NCBI GenBank assembly: GCA_002840125.1
Contig: PGZF01000004.1
Coordinates: 310,001-374,000 of the forward strand
Origin: Gammaproteobacteria bacterium HGW-Gammaproteobacteria-15
GTDB lineage: Bacteria; Pseudomonadota; Gammaproteobacteria; Enterobacterales; Alteromonadaceae
Length of the DNA: 64,000 nucleotides
Direction of reading: 5' to 3'
Below, one piece after another: positions 1 through 64,000 of the stretch; the first letter of the stretch is position 1; the number at the start of each line of letters is the position of its first letter. The notes below the pieces were generated by a model. It was not told where the DNA came from. It was given only the letters and a program-made list of their open reading frames with translations, and ran no database searches. Made by a program: the position numbers and the translations under genes.

Positions 1-2
1 CG

Positions 3-128
3 CTGTTTTGGGGGCTGGCCAGCGGCAGCGCGCTGGGGCAACAGGGCGCTTATATTGTTATGCTGCCCTGTTACCTGTTTATTCTGTTTTATGCGCTTAA
101 AGGCCACAAATTAACCAGCTGGCGTTAA
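3..128 (+). CDS. C-terminal end of an MFS-type sugar permease (5' end outside window)
   Basis: Only the last 41 codons are in the window; the frame is open from base 3 and stops with TAA at 126-128. The residues are strongly hydrophobic (GAYIVMLPCYLFILFYALKG, then HKLTSWR), which looks like the last transmembrane helix and short cytoplasmic tail of a permease. The pattern reminds me of the end of FucP/NagP-type sugar MFS transporters common in Alteromonadales, but so short a piece cannot fix the family. It converges on the Wzi-like gene with a gap of about 30 bases. Confidence 0.45.
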   Translation: MFWGLASGSALGQQGAYIVMLPCYLFILFYALKGHKLTSWR

Positions 129-157
129 AGCCAGAGCCAGCCTGATAGAGTGGTAGC

Positions 158-2800
<2,643 letters not shown>

Positions 2801-2953
2801 TACTGTTTAAATACTGATGTTTATGTAGTTTAAACTTTACACCAGCAGGTCTGAGCAGCGCTTTGGATAAGTTAAAAGCGCTGCAGGACAGCGCTATAAG
2901 CTTTACAATGGCGCCGTTTTTTCTGTTCTCTTACCCCCGCAACAGGAGGCTTT

Positions 2954-4150
2954 ATGCGCAATGGCGCTTTTCTGCAACATCTACAACAACAACTAGACGA
3001 TGTGAAAGCAGAAGGTTTGTACAAAGCAGAACGTATTATTACGTCTCAACAAAGTGCCGACGTTACCGTTGGTGGCCAACAGGTACTGAATTTTTGCGCT
3101 AACAACTATTTAGGCCTGGCCAATCACCCGGATTTAATTGCCGCTGCGCAACAGGGTTTAGCCAGCCATGGCTTTGGTGTAGCGTCTGTGCGCTTTATCT
3201 GCGGCACCCAGGATATTCATAAAACGCTGGAGCAACATATCAGTGCGTTTTTAGGCACTGAAGACACCATTTTGTACTCATCCTGCTTTGATGCTAACGG
3301 CGGTTTGTTTGAAACCATTTTAGGCGCTGAAGATGCGGTAATATCTGATGCGTTAAACCATGCCTCTATTATTGACGGTGTGCGCCTGTGTAAAGCCAAA
3401 CGTTACCGCTATGCCAATAACAATATGCAGGAACTCGAAGCGCAGTTAAAACAAGCCGATGCTGATGGTGCGCGCTTTAAGCTGATTGCCACCGACGGTG
3501 TGTTCTCGATGGATGGCGTAATCGCTGATCTGAAATCAGTTTGCGATCTGGCCGACAAATACGGCGCCATGGTCATGGTAGATGACAGCCATGCAGTAGG
3601 TTTTGTTGGTAAAAATGGCCGCGGTACCCATGAGTACTGCGATGTGATGAACCGCGTCGATATTATTACCGGCACCCTGGGTAAGGCCCTCGGCGGTGCG
3701 TCCGGTGGCTATACCTCCGGTAAGAAAGAGGTGATTGAATGGCTGCGTCAGCGTTCACGGCCGTATTTGTTCTCTAATTCGCTGGCGCCGTCTCTTGTTA
3801 CTGCCTCTATTAAAGTGCTGGACATGCTGGCACAGGGCGATGCGCTGCGGGCTAAGCTTTGGGATAACGCCAACTACTTTCGCGAAAAAATGTCTGCTGC
3901 CGGCTTTACGCTGGCCGGTAAAGACCATGCTATTATTCCGGTAATGTTGGGCGATGCCAAGGTAGCGGCAGAAATGGCTAAACGTATGCTGGCCGAAGGC
4001 ATTTACGTGGTGGGTTTCTCTTTCCCGGTGGTGCCAAAAGGCCAGGCACGAATTCGCACACAAATTTCAGCAGCACATACAACAGAGCAACTGGATAAGG
4101 CAATTTCAGCCTTTATCCGTATAGGTAAAGACATGGGCGTGATCGCATAA
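2954..4150 (+). CDS. kbl: Glycine C-acetyltransferase (2-amino-3-ketobutyrate CoA ligase)
   Basis: A PLP enzyme that cleaves 2-amino-3-ketobutyrate with CoA to glycine and acetyl-CoA, the second step of threonine breakdown through Tdh. The 398 residues follow E. coli Kbl nearly end to end: the active-site lysine is K244 in [14 protein letters not shown], and DDSHAVGF and SNSLAPS are present. The ATG at 2954 has a strong AGGAGG site 6 bases upstream. It is followed after 15 bases by tdh; the pair forms the usual threonine operon. Confidence 0.97.
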
Positions 4151-4165
4151 GGGCGGGGCGTGAAA

Positions 4166-5191
4166 ATGAAAGCATTAGCAAAGTTAAAAGCAGAACCGGG
4201 CATCTGGCAAACCGAAGTCGACAAGCCAGAGGTGGGCCCGAATGATGTGTTAATCCGCATTAAAAAAACCGCTATTTGTGGTACCGATGTACATATTTAT
4301 AAGTGGGATGAGTGGGCGCAAAACACCATTCCGCACGGCATGGTGGTAGGCCATGAGTATGTAGGTGTGATTGAAGGTATGGGTTCAGAGGTGCGCGGCT
4401 TCAACATTGGCGACCGCGTCTCCGGCGAAGGCCATATCACCTGCGGCTATTGCCGTAACTGCCGCGCCGGTAGGGTGCATTTGTGCCGCAACACTATTGG
4501 TGTTGGTGTAAACCGTGCCGGCTCTTTTGCCGAGTATCTGGTGATACCGGCTTATAACGCCTTTAAACTGGCAGATAATATTCCGGATAATATCGCCGCT
4601 ATTTTCGACCCGTTCGGTAATGCTGTGCATACCGCCTTGTCATTCGATTTAGTCGGTGAAGATGTGCTGATCACCGGTGCCGGCCCTATCGGTATTATGG
4701 CTGCCGCAGTGGCGCGCCACGTGGGTGCCCGTCATGTGGTGATTACCGATGTAAACCCATACCGGCTGGAGCTGGCACTGAAAATGGGCGCAACGCGGGC
4801 GGTAGATGTCAGCAAGCAGAATTTAAAAGACGTGATGAAAGAGCTGGGCATGACCGAAGGCTTCGACGTTGGTCTGGAAATGTCCGGCGTGCCGGCAGCG
4901 TTTCGCGCCATGCTGGATACGATGAACCACGGCGGCAAAATTGCCATGCTGGGTATTCCGCCTTCTGATATGGCAGTGGACTGGAACAAAGTTATTTTTA
5001 AAGGCCTGGTGATTAAAGGCATTTACGGCCGGGAGATGTTTGAAACCTGGTATAAGATGGCCAGCTTAATTCAATCCGGGCTGGATTTAACGCCAATGGT
5101 AACACACGAGTTGCCGATGGAGCGTTTCCAGGAAGGCTTCGACATTATGTGCTCTGGCCAATCCGGTAAAGTGGTACTGAACTGGTCTTAA
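4166..5191 (+). CDS. tdh: L-threonine 3-dehydrogenase
   Basis: A zinc-dependent medium-chain dehydrogenase that oxidises L-threonine to 2-amino-3-ketobutyrate with NAD+, feeding Kbl. The 341 residues match the E. coli enzyme in length and motifs: catalytic zinc ligands C38, H63 and E64, structural zinc cysteines C93, C96, C99 and C107, and the Rossmann motif [17 protein letters not shown] two codons upstream (4160) is also in frame; I prefer the ATG at 4166 because it aligns with the E. coli start MKAL. The strong hairpin terminator after the stop ends the operon. Confidence 0.97.
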
Positions 5192-5213
5192 TAGCGTGAA
5201 ATGAGCTAACCGC

Positions 5214-5244
5214 AAAAAAAAGCGAACTGAGGTTCGCTTTTTTT
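5214..5244 (+). terminator. Rho-independent terminator of kbl-tdh
   Basis: A-tract, stem AGCGAAC / GTTCGCT (5221-5227 with 5232-5238), 4-base loop, then a run of T. Confidence 0.9.
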
Positions 5245-5410
5245 GTGTCTGTTTTTTTGCCAGTAACATAAAGTTACAAATGTATCTTTGAATTTAATTT
5301 AATCAAGATTTTGATTTAATTGGTTTTTATTAGTTGGATTGGTTTATGCATTGTACTGTTGCAAGCTATTGCATTTACTACAACCAATAACAAAATTCAG
5401 AGGTATATCC

Positions 5411-5905
5411 ATGTTGAAGTCTATATTGTTTGCTCTATCAGCTTTGGTACTGAGCAGTCTTGCCGTGCCGCAGACCGTGCAGGCCGCACCTATCATGACA
5501 CAAGAATTCCTGTTTGAAGATGGCACCAGCTTTGGTGTGTTATCTGTTGATCTGGATAACATTGACGAGTTCGGTAATGTACTTCAGTGGGAAACATTTG
5601 AGCTGTTCGGTTTTACCATCGGTGAGAGCTTCCTGTTTCTGGCAGAATATAACCCGTTAAATCTGGCTGCGGGTTTTACCTTCTTAAACTTCGACGTAAA
5701 TGATATCTCCAACTCTTTTGCTTTCCAGGGCTTCTGGGACAGCGCTTTTGGTGAAGGTTTCATGGATATTTTCAGCACTGATGGTCAATTCCTTGATGCC
5801 GGTTCTTTCTACTTAAGTAACGTTACTTTAGTGTCTGAACCAGCAACGTTGTTTTTGATATTGGGTGCTGTTGGTGGTTTGTTACTGCGCCGCCGCCAAG
5901 GTTAA
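5411..5905 (+). CDS. PEP-CTERM sorting-domain protein
   Basis: A 164-residue exported protein. Signal peptide at residues 1-25 (MLKSILFALSALVLSSLAVP, cleavage near VQAA), an acidic, aromatic beta-rich middle with no domain I recognise, and a C-terminal PEP-CTERM tripartite signal: SEPATLFL, hydrophobic helix ILGAVGGLL, then RRRQG. In this system an exosortase cuts at the Pro-Glu-Pro-like motif and the protein goes to the surface or exopolysaccharide matrix; here the motif is S-E-P. An upstream in-frame ATG at 5339 would place 24 odd residues before the signal peptide, so I chose the ATG at 5411 with AGAGG upstream. No exosortase or EPS genes are in the window. Confidence 0.85.
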   Translation: MLKSILFALSALVLSSLAVPQTVQAAPIMTQEFLFEDGTSFGVLSVDLDNIDEFGNVLQWETFELFGFTIGESFLFLAEYNPLNLAAGFTFLNFDVNDISNSFAFQGFWDSAFGEGFMDIFSTDGQFLDAGSFYLSNVTLVSEPATLFLILGAVGGLLLRRRQG

Positions 5906-6244
5906 GTGTCAGCTTTTTTATCAGTGAAATTATTTGTGGTTAACAACTATGGTAGCTTGTTCACACATGTTGTCTCTGCTACAAGAGGCAGCATGGCTAC
6001 CATGCTTGTGTTTGTAACCCATATTTAAGTGTCTGCTTTTTATACATGTCTGCCAGGCTGCTTTTGCGTTAAGCAGTGTTGTTGGCAGAGGTAAAGCAAA
6101 CCAGGTTGAAAGAATCCAGGTTAAAAAATAGAGCTCGAATAAATATCGTCAGTTGCCGTGATAACTGTACAGCACTGGTTTAACAAAACCTTGCTGTTTG
6201 TGTTCACTGCTCTGATGGGTAATAAAAATAAACGGAGATATTAC
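5906..6244. other. Intergenic region between the PEP-CTERM gene and the S8 protease
   Basis: 339 bases without a convincing gene. It contains a perfect 7-bp hairpin AGCATGG-CTA-CCATGCT at 5990-6006 with only a weak T-rich tail, and a wider ATGGTAGC (5949-5956) / GCTACCAT (5996-6003) dyad that overlaps it, so two alternative folds are possible. The 3' end holds the protease ribosome-binding site (CGGAG near 6233). An in-frame start at 6158 exists but lacks a signal peptide at its N-terminus. Confidence 0.6.
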
Positions 6245-9200
6245 ATGCGATTTAACAGAATTATGTCCAGAACTGCATTAGCAGTTGCGGTAGCGGTTGG
6301 CGCGGTCCACGCCAATGCACTGGCAAACCAATATGAAGTGACCATTGATCCAAGCCAGCTGCGTCAGCTGGCTGGTGATGACACAGAAGCAGCACCTTAT
6401 ATTGTTCAGGTTAAGGGTAAAAGTGGCGTAGAAAGAGCAGAAGAGCTTGGCGAACTGCTACCGGCCAGGCAATCAGTAACTCGGGCACTGAACCGCTATA
6501 ATGCCGGTTCGGCCCGTATGCAAAGTTATACCGACAGCTTAAAAGCCTTTCACCAGCAACTGGCAGCACAAACTGGTGCTGTTGAGGTTATTTATTCTTA
6601 CACCCATACCTTTAATGGTTTCTCTGCCAAAATGACGGCGGCGCAGGCTGAAGCAATGCGCAGTTTGCCAAATGTTATTGGCGTATGGCGTGATGAAGCT
6701 CAGCAACTGACCACTTCAAATACACCGGCGTTTCTGGAACTGACAGGCTCACCAGAAGGTTTACACACGCTAGGTGTGAAAGGCGAAGATATTGTTATTG
6801 GTATTGTTGATAGCGGTATTTGGCCAGAGCACCCGAGTTTTGCTGATGATGGCTCATACGGGCCGCTGGCAGGCTGGGCAGGCACATGTGATGTAGGTGA
6901 AGATGCTAATTTTAGCTGTAGCAATAAGCTGATTGGCGCCCGCTACTATAAAAACTCTTTTGAAAGCGTGTATCAGTTACAACCGGGTGAGTTTGTATCA
7001 CCACGTGATGCCGATAACCATGGTACTCACGTTGCATCAACCGCTGGTGGTAATGAAGGTGTAACGGCAGTATTTAATAATACGCCTGTTGCCACAGTAT
7101 CGGGTATCGCACCACGCGCACGTATTGCTATGTATAAAGCCTGCTGGAACAGTACCTATGTTAGCCCAACTGGTGTGAGGGAGCGCGGCTGTTTCTATGG
7201 CGATACCATGGCCGCTATTGATCAGGCCGTAGCTGATGGCGTTGACGTTATTAACTATTCTATTGGTGGCAGTTTAACCGATTTAACCACCTTAGCGGTG
7301 GCAGCCAAGTTGCGCGCTACTCAGGCTGGTGTATTTGTTGCAGTGTCGGCCGGTAACGATGGCCCGGGTGCAGGTACTATTGGTACTCCGGCACCGTGGG
7401 TAACCACGGTTGCAGCTTCTACTTATACTGGTACCAGTATTGCCAACGGTATTGAGGTATTGGCAGGCCCGTTGCAAGGTACTTATATTGCCGTTGAAGG
7501 CGGTACTTCCAGGCCATTAAAAGAAACCGGCGCTGTTACCGCAGATGTAGCGGTAGCGGCTCCACTGGACGGCTGTACGGCACTGACTAATGCAGCAAAT
7601 ATCGCAGGCAAATTTGCATTGATCCAACGCGGTAGCTGTGACTTTACCATTAAGCTGGGTAACGCTCAGGCTGCCGGTGCTGCTGGTGTTATCGTATATA
7701 ATAACGTTGCGGGTTCTCCTATTGTGATGGGGGGCACAGGCAGTGTAAATATCCCTGCAGTTATGACTACGCTCAGTGCTGGCAACGCTTTTAATACTGA
7801 GGTAACCGCTGGTGGCACCGTCACTGTTACCATGAGTCCGTCAGTGTTTGTTACCGACGTGCCTGAAACAGGCAACCTGGTGGCAGACTTTTCGTCACGT
7901 GGGCCTAACTTAGCAACGTCTGATGTTATCAAACCTGATATTACTGCACCGGGTGTTAAAATTCTGGCTGGCGCGTCATCGCAGCCTATGTTAGCTGCAC
8001 ATGGCAACAGTTTTACCTATTTGCAGGGCACCTCTATGTCCAGCCCGCATATTGCTGGTATGGCTGCGCTGATAAAAGAAACTAACCCAAGCTGGACACC
8101 AGCGATGATTAAATCTGCGCTGATGACTACAGCACGGCAGAATTTAACCAAACAAAATGGTGTAACACCTGCCGATCCGTTTGATTTTGGTGCTGGCCAT
8201 GCGGTACCAAACAAAGCAACCAACCCAGGTTTAACGTACGACATCAGTAACCTGGAGTACTTTGCCTTCCTGTGTGGTGTGGGTAACCGGTCTTTTGTTC
8301 TGAGTGCGAGTGGTTTCTCCTGTGACGCGTTTGAAGCGGCGAATTACGACACTGACCCAAGTCAGCTGAACCTGCCATCTCTGGCTATTGGCGAGCTGTC
8401 TGGTACAGAAACTTTATACCGTGAAGTAACCGACGTAAGTGGTTCTGCCTCAGTTTACACTGCAACAATTGAAGCCCCTGCCGGTGTTGATGTTACTGTA
8501 GTGGGTGGCAATAACATGTCAGTGCCTGCCAATGGTAAAGCTGCGTATGGCTTAACTTTTAAACCAAACCAAAGCGCTGTTATCGGGCAATGGGTATTTG
8601 GTGCTATTACCTGGTCTGACGGTGTGCACAGCGTACGCAGCCCGATTGCGGTCAGAGTGGTTCCACCAAAACTGATTGAAGCACCAGCAAATGTTACTGC
8701 GTCAGTAGTTGCTAAAGCTGGCCGGATCAATTTCCCGGTGACAATGAATTACACTGGCAATACCAGTGCCAGTATTGTTGGCCTGAATGCACCAGCAGGT
8801 TCCAGCCGCACCATTCCGCAGGATCCTGATAGTAATTTCAGTTTCAATGAGCCAGGCTTAGGTTTACATACTTTTGAAGTACCAGCTGGTACCAGAGTAT
8901 TACGTTTCAGCTTGTATGAAGCTTTGGCCAGTGTGCCCGGTGCTGATTTGGATATGTACGTATACCGTTGTATTGCGTCGTCTTGTACTGCTGTAGGATC
9001 TTCAGCCAGTGGTGGCGGTAATGAGCAGGTAACATTACGGGATCCTGCACCTGCGGCTAATGGCGCTGCCGGTAACTTCTATCTGGTATTTGTGCATGCT
9101 TACGATCTGTTAGGTCAGGCTACGGTTAACTACACTATGCCATTATGGATAGTGGGTACCGACGCAGGCAATACCAGAGTAGCTGCCAGCACCAGAGCGA

Positions 9201-9340
9201 TTGAAGGCCGTGCTAACCAGGTTACGTTACAAACGTCTAACCTGACCGCCAGCCCATTCCCATATCTGGGTGTGGTATCGTTCAAAGGTGCTGATGGCCT
9301 TGAACAGGCAACAACACTGCTTGAAGTAACAGCAAACTGA
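6245..9340 (+). CDS. Secreted subtilisin-like (S8) serine protease with PA insert
   Basis: A 1031-residue extracellular protease. Order: signal peptide (1-27, ending NALA), I9-type propeptide (about 50-155), S8 catalytic domain with D189 (IVDSGIWP), H259 (DNHGTHVAS), oxyanion N371 (AGNDGP) and S597 (GTSMSSPHIAG), and a PA domain inserted at about 425-530. The C-terminus has a fibronectin-III-like region (about 700-845) and a bacterial-type beta-sandwich module (about 850-975). The PA insert and Fn3 tail are typical of large secreted subtilases of Alteromonadales. I chose ATG 6245 because it begins the signal peptide and has CGGAG upstream. Expressed alone; a terminator follows. Role: probably extracellular protein degradation. 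Confidence 0.93.
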   Translation: MRFNRIMSRTALAVAVAVGAVHANALANQYEVTIDPSQLRQLAGDDTEAAPYIVQVKGKSGVERAEELGELLPARQSVTRALNRYNAGSARMQSYTDSLKAFHQQLAAQTGAVEVIYSYTHTFNGFSAKMTAAQAEAMRSLPNVIGVWRDEAQQLTTSNTPAFLELTGSPEGLHTLGVKGEDIVIGIVDSGIWPEHPSFADDGSYGPLAGWAGTCDVGEDANFSCSNKLIGARYYKNSFESVYQLQPGEFVSPRDADNHGTHVASTAGGNEGVTAVFNNTPVATVSGIAPRARIAMYKACWNSTYVSPTGVRERGCFYGDTMAAIDQAVADGVDVINYSIGGSLTDLTTLAVAAKLRATQAGVFVAVSAGNDGPGAGTIGTPAPWVTTVAASTYTGTSIANGIEVLAGPLQGTYIAVEGGTSRPLKETGAVTADVAVAAPLDGCTALTNAANIAGKFALIQRGSCDFTIKLGNAQAAGAAGVIVYNNVAGSPIVMGGTGSVNIPAVMTTLSAGNAFNTEVTAGGTVTVTMSPSVFVTDVPETGNLVADFSSRGPNLATSDVIKPDITAPGVKILAGASSQPMLAAHGNSFTYLQGTSMSSPHIAGMAALIKETNPSWTPAMIKSALMTTARQNLTKQNGVTPADPFDFGAGHAVPNKATNPGLTYDISNLEYFAFLCGVGNRSFVLSASGFSCDAFEAANYDTDPSQLNLPSLAIGELSGTETLYREVTDVSGSASVYTATIEAPAGVDVTVVGGNNMSVPANGKAAYGLTFKPNQSAVIGQWVFGAITWSDGVHSVRSPIAVRVVPPKLIEAPANVTASVVAKAGRINFPVTMNYTGNTSASIVGLNAPAGSSRTIPQDPDSNFSFNEPGLGLHTFEVPAGTRVLRFSLYEALASVPGADLDMYVYRCIASSCTAVGSSASGGGNEQVTLRDPAPAANGAAGNFYLVFVHAYDLLGQATVNYTMPLWIVGTDAGNTRVAASTRAIEGRANQVTLQTSNLTASPFPYLGVVSFKGADGLEQATTLLEVTAN

Positions 9341-9359
9341 TGGTGTGATAATTGAAGGG

Positions 9360-9387
9360 GCCCGGTTGAAAGACCGGGCTTTTTTTT
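9360..9387 (+). terminator. Terminator of the S8 protease gene
   Basis: Stem GCCCGGT / ACCGGGC (9360-9366 with 9373-9379), 6-base loop, followed by eight T. Confidence 0.92.
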
Positions 9388-9473
9388 AACTAAAACTGCC
9401 GCTGTACGGCTTAATAAGCTGGCCTATACTGAATAAGCGACTTATAACGCCCGGGAACGGCTGGGAGCTTGTT

Positions 9474-10265
9474 GTGCTGACAGCTACACGCAGTCAACCG
9501 CGGCAACTATTGTGGCTTAACGTACTGCTACTAATGGCTGCCTTAGTAAGTATTTGTGCGAGTGCCAATACAGTACCCCGTGCTGCAGCATCAGGGCCCG
9601 TTGATTACAAGCAGATTTTTATGTTGTTATTGTTGTTGCTGGTTATCGCATTACTCAGTTTTGTTACTCTCAGATTTCGTCGCACGGCTGCTGCCTTGCG
9701 GGCCGAAATAGCCCGCCATGCGCAAACCGAACAGCAACTGATTGAGCGTAATAAAGAGCTGTTGCAACTGGCAAGTACGGATCTGCTTACCGGTTTACTA
9801 AACCGGCGCGCCGTTATGCAGCAAGCCCTCAGTGAACTGCGCCGCGCTAAGCGCTACCAGAAAGATCTGGCCGTGCTAATGCTGGACATAGACCACTTTA
9901 AGCAAATTAATGACCAATATGGTCATGCAGCCGGTGACAAAGTGTTACGCGATTTTGCCGTGCTATGCCAACAGAGTATCCGCGACACCGATTTGCTTGG
10001 GCGCTACGGTGGTGAAGAGTTTATTCTGGTATTGCCGGAAGTTGATTTGCAAACCGCTATTTTGTCAGCCGAGAGGCTGCGCATGACAGTCTCACAACAC
10101 TACTTTACGCTTACCGACAGTACAGTACTGCCGCTTAGTTGCAGCATTGGTATTGCCATGTACCTGCCGGAGCGTGACGATCTGGATAAGCTGCTCTTAA
10201 GGGCCGATCAGGCGTTGTATCAGGCCAAGCATCAGGGCCGTAATCGCTGTGCCGTGCAGCAATAG
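9474..10265 (+). CDS. Membrane-anchored diguanylate cyclase (GGDEF)
   Basis: Makes cyclic di-GMP from two GTP at the inner membrane. The 263 residues have a hydrophobic N-terminal segment (about 13-31), a second transmembrane helix (about 49-66), a short helical linker (70-98), and a GGDEF domain with the active-site variant GGEEF at 179-183, which is normally active. An RxxD motif (R170-D173) five residues before it is the product-inhibition I-site. The start is GTG at 9474 with GGGAG about 7 bases upstream. It has no periplasmic sensor of any size. It lies 61 bases upstream of the first PstS gene on the same strand, without an obvious terminator between, so some co-transcription with pst is possible. 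Confidence 0.92.
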   Translation: MLTATRSQPRQLLWLNVLLLMAALVSICASANTVPRAAASGPVDYKQIFMLLLLLLVIALLSFVTLRFRRTAAALRAEIARHAQTEQQLIERNKELLQLASTDLLTGLLNRRAVMQQALSELRRAKRYQKDLAVLMLDIDHFKQINDQYGHAAGDKVLRDFAVLCQQSIRDTDLLGRYGGEEFILVLPEVDLQTAILSAERLRMTVSQHYFTLTDSTVLPLSCSIGIAMYLPERDDLDKLLLRADQALYQAKHQGRNRCAVQQ

Positions 10266-10326
10266 TAACTGCAAATACTAAATTGCCGGTTATACTGGCA
10301 ATCTGCTTAATAAAGGATGTTGTGTT

Positions 10327-11358
10327 ATGTTGTGTTGTCGTTTGTTGCTGGCAACCGTGTTGGTTACAGCAATAATCAGTGCTCAGGTTAAGGCACAAAC
10401 CCGCTTTCGTGACACTATTCAAATTGCCGGTTCTTCAACTATGTTGCCCTTTGTCTCTATTGCTGCAGAAGAGTTTGGCTACAGTTTTGCTCAGTTTAAG
10501 GTACCGGTTGTAGGCTCGGGTGGGTCAGCAGGTGGCTTACGGCAGTTTTGTCAGGGGGTGGGCAGCCACACTATTGATATTGCCAATACATCCAGACCCA
10601 TGCGCCCGGCCGAGCTGGCAGCCTGTAAAGCCAATGGTGTAGAAAAAATTCTTGAAGTTACGCTGGGTTACGACGCTATTGTGTTTGCCTCGCGCATCGA
10701 CGCGGCAGCCTTTAATCTGACCCCCAGGCAAATTTTTCTGGCGCAGGCTGCTCAGGTGCCGTCGGCACAGGGGATGGTTGCTAACCCTTATAAGCGTTGG
10801 TCTGATATCGACACTAGCCTGCCTGAGCAACAAATTGTACTGGCTATTCCCGGCACAAATCACGGTACGCGCGAAATTTACGAAGAAGATATTATATTAC
10901 CGGGTTGTCTGGCGATGCCGGCTGTGCAACAACTTGAATCTCAGGCCCAGCTTGGTTTTTGTAGTGCAATACGCAAAGATGGCAGAGTAATTGAAATTGC
11001 CGGAGATTACACCGAAACTCTGGCCCGGCTTGACGCCCAGCATGACGCTGTCGGGGTATTTGGGGTGAGTTTTTATCAGGCTAACCGCGATCGTATTAAA
11101 GTGGCCGCTATTTCCGGTGTGCTGCCCGCTACCGAAACCATTTTAGCCGGCGAGTATCCACTAACCCGGCCGCTGTATTTTTATGTCAAGCTGGCACATG
11201 TCGGGCTAACTCCCGGGCTGCTTGAGTTTAGCCGTTACCTGGCAAGCGATGCGGTATCTGGCGAAGACAGCCCGCTGCAAGACGCCGGTTTAATTCCGCT
11301 GGTGCCAGAGCAGCGCCAGAAAATGCTGCAGCGAATTATTACGCAACAATCACTTTAA
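10327..11358 (+). CDS. PstS-family phosphate-binding protein, paralogue 1
   Basis: A periplasmic substrate-binding protein of 343 residues, same length as its neighbour and closely similar throughout. Signal peptide at 1-24, then DTIQIAGSSTMLPF, the SGGSAGG loop and TRPLYFYVK, all PstS family hallmarks for phosphate binding. It differs from paralogue 2 in many positions and I found no clear Pho box directly upstream, so it may be expressed differently. ATG 10327 has AAAGGA about 9 bases upstream. It could bind phosphate with a different affinity or a related oxyanion; sequence alone does not decide. Confidence 0.88.
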   Translation: MLCCRLLLATVLVTAIISAQVKAQTRFRDTIQIAGSSTMLPFVSIAAEEFGYSFAQFKVPVVGSGGSAGGLRQFCQGVGSHTIDIANTSRPMRPAELAACKANGVEKILEVTLGYDAIVFASRIDAAAFNLTPRQIFLAQAAQVPSAQGMVANPYKRWSDIDTSLPEQQIVLAIPGTNHGTREIYEEDIILPGCLAMPAVQQLESQAQLGFCSAIRKDGRVIEIAGDYTETLARLDAQHDAVGVFGVSFYQANRDRIKVAAISGVLPATETILAGEYPLTRPLYFYVKLAHVGLTPGLLEFSRYLASDAVSGEDSPLQDAGLIPLVPEQRQKMLQRIITQQSL

Positions 11359-11393
11359 TACGGGCAACAGATAAACAAGGCAAAAAATATTGT

Positions 11394-11411
11394 TTGTCAT
11401 ATTGCTGCAAT
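11394..11411 (+). promoter_or_regulatory. Possible weak Pho box upstream of pstS
   Basis: TTGTCAT-ATTG-CTGCAAT, two 7-mers at 11-bp spacing, 64 bases before the pstS start. The second half is the same CTGCAAT seen in the pstC box. No good -10 sits at the expected distance, so this call is tentative. Confidence 0.45.
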
Positions 11412-11475
11412 AATCATCAAGCACACTGCACCTCGTCAAAGTAATCCAATACTTATACTTAACGAGGACATCATC

Positions 11476-12507
11476 ATGACATTGAATAACTTAACCAAAC
11501 TGGTTCTGGCAAGTGCAGTAGCACTGAGCTTCAGCACTGTTGCGCAAACAAGCGGCCGTGACACTATCCAGGTGGCAGGTTCGTCAACCGTATTACCTTT
11601 TTCTTCTGTTGCTGCTGAAGAGTTCGGTAACAATTTTGCTCAGTTTAAAACGCCGGTAGTAGGTTCTGGCGGTTCTTCAGGTGGTTTACGCCAGTTCTGT
11701 CAGGGCGTTGGCACCAGTACTATTGATATCGCTAACTCATCACGCGCTATTCGCCCTGCAGAAGTTGAAGCCTGTAAAGCGAACGGTGTAAATCAGATCG
11801 TTGAAGTGAAAATTGGTTACGACGGTATTGTGTTTGCTTCGCGCATTGATGCCGGCACCTTTAAACTGGAACCTAAGCACGTATTTTTAGCGCAGGCTGC
11901 TCAGGTACCACAGAACGGTAAAATGGTTGCAAACCCTTATACCCGCTGGTCACAAATTGACAAGTCTTTACCAGATCAGGCTATTTTATTAGCTATTCCT
12001 GGTTCTAACCATGGTACCCGCGAAGTTTACGAAGAAAAGGTTGTAGTACCAGGTTGCCAAACGTTTGCTGAAGTTAAAGCGTTATCAAAAGACGATGCCA
12101 ACAAGTTCTGCCTGGCGATGCGTACCGACGGTAGCGTTGTAGAAATTGCCGGTGACTACACTGAGACTCTGGCGCGTCTGCAAGCACAAAAAGATGCTGT
12201 TGGCGTGTTTGGTTTAAGCTTCTATGAAGCCAACCGTGACCGCATCAAAGTAGCAACAGTGTCAGGTATTGTGCCTACACTGGACACTATCATTGCCGGT
12301 GAATACCCGGTATCACGCCCGCTGTTTTTCTATGTTAAAGGCGAGCACATTGGTGTAGTACCAGGCTTACAGCAGTTTGCTGAATACTTTGTGTCTGAAG
12401 CCGCTTCAGGCTTTGGCAGCCCGTTAGAAGCCGCTGGCCTTATCCCGCTGGCTGACGCCGAGCGTGCTGAGATCCTGAAAAATATCCGCGCGAAGAAAAC
12501 CCTGTAA
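11476..12507 (+). CDS. pstS: Phosphate ABC transporter substrate-binding protein, paralogue 2
   Basis: Periplasmic phosphate-binding protein of the PstSCAB importer, 343 residues. Signal peptide at 1-23 (ALSFSTVAQ), then DTIQVAGSSTVLPFSSVAAE, the phosphate loop SGGSSGGLRQFC, the SNHGTREVYEE segment and RPLFFYVK. It lies 117 bases after paralogue 1 in the same orientation; the pair is a tandem duplication. A strong terminator directly follows it, which would let it be made in excess over the membrane subunits, as in other Pst systems. I give the symbol to this copy because it is nearest pstC and has the better Pho-box candidate. Confidence 0.92.
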   Translation: MTLNNLTKLVLASAVALSFSTVAQTSGRDTIQVAGSSTVLPFSSVAAEEFGNNFAQFKTPVVGSGGSSGGLRQFCQGVGTSTIDIANSSRAIRPAEVEACKANGVNQIVEVKIGYDGIVFASRIDAGTFKLEPKHVFLAQAAQVPQNGKMVANPYTRWSQIDKSLPDQAILLAIPGSNHGTREVYEEKVVVPGCQTFAEVKALSKDDANKFCLAMRTDGSVVEIAGDYTETLARLQAQKDAVGVFGLSFYEANRDRIKVATVSGIVPTLDTIIAGEYPVSRPLFFYVKGEHIGVVPGLQQFAEYFVSEAASGFGSPLEAAGLIPLADAERAEILKNIRAKKTL

Positions 12508-12527
12508 TATTACTGTGGTGTAGTTAT

Positions 12528-12553
12528 AAAGAGCTGGCTTGCCAGCTCTTTTT
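12528..12553 (+). terminator. Terminator between pstS and pstC
   Basis: Stem AGAGCTGG / CCAGCTCT around a 4-base CTTG loop, flanked by A and T runs, 21 bases after the pstS stop. Probably lets only part of the pstS transcript into pstC. Confidence 0.85.
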
Positions 12554-12557
12554 CTTA

Positions 12558-12591
12558 CTGTCATAAAACTGCAATTATTTGCAATTACACT
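12558..12591 (+). promoter_or_regulatory. Pho box and promoter of pstCAB-phoU
   Basis: CTGTCAT (12558-12564), AAAA, CTGCAAT (12569-12575), then a weaker third 7-mer at 12580. A TACACT -10 element at 12586-12591 starts 10 bp after the second half-site, the spacing known for PhoB-activated promoters. Confidence 0.75.
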
Positions 12592-12639
12592 TGTGCCACT
12601 GGTTCGTCATGCTCAATCAGACGCTTAATTGGAGCAACC

Positions 12640-14037
12640 ATGAGTAATATTTCGTTGATGGTACTGTTACTGGCACTGATGGCAATTGCCTATCAGGTTG
12701 GTATGGTACGCAGTCGCAAGGTCGCGACGATAAACCCCGGTGTGCGCATGCACTCAAGGCCACAACACTACGGCATGATGGTTGGGCTGTGGGCTGTATT
12801 ACCGGCCTTTTTTGTATTGTTAATATGGGCCTGGTTTGCTCCGGGTGTCATAAACACCATGGTGCAAGCCAGCTTACCTGCTGAATTCGCCACCATGGAC
12901 GGCAATGAAATACGCATTATTATGCGTCGGATCAGTAATCTGGCTGCCAATTTCGGTATCGTTGCCGACGCGGCCGATTGGGAACTGGTTGCCGCTGAAT
13001 ATATGAAGCAGCTGCAACATAGCAGTACCATGCTGCTTACCGCGCTAATGGCAACACTGGCGTCGGCAGGGTTGGTGATCAGCTTCTACAAAATTCAACC
13101 ACAACTGCGCGCCCGCCATCAGGTAGAGCGGGTAGTAAAAGTATTACTGGTGCTGTGCTCTACCGTCGCCGTGCTGACTACTGTCGGTATAGTGCTGTCG
13201 ATGGTGGGCGAAACGATGAAGTTTTTCAGTTTTATTAAGCCGTCAGACTTCTTCTTTGGCACTACCTGGAACCCGCGTTTTTCTACTACCGGGGTGGGCG
13301 AAGGCTCGCTTACCGGCAGCCAGGGCAGCTTCGGTCTGTTGCCATTGTTATCGGGTACTATGCTGGTAGCGTTGATTGCGCTGGTGGTTGCCATACCGCT
13401 TGGTTTGATGGTAGCAATTTATTTATCTGAGTATGCACCGGCGAAATTTCGCGCCACTGCCAAGCCTGTTATTGAAGTGCTGGCCGGTATTCCAACCATA
13501 GTGTACGGCTTTTTCGCACTGGTTACGGTGGGGCCCTTTTTAACCGATTTTGGCGCTATGCTGGGGCTGACAATCCGCGCTACCTCGGCTCTGACGGCGG
13601 GTATAGTCATGGGTATTATGATTATTCCGTTTATCTCATCACTGACAGACGACATTATTACTCAGGTGCCAAAAACCATGCGCGATGGCTCGCTGGGGCT
13701 GGGTGCGACTAAATCGGAAACCATTATTAAAGTCGTGTTGCCTGCGGCATTGCCAGGCATTGTCGGGGCAGTTTTGTTGGCTGCCAGCCGCGCTATCGGT
13801 GAAACCATGATCGTGGTATTAGCGGCCGGTAATAGCCCGGCACTGACTGCCAACCCGTTTGAAGCGGTGTCGACAGTTACGGTAACCATAGTTAACCAGT
13901 TAACCGGCGACAACGATTTTGCCAGCCCACAATCACTGGTGGCTTTTGCCCTGGGTTTAACCTTGTTTGTTATCACGCTGCTGCTTAATGTGATGGCTCT
14001 GGTTATCGTCCGTAAATACCGTGAACAATACGAGTAA
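12640..14037 (+). CDS. pstC: Phosphate ABC transporter permease PstC (long form)
   Basis: Inner-membrane permease of the high-affinity phosphate importer, pairing with PstA. At 465 residues it is about 150 longer than E. coli PstC: an N-terminal part with transmembrane segments near 4-20, 45-70 and 128-148 precedes the conserved permease core (about 215-460), where GLLPLLSGTMLVALIALVVA, the EYAP segment and the ABC-contact loop DGSLGLGATKSETIIKVVLP are seen. Long PstC forms paired with long PstA are common in Alteromonadales and Alphaproteobacteria. RBS TTGGAG is about 6 bases upstream; pstA follows after 6 bases. Confidence 0.95.
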   Translation: MSNISLMVLLLALMAIAYQVGMVRSRKVATINPGVRMHSRPQHYGMMVGLWAVLPAFFVLLIWAWFAPGVINTMVQASLPAEFATMDGNEIRIIMRRISNLAANFGIVADAADWELVAAEYMKQLQHSSTMLLTALMATLASAGLVISFYKIQPQLRARHQVERVVKVLLVLCSTVAVLTTVGIVLSMVGETMKFFSFIKPSDFFFGTTWNPRFSTTGVGEGSLTGSQGSFGLLPLLSGTMLVALIALVVAIPLGLMVAIYLSEYAPAKFRATAKPVIEVLAGIPTIVYGFFALVTVGPFLTDFGAMLGLTIRATSALTAGIVMGIMIIPFISSLTDDIITQVPKTMRDGSLGLGATKSETIIKVVLPAALPGIVGAVLLAASRAIGETMIVVLAAGNSPALTANPFEAVSTVTVTIVNQLTGDNDFASPQSLVAFALGLTLFVITLLLNVMALVIVRKYREQYE

Positions 14038-14043
14038 CTGAGT

Positions 14044-15411
14044 ATGAAAGTAGCAGAACCTCTTATCAAGCCGGTAATAACAGCTGGCGCAGTACAACAA
14101 AAAGTGACAGCGTCACTTGGCCGGCGGCATCGTAAAGAGCGCGTATTTAAAGGCTTTGGCCTGGCTGCTGTGCTTGCCAGTCTGGCTTTAGTGTTGATTT
14201 TGTTTGTTAATATTTTCTCCAAAGGTTTGCCGGCATTCTGGCAATCGACCATTACGCTGGATGTTTATTTTGACCCGCAAGTGGTTAAGATCAGCGAAAA
14301 ACCGGTGCAAGCTGCAAACGAAAGCGATAACGACTTTCGCCAGCGCGATATTGAATGGCAAACTGAAGTGGGCTTTATCAATTTCAACCGTCTAATCACC
14401 GACAGCCTGGAAAAGGTGTTGCCTGATGCCACACAACACCGGCGCGATCTGCAACGTATAGTGACGTCTGGTGAGCGTTTTGCGCTGCGTGATATGGTGG
14501 TGCAGGATACCAGCATTATTGGCCAGACCCGCACGTTACACTTACTGACCGACGCTAATATTGATGTTTGGCTAAAGGGTAATATTGACCGCAGTTTACC
14601 GGATGCTATGCAGCAATTAAGCCCGAAAATGCGGCAGTGGGTGCAGCAACTGTCAGAGCAAGGCCTGATACAAAACCGGTTTAGTTTTGCTCTGTTTATG
14701 AATGCAGATTCACGTAGCTCACTGGCGTCGGCGGGTTTAGCCGGTGCCTTTATGGGCTCGTTGTATATGATGTTGGTGGTTATTATCCTGGCGGTGCCGA
14801 TGGGGGTTGCTGCAGCAATTTACCTGGAAGAGTTTGCTCCGCGAAACCGTTTCACCGATTTTGTTGAAGTGAATATCAACAACCTGGCGGCAGTGCCTTC
14901 TATCGTATTTGGTTTGCTTGGCGCTTCGGTGTTTATTGGCTGGTTTAATCTGCCGATGTCAGCCCCTATTGTTGGCGGCCTGGTATTGTCGTTAATGACC
15001 TTGCCTACGGTAATTATTGCCACCCGCTCTACATTAAAAGCGATACCGCCATCAATACGCCAGGCTGCACTGGGGCTGGGGGCGTCAAAAATGCAGGCTA
15101 TTTTTCACCATGTGTTGCCGCTGGCGATACCGGGCATTTTAACCGGCGCTATCCTTGGGGTGGCTCAGGCACTGGGTGAGGCTGCACCGTTGTTGCTGAT
15201 AGGGATGAAGTCCTTTGTTGCCGCAGTGCCAGGCTCGCCGTTTGATCAGTCTACTGCTTTGCCGGTACAGATTTTCCTGTGGCAGGGTAATGAATTACGT
15301 AACTTCTTTGAAGCAAGAACCTCAGCCGCCATTATTGTATTGCTGGCGCTGATGATTTCATTAAACGCACTGGCGATCTGGCTGCGTAAAAAATACGAAA
15401 AACGCTGGTAA
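14044..15411 (+). CDS. pstA: Phosphate ABC transporter permease PstA (long form)
   Basis: Second inner-membrane permease of PstSCAB. The 455 residues include an N-terminal extension of the DUF3333 type: basic leader, transmembrane helix (about 38-60), then a roughly 170-residue periplasmic stretch of unknown role ([25 protein letters not shown] and so on). The permease core follows (about 230-455) with [25 protein letters not shown], and the ABC-contact loop [21 protein letters not shown]. It sits between pstC and pstB with gaps of 6 and 5 bases. Confidence 0.95.
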
Positions 15412-15416
15412 TAGCT

Positions 15417-16265
15417 ATGAATATGATGAATAACAACGCTTTACTCACAAAACCTGATTTAACAGCAGCGGAACTTACTATGAGCAATGTAGCGCAGGAC
15501 AATGCAACTAACCTTAAAATCATCGCGCGTGACGTTAAGGTGTTTTATGGTCAGGCTGAGGCTGTAAAAGGTATTAGTATGGACATTGCCCAGAACGAAG
15601 TTGTTGCCTTTATCGGCCCGTCTGGCTGTGGTAAATCCACCTTTTTGCGCTGTTTTAACCGTATGAACGACACCATAGAACATTGTCGGGTTACCGGTTT
15701 AATTGAAATGGCTGGCCTGAATATTCACGACCCTGCCCTGGACGTAGTGCAGCTGCGGGCGCAGGTAGGTATGGTGTTTCAAAAACCAAACCCGTTTCCT
15801 AAATCAATTTATGAAAACATTGCCTATGGCCCGAGATTACACGGCCTGGCAGAGCGTAAAGCCGATCTGGATGATATTGTTGAATCCAGCCTGCGCCGCG
15901 CCGGTTTATGGAACGAAGTAAAGGATCGTCTGGATCAGCCCGGTACGGGTTTGTCTGGCGGCCAACAGCAGCGTTTATGTATTGCCCGTACCATAGCGGT
16001 TAGCCCGGAAGTAATACTGATGGATGAACCCTGTTCAGCGCTTGATCCTATAGCAACCTCTATTATTGAAGAGCTGATTGACGAGTTAAAACAAAACTTC
16101 ACCATCGTAATGGTAACGCACAATATGCAGCAGGCGGCACGGGTGTCTGATAAAACGGCGTTTTTCCATCTTGGTGAGCTAATTGAGATGGGGCCGACGA
16201 ATGAGTTGTTTACCAACCCGCAAAATAAGCGTACGGAAGACTATATTACCGGCCGTTATGGTTAA
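15417..16265 (+). CDS. pstB: Phosphate ABC transporter ATP-binding protein
   Basis: ATPase of the phosphate importer, 282 residues. Walker [13 protein letters not shown] signature LSGGQQQR, Walker B VILMDEP and the switch His in VTHNMQQ are all present; the C-terminus EDYITGRYG is the PstB hallmark. The first 21 residues are extra relative to E. coli PstB; a second ATG at 15480 (MSNVAQD) is an equally good start. I kept 15417 because it continues the tight operon spacing after pstA, but neither site has a strong ribosome-binding sequence. Confidence 0.96.
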
Positions 16266-16313
16266 TCTGGCTTGTTAACCCTTTATTGCTATTTCTGACA
16301 GGAGACTGGCGTT

Positions 16314-17039
16314 ATGCCAAATAACAAGATCGGTGGCCATTACTCACAGGCCTATGATGAAGAACTGCAACAGGCAGTAGATCGCCTGGTAGATATGGGC
16401 GGGTTGGTACAACAGCAATTGCGTGACAGCATGACTGCTTTTACCACCGCGGATATTGTACTGGCAAAACAGGTAAAAAAAGGCGACCGTCAGGTAAACA
16501 GCTTTGAAGTGGATATCGATGAGCATTGTCTGGATATCCTGGCGCGCCGCCAGCCAGCAGCGACAGATTTGCGCTTGGTGCTGTCGGTACTCAAAAGTAT
16601 TAACGATGTTGAGCGTATTGGCGATCAGGCCAAGCGTATTGCCAAAACCCTGCTTAAAGATGAGCAGGGAAGCCGGCCAAGTGCAGAGCAGCTGGCCGAG
16701 CTCAATGGCATGAGTGAAAAAGTGCAACTGATGTTGCAGCATGCATTGCTGGCGTTTCAGCAAATTGATGCTGATAAAGCGCTAAATGTGCTGCGTGAAG
16801 ACAAAGCGATTGATGACGACTACAGCCGTATTATGCAGCAAAGTCTCAGTGCCATGATGCACGACTCACAACAGATCAGTGTTAGTTTGCAGATTTCCAA
16901 CGTGGCTAAAGCATTGGAGCGGGTTGGCGATCATAGCCGTAATATTTGCCAGCATGCTATTTTCCTGAGCAAAGGCCGCAATGTTGCGCATCTGAACGAC
17001 GATGAGCTACAACAAATCGTGGAGAAAAAACGCGATTAG
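16314..17039 (+). CDS. phoU: Phosphate signalling regulator PhoU, pst-operon copy
   Basis: A 241-residue, all-helical protein made of two PhoU repeats with the metal-site patterns RRQPAATDLRLVLSVLKSINDVERIGDQA and ALERVGDHSRN. PhoU proteins link the Pst transporter to the PhoR kinase and damp the response when phosphate is plentiful. It closes the pstCAB-phoU operon and has a clean GGAGA site. It is clearly different from the E. coli-like PhoU at 41793, so the genome has two divergent PhoU proteins. Confidence 0.93.
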   Translation: MPNNKIGGHYSQAYDEELQQAVDRLVDMGGLVQQQLRDSMTAFTTADIVLAKQVKKGDRQVNSFEVDIDEHCLDILARRQPAATDLRLVLSVLKSINDVERIGDQAKRIAKTLLKDEQGSRPSAEQLAELNGMSEKVQLMLQHALLAFQQIDADKALNVLREDKAIDDDYSRIMQQSLSAMMHDSQQISVSLQISNVAKALERVGDHSRNICQHAIFLSKGRNVAHLNDDELQQIVEKKRD

Positions 17040-17064
17040 CTGTAGCTGTTATCATCAGTAATAC

Positions 17065-17087
17065 AAAAGGGGCTTTGCCCCTTTTTT
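17065..17087 (+). terminator. Terminator of pstCAB-phoU
   Basis: AAAAGGGGC-TTT-GCCCCTTTT stem followed by T residues. Confidence 0.92.
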
Positions 17088-17122
17088 GCTATCTGCAAGT
17101 TGTTATTCTGCTAACAGTTCCT

Positions 17123-17160
17123 TTGTCATTGCAGTCATAAATATGTCATTAAATTTTCAT
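17123..17160 (+). promoter_or_regulatory. Tandem Pho box upstream of porin 1
   Basis: Half-sites CAGTCAT (17132), ATGTCAT (17143) and TTTTCAT (17154) are in exact 11-bp phase; a further TTGTCAT at 17123 is 9 bp upstream. The core CAGTCATAAATATGTCAT is very close to the PhoB consensus. Confidence 0.82.
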
Positions 17161-17247
17161 AAAAGTGTCGCTTTTTAGTTTGTTGTCTTAATATGTTTAT
17201 AGCGTTTAGCAGCGTAATAAAAACAATAAACAGGCACAGGACACACT

Positions 17248-18150
17248 ATGAAAAAAACAGCGATAGCAGTGGCAACGATCATGTCAGCAACGGCAACAGT
17301 GCATGCAGAACCTATTACCATTTACGGCCTGATTAATGTATCGGCACAATCTGTTGATGAAGGGGAAGGGCGTTTTTCTGAGCTGAAAAGCAACAACTCA
17401 CGCTTTGGTTTAAAAGGTGACTATGCACTGGATGACGGCCTTACGCTGGTGTACCAACTGGAGTGGGGCGTTAATGTGTCTGACAGCAGCAGTAGCAATG
17501 TTACGGCCCGTAACCAATACATTGGCCTGGCGGGTGGTTTTGGTGAGGTGCGGTTGGGGCGGCATGATACTGCACTGAAAATGTCGCAGGCTAAAATTGA
17601 TCAGTTTAACGATTTTGAAGGTGACTTAGGCGCCTTGTGGAAGGCTGAGGTACGCGCTAATAATTCTATCAGTTACTTCACGCCTGTTATCAATGGTTTT
17701 GGCGCTCAGCTGACCTACATTCTGGAGGATTCAGCCGACGCAGAAGATGCTTATTCTGCGGCGGTATTCTACGGTGATGAAGATCTTAAAACTATTAATT
17801 TTTATGTCTCCGTGGCGCTGGATGCTGAAGTAAATGGCTACGATGCAATGCGATTAAACACCCAGACCAAAATAGCCGGTATTAAACTGGGCGCCATAGT
17901 ACAGCGCCAGGAAGACATTGAAACCGGCCTAAAGCAGGATGGCTGGCTGGTAAGCGCAGCTTACCCATTGGGTAAAACGGAATTGAAAGCCCAATACCAG
18001 ACGCTGGAAGACGACAACGCCTTTAGTGTCGGGCTGGATTATAAAGCCGGTAAAAACACCACCTTATTTGCCTGGTACAGCAGCTTTAATTTAGAGACGC
18101 CAGAACCGGATCGTAATTATCTGGCCGTGGGTATCAAACACCGATTCTGA
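17248..18150 (+). CDS. Gram-negative porin, phosphate-regulated (porin 1)
   Basis: A 300-residue outer-membrane beta-barrel of the general trimeric porin type: signal peptide (1-21, ending VHA), EPITIYGLINVS as first strand, NNSRFGLKGDYALDDGLTLVYQLEWG, the GGFGEVRLGRHDT strand, and a C-terminal Phe (GIKHRF). General porins pass small hydrophilic solutes; the Pho box in front implies induction by phosphate starvation, as with PhoE or OprP in other bacteria. Any anion selectivity is inference. It is rather short for the family. Confidence 0.88.
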   Translation: MKKTAIAVATIMSATATVHAEPITIYGLINVSAQSVDEGEGRFSELKSNNSRFGLKGDYALDDGLTLVYQLEWGVNVSDSSSSNVTARNQYIGLAGGFGEVRLGRHDTALKMSQAKIDQFNDFEGDLGALWKAEVRANNSISYFTPVINGFGAQLTYILEDSADAEDAYSAAVFYGDEDLKTINFYVSVALDAEVNGYDAMRLNTQTKIAGIKLGAIVQRQEDIETGLKQDGWLVSAAYPLGKTELKAQYQTLEDDNAFSVGLDYKAGKNTTLFAWYSSFNLETPEPDRNYLAVGIKHRF

Positions 18151-18175
18151 TCTTAACCTGGTTCTGTTTGCCACT

Positions 18176-18204
18176 AAAAACGCCAGCCATTGTGCTGGCG
18201 TTTT
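18176..18204 (+). terminator. Terminator of porin 1
   Basis: AACGCCAGC / GCTGGCGTT stem (18181-18187 with 18194-18200 as core), 6-base loop and T run. Confidence 0.92.
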
Positions 18205-18276
18205 CTTTTTATGGTTTAACTCAATATAACCTGTTGTTTTTAAATAACTCTACTTCCACTTTCTAACGCGCTTTGT

Positions 18277-18292
18277 TTTTTTGTACAAAAAA
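18277..18292 (+). promoter_or_regulatory. 16-bp perfect palindrome upstream of GH16 gene
   Basis: TTTTTTGTACAAAAAA, with GCGC on both outer sides. May be an operator or part of a curved promoter region; no regulator is assigned. Confidence 0.4.
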
Positions 18293-18336
18293 TGCGCTGG
18301 GTCACATTGACGTTTCAGGCATTGTGTCTTAACTTA

Positions 18337-18350
18337 TGAAAGCGCTTACA
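18337..18350 (+). promoter_or_regulatory. LacI/CcpA-type operator upstream of GH16 gene
   Basis: TGAAAGCGCTTACA fits the LacI-family cre-like pattern TGNAANCGNTNNCA at every fixed position, with the central CG. It is 64 bases before the GH16 start. In Alteromonadales such sites often control polysaccharide-use genes through a local LacI-family repressor; none is encoded in this window. Confidence 0.6.
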
Positions 18351-18414
18351 TTGATGGTGAAAAATACTTAATCAAAAACCATCATTAAAAACTGATAACA
18401 CGGGGAAGGATAGC

Positions 18415-20538
18415 ATGAAAAAATCAGCACATTTGGCTGCGCTAGTTGGCGTGGGCTTGCTTATGTCAACTTTATCGGGGTGTGGCGGTGGTGCCGAAAC
18501 GCACTCAGACTTTGATAATGTTGACGTAACACAACCGGTAACCGACTGGCAGCTGGTCTGGAGTGACGAATTTGATAGCAGCAGTATAGATAGCACTAAG
18601 TGGACACACGAAGTGAACTGTACAGGTGGCGGCAACAACGAAAAACAATGTTATACCGACAGCAGCGACAACGCCTATGTTGCCAATGGCATGCTAAATA
18701 TTGTGGCGTTACCGGCAGAAGAAGGCGCTGAGCAACCTTATACCTCAGCCCGGTTGGTTACCCGCAATAAAGCTGATTTTAAATATGGCCGTATTGAAAT
18801 GCGTGCTCAGCTGCCGTTTGGTCAGGGCAGCTGGCCGGCGTTTTGGATGATGCCCACCGATAGTGTCTACGGCGGCTGGCCCAAATCAGGCGAAATTGAC
18901 ATTCTCGAAGCGGTAAACCTTAAAGTCGTAGGTGAAGATGGCGTAGCAGAAGCCAATGTGCACGGCACCTTGCATTATGGCCGTGAGTGGCCGAATAACG
19001 TGTACTCAGGTAAATCGTATCAGTTACCCAATGGTGTTAATCCGGCAGACGATTTTCATACCTACGCCATTGAATGGCAGGAAGGTGAAATCCGCTGGTA
19101 TGTTGATGGCTATCTGTATGCCACCCAACGCCAGTCAAAAGTGCGTTATAACGCCAACGGTGATGCGGTCGGGCTGGCGCATCGTGGCTGGTTTGCCGAG
19201 TATTTTAACATTGCCACCGGCGAGCTTGAAACACACTGGGATGCCGCACCTTTTGACCAGAAATTTTACCTGATCCTCAATTTAGCCGTAGGCGGTAACT
19301 GGCCGGAGAACGTTAATAACCGGGGTATTGATGCCAGTGCTTTTGCTGATGGCCAGCGTTTTCAGGTTGATTATATCCGTGTTTATGAATGTTCAACCAA
19401 CCCTGTAACAGGCAAAGGCTGTGACACTGTGCGTGGTGGTTATGACAACCCGGAAGATGCGCTGGTTACCGGTTTGGCTCCCATCCCAACTGCATCGTCA
19501 GGCGTTGTGCAAAGCCTGACTATTTTTGACGGTACACCTAACCCGAACTGGGCTGCCTGGGACTGCTGCGGCGGCACAACGCCGGCACTGGTGACAGATG
19601 CACAGCGCGGTGATGTATATGAGTTCAGCGTTGGTGCTGCGCCTACAGTAAATGGTTTTACCAGCCGGGCAGAATTTCTTTCTCCACCTGGTGTTGCCTC
19701 ACCATTTGATGCTTCCGGTATTACAGAAATTGGCTATATCCGCTTTGATATGCAGGTTACCTCGGCGCCGGGCAGCGCACCGTGGATATTTAAAGTAGAA
19801 AGTGTTGGTGCCAGCACGGCGGTAGAGCTTGAGCTTACAGCAAGTACCGAAGCGGCTGCACCGGTAACCGGACAATGGCAAACCTATACTTTTCCGCTGC
19901 AGATGCTGGCCGATGCCGGGTTAGATGTTGCCGCCATTGATGTAGTGATGATATTCCCGGCCTGGGGGCAGGGCGAAGGCGCGGTGTACCGGCTGGACAA
20001 CGTTGAAATTACTCTGGATTATCCTGAGCTGGTGTTATTTGCCGATGAAGCCAACCCAGACTGGCCGTTATGGGACTGTTGTGGCGGTTCGGTACCAACA
20101 GAAGTAATGGATGATGCAGAGCACGGCACGGTAGCGCAGTTTAGTATTGGTGCCACGCCAACAGTAATGGGTTTTAGCAACCGCACAGAGAATGGGGGCA
20201 GCGGTGAGGTGTTTGATGCCAGTTTATTAACGAACGGCGGTGTGGTGCAGTTTGAAATGAAAGTGGTAAGCGCCCCGGCGAATGCCGCAGCTGCCTGGCT
20301 GTTTAAACTTGAAGCCAATGGCAGCGGCGATGGCGCGGTAGAACTGAATCTGGCTGACAGCGTGGAACAGGCTGCGCCCGTAACCGGACAATGGCAAACC
20401 TATACCTTTAATCTGGCAGATATAGCCGCCACTGGTTTCGATGTTTCTGCTATTGATGTGCTGATGGTATTCCCGGCCTGGGGGCAGGGCGAAGGCGCGG
20501 TGTATCGCCTGGATAACGTTATCATTAAGCAGCCGTAA
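18415..20538 (+). CDS. GH16 family lipoprotein (laminarinase-type beta-glucanase) with two C-terminal repeats
   Basis: A 707-residue secreted lipoprotein: lipobox LSGC with lipidated C23, a glycoside hydrolase 16 domain (about 45-326) with catalytic ExDxxE as E160, D162 and E165 (SGEIDILEAV), then two copies of a domain of about 170 residues (367-535 and 540-707), each beginning near NPxWxxWDCCGG and ending in AVYRLDNVxI. The repeats look like carbohydrate-binding beta sandwiches but I cannot name a CBM family. GH16 enzymes of this type usually cut beta-1,3-glucans such as laminarin; the exact specificity is inference. The TonB receptor 71 bases downstream probably imports the products. Confidence 0.9.
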   Translation: MKKSAHLAALVGVGLLMSTLSGCGGGAETHSDFDNVDVTQPVTDWQLVWSDEFDSSSIDSTKWTHEVNCTGGGNNEKQCYTDSSDNAYVANGMLNIVALPAEEGAEQPYTSARLVTRNKADFKYGRIEMRAQLPFGQGSWPAFWMMPTDSVYGGWPKSGEIDILEAVNLKVVGEDGVAEANVHGTLHYGREWPNNVYSGKSYQLPNGVNPADDFHTYAIEWQEGEIRWYVDGYLYATQRQSKVRYNANGDAVGLAHRGWFAEYFNIATGELETHWDAAPFDQKFYLILNLAVGGNWPENVNNRGIDASAFADGQRFQVDYIRVYECSTNPVTGKGCDTVRGGYDNPEDALVTGLAPIPTASSGVVQSLTIFDGTPNPNWAAWDCCGGTTPALVTDAQRGDVYEFSVGAAPTVNGFTSRAEFLSPPGVASPFDASGITEIGYIRFDMQVTSAPGSAPWIFKVESVGASTAVELELTASTEAAAPVTGQWQTYTFPLQMLADAGLDVAAIDVVMIFPAWGQGEGAVYRLDNVEITLDYPELVLFADEANPDWPLWDCCGGSVPTEVMDDAEHGTVAQFSIGATPTVMGFSNRTENGGSGEVFDASLLTNGGVVQFEMKVVSAPANAAAAWLFKLEANGSGDGAVELNLADSVEQAAPVTGQWQTYTFNLADIAATGFDVSAIDVLMVFPAWGQGEGAVYRLDNVIIKQP

Positions 20539-20557
20539 CGCTGACAAAAAACGAAGC

Positions 20558-20576
20558 GCCGGGTAACAGGCCCGGC
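20558..20576 (+). other. Hairpin between GH16 and TonB receptor genes
   Basis: GCCGGG-TAACAGG-CCCGGC with no T run after it. Could act as a transcript-end stabiliser or partial attenuator between the two genes. Confidence 0.45.
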
Positions 20577-20609
20577 CATTAATAACAAATTAAAATCAGT
20601 AGGGCCGTT

Positions 20610-23567
20610 ATGAATAACAATATTTTTGCAAAAAGCCGTCTGGCTATGGCCATTTCACTTGTCATTGCCACAGGCAGCGCGCCCTTGCAGGCGCAAGATG
20701 TAGCTAACAACACTGCCGAGCCAGAAATTGAAGTGATACAAATCAGTGGTATCCGCGGCAGTTTAATCCGCTCTATGGACGTAAAACGTGAGGCCAATGG
20801 TGTGGTAGATGCGATATCAGCCGAGGAAATGGGGAAATTTCCTGACACCAACCTGGCTGAGTCATTGCAGCGGATTACCGGCGTAACGGTAAGCCGCGCC
20901 AATGGTGAAGGCAGCCAGATCACTGTACGTGGCTTTGGGCCAGAGTTTAACTTAGTCACCTTAAATGGCCGCCAGATGCCGGGCACCGGCTATACCCGTT
21001 CTTACAGCCTGGAAAACCTGGCATCAGAAGGCGTTAGCGCACTGGAGGTGCAAAAAACTGCCCGGGCAGAAAACCCCAGCGGTGGATTAGGTGCCACCGT
21101 TAATATTCTTACTGCCAAGCCGCTTAGCAGCCCGGGGCAGCGTTACAGTTTTTCTGCCAAAGGTATTTATGACTCATCTAATGAAAAAGGCGATGACATT
21201 ACGCCTGAGCTGGCCGCACTGTACAGTAATACTTTTGCGGATGAAAAATTTGGTGTAGCCATATCGGTATCGCATCAGCAGCGTGATTTTCAGCGCCAGT
21301 ATGCCAATATTCAGGGCTGGCAGGTACAAAATACCCTGCCAACGCTGGATGCTGCCAATGTAATTGACGCACGGCCGCAAGATAGCAATGGCAACCGGCT
21401 GGGGCCGGCGTTTTTCCCCAAAGATATGAACTATGGCATTGATGATGTGCAACGTGAGCGCAGCAATGGCCAGATCACCTTGCAATTTGCCCCGGTTAAT
21501 AATTTTGTCGCAACCTTAGATTACACTGCATCTCAGGCTATTACCGGGGTAGAAACCATAGGCTGGGGTATTTGGAACGAGTTTGGCGGTAATATCAGGG
21601 CCTACGAGCTGGATGCAAACGGTACGGCTGTATACGCCGATATCAGTGGCAACGACGGCTCCTTCACTGCAAGTAAAGGCAGTACAGAGGTGCTGGCCCG
21701 CTCTGCCGGCCTTAATCTGGACTGGACCATCAGTGAAGATTTTCACCTGAGTCTGGATTATCACGACTCAGATAACAAAACAGATAACGGCGCAGATAAA
21801 GGCAGTGGTAACTATGGCCAGGTTATTATCGGCTCGGATCAGCTGAGCACTAAAATTTATGATTACCGTAACGGCGATATTCCGCAGGCCTCAATTTTAT
21901 GGCGTAACGGTACCAACGAATTAACGCCGGCAGAGATGGACTCTAACTTCAGCCAGTTTACCCATTCGCCGGGCGAATCAGCCATCAAGCAGTTGCGGCT
22001 GGATGGCACCTGGTATAATTCTGTATTTAAAATTCCATTAGTCAGCATTAAAACCGGCGCGGCTTACACCAAGCAAACTATGGGCGGCTATACTGCCTGG
22101 AGCGGATTGCGCGGTGGCGCAGGCTTTAACCCCAGTTTTACTGCCATCTTCCCGGACAGTATGTTTGTACGCAACAGCACTGCAGGCTTTTTGGATCAGT
22201 TTAGCGGTGGCGGCTTAAATATGGCATCGCCCTATTATTACACCTACAGCTTTGATGAAGCCGTGGCCCGCCAGCGGGCATTTCTGACCGAGGCGGTGAT
22301 GGGCGATGATGTATATGTGCCGGATGCTTATTTTGACGGTATTGACAGCGAAAGCTACGTTGAAGAAAAAACCACCAGTGTTTACCTGCAATCTGACTGG
22401 CAGTTTGATGTTGCCAGTTTTCCGGTGCAGCTGAATATTGGTGTGCGTTATGAAGAAACCGATGTGTTAAGCACGGTACGCCAGCCGGTACCATTGCAGG
22501 TTGTCTGGTCCAGCGCATCGGAATGGATTATGCAAAACGAAGCCGGCGAAGATACCTTTTTGGACCAAACCGGCAAACACGATGTGTTGCTGCCGATGTT
22601 TGATTTCAGGGTAGATTTGACCGATGACGTTGTTGCACGTTTCTCCTGGGGCAAAACCATTGCCAGAGCACCGCTGGGCTTGCTGGCAGGCGGCCGTAGT
22701 TTAAGTGGCAGCCCTAAAATTGGCTCGCGCACCGGCGGTGAGGGTAATACCAACCTGCAACCTTTTGAGTCAACCAACCTTGATTTGAGTGTGGAATATT
22801 ATTACGCAGAAGGTAGCTACGCAGCTATTGGCTACTTTAAAAAGGATGTTAAAAACTTTATTGCCAACGACAGTGTCGATATGCAGTTTGAAGGCTTGCA
22901 CGATATTTATCTGGGCCCACGCTATCTGACAGCACAACAGCAACTGATTGCTGGTGGTGATGCTAACCCCGATATTGGCGATATTTATCAGCAAATGCTG
23001 GTAAATGGCCACGGTACAGGGGCAAATAACGCCACTATAGTGCCAACTGCAGACGACCCGCTGATCACCTGGCGCATTACCCGGCCATTTAACAGTGAGA
23101 AGAAATCAGTAGATGGCTTTGAACTGGCAGTACAGTATTTATTTGGCAGCAGCGGCTTTGGTGTCGGGGCTAATGCCACCTTTGTTGATGGTGATGTCAA
23201 GTTTGATGTAACCAGCCTTGAAGTACAAGCGCCGTTAAACGGCCTGAGCGACTCGGCTAACTTTCAGGCGTTTTATGAAAACCACGGTTTATCGGTAAAA
23301 GTAACGTATGCCTGGCGTGACAGCTACCTGATTGGTGTTGGCCAGTCGCAGGGCTCGTCAGATGCTCCGCCGCAATTTGCCAAAACCTTTGGCCAGTGGG
23401 ATTTAAGCGTTAATTACGCTATTAACGACAACCTGACCGTGTTTTTTGAAGGCATAAACCTGAACAATGAAACCGAGCAAGGTTATGGCCGCTACGAAGA
23501 GCAATTCCTGTTTGCCCGCCAGTATGGCCCGCGTTACGCGGTTGGTATGCGGTACACCTTTAAATAA
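20610..23567 (+). CDS. TonB-dependent receptor, carbohydrate type
   Basis: A 985-residue outer-membrane transporter: signal peptide (1-25), a TonB-box-like stretch (EVIQISGIRGSL), a plug domain (about 45-160: MGKFPDTNLAESLQRITGVT, then QITVRGFGPEFNLVTLNGRQ), and a long beta barrel. These plug motifs match the TIGR01782-type receptors of Alteromonadales and Xanthomonads, often linked to polysaccharide use. The protein ends TFK rather than in Phe. With the GH16 lipoprotein it makes a minimal glucan-use pair: the enzyme releases oligosaccharides that the receptor takes up, by inference. Confidence 0.9.
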   Translation: MNNNIFAKSRLAMAISLVIATGSAPLQAQDVANNTAEPEIEVIQISGIRGSLIRSMDVKREANGVVDAISAEEMGKFPDTNLAESLQRITGVTVSRANGEGSQITVRGFGPEFNLVTLNGRQMPGTGYTRSYSLENLASEGVSALEVQKTARAENPSGGLGATVNILTAKPLSSPGQRYSFSAKGIYDSSNEKGDDITPELAALYSNTFADEKFGVAISVSHQQRDFQRQYANIQGWQVQNTLPTLDAANVIDARPQDSNGNRLGPAFFPKDMNYGIDDVQRERSNGQITLQFAPVNNFVATLDYTASQAITGVETIGWGIWNEFGGNIRAYELDANGTAVYADISGNDGSFTASKGSTEVLARSAGLNLDWTISEDFHLSLDYHDSDNKTDNGADKGSGNYGQVIIGSDQLSTKIYDYRNGDIPQASILWRNGTNELTPAEMDSNFSQFTHSPGESAIKQLRLDGTWYNSVFKIPLVSIKTGAAYTKQTMGGYTAWSGLRGGAGFNPSFTAIFPDSMFVRNSTAGFLDQFSGGGLNMASPYYYTYSFDEAVARQRAFLTEAVMGDDVYVPDAYFDGIDSESYVEEKTTSVYLQSDWQFDVASFPVQLNIGVRYEETDVLSTVRQPVPLQVVWSSASEWIMQNEAGEDTFLDQTGKHDVLLPMFDFRVDLTDDVVARFSWGKTIARAPLGLLAGGRSLSGSPKIGSRTGGEGNTNLQPFESTNLDLSVEYYYAEGSYAAIGYFKKDVKNFIANDSVDMQFEGLHDIYLGPRYLTAQQQLIAGGDANPDIGDIYQQMLVNGHGTGANNATIVPTADDPLITWRITRPFNSEKKSVDGFELAVQYLFGSSGFGVGANATFVDGDVKFDVTSLEVQAPLNGLSDSANFQAFYENHGLSVKVTYAWRDSYLIGVGQSQGSSDAPPQFAKTFGQWDLSVNYAINDNLTVFFEGINLNNETEQGYGRYEEQFLFARQYGPRYAVGMRYTFK

Positions 23568-23593
23568 CGTCAGCACAACCACTTAAGTGTAAC

Positions 23594-23625
23594 AAGGCCC
23601 CGCTAAAATGGGGCTTTGTTTTTTC
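23594..23625 (+). terminator. Terminator of the TonB receptor gene
   Basis: AAGGCCCC / GGGGCTTT stem with one wobble pair, 8-base loop, and a T-rich tail. Confidence 0.85.
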
Positions 23626-23673
23626 TGCCATGCCGAACCAGGGTGGATATGCCCGGTAAGGTTAATTTTGTTT

Positions 23674-23729
23674 TCGTCATAAAACTGTCACCAAACAGAC
23701 ATCATACCGACATTTTCTCTGCCGATACT
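23674..23729 (+). promoter_or_regulatory. Four-half-site Pho box and promoter of porin 2
   Basis: TCGTCAT (23674), CTGTCAC (23685), CAGACAT (23696) and CCGACAT (23707) are in exact 11-bp phase, and a GATACT -10 element lies at 23724-23729, 10 bp after the last. This is the most complete Pho box array in the window. Confidence 0.85.
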
Positions 23730-23782
23730 GTGCCCCAGTTAAACACAGGCACATCGATAATAACGACTATTCGGAGAGTAAA

Positions 23783-24820
23783 ATGAAAACAATCAAATTT
23801 GGTCTGGTTGCTGCAGCCGTTCTGGCTTCTTTAGCTGTTCCGGCTATGGCTGCTGACGTTACCATATATGGCCGCGCCCATTTATCACTGGACTCACTGG
23901 ATAACGGTGATGAAGATGGCACTAACGTGTCAAGTAACTCCAGCCGTCTGGGCTTTAAAGCCAGCACCAAACTGGAAGGCGGTTTAGAAGCCTTTGTACA
24001 AATTGAACAGAATATCCGTTTTGATGAAGGTTCTGGTAACTGGGCATCGCGTGATTCTTTTGTTGGTATCAAAGGCGATTTCGGCCAGGTACGCGCCGGT
24101 CAGTTTGATACTCCGTTAAAAGCTGTACGCAGCAAAGTAGATATGTTCGGCGACCGTATCGGTGATATCCGTAACTTAACCCGCACCAGCACTTCAGGCG
24201 ATACTAATGCCAATATCGGTAACGTGTTTGATGAGCGTTACAAAAACGGCGTGCATTACCGCAGCCCAAGCATGAACAACTTCACCTTTGACTTACACTA
24301 CACGCCACACAATAACACTGGCGCGACAGTAGACAACGTGCAGGAATCTTACAGCATGTCGGTAAGCTATGAAGTTAAAGGTTTTTATGCTGCTGTAGCA
24401 TACGAGACTTTTGAAGGCCAAAACGATCTGGATCCAAGTGCAGTGCGCGTAGGTGTGTTTTATGACATCACTGATGCTTTCCGTTTAGCCGGTATGTATC
24501 AGAATGCCAGCGATGTACCAGGTGGTGACCGCAACGTATACGGTATCGGTGCCAGCTACAAAATGGGTGCTTATACTCTGCGCAGCCAGTACTACGTAGC
24601 CGGTGACAACGATGCAGACGACACTGGTGCTAACATGTTTGTTATTGGTGCAGACCGTAACTTCGGCAAAGATCTGTTGATGTACGTAGCTTATGGCGTA
24701 ACAAATAATGACGATAATGCCAGCTTCCGTGTATCAGCCGGTGGCCGCGACACTCAACTAAGTACTGTTCGTGGTGAAAATGCAGCGGGCTTATCTTTAG
24801 GTATCCAATACAGTTTCTAA
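23783..24820 (+). CDS. Gram-negative porin, phosphate-regulated (porin 2)
   Basis: A 345-residue outer-membrane porin: signal peptide (1-23, AMA cleavage), first strand DVTIYGRAHLSLDSLDNG, the porin signature SSRLGFKASTKLEGGLEAFVQIEQNI, then DFGQVRAGQFDTPLK and a C-terminal Phe (GIQYSF). It is one of two porins here with Pho boxes and lies directly upstream of phoB-phoR. It is probably a major outer-membrane channel made under phosphate limitation; ion selectivity cannot be judged. It has its own promoter and terminator. Confidence 0.92.
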   Translation: MKTIKFGLVAAAVLASLAVPAMAADVTIYGRAHLSLDSLDNGDEDGTNVSSNSSRLGFKASTKLEGGLEAFVQIEQNIRFDEGSGNWASRDSFVGIKGDFGQVRAGQFDTPLKAVRSKVDMFGDRIGDIRNLTRTSTSGDTNANIGNVFDERYKNGVHYRSPSMNNFTFDLHYTPHNNTGATVDNVQESYSMSVSYEVKGFYAAVAYETFEGQNDLDPSAVRVGVFYDITDAFRLAGMYQNASDVPGGDRNVYGIGASYKMGAYTLRSQYYVAGDNDADDTGANMFVIGADRNFGKDLLMYVAYGVTNNDDNASFRVSAGGRDTQLSTVRGENAAGLSLGIQYSF

Positions 24821-24836
24821 GCTGATAGTTGCTATT

Positions 24837-24864
24837 AAGCCCGCCTTCGTGGCGGGCTTTTTTA
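24837..24864 (+). terminator. Terminator of porin 2
   Basis: AAGCCCGCC-TTCGT-GGCGGGCTT stem with a T run, in front of the phoB promoter. Confidence 0.93.
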
Positions 24865-24911
24865 TTCGGCTGCATAAATATTATTTGTTATATAAATGTT
24901 TATTTAGTTTT

Positions 24912-24945
24912 GTTTCATAAAATTGTCATAATTTATGCGCATAAT
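24912..24945 (+). promoter_or_regulatory. Pho box and promoter of phoBR
   Basis: GTTTCAT-AAAA-TTGTCAT at 24912-24929, followed after 10 bp by a CATAAT -10 element at 24940-24945. This indicates autoregulation of phoBR, as in E. coli. Confidence 0.82.
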
Positions 24946-24976
24946 AAGCGCATGCTAAACACTTCGGTAGAATACT

Positions 24977-25663
24977 ATGTCAAGAAGAATCCTGGTTGTA
25001 GAAGATGAAGCGCCTATCCGCGATATGCTGTGTTTTGTGTTGGAACAAAACGGTTATCAGGCTGCAACGGCAGAAGATTTTGACTCTGCCATTAATGCAC
25101 TGGTTGAACCCTACCCGGATTTAGTTTTGTTAGACTGGATGTTGCCCGGTGGCAGTGGTATTCAGATCGCCAAAAAAATGAAGCAGCACGACCTTACCCG
25201 TAATATTCCTATCATTATGATCACTGCCCGTGGTGAAGAAGAAGACAAAGTTCGCGGCCTGGAAGTGGGTGCCGATGACTATGTTACCAAGCCATTTTCA
25301 CCCAAAGAGCTGATGGCCCGCATCAAAGCGGTGATCCGCCGTGTAGCGCCTACCAGCCTGGATGAAGTGATAGAAGTACAGGGCTTAAAGCTTGATCCGG
25401 TGTCGCATCGCGTAATGGCTTCTGATCAGGCTCTGGATATGGGGCCAACCGAGTTTCGCTTACTGCATTTCTTTATGACTCACCCCGAGCGGGTATACAG
25501 CCGTGAACAACTGCTGGACCATGTCTGGGGCACCAACGTGTATGTAGAAGACCGCACAGTAGATGTACATATCCGCCGTTTACGTAAGGCGATTTCTGTT
25601 GCCGGGCATGATAGATTAGTGCAAACCGTACGGGGCTCTGGCTACCGTTTCTCTGCTAAATAA
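24977..25663 (+). CDS. phoB: Phosphate regulon response regulator PhoB
   Basis: Transcription activator of the phosphate regulon, 228 residues. Receiver domain with the acidic pocket near residues 9-11, the phosphorylated Asp as D53 ([13 protein letters not shown]), and K105 in [13 protein letters not shown]; then an OmpR-type winged-helix domain (about 130-226) ending [13 protein letters not shown]. Numbering agrees with E. coli PhoB. It is co-transcribed with phoR, 18 bases downstream. Confidence 0.97.
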
Positions 25664-25681
25664 AGGCTAAACCCTAACGCT

Positions 25682-27016
25682 ATGCGCCAACTGTTATCAA
25701 AAAGGAAGGTATACACTAAGCTCTTCCTTTTTTACTGTTTTATTGCTCTGGTTGGCCTTATTTCTAACAGCCTGCTGCTGGCATTGCTTATTTTCACTGT
25801 GGCGTTACTGCTTTGGCATTACCATCATTTATTTTTAATGGATAAATGGCTGTGGCGTGACCGCAAATTATCACCGCCGATCAGCGAAGGCATCTGGGGC
25901 CATTTATTCGAAGGTATTTATTACCTGCAACGGCGCGACAGGCGTAAAAAGCGCGAGCTGCGCAATGTAGTGCGCCGTTTTCGTGACGGCGCCGAAGCCT
26001 TGCCTGAAGCCGTAGTTGTGTTAACTGACGACTGGAGCATTATCTGGAGCAATAAGCTGGCGCAAATTCTGGTAGGCCTGCATTGGCCGGCCGATGAGGG
26101 CCAGCGGCTGGACAACCTGATCCGCCACCCTGATTTCCTAGACTACTTAAAACATGCCAAGTTTGAGCAACCACTTGAGCTTGCCTCGCCGGTTAACGAT
26201 CAACTGACGCTTGAATTTAATATTATGTCTTATGGCGCAGAGCAGTACCTGCTGATTGTGCGCGATATCACCCAGTTAAAGCAGCTGGAGCAAATTCGCA
26301 AAGACTTTGTCGCCAACGTATCACATGAGCTGCGCACGCCGCTTACTGTGTTGCAGGGCTATCTTGAAGTGATGGACGACGAACATCTGCCCGATAAAGC
26401 TATGTGGAAAAAAGCCCATAACGTTATGCTGGATCAAACCAAACGCATGGACTCTCTGGTGCAGCAGTTGTTAACACTGTCGCGTATTGAGGCCTCTGCC
26501 AGGGTACAGTTTGAACCGATAGTAGATGTGCCTGTTATGTTGCATCAGCTGGAACAGGAAGCGCAAACGCTGAACCGCGAAAAACAGCACAGCATTCGTT
26601 TTGATATTGACGACAGCCTGAAGGTTACCGGTGTGACCGAAGAGCTACGCAGTGCTTTCTCCAATCTGGTCACTAATGCCATTAAATACACCCCGGCCGG
26701 TGGTGATATTAGCGTTAGCTGGCAGCGCCAGCATTTAAAAGCGGTATTTGCTGTTAACGACAATGGCGAAGGTATAGCTGCGCACCATGTAAAGCGCCTT
26801 ACCGAGCGCTTTTACCGGGTAGATCAGGCCCGCGCCCGCAATACCGGTGGCACCGGGCTGGGGCTGGCCATTGTAAAGCACGTATTGTCGCGCCATAACA
26901 GCCGGCTAATGATTTTCAGTGAGCCGGGCAAAGGCAGCAGTTTTTCCTTCTCAATACCGGCAGAACTGGTGCTGGGGCAGAAAACAAAAAAGCGCGAAGA
27001 AAAACCGCTGCAATAA
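25682..27016 (+). CDS. phoR: Phosphate regulon sensor kinase PhoR
   Basis: Inner-membrane histidine kinase for PhoB, 444 residues. N-terminal hydrophobic hairpin (about 13-46) with no large periplasmic domain, a charged linker, a PAS domain (about 105-195), the phospho-acceptor His H215 in ANVSHELRTPLTVLQGY, and a HATPase domain with N, G1 (DNGEGI) and G2 (GTGLGLAIVKH) boxes. As in E. coli, the lack of a periplasmic sensor implies that signalling comes through PstSCAB and PhoU. Both PhoU proteins in this window are possible partners. Confidence 0.96.
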   Translation: MRQLLSKRKVYTKLFLFYCFIALVGLISNSLLLALLIFTVALLLWHYHHLFLMDKWLWRDRKLSPPISEGIWGHLFEGIYYLQRRDRRKKRELRNVVRRFRDGAEALPEAVVVLTDDWSIIWSNKLAQILVGLHWPADEGQRLDNLIRHPDFLDYLKHAKFEQPLELASPVNDQLTLEFNIMSYGAEQYLLIVRDITQLKQLEQIRKDFVANVSHELRTPLTVLQGYLEVMDDEHLPDKAMWKKAHNVMLDQTKRMDSLVQQLLTLSRIEASARVQFEPIVDVPVMLHQLEQEAQTLNREKQHSIRFDIDDSLKVTGVTEELRSAFSNLVTNAIKYTPAGGDISVSWQRQHLKAVFAVNDNGEGIAAHHVKRLTERFYRVDQARARNTGGTGLGLAIVKHVLSRHNSRLMIFSEPGKGSSFSFSIPAELVLGQKTKKREEKPLQ

Positions 27017-27028
27017 CAACCAAAGCTG

Positions 27029-27910
27029 CTACGGCGCGGTTTTTTTGCTGCGCTGCCAACAGCGATCAATTGCTTGTTCTGCCACCAGCCCTAGCACATC
27101 CTGCTCCAATGCATCGGCATGGCCTAAGAAGGTTTGCGCCAGTTCCCGATCTGCCAGCGCCGTAGCCACCAGGTCTACTGCATCAGCCACTGTGGTGCCG
27201 TGTTCGTAATACCTGACATGGTGGCGGGTATCCACCACTATATCAGCCGACTCCTGACACCATTTTTCAAACACTTGCTTTGCCAATTGCCGGTAACGGG
27301 CCTGGGGGCCACCAAATATTACGAAAAACGTATCAGCGGTAGCTTTGCCAAACTGCTCAGCTATTTTATCCAGATACAACAGCAGTTGTGTGGTTTCATC
27401 CATTGCACTTTGCAGCATTAACTGCGCAAAAACCGGCTCAAGTTTGCGGCTATATTCCAATATCAGGCCGTGATCAACGGTGCCATCGTAAGCCGCAGCA
27501 TTGAGTAATTGCTGTGTGGCAGTAAACAGCTGCTGGCCGACGGCATCACCGGCCTCATGTTTAAGCTGTACGAGAAGGTTGTGCAGTAAAGCGGCTGCAT
27601 TCGGCTGTGGCGTTTGCAGCAGCGTGTAGTACACCGCCATGGTGCTGTGGCTCAGCGTTTTTCGCCGATGATAGCCTGGGCCGTTAACGGTATATTCGCT
27701 AATACTGTCGCCACAACAGGCAATCAGGCGACTATCCATGCGCACAATCAGCAAAATATGGCCGTGGGTAATTTTGTCGGCAAAATGCTGCTTTCTTTTT
27801 GCATACTGCAGATGAAATAACTGATTAATTTCACCCAAGGCTGAATCTGCCGGTTCAGCCTTGGTGTCCTGCAACGTAATGTTCACCAACTTATCTGCGA
27901 CCATTTTCAT
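27029..27910 (-). CDS. Conserved-looking protein of unknown function
   Basis: A soluble protein of 293 residues with no signal peptide or clear transmembrane helix. I do not recognise a family. It is mostly helical by composition, with FFVIFGGPQARYRQLAKQVF near the middle and several Cys and His that form no obvious motif. The open frame runs up to 27943, but the ATG at 27910 begins directly after the stop codon of the SDR gene (27912), so the two are almost certainly one operon and perhaps linked in a stress response. It converges on phoR. Confidence 0.7.
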   Translation of the reverse strand: MKMVADKLVNITLQDTKAEPADSALGEINQLFHLQYAKRKQHFADKITHGHILLIVRMDSRLIACCGDSISEYTVNGPGYHRRKTLSHSTMAVYYTLLQTPQPNAAALLHNLLVQLKHEAGDAVGQQLFTATQQLLNAAAYDGTVDHGLILEYSRKLEPVFAQLMLQSAMDETTQLLLYLDKIAEQFGKATADTFFVIFGGPQARYRQLAKQVFEKWCQESADIVVDTRHHVRYYEHGTTVADAVDLVATALADRELAQTFLGHADALEQDVLGLVAEQAIDRCWQRSKKTAP

Positions 27911-27911
27911 C

Positions 27912-28814
27912 TTAAGGCAAATGGTTACCGCCGGTAACGCCAATCACTTCGGCCGTTACATAGCTTGATTCCTGTGACGCCAGATAGACGTAAGCCGGTG
28001 CTAATTCAGCAGGTTGGCCGGGGCGGCCCATCGGTGTATTCTGGCCAAATTCTTCCAGTTTGTCTGCAGGTTGGCCGCCGCTTTGTTGTAGTGGTGTCCA
28101 GATCGGGCCCGGTGCTACGGCGTTTACCCGTATGCCTTTTTTAATCAGCATCTTAGCTAAACTTTTGGTAAAGCCGGTAATAGCGCTTTTACTGGAAGCA
28201 TAATCCAGCAAACCGGCCGACGGTTGGTAAGACTGAATTGACGTAGTATTAATGATACTGGCACCGGCTGGCATATGCGGCAGCGCGGCTTTAGTGATCC
28301 AAAACATGGCAAACACATTGGTTGCATAAGTTTGCTGAAACTGCTCAGTGCTTAAATCGGCTAGTTCCTCAACGAACTGCTGCTTGCCGGCGTTATTGAC
28401 CAGTATATCGATACCGCCCAGCTTTTCAGCCGCCTGTTGCACCAGGCTTTGGCAAAATTTTTCATCTGAAATATCGCCGGCTATTGCATAGGCTTTTACC
28501 TCAGCGGCGTGTAATTCTCTTAGCACGGTATGAGCATCTTGTTCTTCAGACGGTAGATAGTTAATCACCACATCGGCGCCTTCGCGGGCAAAGGCGATTG
28601 CCACAGCGCGGCCAATACCCGAATCGCCACCGGTGATCAGCGCTTTTCGGCCTTTTAATCTGCCACTACCCTGGTAGCTGTTTTCACCGTGATCCGCTTT
28701 GGGCGATAATATCGCATCAAGTGCGGGGTCTGGCTGGGTTTTATCGTAGTGGGTGTCATCTATCGGATACTGCTTGCGGGGATCTTGCATGCTGCACTGG
28801 TTTTGCGTCTTCAT
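27912..28814 (-). CDS. Short-chain dehydrogenase/reductase, general-stress type
   Basis: A 300-residue NAD(P)-dependent oxidoreductase. A 45-residue N-terminal extension ([20 protein letters not shown]) precedes the Rossmann fold with [14 protein letters not shown] and the catalytic YASSK. The long N-terminus and this motif set match the YghA/GsiB-neighbour SDRs often tied to osmotic or general stress; the substrate is not known. It has a strong GGAGG site 8 bases upstream. The unknown gene directly follows. Confidence 0.9.
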
Positions 28815-29022
28815 TTTGCACCTCCGGTTGAGTTACACAGAACGATACTAAGGGATATTAGCAAGGGGAGTAGCAGGTTTTGTGCCTATACGGCCAGATG
28901 AACAAATAGTCTAGTTGAATCAGGCAGACAGGCCGTTACCGGGCCGGTAGTGAAGGATAAAGCTGGGGTAGAAATTGAGCAGAGGTTGAATATCTTACCG
29001 GCGTAAAACGTAAAACTTTCAT

Positions 29023-29043
29023 AAGCCAGCACAATGGCTGGCT
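29023..29043 (-). terminator. Hairpin after the GNAT gene
   Basis: AGCCAGC / GCTGGCT stem just past the stop, read on the minus strand, with only a mixed T-rich tail. A weak terminator at best. Confidence 0.45.
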
Positions 29044-29044
29044 G

Positions 29045-29551
29045 CTACAACAACAGCTGCCAATAGCCGACATCCAGCCATTGGTTAAACTTAAAACCTA
29101 CCTGCTTAAACTCGGCTACCTGTGTCATAGCAAACTTTTTATGCAGCGCTATGCTGGCATCATTTGGCAGGGCAATACCGGCGATAACAGCGTGAATACC
29201 GCGTTGTTTTAACTGTGCAAACAGTTGCTGATACAGCATTGAGCCAATACCGGCGCCGGTGGCGGCAGGCGCCACATAGACACTGACCTCTACCGAAAAA
29301 CGGTAAGCAAACCTTGCCCGCCATTTGGTGGCATAGGCATAGCCGGTTATATTGCCGTTGCTATCTTCAGCTACCAGATAGGGCAGGTTGGCCTGCAGTA
29401 CTTCGCTGATTCGGCTTTGCATCTGTGCTGCATCAATTTTTTCGGTTTCAAAGCTCACCGTAGTATTGGTAATGTAGTGGTTATAAATAGCCACTATTGC
29501 TGCAGCATCATCAGTATTGGCCGCACGTATTTTTATCTTCGCCGGTTGCAT
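29045..29551 (-). CDS. GNAT N-acetyltransferase, phosphinothricin-acetyltransferase-like
   Basis: A 168-residue acetyltransferase of the Pat/YncA type: IRAANTDDAAAIVAIYNHYI near the start, TVSFETE, and the acetyl-CoA binding segment VAPAATGAGIGSMLYQ. Relatives acetylate methionine sulfone, sulfoximine or related small amines. It is the last gene of a three-gene minus-strand cluster, 1 base after tag; no functional link is obvious. Confidence 0.9.
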   Translation of the reverse strand: MQPAKIKIRAANTDDAAAIVAIYNHYITNTTVSFETEKIDAAQMQSRISEVLQANLPYLVAEDSNGNITGYAYATKWRARFAYRFSVEVSVYVAPAATGAGIGSMLYQQLFAQLKQRGIHAVIAGIALPNDASIALHKKFAMTQVAEFKQVGFKFNQWLDVGYWQLLL

Positions 29552-29552
29552 C

Positions 29553-30131
29553 TTAGTTTGCTACTACCTGTGTTTTGCGAAAGCAGTTATTGTGATGATC
29601 ATTTACCATACCGCAGGCCTGCATATGGGCGTAAATAATGGTAGAGCCAACAAACTTAAAGCCACGTTTTTTTAAGTCTTTGCTCATTGCATCTGATTCC
29701 GGGCTGGTGGCACGATAATCAGCCGGGCCGGCGATACTATTTTGCTGGGGTGTGTTGTTTACAAAGCGCCATTGGTAGTTGCTAAAACTGCCAAACTCGG
29801 CCTGTACCTCTAAAAACCGCGCGGCGTTGTTAATGGCAGCAGCTACTTTTAACCGGTTGCGGATAATGCCGGGGTTTTGTAGCAGTTCAGCCGCTTTGGC
29901 CTCATCAAAGGCGGCTACTTTTACCGGGTCAAAGTTGGCGAAGGCAACACGATAGCTATCACGCTTTTTCAGTACCGTGTACCAGCTAAGGCCGGCCTGT
30001 GCCGCTTCCAGCGTTAAAAACTCAAACAGTTTGTTGTCGTCATACACTGGCACGCCCCATTCGGTATCGTGGTAGGCAACATAATCCGGTTTGGTTAAAT
30101 CTACCCAGTGACAGCGGCACGGTGTATTCAT
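29553..30131 (-). CDS. tag: DNA-3-methyladenine glycosylase I
   Basis: Removes 3-methyladenine from alkylated DNA in base-excision repair. The 192 residues match E. coli Tag: CHWVDL with the first zinc Cys, AYHDTEWGVP with a zinc His, GLSWYTVLKKR, KKRGFKFVGSTIIYAHMQACG, and the last ligands in GMVNDHHNNC. The gap to the upstream M20 hydrolase gene is 10 bases. Confidence 0.95.
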   Translation of the reverse strand: MNTPCRCHWVDLTKPDYVAYHDTEWGVPVYDDNKLFEFLTLEAAQAGLSWYTVLKKRDSYRVAFANFDPVKVAAFDEAKAAELLQNPGIIRNRLKVAAAINNAARFLEVQAEFGSFSNYQWRFVNNTPQQNSIAGPADYRATSPESDAMSKDLKKRGFKFVGSTIIYAHMQACGMVNDHHNNCFRKTQVVAN

Positions 30132-30141
30132 CTTGCGATCC

Positions 30142-31449
30142 TTATTTTTCCAGCTTTGGTGGCTGTGCCAGATAATCCAGCGCCAGGCCGGTTAATGCCC
30201 GCACGCCGTTTACCAGGGCGTCTTCGTTAACATCAAACATCGGTGAGTGGTTTGGCGGCACTTCGCTAAGCGGTTTACCTTCGGGGGAGATGCCTAAAAA
30301 GAAAAACACGCCCGGAATTTGTTGCTGGTAAAACGAGAAGTCTTCAGCGCCGGTAATGGGTTTAATAGAGGCTACACCTTTATCACCGGCGGCCCACTTC
30401 AGGCTTGGCATCGCCCACTCAGTTAACGCCGGATCATTCCAGGTTACAGCTGCAAAATTATGCACGTGAAAATGCGCTTCAGCACCGCTGGCTTTGGCAA
30501 TATGCTCACTGGTGTGCGCCATGCGGGCAATTAAATCTTCACGCATTTCACTGTCAAAGGTACGAATGGTGCCTTCCAGCTTTACGTCATCGGGAATAAT
30601 ATTCCAGCGAATACCGCCATGTACCTGACCAAATGACACCACCGCCGGTGCTTTGGTGACATCAATTTGCCGCGCTGGTATCAGGTTAATGGCGCTGATT
30701 AACTGGCCGGTAACGTTGATCGGATCTATACCACGCCATGGTGATGAGCCATGTACTTGTTTGCCTTTTACGGTAATCTGAAAGCTGTCAGCGGCAGCCA
30801 TAATGCCTTCGGTTTTTACCTGTAACTGGCCGGGCTCGCCGGGCCAGACATGCAGGCCAAAAATGGCGCTTGGGCTGGGGTTAGCAAATAAGCCTTCGGC
30901 CAGCATCATTTTGGCGCCACCTTCTTCACCGGCCGGCGGGCCTTCTTCGGCGGGCTGAAACACAAACATAATGGTGCCGGCAAGCTCAGCTTTTTGTTTG
31001 CTTAGCACTTCGGCTGCGCCCATTAGCATAGCCACATGGGCATCGTGGCCACAGGCGTGCATTACGCCGGTTTGCTGGCCGTTAAACTCACTGATAACTT
31101 TAGAAGCAAACGACAAACCGGTTTGTTCGGTTACCGGCAGCGCGTCCATATCCGCACGCAGTGCTACTACCGGGCCGGGTTTGCCGCCTGTTAAAATACC
31201 CACTACGCCGGTATGGGCAATGCCGGTGCGCACTTCTAAGCCGAGTGTTTTCAGGTGCGCCGCTACTTTGGCGGCAGTGCGTACTTCGCGGTTAGATAAT
31301 TCCGGGTGTTGGTGAATATCACGGCGCCATTCTATAACCTTGGGCATTACCTGTTCAATTTGCTTGCTTAGCTCTTGCCGCTGCCCGGCAGCAGCTGTCG
31401 GCGTATGTAACAGCGGTAATAAAGCCAGGCTTAATAGTGACCAGCGCAT
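30142..31449 (-). CDS. M20-family amidohydrolase, exported
   Basis: A 435-residue zinc hydrolase of the amidohydrolase/IAA-amino acid hydrolase/AbgB type: MHACGHDAHVAMLMG, VFQPAEEGPPAGEEGGAKMM, and EDFSFY near the end. A signal peptide (1-21) indicates a periplasmic or secreted enzyme. Relatives cut N-acyl amino acids, hippurate or aminobenzoyl-glutamate; the substrate here is open. ATG 31449 has GGAG 6 bases upstream. First gene of the M20-tag-GNAT cluster. Confidence 0.9.
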   Translation of the reverse strand: MRWSLLSLALLPLLHTPTAAAGQRQELSKQIEQVMPKVIEWRRDIHQHPELSNREVRTAAKVAAHLKTLGLEVRTGIAHTGVVGILTGGKPGPVVALRADMDALPVTEQTGLSFASKVISEFNGQQTGVMHACGHDAHVAMLMGAAEVLSKQKAELAGTIMFVFQPAEEGPPAGEEGGAKMMLAEGLFANPSPSAIFGLHVWPGEPGQLQVKTEGIMAAADSFQITVKGKQVHGSSPWRGIDPINVTGQLISAINLIPARQIDVTKAPAVVSFGQVHGGIRWNIIPDDVKLEGTIRTFDSEMREDLIARMAHTSEHIAKASGAEAHFHVHNFAAVTWNDPALTEWAMPSLKWAAGDKGVASIKPITGAEDFSFYQQQIPGVFFFLGISPEGKPLSEVPPNHSPMFDVNEDALVNGVRALTGLALDYLAQPPKLEK

Positions 31450-31577
31450 AGTAACTCCATCATTTTTTATAGTGCTACTACCTTAAGCGCCCCTGATAAA
31501 AATGGCAATTGTTGCTGGAAAATTGCTGTTAGCTTAGGTAATGTCGGACCAGTTGCTTCAAAAACAGACGCAGGCCA

Positions 31578-32339
31578 ATGCAGTTACATATTATTAAGGG
31601 ATACATTCAGAACATTTATCTGGCGCAGGACGTGGCCGGCATATTGCTGCTTGATGGCTGCAGCCGTGCCGATATATCCACAGTGTGTGACTTTATCAGG
31701 CAGGAATTGGGCTTGCCGCTAACTGCGCTTAAGCTAATAGTGGTAACACATATGCATCCGGATCATGCCGGTGGCGCACATCTGTTGCGCCGTAAAACAG
31801 GCGCCCGTATTGCTTGTCATCCCAAGGCGTGCCTGTGGTACTCAGGCGTTCTGGGGCGCACGGCGCATATCATTGATGTTAGCTTAACCTGGTGGGTAGC
31901 CAACCGGCTGGGCAAACCCAAACGCCATATTTGGTATAACCCAATACTAAAAACGGATATGGTGTTGGCTGACGGGCAGCAGTTGCCTGATTTTCCAGAC
32001 TGGCAGGTGATCTATACCCCTGGCCATACCGATCATGATTTGTCGCTTATGCACCAACCCAGTAAACAACTGTATATTGCCGATTTAATTGTGTCGGTTA
32101 AAAAACGCCTGGTGCCGCCTTACCCTGTTTGTCACCCTAACCAATATAAACAGTCACTTAAGCGCGTTAGTGCGTTGCAACCCAGTCGGCTGTATTTTGC
32201 TCATCTGGCACCCCGCACGGGCGACAGTATCAATTTTAACGACATTCTGGCACAAGCCCCAACCCTGCCGAAAAACCATTGGCATTCAATGCGTAACCGC
32301 ATTTTGCATACGCTGGGCTGGCAAACAGGCCAACATTGA
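31578..32339 (+). CDS. Metallo-beta-lactamase fold hydrolase
   Basis: A 253-residue soluble MBL-fold protein with the zinc motif THMHPDH, then the second His in TPGHTDHD and the Asp in YIADLIV. It resembles glyoxalase II-like or general MBL hydrolases; substrate unknown. It is divergent from the M20 gene and convergent with corA. Confidence 0.85.
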   Translation: MQLHIIKGYIQNIYLAQDVAGILLLDGCSRADISTVCDFIRQELGLPLTALKLIVVTHMHPDHAGGAHLLRRKTGARIACHPKACLWYSGVLGRTAHIIDVSLTWWVANRLGKPKRHIWYNPILKTDMVLADGQQLPDFPDWQVIYTPGHTDHDLSLMHQPSKQLYIADLIVSVKKRLVPPYPVCHPNQYKQSLKRVSALQPSRLYFAHLAPRTGDSINFNDILAQAPTLPKNHWHSMRNRILHTLGWQTGQH

Positions 32340-32392
32340 TTAGCTATGCGCTTGCCAGTTGGGACGCTGCCTTGATAAGTGCCTGTACGTCA

Positions 32393-33346
32393 TTACAGCC
32401 AGCCTTTCCGTTTAAAAAACCAATACGGGGCAAAGCCGGAAATCAGCATTAAGCCCAGCGCCCAGGGGTAACCCAGCAACCATTTCAGCTCCGGCATATA
32501 CTCAAAGTTCATACCGTACGCACTGGCGACCAGTGTAGGCGGTAAAAACACCACTGCGGCAATAGAAAAAGTTTTAATGATCTGATTTTGCTGAATGTTA
32601 ATGAAGCCTTGGGTGGAGTCCATTAAGAAGTTGATTTTATCGAACAAAAAGGTGGTATGTGACATCAGGGTTTCAACATCGCGCATGATCTCGCGCAGGG
32701 TTTCATCCTGTGCCGGCATGCCTTTTAAGTTGCGCAGCAAAAACGAAATATCCCGCTGGGTGTCCATCAGGCACAGGCGGATTTTACCGTTACTGTCTTC
32801 TAACCGCGCCAGTTTGCTGATTGCCTGATAGAGCTCTGAGTCTTTTTCTTCCAATACCAGATGACTGACTTGCTCCAACTGACGGTGAATATCTTCTAAG
32901 GTGTCGGCATGGTTTTCTACTTTTTGCTCCAGCATAGTAACCAGCAAATCGGCCGGATTACTACAGCTGACCTGGCCGCGGCGGGCGCGCAGGCGCAGTA
33001 AGCGAAAATCGGCAATATCGCCTTCACGAATAGTAATTAAGCGGCCTGGCTGTAAAATGCAGGCAACAGTAACAGTGTTGTGGCGGCCTTCAGAAGGAGA
33101 TAAATACAACGAATGCACATGAATGCCAGCCTGATCGACAAAGCAGCGAGCCGAGGCTTCAATTTCTTCAACATCGTCAGACTCGGGCAGTTCTACGCTG
33201 AGTAAATCGGTTAACAGTTCGCGCTCGGGCTCGGTGGGTTCGTGCGCATCTATCCAATGGGCACTGCGAACCTGCGCTAAATCAGGTGTATCTGAGCATG
33301 CTGTCTCGCGGATAATGCCATTTTCAATGTTAAACAGCCGTATCAT
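32393..33346 (-). CDS. corA: CorA-family divalent metal transporter
   Basis: A 317-residue inner-membrane channel. A large cytoplasmic N-terminal domain is followed by two transmembrane helices at the C-terminus, with the selectivity signature GMN in SAYGMNFEYMPELKW. It normally passes Mg2+, sometimes Co2+, Ni2+ or Zn2+. A perfect AGGAGG site precedes the ATG. It lies downstream of the ars operon but after an 85-base gap, so it is probably separate. Confidence 0.93.
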   Translation of the reverse strand: MIRLFNIENGIIRETACSDTPDLAQVRSAHWIDAHEPTEPERELLTDLLSVELPESDDVEEIEASARCFVDQAGIHVHSLYLSPSEGRHNTVTVACILQPGRLITIREGDIADFRLLRLRARRGQVSCSNPADLLVTMLEQKVENHADTLEDIHRQLEQVSHLVLEEKDSELYQAISKLARLEDSNGKIRLCLMDTQRDISFLLRNLKGMPAQDETLREIMRDVETLMSHTTFLFDKINFLMDSTQGFINIQQNQIIKTFSIAAVVFLPPTLVASAYGMNFEYMPELKWLLGYPWALGLMLISGFAPYWFFKRKGWL

Positions 33347-33431
33347 ATGGCCTCCTTCGATAAGTCAGTTGCTCAGTTATTTACAATCAGTATGTTATTA
33401 CAATTCAGGCCAAAGCAGATTTAGTTGTGGC

Positions 33432-33929
33432 TTAACCGGGTTGCTCTGCCAGTGCGGCAAAATACCCCTGATGCACTGCTAAGCCTAGCGCTTTGGGGCG
33501 CAGGCTTTGTACTTGTGCGGTGGCATCGGCTTTGCTGTAACCCAGTTGTATCATTAGTATCGCCGCCATTAAGCCAGTGCGGCCCGAGCCGCCTTTGCAG
33601 TGAATCGCTATTGTTTCACCTGCTTGTAACAGTGCCAGTATTGCAGCTTTATGCGCAGCAAATGCCTGCTCAAACGATTGTTGTGGCGCGCAGTCATCTT
33701 CTACCGGCAGCTGAAACCACTGTAAGCCAAGCTCGCCGCAAACAGCGCCCAGATTATCAACGTTATTCTGTGCTAACTCCTGCTGTGGCATCATGGTAAT
33801 AATGGCCGCTGCACCGGCAGCTTTAAGCTGTGCAATGCTATCGGTAAGGCTTACGCCTTTAGTACCGGGGCAGGGTGTAAAAATCAGTTGGCCAGAGCTT
33901 AGCGCTAATATATCAAAAGGATGGCTCAT
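33432..33929 (-). CDS. CDKN3-like dual-specificity/tyrosine phosphatase in the ars operon
   Basis: A 165-residue protein with the phosphatase P-loop HCKGGSGRTG: nucleophile C111 and R117 in HCX5R, and a possible general acid in VEDDCAP (about 77-82). Such phosphatases normally act on phosphotyrosine or other phospho-substrates. It is the last gene of arsR-arsH-acr3, 29 bases after acr3, and no arsC is present. HCX5R enzymes can reduce arsenate in eukaryotes (Acr2p type), so arsenate reduction is a fair hypothesis but is not shown by the sequence. Confidence 0.85.
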   Translation of the reverse strand: MSHPFDILALSSGQLIFTPCPGTKGVSLTDSIAQLKAAGAAAIITMMPQQELAQNNVDNLGAVCGELGLQWFQLPVEDDCAPQQSFEQAFAAHKAAILALLQAGETIAIHCKGGSGRTGLMAAILMIQLGYSKADATAQVQSLRPKALGLAVHQGYFAALAEQPG

Positions 33930-33958
33930 ATGTTGTCCTGTAGTAGTTTTTTATTCAG

Positions 33959-34975
33959 TTAGTTAAACCAGTGCCGGGTGCGGTTGGCAAACCATACCAG
34001 CGATAGCATTACCGGCACTTCTACCAGCACGCCAACAACGGTTGCCAGGGCAGCGCCGCTGTTTAAGCCAAATAAGGCGATGGCCACGGCCACCGCCAGC
34101 TCAAAAAAGTTAGAAGTGCTAATCATACAGGCCGGGGCGGCGATATTATGCGGTAGCCGTATTTTCTTCGCCACCGCATAAGTAATGGCAAAAATGCCGT
34201 ACGTTTGAATTAGCAGCGGTATGGCAATCAGCAAAATAATCAGCGGTTTTGCCACTATAGTTTGCGCCTGAAAACCAAACAGCAGCATTACTGTGGCCAG
34301 TAAACCAATCATCGACCAGGGTTTGGCTTTAGCTAAGAATTGGCCAATGCGCTGCTCACTGCTGCCATTATTCAGCCGCTTGCGCGTTAGCACGCCGGCA
34401 ATCAGCGGCAGCAGCACATACAGCACGACGGATAACAGCAAGGTTTGCCACGGCACTACTATATCGCTGACGCCCAGCAACAGTGCAGCCAGCGGCGCAA
34501 AGGCGAAAATCATAATAATATCGTTTACCGACACCTGTACCAGGGTGTAATTAGCATCGCCTTTGGTTAGCTGGCTCCAGACAAATACCATCGCGGTGCA
34601 GGGCGCGACGCCGAGTAAAATCATACCGGCGATATATTCATTGGCGCTTTGCGGGTCTACCCAGGCGGCAAAAAAAACTTTAAAAAACAACCAGCCCAGT
34701 GCGGCCATAGTAAAGGGTTTTACCAGCCAGTTCATCACCAGCGTTAGTATCAGCCCTTTGGGCTTTTTGCCGACATCTTTAATGGCGGCAAAATCAATTT
34801 GTACCATCATCGGGTAGATCATCAGCCAAATAAGTACTGCCACCACTAAGTTGATCTGGCCATATTCCAATGCGGCAATGGCTTGAAATACGCCCGGCAA
34901 CAGGTTACCCAACAGCACACCGCCAACAATACACAGTGCTACCCAAACCGATAAATAACGTTCAAAAATACCCAT
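33959..34975 (-). CDS. acr3: ACR3-family arsenite efflux transporter
   Basis: Inner-membrane arsenite (and perhaps antimonite) exporter, 338 residues and about ten transmembrane helices. ACR3 hallmarks are seen: [15 protein letters not shown], with the conserved functional Cys, and [16 protein letters not shown]. It belongs to the BASS superfamily but these motifs are those of ACR3, not ArsB. It follows arsH after 55 bases. Confidence 0.95.
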
Positions 34976-35030
34976 TAACAGCGACCTTGTTGTGTAATTA
35001 CAATACCAAGCCAGTTACCCGGTTACCCAA

Positions 35031-35741
35031 TTACATAGTGCTTTGATTTACCCGTTTTGCTACTGCTTCTGCCGATTCTTTGCGCTCGGAATAACGGTTT
35101 ACCAGGTAGTCGCTGCGACCGCGCACCAGCAGGGTGAATTTAACCAGCTCTTCCATTACATCAACTATGCGGTCGTAGTAGGGCGAGGGTTTCATCCGGT
35201 CGTTGTCATCAAATTCCTGATAAGCTTTGGCAACAGATGATTGGTTAGGAATAGTCAGCATGCGCATCCAGCGGCCTAATACCCGCAACTGATTTACAGT
35301 ATTAAAAGATTGTGAGCCGCCACATACCTGCATTACTGCCAGCGTTTTACCCTGAGTTGGCCGCACTGCGCCAAGTGATAACGGGATCCAGTCAATTTGC
35401 GTTTTCATAATACCGGTCATGGCGCCGTGGCGCTCGGGAGAGCACCACACCATGCCTTCACACCATTCTACTAAATCGCGCAGCTCAGCCACTTTGGGGT
35501 GGCTTACGTCTTCGCTGTCTGGCAGCGGTAAACCTGCCGGATTAAACATACGGGTTTCTGCGCCCATGGCATCTAATAAACGCGCCGCTTCTTCTGTTAC
35601 CAGCCGGCTAAACGAGCGCTGGCGTAATGAGCCATATAACAACAAAATACGCGGTTTATGCGCTGAAGGTTTATCGGCAAATACCAGATCATTATCCGGT
35701 TGTTGCAATAACTCTGGGGTGATATTAGGTAAGTTGTGCAT
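35031..35741 (-). CDS. arsH: Arsenical resistance flavoprotein ArsH
   Basis: An NADPH-dependent FMN reductase that oxidises trivalent organoarsenicals. The 236 residues contain [15 protein letters not shown], the flavin-binding GS motif, then [21 protein letters not shown] and [13 protein letters not shown]. The open frame extends to 35843 inside arsR; the ATG at 35741 ([12 protein letters not shown]) starts just after the arsR stop and matches ArsH proteins. Confidence 0.95.
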
Positions 35742-35745
35742 AGGG

Positions 35746-36120
35746 TTACTCCTGATCACGAGATGGCCGATCACAAGATTGCGGCGTAAGCGGGCAACAC
35801 AGGCCATCGCTGCCAGCAACGGTTGTTGCTTTATCGGCCACAAGCTGTAGCAGGCTCATTAGTGGTAACAAGCTGTTAAGGTTAAGCGAGTAGCACACGC
35901 GCGGGTGTTCTATTTCACCTGCCACCACGCCAGCGGCTTTTAAAATGCGCAAATGCTCTGACACTGTAGATTGTGCCAGGCCAACCTCGTGGGTTATCTC
36001 GCCGCCAATGCAAGAGGTTTTGCTAAGCAGCAAACGGATAATTTGAATGCGTGCAGGGTGCGCTAAAGCTTTAGCAATAGTGGCCAGTTGCTCATTGGAT
36101 AGATCGTTTTCTGTGTTCAT
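35746..36120 (-). CDS. arsR: ArsR-family arsenic-responsive repressor
   Basis: A 124-residue winged-helix repressor ([20 protein letters not shown] then [12 protein letters not shown]). Candidate arsenite ligands are C37 near the recognition helix and the C-terminal group C108, C109, C116, which resembles the AfArsR type (Cys pair plus a third Cys). It heads the ars operon: arsH follows after 4 bases. A perfect operator-like dyad lies just upstream. Arsenite binding should release the repressor, by family knowledge. Confidence 0.93.
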
Positions 36121-36128
36121 TTATTTTA

Positions 36129-36148
36129 TTATCGTTATTCGACGATAA
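36129..36148 (-). promoter_or_regulatory. Probable ArsR operator
   Basis: TTATCGT / ACGATAA inverted repeat, 7-bp perfect arms with a 6-bp spacer, ending 9 bases before the arsR start. Position and symmetry fit an autorepressor site. Confidence 0.65.
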
Positions 36149-36274
36149 ACGAAATTTACGCCTGTAAGCAGGCAATGTCAAATAACAAAATGAAAAAGGC
36201 GGGTGGTTACTGGGCGCTGCTAACAAACAACGATAACTGCTTACGGCTGATATGCAGGTACAAGTATTTTCAAC

Positions 36275-36320
36275 TTGCCTTAAGTGCCACTTAATACCAT
36301 AATTTGGTATCTTTAGGTAT
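36275..36320 (+). promoter_or_regulatory. parDE promoter and operator
   Basis: A TTGCCT -35 (36275-36280) and CATAAT -10 (36298-36303) are 17 bp apart. An inverted repeat ATACCA-5 nt-TGGTAT (36294-36310) overlaps the -10, with another half-site AGGTAT at 36315-36320. This fits autorepression by the antitoxin. Confidence 0.65.
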
Positions 36321-36337
36321 TTGAAGGAGTAGCAACT

Positions 36338-36580
36338 ATGGCGAAGAATACCAGCGTGACGCTTGGCGATCATTTCGAAAGCTTTATTACGGGTCAGATT
36401 CAAAGCGGTCGGTACGGCTCCGCCAGTGAAGTCATTCGCTCAGCACTACGATTGCTGGAGAACCAGGAAGCCAAACTGCAGACGCTCAGACAACTACTGG
36501 TTGAGGGCGAACAAAGCGGTGACGCCGATTATGATCTGGAGAGCTTTATCACTGAACTGGACAGTGAAAGTGTCGGATGA
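36338..36580 (+). CDS. parD: ParD-type antitoxin
   Basis: An 80-residue antitoxin: N-terminal ribbon-helix-helix DNA-binding part (SVTLGDHFESFITGQIQSGR, then GSASEVIRSALRLLE) and an acidic C-terminal tail (DADYDLESFITELD) that should wrap the toxin. It overlaps parE by 4 bases (ATGA), the normal layout, and has GAAGGAG upstream. It should neutralise ParE and repress its own promoter. Confidence 0.93.
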   Translation: MAKNTSVTLGDHFESFITGQIQSGRYGSASEVIRSALRLLENQEAKLQTLRQLLVEGEQSGDADYDLESFITELDSESVG

Positions 36581-36876
36581 AGACATTCACTCTTACACTC
36601 GCCGCCAAAACAGATTTAAAGGAGATAGCGTTATTCACTCAGCGCCGTTGGGGCATCGCGCAGCGGAATATTTACTTGAAACAATTTGATGCTGCATTTT
36701 GGCTACTGGCTAAAAGCCCGGAGATTGGCAAGTCCTGTGATGAAATCCGGCACCATTACCGTAAGTTTCCTCAGGGTAGCCATGTAATTTTTTACCAGCA
36801 AAGCGGAAGCCATAGCATCAGAATCATTCGCATCCTACATAAAGGCATGGATGTTAACCCAATTCTGGGTGTGTGA
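36577..36876 (+). CDS. parE: ParE-type toxin
   Basis: A 99-residue RelE/ParE superfamily toxin: LTLAAKTDLKEIALFTQRRW at the start, then IRHHYRKFPQGSHVIFYQ and IRIIRILHKGMDVNPIL, the usual ParE ending. ParE toxins poison DNA gyrase. The gene looks intact. It sits between the ars operon and the ppx-ppk region with no other mobile signs. Confidence 0.93.
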   Translation: MKTFTLTLAAKTDLKEIALFTQRRWGIAQRNIYLKQFDAAFWLLAKSPEIGKSCDEIRHHYRKFPQGSHVIFYQQSGSHSIRIIRILHKGMDVNPILGV

Positions 36877-36979
36877 TGCCCACATAATCCACGAGCAACT
36901 TGTTGTGAGTCAGTGGCCCTAGGATGTATTATTTATGGTACTTGTTACCTCTTTTCATCGATGTTCCATAACGGTTAGT

Positions 36980-37210
36980 TCAGAATCTGACTCTTGGTAA
37001 CTTTGGATTAGCCCGTTGGTGATAACATTGCTTGCAGATCTCTTTTTCTTCACCATTGATTTTCCAATGATATGTTCGCTGTCTGTGGGGAGATAGATGA
37101 GAATTACATGAGTTACAGTTTTTATCGTTTGGCATGATAAACAACACGACGATCGCAATAGGCACGAAAATCACAGAAAGCGCTGTTATCAGTGTCTCAT
37201 TGCCGTTCAT
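36980..37210 (-). CDS. Small membrane protein with a four-cysteine zinc-ribbon-like motif
   Basis: A 76-residue protein that I do not recognise. One transmembrane helix (about 8-26, LSVIFVPIAIVVLFIM) is followed by a cytoplasmic-looking segment with paired CxxC motifs (NCNSC at about 32-35 and CKQC at about 59-62), typical of a zinc ribbon. GGAG sits 7 bases before the ATG, which makes translation credible. It has no neighbour in an operon; ppx downstream ends after a short intergenic gap. Short and unsupported by homology known to me, hence moderate confidence. Confidence 0.6.
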   Translation of the reverse strand: MNGNETLITALSVIFVPIAIVVLFIMPNDKNCNSCNSHLSPHRQRTYHWKINGEEKEICKQCYHQRANPKLPRVRF

Positions 37211-37282
37211 TTATCCACTCCAAGCTCAACACTTATTCGACAAAAAGACCAAATTTTAAACGCTCGCTGGGCGGCCCGGGTT

Positions 37283-38821
37283 TTACCCCGGCACCACATC
37301 TACTAAGCCCGGGCAATCGAGTACAAAGGCAATTTTTTTCAGCGATTTTTGTTCCAGCATTAAATCGGCTGCCAGCAAGCTTTGTTGTGCTAACCAGTCT
37401 GTGCCGAGTTTAAGTTGCAAATACTGGCTACCGGCTTCGGCTTGTAGCTCTGGCAGCAGGTCGTCGCGGCGTTTCTGGTTTAGCAGCACTGCCAGGCGTA
37501 ATAACACCAGCAGGCATACAACCTGAGGTAATTGATACAAACTAAAGGCCGGTATTTCATCGGCGCGGATTTTACGGCGGTGAAACCGCACCAAAGTGGC
37601 GATAAGTTGCTGCTGCTCCTGGTTAAAACCGGGCAGGTTGGCATTTTGCAGAATATAGGCCGAGTGTTTTTGCACTCCGGACGAGTTAATGTGCAGGCCC
37701 ACTTCATACAACGTGGCGGCCCAGCCCAGTAACATGGCGTCTTCATCGGTCAGTTGCCACTGGCTGCGCACCTGGCTAAACAATAGCAGTGCGGTTTGGC
37801 TAACACGCTCTGCCTGTGCCATATCTACATCATAACGGCGTTGCAGGCTGGCCACGCTGTGTTCGCGTATATCCAGATGCTGCAGCCGGTCACTCATTTC
37901 GTACAGCACGCCTTCGCGCAGGGCGGCATCAATATAAACCAGTTGCTCAATTTGTAATAAGTTAAAGGCGGCAATCAGAATAGCCAGGCCAGAGCAAATC
38001 AGCAGTTTGCGATCATCTGTCAGGCCGGGTAAATCCAGTTGATAGCTGTTTTCCTGCTGCACCAAATGCTCTTTTAGTGCCAGCAGATGTGAAAGCTCCA
38101 GTGCATTGCTGCTTAAACCCATGCCGATAATAATGTCGCGGATGGTTTTCACCGTGCCAGAGGTACCTACCGCCTGTTGCCAGCCTGCGGCTTTAAAGCT
38201 GCTGACAATGGGTTCCAGTTCTTGCTCGGCCTGTAAAATAGCGCGGTTAAAACGTTTGTCGCTAATGCGGCCCTGGGCAAAATGCTGCAGTGCGTAGCTG
38301 ACACAACCCATATTGCGGCTGCTAAGCCGCAGTGGCTGGGCGCCCTCGCCAATAGCAAATTCTGTGCTGCCACCGCCAATATCTATTACCAGCCGCCGAC
38401 CGGAAAAATGCTCAAAATGCGCCACACCCTGATAAATAAAACGGGCTTCTTCCTGGCCGGAGATCACTTCTATCGGAAAGGGGAATACTGCTTTGGCGCG
38501 GCGTAAAAAGGTGGCTGAATTTCTGGCCCGGCGCAGCGTATAAGTAGCAATAACCCGCACCGATTGTGGCGCAAAAGGAATTAAGGTATCGGCAAATTGT
38601 GCCAGCACACTCAGGCCGCGCTCTATGGCTTCTTCACTTAATACCAGTTGCTCGTTTAAGCCTTCGGCCAGTTGTACTTTTTGTTTTTCGCGGTGTAACA
38701 GCTGGATATCGCCATCTACTACCCGTGCTATTACCATATGAAAAGAGTTTGAGCCCAGATCGACCGCTGCCATATAGGCGTGGTCGTCCGGGCGGTCTTT
38801 GCTTGGTTGGTTGTCGTTCAT
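37283..38821 (-). CDS. ppx: Exopolyphosphatase
   Basis: Removes phosphate from the end of polyphosphate chains. The 512 residues fit Ppx/GppA enzymes: an actin-like fold with AAVDLGSNSFHMVIARV near the start, then VIDIGGGSTEFAIGEG and SGTVKTI, and a C-terminal HD-like helical domain. The length is that of E. coli Ppx. It overlaps the end of ppk by 4 bases, so both enzymes are made from one transcript, as in E. coli. Confidence 0.95.
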   Translation of the reverse strand: MNDNQPSKDRPDDHAYMAAVDLGSNSFHMVIARVVDGDIQLLHREKQKVQLAEGLNEQLVLSEEAIERGLSVLAQFADTLIPFAPQSVRVIATYTLRRARNSATFLRRAKAVFPFPIEVISGQEEARFIYQGVAHFEHFSGRRLVIDIGGGSTEFAIGEGAQPLRLSSRNMGCVSYALQHFAQGRISDKRFNRAILQAEQELEPIVSSFKAAGWQQAVGTSGTVKTIRDIIIGMGLSSNALELSHLLALKEHLVQQENSYQLDLPGLTDDRKLLICSGLAILIAAFNLLQIEQLVYIDAALREGVLYEMSDRLQHLDIREHSVASLQRRYDVDMAQAERVSQTALLLFSQVRSQWQLTDEDAMLLGWAATLYEVGLHINSSGVQKHSAYILQNANLPGFNQEQQQLIATLVRFHRRKIRADEIPAFSLYQLPQVVCLLVLLRLAVLLNQKRRDDLLPELQAEAGSQYLQLKLGTDWLAQQSLLAADLMLEQKSLKKIAFVLDCPGLVDVVPG

Positions 38822-40938
38822 TCCGTCTCGGTATTGATCAGTTGCCCTTGCTGGCGGGCAAGATATTCGTAGATCTGCTGCTGCGAGCGGATACTGCGTT
38901 TATTGCCGCGTTTAACATAGGCATTACTTTGTTTGGCATCAATAATACGTGCCTTTACGTTGTCCCGCCACTGAATATCCAGAGTGTCTAATACTTGTTG
39001 CTTTAAACGTACATCGTATATCGGTACACCCACTTCTACCCGCTGGTCGATATTACGGGTCATCCAGTCGGCTGAAGACAGGTAAACATCTGTCTCGCCG
39101 CCGTTATGAAACACATACACGCGTGAATGCTCTAAGAAGCGGTCCAGTACAGAAATTACCCTGATATTCTGGCTTTTACCTGGCAAACCGGGAACAAGCG
39201 AGCACATACCGCGGATAATCATGCGGATTTTTACCCCGGCCTGGCTGGCGCGGTATAAAAGGTCAACAATTTGCTGGTCAACCAGGTTATTCACCTTTAG
39301 GAAAATTTCCGCTTTACGGCCACTCACAGCAAAATCGATTTCGCGCTGAATAAGCTGCATCAGCCGCGGCCGGCTCCAGGTGGGTGAAACAATCAGGTGG
39401 TTGAACTTATATGGCCGGTAGCTGTATTCAATAAACTCAAACACCTGGCCAACTTCTGCGGTAATTTCCTGATGGCAGGTAAATAAGCTCATATCGGTGT
39501 AAATACGCGCGGTTTTCTCGTTAAAGTTACCGGTGCCAATATGGCCGTAGTGCATAAGTTTGCCTTTTTCCATCCGGCTGATCAGGCATAACTTAGAGTG
39601 GATTTTCAGTGTGGTTAAGCCAAATACCACCTGGATGCCGGCTTCGGTCATTTTACGCGCCCAGTTGATATTATTTTCTTCATCAAACCGCGCTTTTAGC
39701 TCAACCACTACGGTCACTTTTTTGCCATTGCGCACCGCATCCAGCAAGGAGTGAATTACCCGCGAGTGTTTAGCCACCCGATACATGGTCATTTTAATAT
39801 GCGTTACTTTAGGGTCGAACGAGGCCTGGCGCACCCATTCGGTAAAGTAGCCAAAGTTATGGTAGGGGTAGTGCAATAGAATATCACCGGCGCGGATGGC
39901 ATCAAAACTGGTGGCGTACTGCTCAAACTCCGGGCTTTTCAGCGGCGGCATCGGTGGAAATTCGGTGCTTTGATGGCCGATATTCGGAAAGCTGATAAAG
40001 TCTTTAAAATTGCGGTAACGGCTGCCGGGAATTAACGAGTCGGTTGAGCTGGTGCCAAGCTGTTTACTCAGTACTTTAAGCATTTGCTCTGGCATGGCAG
40101 CATCATACACCAACCGCACCGGTTCCGATTTTAAGCGCTGGCGAATACCCTTCGACATTTTATCCAGCAGGCTTTGATCCAGGGTGTCGCTGATATTGTA
40201 CTCGGCATCGCGGGTCAGTTTTAACGAGTAAGCCTGAATATGATCAAACTCAAAAAAACCGGCAAATAAATCAGCAATACAGTGCACGATAACATCGTCC
40301 AGCAGCAGTATTTGCCGCCGGTAGTGGCCGTTTTTCTTACGGGTATTTAAATGCAACGGCAGCTCAATAAAACGCGACAATTCGTTGGTAGGTACCTGCA
40401 CTATGGCATATTCCGGTTTACCATTACCGGTCATTTCTACCATCAGGTAGGTGGTGTTGTCTTCCAGCGCCTTGGGTAAACTGACTTCGTCACCAGACAG
40501 AATCATCGGCGAAATATGTTTGATTACTTCGTCGCGAAAATAACTGCGCACCCAGCCGGATTGCAGCTCGGTAAGTTTGAAATTGTCTATTAATTCAATA
40601 TTGTGCTTGCGAAGCTCCAGCTGAATATCCAGATAAATAGCATTAAAGCGCTGGCCCAGCTGCAGTACGCGCTGCTGAATTTCCTGCATCAATTCTTCAG
40701 CATCTTCCTGTTCGCTTTGCTGGTATTTTTTCAGCAGAATGCGGCGTTTAACATCGGCTACCCGCACACGGAAAAATTCGTCCATATTATTGGAATAAAT
40801 GCCAAGAAAACGTAAGCGCTCTATCGGTGGGTTACGTTCATCGGCGGCTTCCTGCAGCACGCGGCCGTTAAAAGACAACCAGCTAAGCTCGCGGGGGTAA
40901 AGCGGAAATTCGCTGTTGGCAGCGTCGGTATGGTCCAT
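38818..40938 (-). CDS. ppk: Polyphosphate kinase 1
   Basis: Makes polyphosphate from ATP at the membrane, reversibly. The 706 residues have the N-terminal domain (LYPRELSWLSFNGRVLQEA), the head domain, and two phospholipase D-like C-terminal domains. The probable phosphohistidine is H447 in TLKIHSKLCLIS; HYGHIGTGNFNEKTARIYTD follows. ppx is directly downstream. A Pho box on this strand ends 34 bases before the start, so PhoB probably induces the operon. Confidence 0.96.
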   Translation of the reverse strand: MDHTDAANSEFPLYPRELSWLSFNGRVLQEAADERNPPIERLRFLGIYSNNMDEFFRVRVADVKRRILLKKYQQSEQEDAEELMQEIQQRVLQLGQRFNAIYLDIQLELRKHNIELIDNFKLTELQSGWVRSYFRDEVIKHISPMILSGDEVSLPKALEDNTTYLMVEMTGNGKPEYAIVQVPTNELSRFIELPLHLNTRKKNGHYRRQILLLDDVIVHCIADLFAGFFEFDHIQAYSLKLTRDAEYNISDTLDQSLLDKMSKGIRQRLKSEPVRLVYDAAMPEQMLKVLSKQLGTSSTDSLIPGSRYRNFKDFISFPNIGHQSTEFPPMPPLKSPEFEQYATSFDAIRAGDILLHYPYHNFGYFTEWVRQASFDPKVTHIKMTMYRVAKHSRVIHSLLDAVRNGKKVTVVVELKARFDEENNINWARKMTEAGIQVVFGLTTLKIHSKLCLISRMEKGKLMHYGHIGTGNFNEKTARIYTDMSLFTCHQEITAEVGQVFEFIEYSYRPYKFNHLIVSPTWSRPRLMQLIQREIDFAVSGRKAEIFLKVNNLVDQQIVDLLYRASQAGVKIRMIIRGMCSLVPGLPGKSQNIRVISVLDRFLEHSRVYVFHNGGETDVYLSSADWMTRNIDQRVEVGVPIYDVRLKQQVLDTLDIQWRDNVKARIIDAKQSNAYVKRGNKRSIRSQQQIYEYLARQQGQLINTETE

Positions 40939-40972
40939 GATCCAGCTCCTGACTACAACTGGCTATTACTCT

Positions 40973-41001
40973 ATGGCAGTTTTGTGACAATAAGATGAAC
41001 G
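40973..41001 (-). promoter_or_regulatory. Pho box upstream of ppk-ppx
   Basis: Read on the minus strand: CGTTCAT, then TTGTCAC, then CTGCCAT, at exact 11-bp spacing; the core is TTGTCACAAAACTGCCAT. A TAATAG element just downstream is a possible -10, though closer than the ideal spacing. Confidence 0.75.
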
Positions 41002-41029
41002 CAGCTGAGGCTCAGCTGCGGTATAAATG

Positions 41030-41536
41030 TCAGGCCTGAGTTTCAATATCTACAACAATATCAGTGGCAATGGCTTCAAGTGCCCTGACCACTTCATCAC
41101 GGCTAACGCTGGAGGGCAGCTCTACCGTGGCTACAGCATTAAACAGCGGAACACCCCAGTTTGGCGCACTTTGTTTGCTGCTTTCAAAATGCACTATGTT
41201 GGTACCTTTATGTTTAATAACCGATGACAGCTCGCGCACTATACCCGGACGGTCGTTACCGGTAATCACAAATTTCAGATGTTGCTGTTCGTTCAGGCTG
41301 CTGGGGATACCGTGCTGAATTTTAATATCCAGATCACTGATTTTTTCCAGTGCGGCGGTAAGCTCAGCTAAATCCTGCTCAGCAACTTCTACTTGTAATA
41401 TACCGGCGAAATAACCTGCCAGATGGCTAAGGTTGCTGGCCATCCAATTGCCGTTGTGTGTGCTGACCACTGTTGCCAGCGTCTCGACCAAACCTGCTTT
41501 ATCTTTACCAATTAATGTCAGTACTAACTGCTTCAT
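41030..41536 (-). CDS. ACT-domain regulator, GcvR family
   Basis: A 168-residue protein made of two ACT domains: LVLTLIGKDKAGLVETLATV at the start, and LKFVITGNDRPGIVRELSSV near residue 87. This is the layout of GcvR, which binds GcvA and blocks activation of the glycine cleavage operon when glycine is low. No gcv genes are in the window. Glycine would also be produced by Kbl, but that link is only a thought. Confidence 0.88.
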   Translation of the reverse strand: MKQLVLTLIGKDKAGLVETLATVVSTHNGNWMASNLSHLAGYFAGILQVEVAEQDLAELTAALEKISDLDIKIQHGIPSSLNEQQHLKFVITGNDRPGIVRELSSVIKHKGTNIVHFESSKQSAPNWGVPLFNAVATVELPSSVSRDEVVRALEAIATDIVVDIETQA

Positions 41537-41792
41537 GCGCTATTTTCCTGTCAGACTTAAATTAGCGTGTCGGCCAAAAACACTGTGGTTTGCCGCTTAC
41601 ACGACCTGAGTGTAGCGCCTGTAACCGATTTTTAAAATGTAGCCTTAACATTATTTGTAAATTTAGTAAGTTAAGCCTGTCAGGTTATAGCTATGCTGGC
41701 ACTGCAGTTGCCTTTCTGCCTATACTTAAGCTGTTTTCGCGATGGCTCACACCCTTGGCTTCACCTTCTCAGACACATGCACGGAGTTCGCA

Positions 41793-42503
41793 GTGGATAA
41801 ACTCAATTTAACAAAACATATTTCCAGTTCTTTTAATGAAGAAATTGACGAAGTGCGCAACCATGTAATGGCGATGGGCGGCTTAATAGAACAGCAGCTG
41901 AATAACGCGCTAATGGCCATTGCTGATGCCGATGCCGAGCTGGCGCAAAAGGTGATAGACAACGATTTAAAGGTAAATAACTGGGAATTGCAGATTGATA
42001 AAGAGTGCACCAGCATTATTGTGCGCCGCCAGCCGGCTGCCAGCGATTTACGCCTGATTATGGCCATTATGAAAACCATTGCCGATTTAGAGCGCATTGG
42101 CGATGAAACCCGGCGTATTGCCAGGGTGGCGCTGGAGTCGTTTAATTCAGAACAGCAGGGTTTACTGGTAAACCTGGATAATTTAGGCCGCCATGTGGGC
42201 CAGATGCTGCACGATGTGCTGGATGCTTTTGCCCGCATGGACGTAGAAACCGCCTTGCTGGTACATAAAGAAGATAAAAAAGTAGACCGCGAATACGAAG
42301 CCATTACCCGCCAGCTAATGACCTACATGATTGAAGATCCGCGCTCTATTCCAAAAATTATGAATGTGCTCTGGTCGGCCCGTTCGCTGGAGCGTATCGG
42401 CGATCGCTGTAAAAACCTGGCTGAGTACATTATCTTTTTCGTTAAAGGTAAGGTAGTGCGCCACAGCAGCGCCGAACAGCTGGAGCAAGATGCACGCAGC
42501 TGA
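41793..42503 (+). CDS. phoU: Phosphate signalling regulator PhoU, E. coli-like copy
   Basis: A 236-residue PhoU close to the E. coli protein: DKLNLTKHISSSFNEEIDEV at the start, VMAMGGLIEQQL, ASDLRLIMAIMKTIADLERIG, LHDVLDAFARMD, and SLERIGDRCKNLAEYIIFFVKG. The start is GTG at 41793 with GGAG about 9 bases upstream; the longer frame from 41742 adds residues unlike PhoU. It is away from the pst operon and next to a DUF47 and Pit pair, so it may serve the low-affinity transporter or PhoR. Confidence 0.93.
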   Translation: MDKLNLTKHISSSFNEEIDEVRNHVMAMGGLIEQQLNNALMAIADADAELAQKVIDNDLKVNNWELQIDKECTSIIVRRQPAASDLRLIMAIMKTIADLERIGDETRRIARVALESFNSEQQGLLVNLDNLGRHVGQMLHDVLDAFARMDVETALLVHKEDKKVDREYEAITRQLMTYMIEDPRSIPKIMNVLWSARSLERIGDRCKNLAEYIIFFVKGKVVRHSSAEQLEQDARS

Positions 42504-42531
42504 TTTTCCTCTGTTTTTACTGTACAACGCC

Positions 42532-42566
42532 AACGCCCTGACTAGACTTCTGCTCAGGGCGTTTTC
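42532..42566 (+). terminator. Terminator of the second phoU
   Basis: AACGCCCTGA / TCAGGGCGTT stem, 12-base loop, then T residues. It separates phoU from the DUF47-pit pair. Confidence 0.88.
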
Positions 42567-42655
42567 ATTGTGTATTCATTTTTCGTTTTTCATGCGCTTT
42601 GAATGTCGCTACAATGCGCGCCGACTATCGTCAAACCAACATACGAGGCCAGGCT

Positions 42656-43333
42656 ATGCCAGCTAGTACTTTTTTATCCGTGTTTGCCAAATCACCGATT
42701 AAGCCAATAGAGGAACATATTCGCAAGGTGCATCAGGCGAGTGAATTGTTGTTGCCATTTTTCGATGCAGTGTATTTGCAGGACTGGCAAACAGCTGCGG
42801 ACGTACGCAAAAACATCGTGGCGTTGGAAAAGGAAGCCGACAAATTAAAACGCGAAATCCGCGTTAATCTGCCGCGTGGGCTATTTTTGCCGGTAGACCG
42901 GACTGACATTTTAGAATTGGTGTCGCAACAGGACAAAATTGCTAATAAAACCAAAGACATTACCGGCCGTGTACTGGGCCGCGAGTTACTTATTCCTGTT
43001 AGCCTGCAGGCGGGTTTTAAAGCCTATGTGCAGCGTTGTATTGACGCTACCGCACTGGCCAGTGAAGTGATTAACGAGCTGGATGAACTGCTGGAAACCG
43101 GCTTTCGTGGCCGTGAAGTTGATCTGGTTATTAAGATGGTAGAACAACTGGATACCATTGAAGGTGACACGGACGAGATGCAAATCAAGTTGCGTAAAGC
43201 CTTGCGTCTGGCCGAGACAGAGTTAAACCCAATTGATGTGATGTTTCTGTATCGCACGCTGGAGTGGGTAGGTGATTTAGCCGACGTCGCGCTTAAAGTT
43301 GGTTCGCGTCTTGAAATTATGCTCGCCCGTTAA
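42656..43333 (+). CDS. DUF47/TIGR00153-family Pit accessory protein
   Basis: A 225-residue helical protein related to PhoU: FLSVFAKSPIKPIEEHIRKV at the start, KLKREIRVNLPRGLFLPVDR, ISQQDKIANKTKD-like segment and FLYRTLEWVGDLADVA. These proteins are encoded next to Pit transporters and are thought to regulate them. The ATG at 42656 has GAGG 8 bases upstream and matches the family start; the frame upstream to 42599 is spurious. pit follows after 18 bases. Confidence 0.92.
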   Translation: MPASTFLSVFAKSPIKPIEEHIRKVHQASELLLPFFDAVYLQDWQTAADVRKNIVALEKEADKLKREIRVNLPRGLFLPVDRTDILELVSQQDKIANKTKDITGRVLGRELLIPVSLQAGFKAYVQRCIDATALASEVINELDELLETGFRGREVDLVIKMVEQLDTIEGDTDEMQIKLRKALRLAETELNPIDVMFLYRTLEWVGDLADVALKVGSRLEIMLAR

Positions 43334-43351
43334 TTTTAAAAGGTTTCCCTG

Positions 43352-44620
43352 ATGGATATTATTCAATCATACGGTTTGATCCTGATTATTATCGCTGCCG
43401 TGTTCGGTTTTTTAATGGCTTATGGTGTCGGTGCCAATGACGTTGCCAATGCAATGGGTACCTCTGTAGGTTCTAAAGCGTTGACGATAAAACAAGCTAT
43501 TTTTATTGCCGCTATTTTTGAGTTTGCCGGTGCTTATTTAGCCGGTGGTTCAGTTACCTCTACTATCCGCGGCGGTATCACCGACGCTTCTTTCTTTGTC
43601 GATGCTCCTGAACTGATGGTTTACGGCATGATCGCGGCGCTGTTAGCTGCCGCCACCTGGCTGATTGTGGCTTCTTACTTTGGCTGGCCGGTATCTACCA
43701 CGCACTCTATTGTTGGCGCCATTATTGGTTTTGCTGCGGTAGGCGTGGGTATGGACGCCGTACACTGGGACAAAGTAGGCGGTATTGTCGGCAGCTGGGT
43801 TGTTACCCCGATGCTGGCAGGGGTACTGGCCTATATGTTTTTTATGAGTGCACAAAGGCTGATTTTTGATACCGATAATCCGCTGGCGAATGCTAAAAAG
43901 TATGTACCGTTTTATATGGCGTTTGCTGCCTTTGTGATGTCGCTGGTTACTGTGCAAAAAGGCTTAAGCCACGTAGGGTTAAATATCAGCACGTTAAATG
44001 GTTATTACATTGCGATTGGTATAGCGATAATAGTGGGCTTGATTGGTAAAGTAGCGATTGCCCGTATTAAGTTTGACCCGGCAGCGGATAAAAAAATGCA
44101 GTTTAACAACGTTGAACGTATTTTTGGTGTACTGATGATCACCACTGCTTGCTGTATGGCTTTTGCTCATGGTTCTAACGATGTGGCGAATGCGATAGGG
44201 CCTTTGGCTGCAGTAGTGAGTGTTGTCAGCTCTGGTGGCGAAATCAGCAGCAAGGCACAATTGGCCTGGTGGATACTGCCTTTAGGTGGCATAGGCATTG
44301 TTATTGGTTTAGCTACGCTGGGGGCAAGGGTAATTAAAACGGTAGGTACAGCTATTACGCATTTAACCCCAAGCCGTGGTTTTGCTGCTGAGTTATCAGC
44401 CGCTTCTACTGTGGTTATTGCCTCTGGCACCGGCTTGCCTATTTCTACCACGCAAACGCTGGTTGGTGCGGTGTTAGGTGTAGGTTTAGCCCGCGGTATT
44501 GCCGCGCTGAATTTAGGTGTGGTACGTAATATCTTTATCTCGTGGATTATTACCCTGCCGGTAGGTGCTGGCCTGGCGATTATATTTTTCTTTATCCTCA
44601 AAGCAATCTTTAGCATTTGA
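43352..44620 (+). CDS. pit: Low-affinity inorganic phosphate transporter (PiT family)
   Basis: An inner-membrane cation-phosphate symporter of 422 residues with about ten transmembrane helices. The two PiT signatures are GANDVANAMGTSVGSKALT near residues 27-45 and HGSNDVANAIGPLAAV in the second half, plus GWPVSTTHSIVGAIIGF and GLPISTTQTLVGAVLGV. It forms an operon with the DUF47 protein. Together with PstSCAB the window holds both high- and low-affinity phosphate uptake. Confidence 0.95.
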   Translation: MDIIQSYGLILIIIAAVFGFLMAYGVGANDVANAMGTSVGSKALTIKQAIFIAAIFEFAGAYLAGGSVTSTIRGGITDASFFVDAPELMVYGMIAALLAAATWLIVASYFGWPVSTTHSIVGAIIGFAAVGVGMDAVHWDKVGGIVGSWVVTPMLAGVLAYMFFMSAQRLIFDTDNPLANAKKYVPFYMAFAAFVMSLVTVQKGLSHVGLNISTLNGYYIAIGIAIIVGLIGKVAIARIKFDPAADKKMQFNNVERIFGVLMITTACCMAFAHGSNDVANAIGPLAAVVSVVSSGGEISSKAQLAWWILPLGGIGIVIGLATLGARVIKTVGTAITHLTPSRGFAAELSAASTVVIASGTGLPISTTQTLVGAVLGVGLARGIAALNLGVVRNIFISWIITLPVGAGLAIIFFFILKAIFSI

Positions 44621-44648
44621 TGCTTGCATAAAAACTGCAGCAAAAAAG

Positions 44649-44674
44649 AAAGCCCTCGTTAATGAGGGCTTTTT
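44649..44674 (+). terminator. Terminator of DUF47-pit
   Basis: AAAGCCCTC / GAGGGCTTT stem, 6-base loop, T run. It lies between convergent genes and may also work for the minus-strand Lrp gene. Confidence 0.92.
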
Positions 44675-44722
44675 CGCAAACCGCTATGGCTTTATATCAG
44701 AGCGAAATCTAGCAAAGTGGAT

Positions 44723-45187
44723 TCAACGGCCCAGACTTAGCGGTAATGCAGTGGTGTATTTTATCTGCTCCATGGCAAAGTTTGACGAAATATCAACCAG
44801 GCCTTCCGTACTACCTATCAGCTTTTTGTAAAAGCGGTCATAGGCGGCAATGTCGCTGACCACGACACGCAGCATATAGTCCCATTCGCCAGACATACGA
44901 TAAAACTCCATCACTTCATCAAACTGGCTGACCGTGCGGGCAAATTTTTCCAGCCAGCCGCTTTCATGGCGTTGAGTTTTAATTTGTACGAATACTGACA
45001 GCCCCAAACCCACACGCTCGGCGTCGAGCAAAGCGACCCGGCTTCTGATATAGCCTTCGTCTTCCAGCTTTTTCACTCTCTTCCAACAGGGCGTCGACGT
45101 TAAGTTGACTGCTTCTGCCAGATCTTTTAATGCAATGGAGGCATCACGCTGCAATATGGTCAGGATCTGGTGATCAAAATTATCCAC
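44723..45187 (-). CDS. Lrp/AsnC-family transcriptional regulator 1
   Basis: A 154-residue regulator: N-terminal helix-turn-helix (LTILQRDASIALKDLAEAVN, then TSTPCWKRVKKLEDEGYI) and a C-terminal RAM domain (about 65-145) for amino-acid binding and octamer formation. It is divergent from the PLP lyase gene, so it most likely controls lyase-nhaC, as AsnC-type regulators usually act on the neighbouring gene. The effector may be methionine or another sulphur amino acid, by inference from the neighbours. Confidence 0.92.
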   Translation of the reverse strand: MDNFDHQILTILQRDASIALKDLAEAVNLTSTPCWKRVKKLEDEGYIRSRVALLDAERVGLGLSVFVQIKTQRHESGWLEKFARTVSQFDEVMEFYRMSGEWDYMLRVVVSDIAAYDRFYKKLIGSTEGLVDISSNFAMEQIKYTTALPLSLGR

Positions 45188-45206
45188 TTATAAAAGTCAC
45201 ATTTGG

Positions 45207-45259
45207 AGAAATATTTTCTAATATATCGCTATTTTAAGGAAATATCAGAAAAAAATTCT
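45207..45259. promoter_or_regulatory. Two Lrp-type operator sites
   Basis: AGAAATATTTTCT (45207-45219) and AGAAAAAAATTCT (45247-45259) each match the Lrp core AGHAWATTWTDCT at 11 of 13 positions. Their centres are 40 bp apart, near four helical turns. Both lie between the divergent Lrp gene and lyase gene. Confidence 0.6.
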
Positions 45260-45377
45260 TTGCGATTCCAGTAGTATTTTTATACCTAGGCCACTATTCA
45301 GCCAAAGCATATTTACTGCTGTGTTGGCTGGAAACACCAACCTTGAACTTCGGTTAGTCAACTTTAACGGATGCTTT

Positions 45378-46541
45378 ATGAAATCACGCCCAAATGCGTT
45401 CTCCACTCAGGTTATTCATGCCGGCGAGCAAGGTTGTCAGGCTGACAACGCTATTTTCCCGCCAATTTATACTTCCAGCACTTTTGTTAAACGTAATCTG
45501 GATGATAAGCCTGATTTTGCCTACGGCAGGGTGGGTAACCCCACCAGGCATGCTTATGAGTCATGTATAGCTGAGCTGGAAGGCGGCAGTGGCGCCGTGG
45601 CCTGTGCGTCGGGCATGGCGGCAACAGCTATGGTAATGGAGCTGTTACCCAAAGACAGTCATGTCATCGTAATGAGTGGTGTTTACGGTGGTACCTTTCG
45701 GTTGCTTGAAGATTATCGCAGCCACAGTTCCGGCATCACAGCCAGCTATGTCGACCTGAATGATTTGAATGCAGTAGCTGCGGCATGGCGTGAAAATACC
45801 AGGCTGATTTGGATTGAAACACCCACCAACCCGTTACTGCAATTGGTAGATTTAGCCCCGATAGCAAAGTTTGCCAAGAGCAAAGCCATTCTCAGCTGCG
45901 TCGACAATACCTTTTGCTCACCATGGAACCAACGGCCGCTGGGTTACGGCGTCGACCTGGTTATGCATTCTGCCAGCAAATATATCGGTGGCCATTCTGA
46001 TTTGATTGGCGGTGTGGTGGTTGCAGCTGATGCTCAGCTGGCTGGCCGGTTGAAAAAAATCGCGATGGCGCTGGGCGGTGTGCAAGGCCCTTTCGACTGC
46101 TATCTGGCACTGCGTGGGGTGAAAACTCTGGATGTGCGGATGGAACGGCAATGCGCCAATGCCTTGCAACTTGCGCGCTGGTTACAGACCTGTCCGCTGG
46201 TTGAACAGGTGTTTTATCCCGGCCTTGCCAGTCATCCGCAGTTTGCGCTGTGTCAGCAGCAGATGCGCACCGGCGGTGCTGTGGTATCAATAAAAATTAG
46301 TGCAGATCGTCAGCAAATTAACCGTTTTGTCGAGTCATTATCTTTATTCTTGCTGGCAGACTCATTAGGCGGTGTAGAGAGCATGATTAACCATTCATCG
46401 AGTATGTCGCATTGTTCATTAACGGCAGAGCAAAAAGAGGCTATGGGGATCAGTGAAAACCTGTTACGGCTGTCTGTTGGCCTTGAACAGGTTGAAGATC
46501 TAATTGCTGATCTCGAGCAGGCGTTTGGTAGCATCAGATAA
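45378..46541 (+). CDS. Cys/Met metabolism PLP enzyme (methionine or cystathionine gamma-lyase type)
   Basis: A 387-residue trans-sulphuration enzyme: STQVIHAGEQGCQADNAIFP, YGRVGNPTR, the PLP-contact SGMAATAMV, the PLP lysine in HSASKYIGGHSD, and SLGGVESMINHSSSMSH. Family members include methionine gamma-lyase, cystathionine gamma-lyase and beta-lyase; the sequence cannot select one with certainty, but the neighbours (Lrp regulator, NhaC-type transporter) favour amino-acid breakdown over synthesis. ATG 45378 gives the family start; the frame to 45321 is an extension. Confidence 0.88.
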   Translation: MKSRPNAFSTQVIHAGEQGCQADNAIFPPIYTSSTFVKRNLDDKPDFAYGRVGNPTRHAYESCIAELEGGSGAVACASGMAATAMVMELLPKDSHVIVMSGVYGGTFRLLEDYRSHSSGITASYVDLNDLNAVAAAWRENTRLIWIETPTNPLLQLVDLAPIAKFAKSKAILSCVDNTFCSPWNQRPLGYGVDLVMHSASKYIGGHSDLIGGVVVAADAQLAGRLKKIAMALGGVQGPFDCYLALRGVKTLDVRMERQCANALQLARWLQTCPLVEQVFYPGLASHPQFALCQQQMRTGGAVVSIKISADRQQINRFVESLSLFLLADSLGGVESMINHSSSMSHCSLTAEQKEAMGISENLLRLSVGLEQVEDLIADLEQAFGSIR

Positions 46542-46577
46542 GGGCACAATAATAATTAACGATGCGGGAGTAAGGCA

Positions 46578-48011
46578 ATGTCGGAACTAGGAGCCTGGTG
46601 CCTGATACCACCTTTTATTACTATCTGCCTGGCGGTTTTTAGCCGTCAGGTTATCCCTTCGCTGCTGATCGGTGCTGTTGCCGGCTTCTGGTTGCTAGCC
46701 GATTTTAACCCAGCGATGGGTTTGCAAAATTCCGTACAGGGTCTGGTGGACGTTTTTAAATCGGATGGTGCGGTTAAAACGATTCTGTTTGGTTTAATGA
46801 TTGGTGGAGTTATTCATCTGGCCCGGGTTACTGGCGGTATGCTTGGGCTTATTGATTTGCTTAGCGAACGGGCACGGATTGCCAGAGGGCCTGTTAGTAC
46901 CCAGTTATTGGCCGCGGCCATAGCCGCACTGATTTTTATTGAAAGTAATTTGTCATTATTAACCTCAGGTGCAGTAACTGGTGGCCCAGCCGCTAAATAT
47001 AAAGTATCACGCGAACAACTGGCCTACGTGATGCAAAATACCGGGCTTAGTGTCTGGTCATCAGTGCTGATCAATGGCTGGGGGGCTGCGATGATGGGCA
47101 TTATTGCGCTGCAGGTAGAGCAGGGCATGATCAGCGGTGAGCCGTTTACTATTCTGGCCCGTGCTGTGGGTTATAACCTGTTTGCCTGGGCATCCATCAT
47201 ATTGGTTTTAATTACCGTGCTTAGCGGTTTTGCTTTTCCTGCGATGCGCCGCGCGAATTTGCGCGCTGCTAAGGGCATAGAACTGCGCGAAGGCGCCGTG
47301 CCATTAGTGACAGGAAAACCAGAGGAGGAACCGCCAGGCGTTGTTGCCAATGCGTCTAATCTGCTGGTGCCATTACTGGCAATGATTGTATGTGTACCGA
47401 TAGGGCTTTATGTTACCGGCGATGGCAATATCACCAAAGGTTCCGGCGCCACCGCTGTGCTATGGGCAGTATTAATTGGGCAGTTGGTGGGGTTTGTGCA
47501 TTATGTGCTGGTAAAGCGAGAGCTTAGTTTCGACAGCTATTTCCGCCAGCTGCTGGTCGGCTATCAGACCATGGTGCCGCTGGCCGTGGTGATGACACTG
47601 GCTTTTCTGATCAGTAATGTATCTGGCCAGTTACAGATCGGTACTTATCTGGCACTGCATATTGATAGTTTTATGCCGGCCGGTTTAACGGCGGCATTTA
47701 TTTTTGTCATTGCCGGGGTGATGTCGCTGTCTACCGGTACCTCCTGGGGAACGTTTTCTATAATGATCCCGATAGGTATTCAGGTGGCGGCAACCGCGGG
47801 GGCCGATCCTTATCTGGTAATTGGGGCGGCAATCTCAGGCGCTATCTGGGGCGATACTATCTCTCCCATTAGTGATACTGGTATAGTAACGTCTATCGCT
47901 ACCCGGAATGACCATATGGATCACATAAGTACTCAATTGCCTTATTGTCTGGTGGCAAGTGCTTTGGCTCTCTGTGGTTTTGTGCTTATTGGGCTTGCCC
48001 AATCCTGGTGA
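46578..48011 (+). CDS. NhaC-family transporter, possible amino-acid (methionine) permease
   Basis: A 477-residue inner-membrane protein with about 12 hydrophobic segments. It carries NhaC-superfamily motifs such as GDTISPISDTGIVTSIATR and SLSTGTSWGTFSIMIPIG. The family was defined by Na+/H+ antiporters, but NhaC-like MetT proteins import methionine in Vibrio and Shewanella relatives. Following the PLP lyase after 36 bases, this one fits better as its substrate importer; that is inference. GGGAG lies before the ATG. Confidence 0.8.
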   Translation: MSELGAWCLIPPFITICLAVFSRQVIPSLLIGAVAGFWLLADFNPAMGLQNSVQGLVDVFKSDGAVKTILFGLMIGGVIHLARVTGGMLGLIDLLSERARIARGPVSTQLLAAAIAALIFIESNLSLLTSGAVTGGPAAKYKVSREQLAYVMQNTGLSVWSSVLINGWGAAMMGIIALQVEQGMISGEPFTILARAVGYNLFAWASIILVLITVLSGFAFPAMRRANLRAAKGIELREGAVPLVTGKPEEEPPGVVANASNLLVPLLAMIVCVPIGLYVTGDGNITKGSGATAVLWAVLIGQLVGFVHYVLVKRELSFDSYFRQLLVGYQTMVPLAVVMTLAFLISNVSGQLQIGTYLALHIDSFMPAGLTAAFIFVIAGVMSLSTGTSWGTFSIMIPIGIQVAATAGADPYLVIGAAISGAIWGDTISPISDTGIVTSIATRNDHMDHISTQLPYCLVASALALCGFVLIGLAQSW

Positions 48012-48058
48012 ATAAGACGGGCAATGACCAATGTCAATCAGCGCTAACACACCGCGTT

Positions 48059-49366
48059 TCAGGCTGTTTTGCCAGCGTCAGCATTATTGAATACTTGCAA
48101 GTCTAAGCAGTGTTCACTGCGGGCGACAAGACAGGAAACCATCGCATCGCCGCAGATATTTACTGCTGTTCTGGTCATATCCAGTAGCCGGTCAATACCG
48201 ATAATCAGCGCTATACCCTCAACTGGCAAACCCACCGAGGTCAGCACCATTGCCAGCATCACCATACCTACTCCAGGTACGCCGGCAGTGCCGATGGATG
48301 CCAGCGTTGCTGTCAGGATCACCATCAGGTAACTACTCAGGCCCAGCTCAATATTATAAACCTGCGCAATAAATACCGTTGCTACGCCCTGCATAATCGC
48401 CGTACCGTCCATGTTGATGGTGGCGCCCAGCGGTATGCTAAAAGAAGCCACTTTATTGTCAACCCCCAGTTTTTGGGTGACGGTGGCCAGATTGCTGGCA
48501 ATAGTCGCATTGCTGCTTGAGGTAGAAAAAGCAAATAAGGCGGTTTCTTTCATCTTGGTAAAAAACGTCAGCGGGTTTAATCTGCCCAAAACAGCAAGCA
48601 GTGTGCCGTATACCACGAAGGCATGTAGTACCAGCACAAACAGCACCAAGCCCAGATACCAGCCCAGGTTGCCAAGGTTCTCCAACTCTAAACTGGTAAA
48701 TTGTTTCGCCATGAGAAAGAACACCCCATAGGGCGATAACTGCATAACAATATTTACCAGCTTCATTACTATGACATTCAGGTCTGCAAACAACTGGCGC
48801 ATCCGTTCACCAGCGCTATCAGCAAGTGCAATGGATAAGCCAAATAATACTGCAAACACAATGATCTGCAGCATTTCACCTTGCGCCATCGCGGCGATAG
48901 GATTGCTGGGAAACATATTAATAAAAACCTGAACGGTTGAGGGCGGCAGTGATGGGCTGAAGCTTTGTTGTAGTGGTAAATTAATACCTGCTCCGGGCTT
49001 TAGCAGCAATGCCATACCAATGGCTATGCTGATTGCCAGCGCAGTAGTCAGAATATAAAGCAGTATGGTTTTACTGCCAATCCGGCCCAGAGTACGAATG
49101 TCCGTTAAGCTGCTGGTACCACATACTAACGACACAAACACCAGTGGCACTACCAGCATTTGCAGACTATTAATAAAAATCTGGCCGCCAGCGTGAAACA
49201 CGCCGTCGATTAGAAAGGCTTTGATGTTCACCGGATTAAGCCCTAGCGGAAGGGGGTAATCTGGGATATCTGTCAGCAGATACTGTAAACTCAGGCCAAC
49301 AAAGATGCCCAAGGCCATAGCAATAAGGATCCGCACCGTCAGGGAGGCTTTTTTAGTTGTAGTCAT
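48059..49366 (-). CDS. Dicarboxylate/amino acid:cation symporter (DAACS)
   Basis: A 435-residue inner-membrane carrier of the GltP/DctA/SstT group. Seen motifs: FSTSSSNATIASNLATVT (serine-rich hairpin 1), LGATINMDGTAIMQGVATVF and GTAGVPGVGMVMLAMVL. Substrates of the family are glutamate, aspartate, serine or C4-dicarboxylates. It is downstream of the amidohydrolase operon on the same strand, with a hairpin between, so it may import the released amino acids. ATG 49366 (MTTTKKASLTVRI) is preferred over the upstream frame. Confidence 0.9.
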   Translation of the reverse strand: MTTTKKASLTVRILIAMALGIFVGLSLQYLLTDIPDYPLPLGLNPVNIKAFLIDGVFHAGGQIFINSLQMLVVPLVFVSLVCGTSSLTDIRTLGRIGSKTILLYILTTALAISIAIGMALLLKPGAGINLPLQQSFSPSLPPSTVQVFINMFPSNPIAAMAQGEMLQIIVFAVLFGLSIALADSAGERMRQLFADLNVIVMKLVNIVMQLSPYGVFFLMAKQFTSLELENLGNLGWYLGLVLFVLVLHAFVVYGTLLAVLGRLNPLTFFTKMKETALFAFSTSSSNATIASNLATVTQKLGVDNKVASFSIPLGATINMDGTAIMQGVATVFIAQVYNIELGLSSYLMVILTATLASIGTAGVPGVGMVMLAMVLTSVGLPVEGIALIIGIDRLLDMTRTAVNICGDAMVSCLVARSEHCLDLQVFNNADAGKTA

Positions 49367-49420
49367 AATGGCTATCTTCTGAAAAACGTTGTCTTTGAAG
49401 GAGATTGCTTGTGGATTTGG

Positions 49421-49444
49421 GAAGGCCGGCAACGACCGGCCTTC
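49421..49444 (-). other. GC-rich hairpin between the amidohydrolases and the symporter
   Basis: GAAGGCCGG / CCGGCCTTC stem, 9 bp, 6-base loop, without a T run on the minus strand. It probably stabilises the upstream message or reduces read-through into the symporter. Confidence 0.5.
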
Positions 49445-49457
49445 GTTACTATTTTAC

Positions 49458-51215
49458 TTATTCGGCGATAAAGCGAACATTATCCAGTTCAAACCAGAAT
49501 ACCTGGCCTGAAGCGCGTTTCGCACCAAACTTAACCTGATAAATCTGGCTCGACTCCAACTCTTGGCTGAGAGTTGAAAACGGTACTTCTATTGTCTGCC
49601 AGTCAGTTCCGGCAGTAAAGGAGGTGTTGGCTTTACTTGTGCCGCTGCTGATCTCCAGAATATACTCTTCACCGTCACCTCTTATATCAAAGCTGATGCC
49701 GTTAAAAGCGCTGGCATCTGCCGGTATTACACTGCCGGGGTTCAGTGGCAGCACAATATAAGCATATGGTTGTGGTTTTTGCGCCAGTTTTGCCGATACG
49801 TGTAACGCTTTGTTGTTTGCTGATCGTGTTACCGGCTGACTGATCACAAGGCTTCTGGGAAAGCCATAATCGGTTTCGGCAAGCCGCGTTGCCATGCCAG
49901 TGGTTAAGCCATCCTGACTGTCAAAATCATCAATTACTGTATTTGCTGCTACAGCCATAGGTGCTGCCGGACCTTGCTGGGTTGTCAATTTACCGGTTTT
50001 AACCACCATATTGCCATCAACAAACACATACTCGGTGTTACGATAGTCCGCGATCTTTTTCCATGGTGCACCTTTAACCAGCACAAAATCGGCACGTTTC
50101 CCCACTTCAATAGTACCCCGGTCATGCTTTAATCCCAGCACTGCGGCGCTGTTGGCTGTGCCTGCGATGACTGCCTGGGCAGGTGTTAAGCCAAAATCGA
50201 CCAACAATTCGAGTTCTCTTAGCGTGGATTCACCGAAGGGGGTGGCACCAATGCCGGAATCGGTGCCAACCGCAATTGGAATGCCCGCTTTGGCCAGTAA
50301 CTGCAAGTTATAGCGTGACATTGCCTGACGGTGCATCACCAGAGCTTGCTGCGCCTTGGTATTGTTTTGTGTTTTATCCGGCCGTGGCTCGTATACCGCC
50401 AGCGTGGGGGCATAATACAGCTTATTGCTTTGCATCAGGCTTACCAGTTCGTTATCGGCTTTTCGATCCTGAATAGCATGCACAATGGCGCTGACATTGG
50501 CTTCTGCCGCTGTTTTAGCGCCATCGACGGTGACGGTATGGGTTACCACCGGCAGATTCAGCTGTTTTGCTTCAGCGGTAATAGCTGACAAAGCATCAAT
50601 ATTAATACTACTGTTATTAATGCGGTTGCCATAACGCCAGCCGTCGGCAAACACTTTGATCATGTCCGGCTGGTAAGGCTGTAACTGTTTGATGGCAGTT
50701 TGGCCTTCCAGTGCGGAGGTCGCCAATCGGGTCATATTTTCATCACCCCAGTCGGCACCATGGCCACCCGGTGTTGCTGTGCGGGCGGTGTAAATCACAT
50801 GCGGTGACACCAGAGTTTTGTGCCACTGTCGTTTAGGATTGAAGGACTCCGGCGCTGAGTGATAATCGGTTGCTGTGGTAACACCACTTTGCAGCAATAA
50901 GGTGGCGATATCGGCGCGGCTGACTCCGCCCATATTGGTCCAATGAACATGCACATCAATCAGGCCCGGCAGCATACTTAAACCTTTGCCCTCTACTACC
51001 TGTGTTCCTTCTGGCGTAGTAAGGTGGCTGCCAATACTCTCAAAACGCCCATTGCGCAGTAGTACATCGGCTTGAAAGGGTGCTTTGCCGGTGGCGTCAA
51101 ATATCATAACGTTACGGATTAAGGTATCCGCCTGCACATCAGTTGCCAAAGCTCCCCAACTGCAGACGCTAAGAGCTAACACGGCAAGGTGGGTATACAC
51201 TTTGTGTAATGTCAT
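49458..51215 (-). CDS. Exported amidohydrolase with C-terminal CIA30-like domain
   Basis: A 585-residue enzyme. Signal peptide (1-24), amidohydrolase metal-dependent domain with HxH as H89 and H91 (LIDVHVHW), a Lys in MIKVFADG (possible bridging carbamate), His in VVTHT, and the final Asp in GTDSGIGATPFGE. The last 165 residues (from about 420: VIDDFDSQDGLTTGMATRL) look like a CIA30/galactose-binding-like beta sandwich. Relatives act on N-acyl or cyclic amide substrates, or on prolyl dipeptides. Third amidohydrolase of the operon, 2 bases after the second. Confidence 0.85.
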   Translation of the reverse strand: MTLHKVYTHLAVLALSVCSWGALATDVQADTLIRNVMIFDATGKAPFQADVLLRNGRFESIGSHLTTPEGTQVVEGKGLSMLPGLIDVHVHWTNMGGVSRADIATLLLQSGVTTATDYHSAPESFNPKRQWHKTLVSPHVIYTARTATPGGHGADWGDENMTRLATSALEGQTAIKQLQPYQPDMIKVFADGWRYGNRINNSSINIDALSAITAEAKQLNLPVVTHTVTVDGAKTAAEANVSAIVHAIQDRKADNELVSLMQSNKLYYAPTLAVYEPRPDKTQNNTKAQQALVMHRQAMSRYNLQLLAKAGIPIAVGTDSGIGATPFGESTLRELELLVDFGLTPAQAVIAGTANSAAVLGLKHDRGTIEVGKRADFVLVKGAPWKKIADYRNTEYVFVDGNMVVKTGKLTTQQGPAAPMAVAANTVIDDFDSQDGLTTGMATRLAETDYGFPRSLVISQPVTRSANNKALHVSAKLAQKPQPYAYIVLPLNPGSVIPADASAFNGISFDIRGDGEEYILEISSGTSKANTSFTAGTDWQTIEVPFSTLSQELESSQIYQVKFGAKRASGQVFWFELDNVRFIAE

Positions 51216-51217
51216 CT

Positions 51218-52489
51218 TTATTGTCCTTGCCGGTTATCTGTTAAGGCCGCTGCCGGTTGCAGGGTTTTAATGTATTTTGTTTCCAGTTGGTTTTGTCGGG
51301 AGGTTAACGGTTGCTTTATACCATTAATATACAGGCTGGTGAGTTCGGTTAGGGGTTCAAAGGGATCTCCGGACCAAATGGCTAAATTCGCCTTTTGACC
51401 AACAGCCACAGTACCGAAGTCGGTAGCGCCAAATACGCGGGCAGGCCTTACAGTGACCGCTTGCAAGGCGATGTCAAACGGCAAGCCACGAGCTACCGCC
51501 ATCCCGGCGAAAAAGCGGATTTTACTGGCATCATGTGCGGATGAACCGCCTTTGAGAATAATATTTACCCCGGCTTGATGCAACTTGGCGGTATTTTCGG
51601 CAGAGGCTGCTATCTCATCAAAACTCGACGGTAGGTTATTGGTTGGATCAATAATCACGGTAACGCCCGACGCAGCAATGTCGTTCGCAACCTGCCAACC
51701 TTCGGCGGCACCAAGCAGCACCAACTGTAGTTTTTCCTGCTGGCTAAGTTGCAATAATGCCAGGATATCTGAGGCGCGATCGACTTTGGCAATCAGCGGC
51801 TTTTTCCCCTGGATAATTGGTAACAGCGCGTCCAGATCGACAACAGACCACTCTTTGGCAGTAAGCTCACCTTTGGCAAAAGCAGATTTATTGCGGGCAT
51901 AACGCTTCACATCTGCCAGCTCGGCTTGTAATTGCACAAAGAGTGCGCCTCTGCCTGCGGCTTGGGTACGCATTTCCCACACCACGGCGGTTTGGGCGCT
52001 AATTTCGGGTTTGGCGCCGAGATGTAAAATTGCGGCTTGACCAGCAAAATTAGCATTACCGGCACCGGCATTAGGGATCACAATTGCACTACTAACTCCA
52101 CCCTGTCGGGCTACGGCAATAGCAGTGGAGTGGGGGTTAATGGCGTACTTTACATCATAACCGGCGCTGACCGCTGCGGCTCGGCTGCCGGTTTCGGCTG
52201 CATTAGCACCGCCGCTGATTTCTACCATGCCCAATAAAGTATCGGTGGCTACCAGCCCTGGTGTGACGACTTTACCAGACAGATCCTGTAGTACTGCATT
52301 GGCAGGTAAGGTTAAATTTGTACCAATAGCATTAATTTTGCCGTCTTTAATTAACACTGTGATGTTTTCCAACGTGCCAGCCGAGGCCGCGGTATGTACT
52401 TTGACATTTTGCAGCGCGATGGTTTGTGCCGTTAATTGGCAACTGGTCAGGATGGCGATACTGATAAGAAAAGCATTTAAGTTATTCAT
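51218..52489 (-). CDS. Amidohydrolase-family protein without HxH metal motif (probable pseudoenzyme)
   Basis: A 423-residue exported protein (signal peptide 1-22) with the amidohydrolase fold: N-terminal beta sandwich (IALQNVKVHTAASAGTLENI) and the C-terminal return strand (GTVAVGQKANLAIWSGDPFE). Where active members read PGxIDxHxH, this one reads PGLVATDTLLG (residues 78-87): both metal His are missing, although SSAHD near the end survives. It overlaps the active amidohydrolase by 8 bases. Loss of the metal site in an intact frame suggests a structural or regulatory partner subunit. Confidence 0.85.
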   Translation of the reverse strand: MNNLNAFLISIAILTSCQLTAQTIALQNVKVHTAASAGTLENITVLIKDGKINAIGTNLTLPANAVLQDLSGKVVTPGLVATDTLLGMVEISGGANAAETGSRAAAVSAGYDVKYAINPHSTAIAVARQGGVSSAIVIPNAGAGNANFAGQAAILHLGAKPEISAQTAVVWEMRTQAAGRGALFVQLQAELADVKRYARNKSAFAKGELTAKEWSVVDLDALLPIIQGKKPLIAKVDRASDILALLQLSQQEKLQLVLLGAAEGWQVANDIAASGVTVIIDPTNNLPSSFDEIAASAENTAKLHQAGVNIILKGGSSAHDASKIRFFAGMAVARGLPFDIALQAVTVRPARVFGATDFGTVAVGQKANLAIWSGDPFEPLTELTSLYINGIKQPLTSRQNQLETKYIKTLQPAAALTDNRQGQ

Positions 52490-53825
52490 TATTTGCCTCC
52501 AATGCGGGCTGCCCTAATAGAAAATCGGATTCCGGCGCAGTAGCGGCTTGTGTCCGATCGACCAGCAACACGCCGTCGATATACACTTTTTCGGCCACCG
52601 CATAGACACTAAAGGGATCGGCGGACCATACCACAACATCTGCCATCTTTCCGGGCTCCAAACTGCCAGTTCGATCAGCAATAGCCATTGATACTGCCGG
52701 GTTTAGGGTAATCCAGCGTATAGCTTCTTCCCGGCTGATGGTTTTATTTACCCGCTTAGCGGAGGCTATTGCCATGGCGGCTTCAATATTTAGCCGTTGG
52801 ATCAGAGTTGCGCTATCAGAATGCAGCATGGTATGCACACCAGCCCACTCAAGCGCAGCGACATTCAGAGGCACAGCATCATAGGCTTCCAGTTTAAAGC
52901 CCCAGCGATCTGCCCAGGTAGCGATAGCGATATTTTCTTTTGCCAGTATATCGGCAATTTTGTAGGCTTCTGTCGCGTGGTGAAAGGCAGTAATGTTGAA
53001 GCCAAACTCCTTGGATAAATCAATCATCTGCATCATTTCGTCGGCGCGGTAGCAGTGGATATGTGTATCTATTTCACCTGCCAAAATACCGGCGAGGGTT
53101 TCCAGCTTCAAATCCACTTTAAAAGCGCTGCGGTCTTTAGTGGTATTGCGCCTTTCCAAATACGCCTGGGCGTCAATAAAGGCGCTGCGAAATCCGGCCA
53201 TATTACCCATACGGGTGAAAGGATCATTGCCTCGGGCAGCATAGGTAATAGGGTTTTCGCCACAGGCCATTTTTGCGCCATAGCGGGCAGCAGGGAATTT
53301 CATCGCCTGCACACTTACTGCCGGCACATTTTTAATGGTAACACTGCGGCCACCGAACAAATTGGCAGAGCCTGGCAAAATGGCCAGTGTGGTTACGCCA
53401 CCGCGGCGTGCTTGTTCAAAGCCTGGGTCTTGCGGCCAGATAGAATGCTCTGCCCATACCTCAGCGGTATTTTTTGCAGTCTTTTCGTTGCCATTACGCA
53501 TTGACGGTACACCAGGGGAAGAAAATACCCCTAAGTGTGAATGGATATCAATAATACCCGGAGTTACCCATTTACCTTTGCCATCAATCACTACAGCATC
53601 GGCGGGTATAGCGATATTCTCACCCACTTGCAGTATTTTGCCATTTTGCAAAATCACGGTGCCGCCATTTAATTGCGGGCCAGCGGCAGTAAGTATGGTG
53701 GCGCCGACAATAGCTGTAGTGGGAGATGAGGCAGGTTTATAGGTTGAAGGATATGGCGCTTCAGGTTGAGCCTGAACCGCACCAGAGGCTGTCACCAGCG
53801 CTAAAATCAGTGCACGTGGGTTCAT
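52482..53825 (-). CDS. Exported amidohydrolase, HxH intact
   Basis: A 447-residue metal-dependent hydrolase: signal peptide (1-20), beta-sandwich start (AIVGATILTAAGPQLNGGTV), HxH as H95 and H97 (GIIDIHSHLG), then IDTHIHCY, NITAFHHATEAYKI and MLHSDSATL for the remaining ligands, and the closing segment GSLEPGKMADVVVWSADPF. It resembles imidazolonepropionase-like or dipeptidase-like amidohydrolases found in Alteromonadales; no substrate is known. First enzyme gene after the TonB receptor, 83 bases downstream. Confidence 0.88.
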   Translation of the reverse strand: MNPRALILALVTASGAVQAQPEAPYPSTYKPASSPTTAIVGATILTAAGPQLNGGTVILQNGKILQVGENIAIPADAVVIDGKGKWVTPGIIDIHSHLGVFSSPGVPSMRNGNEKTAKNTAEVWAEHSIWPQDPGFEQARRGGVTTLAILPGSANLFGGRSVTIKNVPAVSVQAMKFPAARYGAKMACGENPITYAARGNDPFTRMGNMAGFRSAFIDAQAYLERRNTTKDRSAFKVDLKLETLAGILAGEIDTHIHCYRADEMMQMIDLSKEFGFNITAFHHATEAYKIADILAKENIAIATWADRWGFKLEAYDAVPLNVAALEWAGVHTMLHSDSATLIQRLNIEAAMAIASAKRVNKTISREEAIRWITLNPAVSMAIADRTGSLEPGKMADVVVWSADPFSVYAVAEKVYIDGVLLVDRTQAATAPESDFLLGQPALEANNE

Positions 53826-53908
53826 TGTTGCTTTCCTCGTAATAATATTTTACGTAAAAGTGATGTATAACTGCCCGGTGCCATTAAGGCTCCGGGAACG
53901 AGGCGTAA

Positions 53909-56900
53909 TCAGAACTCCGTCTGGAACTGCACATAAAAGTAGCGTGGTGTGGCAGAATATAGCGAACCCATATAGCCGAATGTCTCGTCGGCCAGTGGCG
54001 GTGCTTTATCGAACAGGTTACGCACACCGATACGGATGCTGCTGTTACCCATAGCACTTTCATCAAAGCTGTATTGGCCGTACAGGTTTACCACAGTGTG
54101 ATCGTCTACCCGGTAGTAGTTACCGGCACTGTCTGACATCGAGGTGTCATCCACTTCACCGACATAGGTGGCATTTGCACCTACACGAACCTGATTATAG
54201 GTCCAGGTTAATGACGTGGATAAACGTAGTTTAGGGTTGCCGTTTTGCTCTATCAGATTAGCCGTTTCCGGCAGTACAGTGCCAATATTAATAGTACCGG
54301 CATCACGGGCAGCATATAGCTCGTTAATGGCATCTGGCACACCCCGGTTATAGGTCAACAGGCGTGATGCATTCAGGCTGTAATCAAAATCACCGAAGCG
54401 GGTGCCGTACAGCTTCCAGATTAAGCCAAAGTCGATACCCTCAACCGTTTGTGGCTGTAAGTTCTGGTATACATCATCGACATAAAGCACTTGCCCTGCT
54501 GGTTCCAGGCCAGTGCCGGCAAAGCGGGCAATATCATCTGCGGTTGGGTCAAGCCGGATAACATTTGGGTTAGTTGTGCCTTGTACCCGGTTTAAATAAT
54601 CCACTATCAGTGCATTACCCTCACCAAAAACGCCGACTATACCGGTTTGTTTAATTGACCAGTAATCTGCAGTAAAAGTAATGTTACCTAAAGCGTCAGG
54701 TAAAAACTGTGGCTGGATAACCGTACCTACCGTCCAGTTGGTTGACTCTTCCGGTTGTAATTCAGGGTTGCCGGCGCGACGTGCCGTGGCGACTGTATTA
54801 CCACTACATTGATTAAAAGAGCTGATACGGCCGGCACGTAAATCGGCTTCACAGAGCAAATAATCCACCCTGGTATTGCCGCGAGTTACCAGCGTGGCGT
54901 TTACCTGTTCCAGATTGGGAGCGCGGAAACCTTCAGAGTAAGCACCACGAAACCGCAGGCCCTCTACCACATCCCACGCCAGAGCTGCTTTAGGTTTAGC
55001 TACGCTACCAAAATCGCTGTAATCTTCAAAACGTCCGGCAAGTTGTAACGACAGTGAACGCATTAACGGAATATCCATTTCTGCAGACACCAGCGGTATC
55101 GCAAGTTCGGCGTAAGCCGATGCGACTTTACGCGAGCCTTTATTGTCGGGAGTAGGGCTGACACCGTACAAATTACTTTCGTTCAGCACCCCGGTTACTG
55201 TATCTAACCAAGTATAGGTACCATCGACATTTGGGTCACGATCATCAAGCTGGGTTTCACGACGAAACTCAACGCCGGCAGCAATACCGATATTGCCAGC
55301 CCAGTTTTGCAACACATCAGCTTTAGATACGTTGGCGTCCCACTGAAATAAGGTAGTTTCGTTACGGCGGTTTGAGTCAATTAAAATGGCGTCTAACGCG
55401 GCCTGTGAACTGATGGTACTGTCGGCTGATGGATTAAGCGGATCGCCACCGTTAAAGGGGTTAAATGCATCCGGTGTGGAAAGCGCCAGATTGGCTTGTA
55501 AAGCGGTGGCGCTGACACCTTGCTGGCGGTCGTCGACAGTAGCACCACTATACAACAATGCTGTCTCCCAATCCCAACCGCTGGTTTCACCGCGCAAACC
55601 ACCTAATAAGCGGAATTGCTCTGCTTTTACCCGTACTGTAGTGGGGCCTAAATCAGAAAATCGCAGCGCCAGAATACTAACAGGTAAGCCTGCCTCAGGC
55701 GCGTTAATATTGGCTAAACGGTTTGGATTGACTGTACCATCAGCAAACGTTACCGGGCCAAACGGGTTCCAGTAGTTTGTTGCCGGCACTGTCATCCGCA
55801 TTGAGGCAATGCTAAACACCGAATCTTGTACGCTCTCGGTTTTGGCTTGATAGAAACCCGCCTCACCAAACAGCTCCATGCCGTTATTCAGGTCATACTT
55901 GGCCATGGAGAACAGGTTCAGCCGCTTAAGATCAGGTGTAACCGCAACAGGATAATTCTGCCGTGCATCCCAACGCATATTCAGATCGTCACCGGTATAC
56001 GCCGGCGCACCATCATCAATACAACTGCCGTTGCCCAAATTGCTCAGACAACCGGCATTAGTGCCAGGCTGAACATGAAAAGCGCCGGCTGCGGTGGTTA
56101 TTGCAGTGCCATCTTGCATTACTCTGACATTGCCCTGTGTTTGGAAAGAACCCCAGGGAGTAGTGGTAGAGTCATTACGCAGTGCTGCATTGCCTTCCCA
56201 AGGTGTGCCGACAAATAACGGACTTAAATCGCCTAAGGAAGTAAAGGTTTGATCGCTGGCACGCAATGCTGAGCGGTCAGTATAGTTAACGAAAAAGGTG
56301 ATATTACCCATACCGTTGGCAATATCCTGGCCGAATAAACCGTTAAAGGTGACTTCATTCAGGTTGGTACCGGGCGCATCACCATACTGCACCTCAATAC
56401 GGGCGCCGTCAAAATCATCCTGATATTCCATATTCACTACGCCGGCTACAGCATCAGAGCCATAAATTGCACCCGCACCATCGCGCAGCACTTCAACACG
56501 TCTGAGGCCGTTTACCGGCGCAGTATTAGAGTTAAAAGTTAATACTGGTGCTAAATTGTCACTGGCCTGGCTGCTGGGATAGTTAACACCACGGCGGCCA
56601 TTTATTAATACCAGCGTGTTGCCTACGCCCAGGCCACGTAAGTCGACTGAACCTACGTCACCGCGGGCAAAGTTACTGCTAACCTGGCCGGAAGTCTGGT
56701 TAAAACTGACGTTGCCCATTTGCGGTATCGCGCGAAATAAGTCTTCACCGGAGGTTGCAGCTATAGTGGCAATTTCTTTGGCATCAATCACGCTTACTGG
56801 CAAAGAACCAGCAACGTCAGTACCGAAAATCCGGCTGCCAACCACGGAGATCTTTTCAACTTCTTTCTCTTTACTGCTGTTGGTTGCTTCTTGTGCTTGT

Positions 56901-56962
56901 GCTTCTGCCGCAATCAATGCCATAGCATTAATGGTCAGGATCAGACTTTTTTTTATTTTCAT
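53909..56962 (-). CDS. TonB-dependent receptor of the amidohydrolase locus
   Basis: A 1017-residue outer-membrane receptor: signal peptide (1-23, AEAQA), a TonB-box-like EKISVVGSRI, plug domain (about 50-180) with DVGSVDLRGLGVGNTLVLINGRRG and RRVEVLRDGAGAIYGSDAVAGVVN, and a long barrel ending in Phe (YFYVQFQTEF). This plug type is often encoded with peptidases and amidohydrolases. It heads the operon with the amidohydrolases. Its cargo is likely their substrate, such as a peptide or amide too large for porins. Confidence 0.92.
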   Translation of the reverse strand: MKIKKSLILTINAMALIAAEAQAQEATNSSKEKEVEKISVVGSRIFGTDVAGSLPVSVIDAKEIATIAATSGEDLFRAIPQMGNVSFNQTSGQVSSNFARGDVGSVDLRGLGVGNTLVLINGRRGVNYPSSQASDNLAPVLTFNSNTAPVNGLRRVEVLRDGAGAIYGSDAVAGVVNMEYQDDFDGARIEVQYGDAPGTNLNEVTFNGLFGQDIANGMGNITFFVNYTDRSALRASDQTFTSLGDLSPLFVGTPWEGNAALRNDSTTTPWGSFQTQGNVRVMQDGTAITTAAGAFHVQPGTNAGCLSNLGNGSCIDDGAPAYTGDDLNMRWDARQNYPVAVTPDLKRLNLFSMAKYDLNNGMELFGEAGFYQAKTESVQDSVFSIASMRMTVPATNYWNPFGPVTFADGTVNPNRLANINAPEAGLPVSILALRFSDLGPTTVRVKAEQFRLLGGLRGETSGWDWETALLYSGATVDDRQQGVSATALQANLALSTPDAFNPFNGGDPLNPSADSTISSQAALDAILIDSNRRNETTLFQWDANVSKADVLQNWAGNIGIAAGVEFRRETQLDDRDPNVDGTYTWLDTVTGVLNESNLYGVSPTPDNKGSRKVASAYAELAIPLVSAEMDIPLMRSLSLQLAGRFEDYSDFGSVAKPKAALAWDVVEGLRFRGAYSEGFRAPNLEQVNATLVTRGNTRVDYLLCEADLRAGRISSFNQCSGNTVATARRAGNPELQPEESTNWTVGTVIQPQFLPDALGNITFTADYWSIKQTGIVGVFGEGNALIVDYLNRVQGTTNPNVIRLDPTADDIARFAGTGLEPAGQVLYVDDVYQNLQPQTVEGIDFGLIWKLYGTRFGDFDYSLNASRLLTYNRGVPDAINELYAARDAGTINIGTVLPETANLIEQNGNPKLRLSTSLTWTYNQVRVGANATYVGEVDDTSMSDSAGNYYRVDDHTVVNLYGQYSFDESAMGNSSIRIGVRNLFDKAPPLADETFGYMGSLYSATPRYFYVQFQTEF

Positions 56963-57026
56963 GCTGGTTCTTCCTTCCTAATGCTCCTAGTGAGCAGCTG
57001 ATAAACTTGCTTGTCCTGAATTTCTG

Positions 57027-57048
57027 CCCGATATGTCGGGTCTTTTTT
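57027..57048 (+). terminator. Terminator-like hairpin in plus orientation
   Basis: CCCGA-TATG-TCGGG followed by TCTTTTTT. It reads as a terminator on the plus strand although all adjacent genes are on the minus strand; between the racemase gene and the TonB receptor. Confidence 0.5.
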
Positions 57049-57090
57049 ATTGAAAATACCACTTCGCATACACAACCAGCGCAGTGGGTA

Positions 57091-57831
57091 TCAGATTGGG
57101 TGTTTCGCTTCCGGCAGTGACGGCAATTTGCTTGTTATATGCGGTAAGGCAAAACTCACTGCCGCATCTGCATGAATTTGAGTTGAGTCATAACCGGGCA
57201 AAGGTAATTCATCGGTTGAAACCAGTAGCTGAATTTCGGTGCAGCCAAGAATGACGGCATCAGCGCCGGCCTGTTGCGCATCCTGTACCATACGGATAAT
57301 TTCCTTGCGTGAGTCCGGGCAGATCTGGCCGCAGCAAAGCTCGTCAAAGATAATCCGTTGTAACGCCTGGCGGTCTGCAACAGCAGGGACTTTGATATCA
57401 ATTCCTAACCCGGCCATGCGTTGGTGATAAAAGCCATGCTCCATGGTGTATTTAGTTGCCAGCAGCAAAACATTTTTGTGGCCATCAGCGCTAAGCCGGG
57501 CTGCTGTTTCCGTAATGATGTCTATTAAAGGGATTTGTCGAGCGCCGGTTGCAACCTGATCAGCAACTAAATGCATAGTATTGGTGCAAATGAGTATGCA
57601 ATCAGCACCGGCTTGCTGCAGACCTTTTGCTGCATCAGCCAACAGAGCTCCGGCTTGCGGCCATTGTCCGCGTTGCTGAAAACCGACGATTTGCGAGAAA
57701 TCCAATGAATTTAGCAGTATTTTAGCCGATGCCAGGCCACCCAATTGAGTTCTGACTGCCTCATTGATATAGCGATAGTAAGTTGCTGTTGATTCCCAAC
57801 TCATACCACCAAGCAACCCTATAGTTTTCAT
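57091..57831 (-). CDS. Aspartate/glutamate racemase family protein
   Basis: A 246-residue cytoplasmic racemase of the RacX/YgeA group: MKTIGLLGGMSWESTATYYR at the start, and two catalytic Cys, in CILICTNTMH (near residue 82) and in VILGCTEIQLL. Members interconvert L- and D-forms of Asp, Glu or other amino acids. It lies upstream of the TonB receptor on the same strand, and next to the divergent Lrp gene, so it probably belongs to the same pathway and would handle a D-amino acid released there. Confidence 0.9.
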   Translation of the reverse strand: MKTIGLLGGMSWESTATYYRYINEAVRTQLGGLASAKILLNSLDFSQIVGFQQRGQWPQAGALLADAAKGLQQAGADCILICTNTMHLVADQVATGARQIPLIDIITETAARLSADGHKNVLLLATKYTMEHGFYHQRMAGLGIDIKVPAVADRQALQRIIFDELCCGQICPDSRKEIIRMVQDAQQAGADAVILGCTEIQLLVSTDELPLPGYDSTQIHADAAVSFALPHITSKLPSLPEAKHPI

Positions 57832-58023
57832 AGCTCTTATCCTGCCTAATTTCTAACCAATTACTAAGCTACAATAATTGCCGCAGAAAAGGTGTGCTTT
57901 TTTTGTACTAAATTGGCATTATTTTGCATGTAACACGCGCATATTGTATTAAGCGCGCATTTTCATTGCGTGATGAAGGTTTCTATTATTCTGTTTTGTT
58001 ATATCTAATAACCAGGGGTGAGT

Positions 58024-58485
58024 ATGCTTGATAAAATAGATCGTCAGATTTTGGAGTGCCTGCAGGAAAATGCCGAAGTTTCAGTGGCTGACATTGCCGA
58101 TCAGGTTGCGTTGTCGGCATCGGCTTGTTCGCGCCGTATTATGCGTTTAAAAGAGGAAGGCTATTTCACTAAAGTCATTGCCTTACTTGATAGAAAAAAG
58201 GCGAACTTACCCACCACTATTTTTCTGATTGTACGAACCGGGTGCCATTCTGCAGATTGGCTTGGGCAATTTCACACGGCGGTTTCAAGTATTCCTGAGA
58301 TAGTGGAAGTACATCGAGTAACGGGCAATTTTGACTACATTCTGAAAATTGTATTGCCCAACATAGAGTATTACGACGTAATTTATAAGCAGTTGCTGCA
58401 ACAGATGGAGCTATATGACATGTCGGCTTATATCTCAATGGAAACAGTTAAATTGTCTTCCGGATTGCCAATAACACATATGTGA
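58024..58485 (+). CDS. Lrp/AsnC-family transcriptional regulator 2
   Basis: A 153-residue regulator: [20 protein letters not shown], the helix-turn-helix [19 protein letters not shown], and a RAM domain. The ATG at 58024 has AGGGG 6 bases upstream; the in-frame GTG at 58018 would be part of that site. It is divergent from the racemase-receptor-amidohydrolase cluster, making it the likely local regulator with an amino acid as effector. About 30 percent similar to regulator 1 by eye. Confidence 0.92.
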
Positions 58486-58542
58486 CACAGGCTAACGGTT
58501 GACTATGCCGGTTCTATCTTTTTTGATGTAAAGCGCGGGTTT

Positions 58543-58570
58543 AAAAAGCCCTCATCACGAGGGCTTTTTT
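58543..58570. terminator. Bidirectional terminator
   Basis: AAAAAGCCCTC-ATCAC-GAGGGCTTTTTT between two convergent genes; A and T runs on both sides let it work in both directions. Confidence 0.92.
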
Positions 58571-58586
58571 ATGCTGGTTATATCGC

Positions 58587-60848
58587 TTATGGCTGGTATT
58601 CACTCACCAGCGTTAAGCCGCTTACTGCACGGAAGGCATATACAGAGAAATGCCAGACACCGGCTTGCGGGTTGTTAATAACGCAGGTTTCGCTATTGCC
58701 GTTTTTACTTGGCCGGCAATCATAGCTGCCGCTTGTAGGCTGGCTGCCATGCTTCACGTACAGATCGGCATCACCGCTGCCACCGCTGATCTCAACCGTT
58801 AGCTGGGCCATACCTTCTGGTACTTCCAGCGTATAGTGCTGCCAGGCACGGCGCGCTATGTTGATGTTGGTAATGGTTTCGCCACCGGCGTCTGGTAAAT
58901 CCGGTGCGGTAAAGCTGCCGGTCAGGTTGACACCGGTAAAGGCGCTGTACGCTACCAATTTAACAAAGTAAGTACCGGTTTGTGCCGGATCAATAGCACA
59001 GCTTTCGTTATTGCCAAACAGGTAAGGCCGGCAGTCCCAGTTTGATGCCGTTGGCTCGCTGCCAAACTTGACATACAAGTCAGCATCACCGGTGCCGCCG
59101 TTCATGACAAATGACAGGTTGCTAGCGCCGGCAGGTACGGCCAGGGTATACAGCAGTTCTTCACCGGCTGCAGCGCTGATGCCCGATACTGTTACGCCAT
59201 TGCTAAGCTCAGTGCCGGTTGGCGGTGGTGGCTCGTTATCGTCGCCATCGCCGTCACAGCCAAACTCGGCCAGATAATCTACCGCCGCTTTGGTTTGCAC
59301 CAAACCATAGCCATAAGAGGTGTCACGGCCAGCCGCGCCTAAATCTTCTGCTGTTGCTGCTAAAGCACTGCGGATTTGCGCATTGCTGCAATCCGGGTAA
59401 TGGCTCCATACCAGCGCTGCTACGCCGGCTACGTGCGGCGACGCCATAGAGGTGCCGTCCATCAGGCCGTAGTTAGACGGTTCAGCGAACAAGCTGGCAT
59501 CATTACCTACTTCAGCAAGCAATAACTGGCCGTCTTCCTGCGATACGCTTAACGCTACTATATTAGTAGTGGGGGCATCACCTAAAGTACCACTGAAATT
59601 GCCTGATTCATTGTTATAAATAACTGCACCAATACCGCCACCGGCCTGGCATGACTCCACTTTTTGTGCGAAAGACACTTCGCCACGCTGGATCAGACAT
59701 ATTTTATCGGCAACGTCGGTACAGGTATTTACTGCAAGGCCACAGCTGGCAAGCTCAGCATTTAAACTTGCCATGGCCGAACCTTCCAGCGGGTTAGTGC
59801 TGTAAGTGGTGCTGTTAACCGTCAGGCTGGTTTCCAGGCCTGTGCCGGTAGGATAAGTACTCATTACGGCAACGCCCGGGCCTGCCAGTTCTACCTGTGT
59901 ATTGCGCTGGGAGAAATCGGCGTGGGCTTTGGTGTCGTCAACTGCTGCAACAGAAACCACCGAATCATAAGATGCCGGATACGACATGGCGGTATTGCCG
60001 TCATTACCGGCAGCGGCAACAAGTAACACACCGGCGTCATAGGCGGCCTGCATGGCGTTGCGTTCAGTCACGTTTGAACCGGCGCCGCCCAAACTCATAT
60101 TAATGACGGTAGAGCCGTTTTGCACACAGGTATCTACTGCATGTGCCAGAGTAGAAGAATAACCCCAGCCACCGGCGTTAAATACTTTAATAATATGCAG
60201 TTTTACGTTGCCGTTGGGCAGCACACCCACAATGCCGACATCGTTATTCAGCGCAGCGATGGTACCGGCTACGTGCGTGCCGTGTGGGCCACCGGCGTCA
60301 AACCAGTTACCGGTGCCGATATCATTGGTGCCGGTGACATTGGCAGCGTTAAAATCTTCATGCGGTAAACCCAGGCCAGAGTCGATAACACATACCGTCT
60401 GATTAGAGGCAAACTGGTCACTAACCAGATCGGCCTGCACCATGGTGTAACCGTAAGGCACTTGCTGCGACATAGGAAAACGCGGTAAATCGCGTTCGAC
60501 ATATTCTACATTAGGATCTGCTTTTAATGCTTTAACCGCGGCAGGGCTTAGCTCGGCAGCTATGGCATTACGTTTGGCCAGCACATGGTGAACCCGGGCA
60601 CCTTGCCGGCTTAAGCGTTCACTGTTGCTGGTTAGTACAGACAGCGCATTGTCTTTTGCTGCTTTACTGCGGTTTAACAGCGGATCTTTACTCAGGCTGT
60701 TGTCTTTATATTTTACGATATAGCGCTCGCTACTGGCTTGTTCTGCCGCCTGGCGCAATGAGTCTGTTGATGCGGCCATGGCATTGGATATCGCGCTTGC
60801 CAATAAGCTAACGCCGATCAGTAGTACAGTGTGATGTGATCTGGACAT
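58587..60848 (-). CDS. Secreted S8 serine protease with PA insert and two PPC domains
   Basis: A 753-residue protease: signal peptide (1-25, NAMA), I9 propeptide (about 40-122), S8 domain with D156 (VIDSGLGLP), H189 (GPHGTHVAGT), oxyanion N282 (AAGNDGN) and S467 (GTSMASPHVAG), and a PA-like insert (about 345-455). Two bacterial pre-peptidase C-terminal domains close it (about 535-635 and 645-750), each with GDADLYVKxGS and a Cys pair. These are typical of Alteromonadales and Vibrio extracellular subtilases. ATG 60848 is chosen over GTG 60854 because GGAGG is 6 bases before it and would touch the GTG. Confidence 0.93.
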   Translation of the reverse strand: MSRSHHTVLLIGVSLLASAISNAMAASTDSLRQAAEQASSERYIVKYKDNSLSKDPLLNRSKAAKDNALSVLTSNSERLSRQGARVHHVLAKRNAIAAELSPAAVKALKADPNVEYVERDLPRFPMSQQVPYGYTMVQADLVSDQFASNQTVCVIDSGLGLPHEDFNAANVTGTNDIGTGNWFDAGGPHGTHVAGTIAALNNDVGIVGVLPNGNVKLHIIKVFNAGGWGYSSTLAHAVDTCVQNGSTVINMSLGGAGSNVTERNAMQAAYDAGVLLVAAAGNDGNTAMSYPASYDSVVSVAAVDDTKAHADFSQRNTQVELAGPGVAVMSTYPTGTGLETSLTVNSTTYSTNPLEGSAMASLNAELASCGLAVNTCTDVADKICLIQRGEVSFAQKVESCQAGGGIGAVIYNNESGNFSGTLGDAPTTNIVALSVSQEDGQLLLAEVGNDASLFAEPSNYGLMDGTSMASPHVAGVAALVWSHYPDCSNAQIRSALAATAEDLGAAGRDTSYGYGLVQTKAAVDYLAEFGCDGDGDDNEPPPPTGTELSNGVTVSGISAAAGEELLYTLAVPAGASNLSFVMNGGTGDADLYVKFGSEPTASNWDCRPYLFGNNESCAIDPAQTGTYFVKLVAYSAFTGVNLTGSFTAPDLPDAGGETITNINIARRAWQHYTLEVPEGMAQLTVEISGGSGDADLYVKHGSQPTSGSYDCRPSKNGNSETCVINNPQAGVWHFSVYAFRAVSGLTLVSEYQP

Positions 60849-60854
60849 GTTCAC

Positions 60855-61222
60855 CCTCCAGGTGATTTTTATAGTTTTTAAACTGTCAGAACCCGATACA
60901 ACGCGGACGGCAAAACTCGCAAACGGGGGGGAACTATTGTATTTACCTCAGTTATTGCCACAGGGTTGTTACCTGCCAGTTTCACTGATCTAATACAATT
61001 AGCTGTTTACGCTATAACAAATAATACTGTTATTCAAACTCATGTTTACATAAAAGCAGAAGATATCACTTAAGGTGTTGAATTTGTGTTTACTAATTTT
61101 TATCAGTTGTAATTTTATGTGCGGCGTAAAATTACCGGCTGCCGCTTGCATAGCACTGTTATCAGGCGTAAAGTTTAACCACTTTTGTAGAATGGCATCT
61201 TTGTTTTTAATCGGAATAAATA
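60855..61222. other. Divergent promoter region of S8 protease and oxyR
   Basis: About 370 bases of AT-rich DNA, with the GGAGG site of the protease at the left end and the GGAATAAATA leader of oxyR at the right. I see no small gene, tRNA or strong hairpin. The ATAATACTG and TAATACAATTAGC stretches are possible -10 elements, not firm enough to call. Confidence 0.6.
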
Positions 61223-62131
61223 ATGAAACGTTTGCCCAGTATTAAACAATTGCAATACCTGCTGGCGTTACATGAGCACCAGCACTTTGGCCGTGCTGCA
61301 GAAGCGTGTTATATCGGCCAGTCAACGCTCAGTGCGGCTATTGCTAATTTAGAAGAAACCATGGATGCGCAGCTGCTGGAGCGCGATCATAAAACCTTTA
61401 TTTTTACCCCGCTGGGCGAAGACGTGGTGCGCCAGGCGCGGCATATTATTGAGCAGTGCGGTGAATTAACTGAATTTGCCAAATGCCAGGGCAAGCCGAT
61501 GACAGGGCCGTTCCGCTTAGGTTGCATTCCCACCATAGCGCCTTTTGTCCTTAGTGAAGTGATGGCGTTGTGCCGCCAGCGTTACCCTGATTTACAGTTA
61601 TTGCTACGCGAAGACACCTCTGAAAACTCGTTGCATGCTTTAGCTGAAGGGCGGCTGGACATGGTGCTGCTGGCGCTGCCGTATGAAACCGGTGCGTTTC
61701 ACACTGAAGTGTTATCGCAGGATGCGTTTAAACTGGTGCTGCATAAAGACTGGCTAAACCGCGGCTTTAATCAGGATATCAGCCAATGGCCGGATGAAAG
61801 TATTTTTCTGCTGGAGCGTGAGCATTGCCTGACTAACCATGCGGTAAAAGCCTGTGAGCTGGAAGACAGCCGCAAGGTTAACCCATTTTTTGCCACCAGC
61901 CTGCACACCTTAACCCAGATGGTAAACAATAAACTGGGCGTGACGTTTATGCCGCAGATGGCGATTAACAGCGGACTGCTGGACGGCACCGAGTTGGTTA
62001 CGCAGGCACCCACAACCGGCAATGCTTACCGTGATATCGGCGTGGCCTGGCGGCCAACGTCAACCAAAGCGCGCAGCTACCGGCTGATGGCCGATTTGAT
62101 TAGCGAAGTGCTGCAACAAAAGTGCCGTTAA
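61223..62131 (+). CDS. oxyR: Hydrogen peroxide-responsive LysR regulator OxyR
   Basis: A 302-residue LysR-type regulator: HTH (HFGRAAEACYIGQSTLSAAI) and a substrate-like domain. The peroxide-sensing cysteines are C202 and C211 in EHCLTNHAVKACE, with the same nine-residue spacing as E. coli C199/C208, and the TSLHTLTQMVNN segment matches OxyR. This makes OxyR far more likely than another LysR protein. Oxidation to a disulphide would switch on peroxide-defence genes, none of which are in the window. Confidence 0.93.
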   Translation: MKRLPSIKQLQYLLALHEHQHFGRAAEACYIGQSTLSAAIANLEETMDAQLLERDHKTFIFTPLGEDVVRQARHIIEQCGELTEFAKCQGKPMTGPFRLGCIPTIAPFVLSEVMALCRQRYPDLQLLLREDTSENSLHALAEGRLDMVLLALPYETGAFHTEVLSQDAFKLVLHKDWLNRGFNQDISQWPDESIFLLEREHCLTNHAVKACELEDSRKVNPFFATSLHTLTQMVNNKLGVTFMPQMAINSGLLDGTELVTQAPTTGNAYRDIGVAWRPTSTKARSYRLMADLISEVLQQKCR

Positions 62132-62206
62132 GGCAGCTGTTCTGCTAAAATGCCGGCTGTTTTTTTACAGCCGTGCCCTCTGGTCGGTAAAGCCAAGGAA
62201 CCTTTT

Positions 62207-62266
62207 ATGTCAGTTACTTCTATGCCAGTTACTTCTGTCCCGGTTAAAAGTATGCAAGTCAGTGAT
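62207..62266 (+). repeat. 15-bp in-frame tandem repeat at the queA start
   Basis: Units at 62207, 62222 and 62237, with the canonical start as a fourth at 62252. The encoded pentapeptides are [15 protein letters not shown] and MQVSD. Units 1 and 2 differ by one base. Confidence 0.75.
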
Positions 62267-63277
62267 TTTTCATTCGAGCTGCCCGAGCAGCTTATTGCCC
62301 GTTTTCCCAAAGCCGAACGTTCATCCAGCCGCTTACTGGCCATGGACAAACACAGCGGCGTGCTACAACACCATATTTTTAAAGACTTAGCCGATTTTTT
62401 ACAGCCAGGTGACCTGTTGGTATTTAACAATACCAAAGTGATACCGGCGCGGCTGTTCGGCCAGAAAGCCTCCGGTGGCAAAGTAGAGGTGCTGGTAGAG
62501 CGCATGCTGGACGATAAGCGCTTTTTAGCCCACGTTCGCGCCAGTAAAGCGCCCAAGCCTGGCACAGAGCTGATACTGGAAAACAGTGCCAAAGTGGTAA
62601 TGAACCAGCGCCACGATGAGTTGTTTGAGTTGGAAGTAACAGGCGATGAGCCGGTACTTGAGATGCTGGAGCGTCTAGGCCATATGCCGCTGCCGCCTTA
62701 TATCGACCGGCCCGATAATGCTGAAGATAAAGCGCGTTATCAAACGGTATATAACGAAAAACCGGGTGCCGTCGCCGCGCCTACAGCCGGGCTGCATTTT
62801 GACCAGCCGCTGCTGGATAAGCTTAAAGCTAAAGGTGTTGAATTTGCTTATGTGACTTTGCACGTAGGCGCCGGTACTTTTCAGCCGGTGCGGGTGGCCA
62901 ATGTACTGGAGCACAAGATGCACGCCGAATATATTGAGGTGTCGCAGCAGGTGGTAGACGCCGTGGCCGCCTGCAAAGCGCGCGGTAACCGGGTGGTAGC
63001 CGTGGGTACAACCTCGGTACGTTCGCTGGAGTCGGCGGCGCAGCAGGGCGGCGGCAATTTGGTGGCCTATAACGGTGATACGCAGATTTTTATCTATCCG
63101 GGCTACGAATTTAAGGTGATTGACGCGCTTATAACTAACTTTCATCTGCCGGAATCTACGCTGATTATGCTGGTATCTGCGTTTAGCAGCCGCGATTATG
63201 TAATGAATGCCTATAACACTGCTATTGCAGAGCAATACCGGTTTTACTCTTACGGCGATGCGATGTTTATTAGTTAA
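62207..63277 (+). CDS. queA: S-adenosylmethionine:tRNA ribosyltransferase-isomerase
   Basis: Adds the cyclopentene-precursor ring from SAM to preQ1 in tRNA, the penultimate queuosine step. The protein (356 residues from 62207) matches E. coli Que[66 protein letters not shown] and [15 protein letters not shown]-like [15 protein letters not shown]. The family start is the ATG at 62252, but only 62207 has a ribosome-binding site (AAGGAA 7 bases upstream), so I call a 15-residue extension made of three repeat units. tgt follows and acts earlier in the same pathway. Confidence 0.95.
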
Positions 63278-63306
63278 GCCTGCAAAAGCTGGTTGAATCC
63301 GCAGGC
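63278..63306 (+). other. Hairpin after queA
   Basis: GCCTGC (63278-63283) / GCAGGC (63301-63306), 17-base loop and no T run. Too weak for a firm terminator call. Confidence 0.35.
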
Positions 63307-63329
63307 CTAAATATGTTTAGCACATTGCT

Positions 63330-63450
63330 GGCAGAGCAGGGGCCGGGTGTTCTTATGCAGCAGCGGCAGGGATGCCGCGGAGGCTGAGACAGCACAGGGA
63401 TGTGCTGTTGAAGGCGGCGAAATAAGAATTTCCCGGCACCTGCCTTTGCA
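63330..63450. repeat. 120-bp palindromic, multi-hairpin intergenic element (MITE-like or structured RNA)
   Basis: Imperfect terminal inverted repeats of about 27 bases enclose the element: left arm 63330-63356 ending CCGGG, TG, TTCTTAT; right arm 63422-63449 beginning ATAAGAA, TTT, CCCGG. Inside are two perfect hairpins with identical GGGA loops: GCGGCA-GGGA-TGCCGC (63363-63378) and ACAGCACA-GGGA-TGTGCTGT (63389-63408). No ORF fits. It could be a small non-autonomous repeat of the kind scattered in Alteromonadales genomes, or a folded RNA; GGGA in hairpin loops also resembles CsrA-binding sites. Single copy in this window. Confidence 0.7.
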
Positions 63451-63471
63451 CCAAATTACACGATTTCATAG

Positions 63472-64000
<529 letters not shown>

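Follow-up and report, generated by a model that had tools for sequence, protein, structure and literature searches.

A candidate amide-scavenging island with a paired amidohydrolase and metal-less pseudoenzyme in a genome of the Alteromonadaceae

TonB-dependent uptake loci with periplasmic hydrolases import a compound and then cleave it in the periplasm, and this is the general logic against which the present locus can be read. For each enzyme family of the locus a described relative exists. The Cc2672/Xaa-Pro dipeptidase group (3mtw, 3be7, 2qs8, 3mkv and 3n2c) gives the best fold and profile matches to the amidohydrolase here named AH_CIA30, with six ligands in common. An amidohydrolase of Thermotoga maritima (3ooq), whose record states no function, is akin to two further proteins, AH1 and AH_dead. 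Escherichia coli YgeA/EcL-DER (5hqt, 5ell) matches the racemase over its full length, and T83 and C197 are kept. By its description, in the part of the source available, the secreted metal-dependent bile salt hydrolase of Bilophila is also comparable, as an amidohydrolase-superfamily enzyme that cuts an acyl-amino compound (PMC13081902).

The window, the whole stretch of 64,000 nucleotides that was analysed, contains seven genes of interest. All were found at the places and in the families (Pfam, NCBIfam) given by the first-pass annotation:

48059–49366, minus strand: SDF symporter, Glu/Asp type (PF00375); the listed frame runs from a TTG at 49432
49421–49444: inverted repeat of 24 nt with a 9-pair stem, between AH_CIA30 and SDF
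49458–51215, minus strand: AH_CIA30, putatively exported amidohydrolase with a CIA30-like tail (Amidohydro_1 and CIA30)
51218–52489, minus strand: AH_dead, putatively exported relative of the amidohydrolases that lacks the metal ligands (pseudoenzyme)
52482–53825, minus strand: AH1, putatively exported amidohydrolase (Amidohydro_1/3)
53909–56962, minus strand: TonB-dependent receptor (Plug and barrel above the Pfam cut-off, STN domain not found)
57091–57831, minus strand: YgeA/EcL-DER-like amino acid racemase (Asp_Glu_race; T83, C197)
58018–58485, plus strand: divergent Lrp/AsnC regulator (HTH and AsnC)

Read along the minus strand, the order is racemase, TonB receptor, AH1, AH_dead, AH_CIA30 and SDF symporter, with the Lrp gene diverging. 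AH1 and AH_dead overlap by 8 nt and a gap of 2 nt separates AH_dead from AH_CIA30. The ATG at 49366 is a more likely start for the symporter than the TTG at 49432. Its co-transcription is uncertain because of the inverted repeat that precedes it, in which a T run is absent in the reading direction. Neither promoter-like sites (11 against 15.3) nor terminator-like sites (15 against 11.8) in the locus stood out above shuffles. The N termini of the receptor and the three amidohydrolase-like proteins look, by eye, like export signals, in agreement with the earlier reading.

The metal ligands of the amidohydrolase superfamily, which we take to be HxH, Lys, His, His and Asp, are present in AH1 as H95, H97, K185, H257, H283 and D337, and in AH_CIA30 as H89, H91, K187, H226, H246 and D319. 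The claim of two amidohydrolases with intact metal sites was borne out, with all six ligands in 47/47 AH1 proteins and each AH_CIA30 column kept in 27/27 rows. The middle protein had been noted for its missing HxH; AH_dead of the window also lacks the Lys, both later His and the Asp (0/6 ligands), and its Amidohydro_1/3 match is C-terminal only. Among 49 AH_dead proteins, 40 kept no ligand, seven kept one and two kept two (for AH1 and AH_dead, sets were collapsed at 97% identity and proteins of less than 330 residues left out). Columns conserved in at least 90% of rows number 39 for AH_dead (71 rows) and 126 for AH1 (67 rows).

A phylum-wide sample of 299 genomes gave AH_dead matches at E≤1e-25 in 36. 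A few AH_dead matches in the genome tables run across a stop. The best 30 places, minus the window, gave 29 loci, at least six of them from Alteromonadales also present in the order sample, and in 29/29 AH1 lies directly upstream of AH_dead; six weaker genomes, some with neighbours of about 1000 aa, fall outside this count. Six ligands are kept by 25/25 completely readable AH1 proteins of these loci and at most two by 26 AH_dead proteins. Among the order relatives listed, the pair is adjacent in 17/17 with otherwise differing neighbours, and a receptor related to the TonB receptor of the window stands beside it in 0/17. The pair thus also lives apart from receptors of this kind, and its role may extend beyond the present island.

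Between three near relatives, dN/dS was 0.08–0.11 for AH_dead, 0.05 for AH1 and 0.09 for AH_CIA30. On its value for AH_dead we reject a decaying pseudogene. By this sequence evidence AH_dead is a selected protein devoid of a metal site, and the simplest reading is that it would serve AH1 as a partner, in structure or in regulation. Among solved structures 3ooq is nearest to both: no other is a strong relative of AH1 (E 4e-82), and for AH_dead it leads by a wide margin (E 4e-41). The two therefore look like an old duplication. AlphaFold modelled AH_dead poorly (pLDDT 53), and only the top fold matches of the model were used.

For AH_CIA30, the tail passes PF08547 with 26.7 bits (cut-off 24). 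The solved structures nearest to it include a Lys/Arg carboxypeptidase (Cc2672), Xaa-Pro dipeptidases and ochratoxin amidohydrolases, several of which release a C-terminal amino acid (activities as in the records). Molinate and phenylurea hydrolases, which release no amino acids, are also found among the solved relatives. The Xaa-Pro dipeptidase model NF051886 (500 bits) was missed by AH_CIA30 (121.9), AH1 (49.5) and AH_dead (41.7). The structure model of AH_CIA30 is weak (pLDDT 67), and use was limited to its top fold match.

A comparison set of 27 loci was assembled. Named genomes supplied eight of these (Hyphomonas, Henriciella, Alphaproteobacteria MAGs and two Alteromonadaceae), and a further 19 came from the family of locus L077, with Hyphomonas and Henriciella as named members, where 23 of 105 genomes matched at E≤1e-100 in 25 loci. 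An earlier named-genome scan with AH_dead alone as probe gave no match. The set splits into 11 close loci, with AH_CIA30 47–65% identical, and 16 distant ones (37–43%). In all 11 close relatives, nine from the Hyphomonas family and two Alteromonadaceae, the order TonB receptor, AH1, AH_dead, AH_CIA30 is kept, so that the homologues are neighbours elsewhere, which supports reading them as one conserved unit. On this order we reject coincidental neighbourhood. Six of the 11 have a different type of receptor, with about 25% identity to that of the window (identity obtained for four of the six). Neither AH1 nor AH_dead was seen in any of the 16 distant loci, and a TonB receptor 44–51% identical to the window's lies within about 6 kb of AH_CIA30 in 15 of them, which suggests that receptor and enzyme travel together.

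Wide conservation in Alteromonadales was not supported. In 295 genomes of the order the best AH_CIA30 score outside the window was 119.8 bits against 1308.9, and only 2/295 genomes of the family, window included, matched at E≤1e-60. By its coordinates, the sole other family match is the place of the Alteromonas lipolytica JW12 locus (L083). No AH_CIA30 match at this threshold was obtained in the 15 other same-genus genomes of the family sample, and among 369 genomes of the class only the window passed E≤1e-70; the order and class samples did not include the Alteromonas.

The seven genes stand as described, but not as the whole unit: they form the right-hand part of a larger insertion at about 44,675–58,542, an island of ten genes with the following additional features:

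44648–44674: left hairpin, bidirectional and terminator-like (inverted repeat 44649–44672), at the insertion point
44675–58542: inserted island of about 13.9 kb; five same-genus stretches join both flanks without it
44723–45187, minus strand: Lrp2, a second Lrp/AsnC regulator (PF01037), within the island
45321–46541, plus strand: Cys/Met-metabolism PLP enzyme with cystathionine gamma-lyase-like proteins as nearest solved relatives, within the island
46578–48011, plus strand: NhaC-type Na+/H+ antiporter family transporter (PF03553)
58543–58570: right hairpin copy, terminator-like, at the insertion point

The NhaC-type gene was matched at E≤1e-100 in one of 31 genus genomes, the window's own, and the S8 peptidase gene to the right of the island in 22/31, the window's own counted. 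Five of the other 21 S8-bearing genomes, chosen by the most similar S8 gene, were inspected and all five have an empty site, with flanks 89–95% identical. There, sequence that matches the window as far as 44,623 or 44,674 is joined to sequence that matches it again from 58,543; the two matches overlap by 26–28 bases or lie 15–16 bases apart. The break falls between convergent genes, within a terminator-like hairpin that is present as one copy at each end of the island and as a single copy in the empty sites. No tRNA was found within 40000–62000 and no recognisable integrase among the listed ORFs of at least 100 aa in 44000–62000.

In an AH1 tree (quick method, midpoint root), one group (SH-aLRT 100) unites the window with the nine Hyphomonas-family and the two Alteromonadaceae rows, while the generic pairs of the order fall outside it. 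By path length, the row closest to the window is from Hyphomonas (77% identity), followed by Alteromonas; the branching among six rows is not firm. Together with the empty sites, this tree points to acquisition of the island by the lineage of the window. A recent transfer visible in base composition was not seen: G+C is 0.489 for 48059–58485 and 0.491 for the window, compared with 0.57–0.62 in five Hyphomonas-family stretches. Being equal to that of the window, the G+C content gives neither the donor nor the direction of transfer.

Gene order and its conservation, the ligands kept and lost, purifying selection on AH_dead and the insertion in the genome are the observations from which our preferred reading starts. 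It holds that the cluster is a horizontally acquired nutrient-scavenging island, and we give it a probability of about 0.58. The TonB receptor would bring an amide-linked amino-acid compound into the periplasm, either a small peptide or an N-acyl amino acid. Its amide bonds would then be cut in the periplasm by AH_CIA30, as a metal-dependent enzyme of the carboxypeptidase/aminoacylase type, and by a putative heteromer of AH1 with the metal-less AH_dead. The freed amino acid would enter the cell through a symporter, SDF here and a Na+:alanine symporter in most Hyphomonas-family loci; in the cytoplasm its stereochemistry would be adjusted by the YgeA-like racemase, and Lrp would switch the cluster in response to it. 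The substrate class, the heteromer, the transport of the product and the regulation are those parts of the scheme that we infer. In the pathway first proposed, import, periplasmic amide cleavage and amino-acid import agree with the gene context, but the acidic D-amino acid is not supported.

Around the core, the genes vary. The amino-acid symporter noted behind the enzymes recurs in eight of the 11 close relatives as a sodium:alanine symporter (called by Pfam for four loci and by similarity for the others), and one more locus is cut off at that place. SDF occurs in 0/11 of the stretches compared, one of which ends before that place, and we therefore reject it as an ancestral part; the racemase was found in three of the 11. 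A divergent Lrp gene accompanies eight, 72–76% identical in three Hyphomonas-family loci, at the same divergent place, and 42–48% in five. Distant loci contain PutP ahead of the cluster in seven of 16 cases (an NCBIfam pass for the one scored, similarity for the others) and a D-amino acid dehydrogenase in four (one scored, which passes). The latter four have a further amidohydrolase, presumably D-aminoacylase-like from its start, which NCBIfam calls an ‘amidohydrolase family protein’ (90.2 against 340 bits). Usually, then, a symporter or an enzyme for amino acids accompanies the core, though its kind varies, and the logic looks conserved. As transporter and racemase vary among relatives, the products may differ, and probably no single product is conserved.

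This variation also bears on other substrates. Gamma-glutamyltransferase-like genes occur in 11 of the 16 distant loci, clustered with AH_CIA30 and the receptor, and none was matched in the 11 loci with AH1 and AH_dead, as though this step fell to the pair. A glutathione-like gamma-glutamyl peptide might then be the substrate: once its gamma-glutamyl bond had been opened, AH_CIA30 would split the dipeptide that is left, and the cell would take up and use Glu, Cys and Gly/Ala. The symporters, which we take to be of the Glu/Asp kind in the window (SDF) and the Ala/Gly kind in the relatives, would suit it, as would the cystathionine-gamma-lyase-like enzyme of the island and an N-formylglutamate-amidohydrolase-like gene (PF05013) found in two of the 11 close relatives, the two Alteromonadaceae. 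We nevertheless consider this unlikely: the window's cluster has no gamma-glutamyltransferase, six of the seven such proteins scored fall below the NCBIfam cut-off with one above, the PF05013 protein is far short of the HutG cut-off (41.4 against 278.75), the racemase has no obvious place, and the four distant loci mentioned have a D-amino acid dehydrogenase instead. A bolder form, in which AH1 and AH_dead make up an undescribed obligate two-subunit metalloenzyme, widespread in Pseudomonadota, that performs the transferase's step before AH_CIA30, is quite unlikely. The pair would then open a gamma-glutamyl or similar isopeptide bond and AH_CIA30 would split the remaining dipeptide.

The arginine of DMxRTxxN binds acidic side chains, and this motif is kept in SDF, whose nearest solved relative is an aspartate transporter. 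SDF passes the Pfam cut-off but remains below that of the GltP glutamate/aspartate symporter (NF008440; 256.5 against 638 bits). The racemase, a member of the Asp/Glu family, passes TIGR00035 (amino acid racemase; 216.2 against 93.1 bits), falls short of PRK10200 (YgeA, aspartate/glutamate racemase; 250.7 against 417 bits) and has the Thr83/Cys197 catalytic pair of the E. coli EcL-DER/YgeA type. The motif of SDF and the family of the racemase favour the first-pass idea of a peptide with D-Asp or D-Glu, cleaved so that SDF takes up the acidic D-amino acid, which is then racemised to the L form. The counts of symporter and racemase among the 11 relatives (none and three) go against it. So does the Thr83/Cys197 pair, described for EcL-DER (PMC12838360): according to the parts of the sources available, EcL-DER acts on L-Asp and L-Glu, not on the D forms, and YgeA is a broad or homoserine racemase (PMC12838360, PMC8142540). 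The claim is weakened by this reported specificity, and we regard it as very unlikely.

An ECF sigma factor, FecR and an STN domain are the usual dress of siderophore receptors. ECF sigma and FecR genes stand by the receptor in five of the 11 close relatives, the STN domain was present on the one receptor tested, and the window's receptor shows weak similarity to siderophore receptors, far short of the cut-offs (NCBIfam; best 79.7 against 583). These would fit the import of a peptidic xenosiderophore and its dismantling in the periplasm for iron, but in the window's cluster ECF, FecR and STN are absent, and Lrp, a racemase and an amino-acid symporter stand in their place, which makes this very improbable. 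Detoxification of an amide natural product rather than feeding, to which the kinship of AH_CIA30 with ochratoxin-degrading and herbicide amidohydrolases might point, needs neither an importer nor amino-acid symporters kept alongside and is most improbable. The siderophore-type genes in relatives, the molinate and phenylurea hydrolases near AH_CIA30 and the weak AH_dead model also count against the scavenging scheme, beside the inconstant transporter and racemase and the occurrence of the AH1-AH_dead pair elsewhere.

A suspected cluster has become a defined unit: its edges are clear, it has relatives in two bacterial classes and its logic can be tested. Its enzyme-pseudoenzyme gene pair, under purifying selection, recurs in about one in eight of the phylum genomes sampled; once its substrate is known, genes labelled only ‘amidohydrolase’ by family models would gain a function, which would also bear on the use of amide nitrogen by such bacteria. 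In the open-licence literature, searched with narrow terms and with closed journals outside, no description of the cluster or of the AH1-AH_dead pair was found. The families of the parts are known; the new element is their arrangement and the pseudoenzyme pair. Compared with the Cc2672/Xaa-Pro group, AH_CIA30 is about 20% identical, has a CIA30-like tail and lies beside a TonB receptor and a pseudoenzyme. The island racemase differs from YgeA/EcL-DER in scoring below the equivalog cut-off and in belonging to another gene cluster. For the Bilophila hydrolase, the main text of the source mentions neither TonB nor a pseudoenzyme, a heterodimer or a gene cluster by these terms (PMC13081902). Where Thermotoga maritima 3ooq is the relative of both proteins, the island has an active and a metal-less copy side by side, and in place of the hydrolases of other TonB uptake loci it has an amidohydrolase trio that includes a pseudoenzyme.

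The left-hand genes of the island, encoding Lrp2, a cystathionine-gamma-lyase-like PLP enzyme and an NhaC-type transporter, are part of one insertion with the rest of it. Matches to the PLP enzyme at E≤1e-60 were found in seven of the 11 other genomes tested, with a top identity of about 41%. The features concerned in the window are:

44723-48011, Lrp2, the PLP enzyme and the NhaC-type transporter
51218-52489, minus strand, AH_dead, the exported amidohydrolase relative without the six metal ligands
57091-57831, minus strand, the YgeA-like racemase

The signal of AH_dead contains the motif ILTSC, a possible lipoprotein site; no site of this type was seen in the aligned AH_dead rows of the Hyphomonas family. 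A second amidohydrolase group is located elsewhere in the source genome (G000:C6:174405-177802, L058), where a protein of 1039-1046 aa with two amidohydrolase stretches is followed by an AH_dead-like protein of 455-460 aa, keeping two of the six ligand letters, and an M28 peptidase. The same genome also carries a second YgeA-like racemase outside the island (G000:C1:1322868-1323560), 49% identical.

In a Hyphomonas MAG (L076, 3735-7282), the TonB receptor is split over two frames of 792 and 401 aa; either the gene is disrupted or the assembly is faulty there.

Close and distant loci of AH_CIA30, the exported amidohydrolase with a CIA30-like tail, occur together in two genomes, G932 (L077 and L113) and G936 (L081 and L125). 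In L113-L116, the distant genes are accompanied by ECF, FecR and TonB, with a further amidohydrolase and a D-amino acid dehydrogenase nearby; for the latter, the one protein tested scored above the cut-off. In L117-L127, they share a cluster with gamma-glutamyltransferase-like genes and seven of them also lie behind PutP, which in L122 is adjoined by ProB and ProC. Distant AH_CIA30 relatives in L071-L075 are about 26-30% identical, the match spanning the tail, and judging by the look of their neighbours they appear to belong to clusters of ABC transporters and response regulators.
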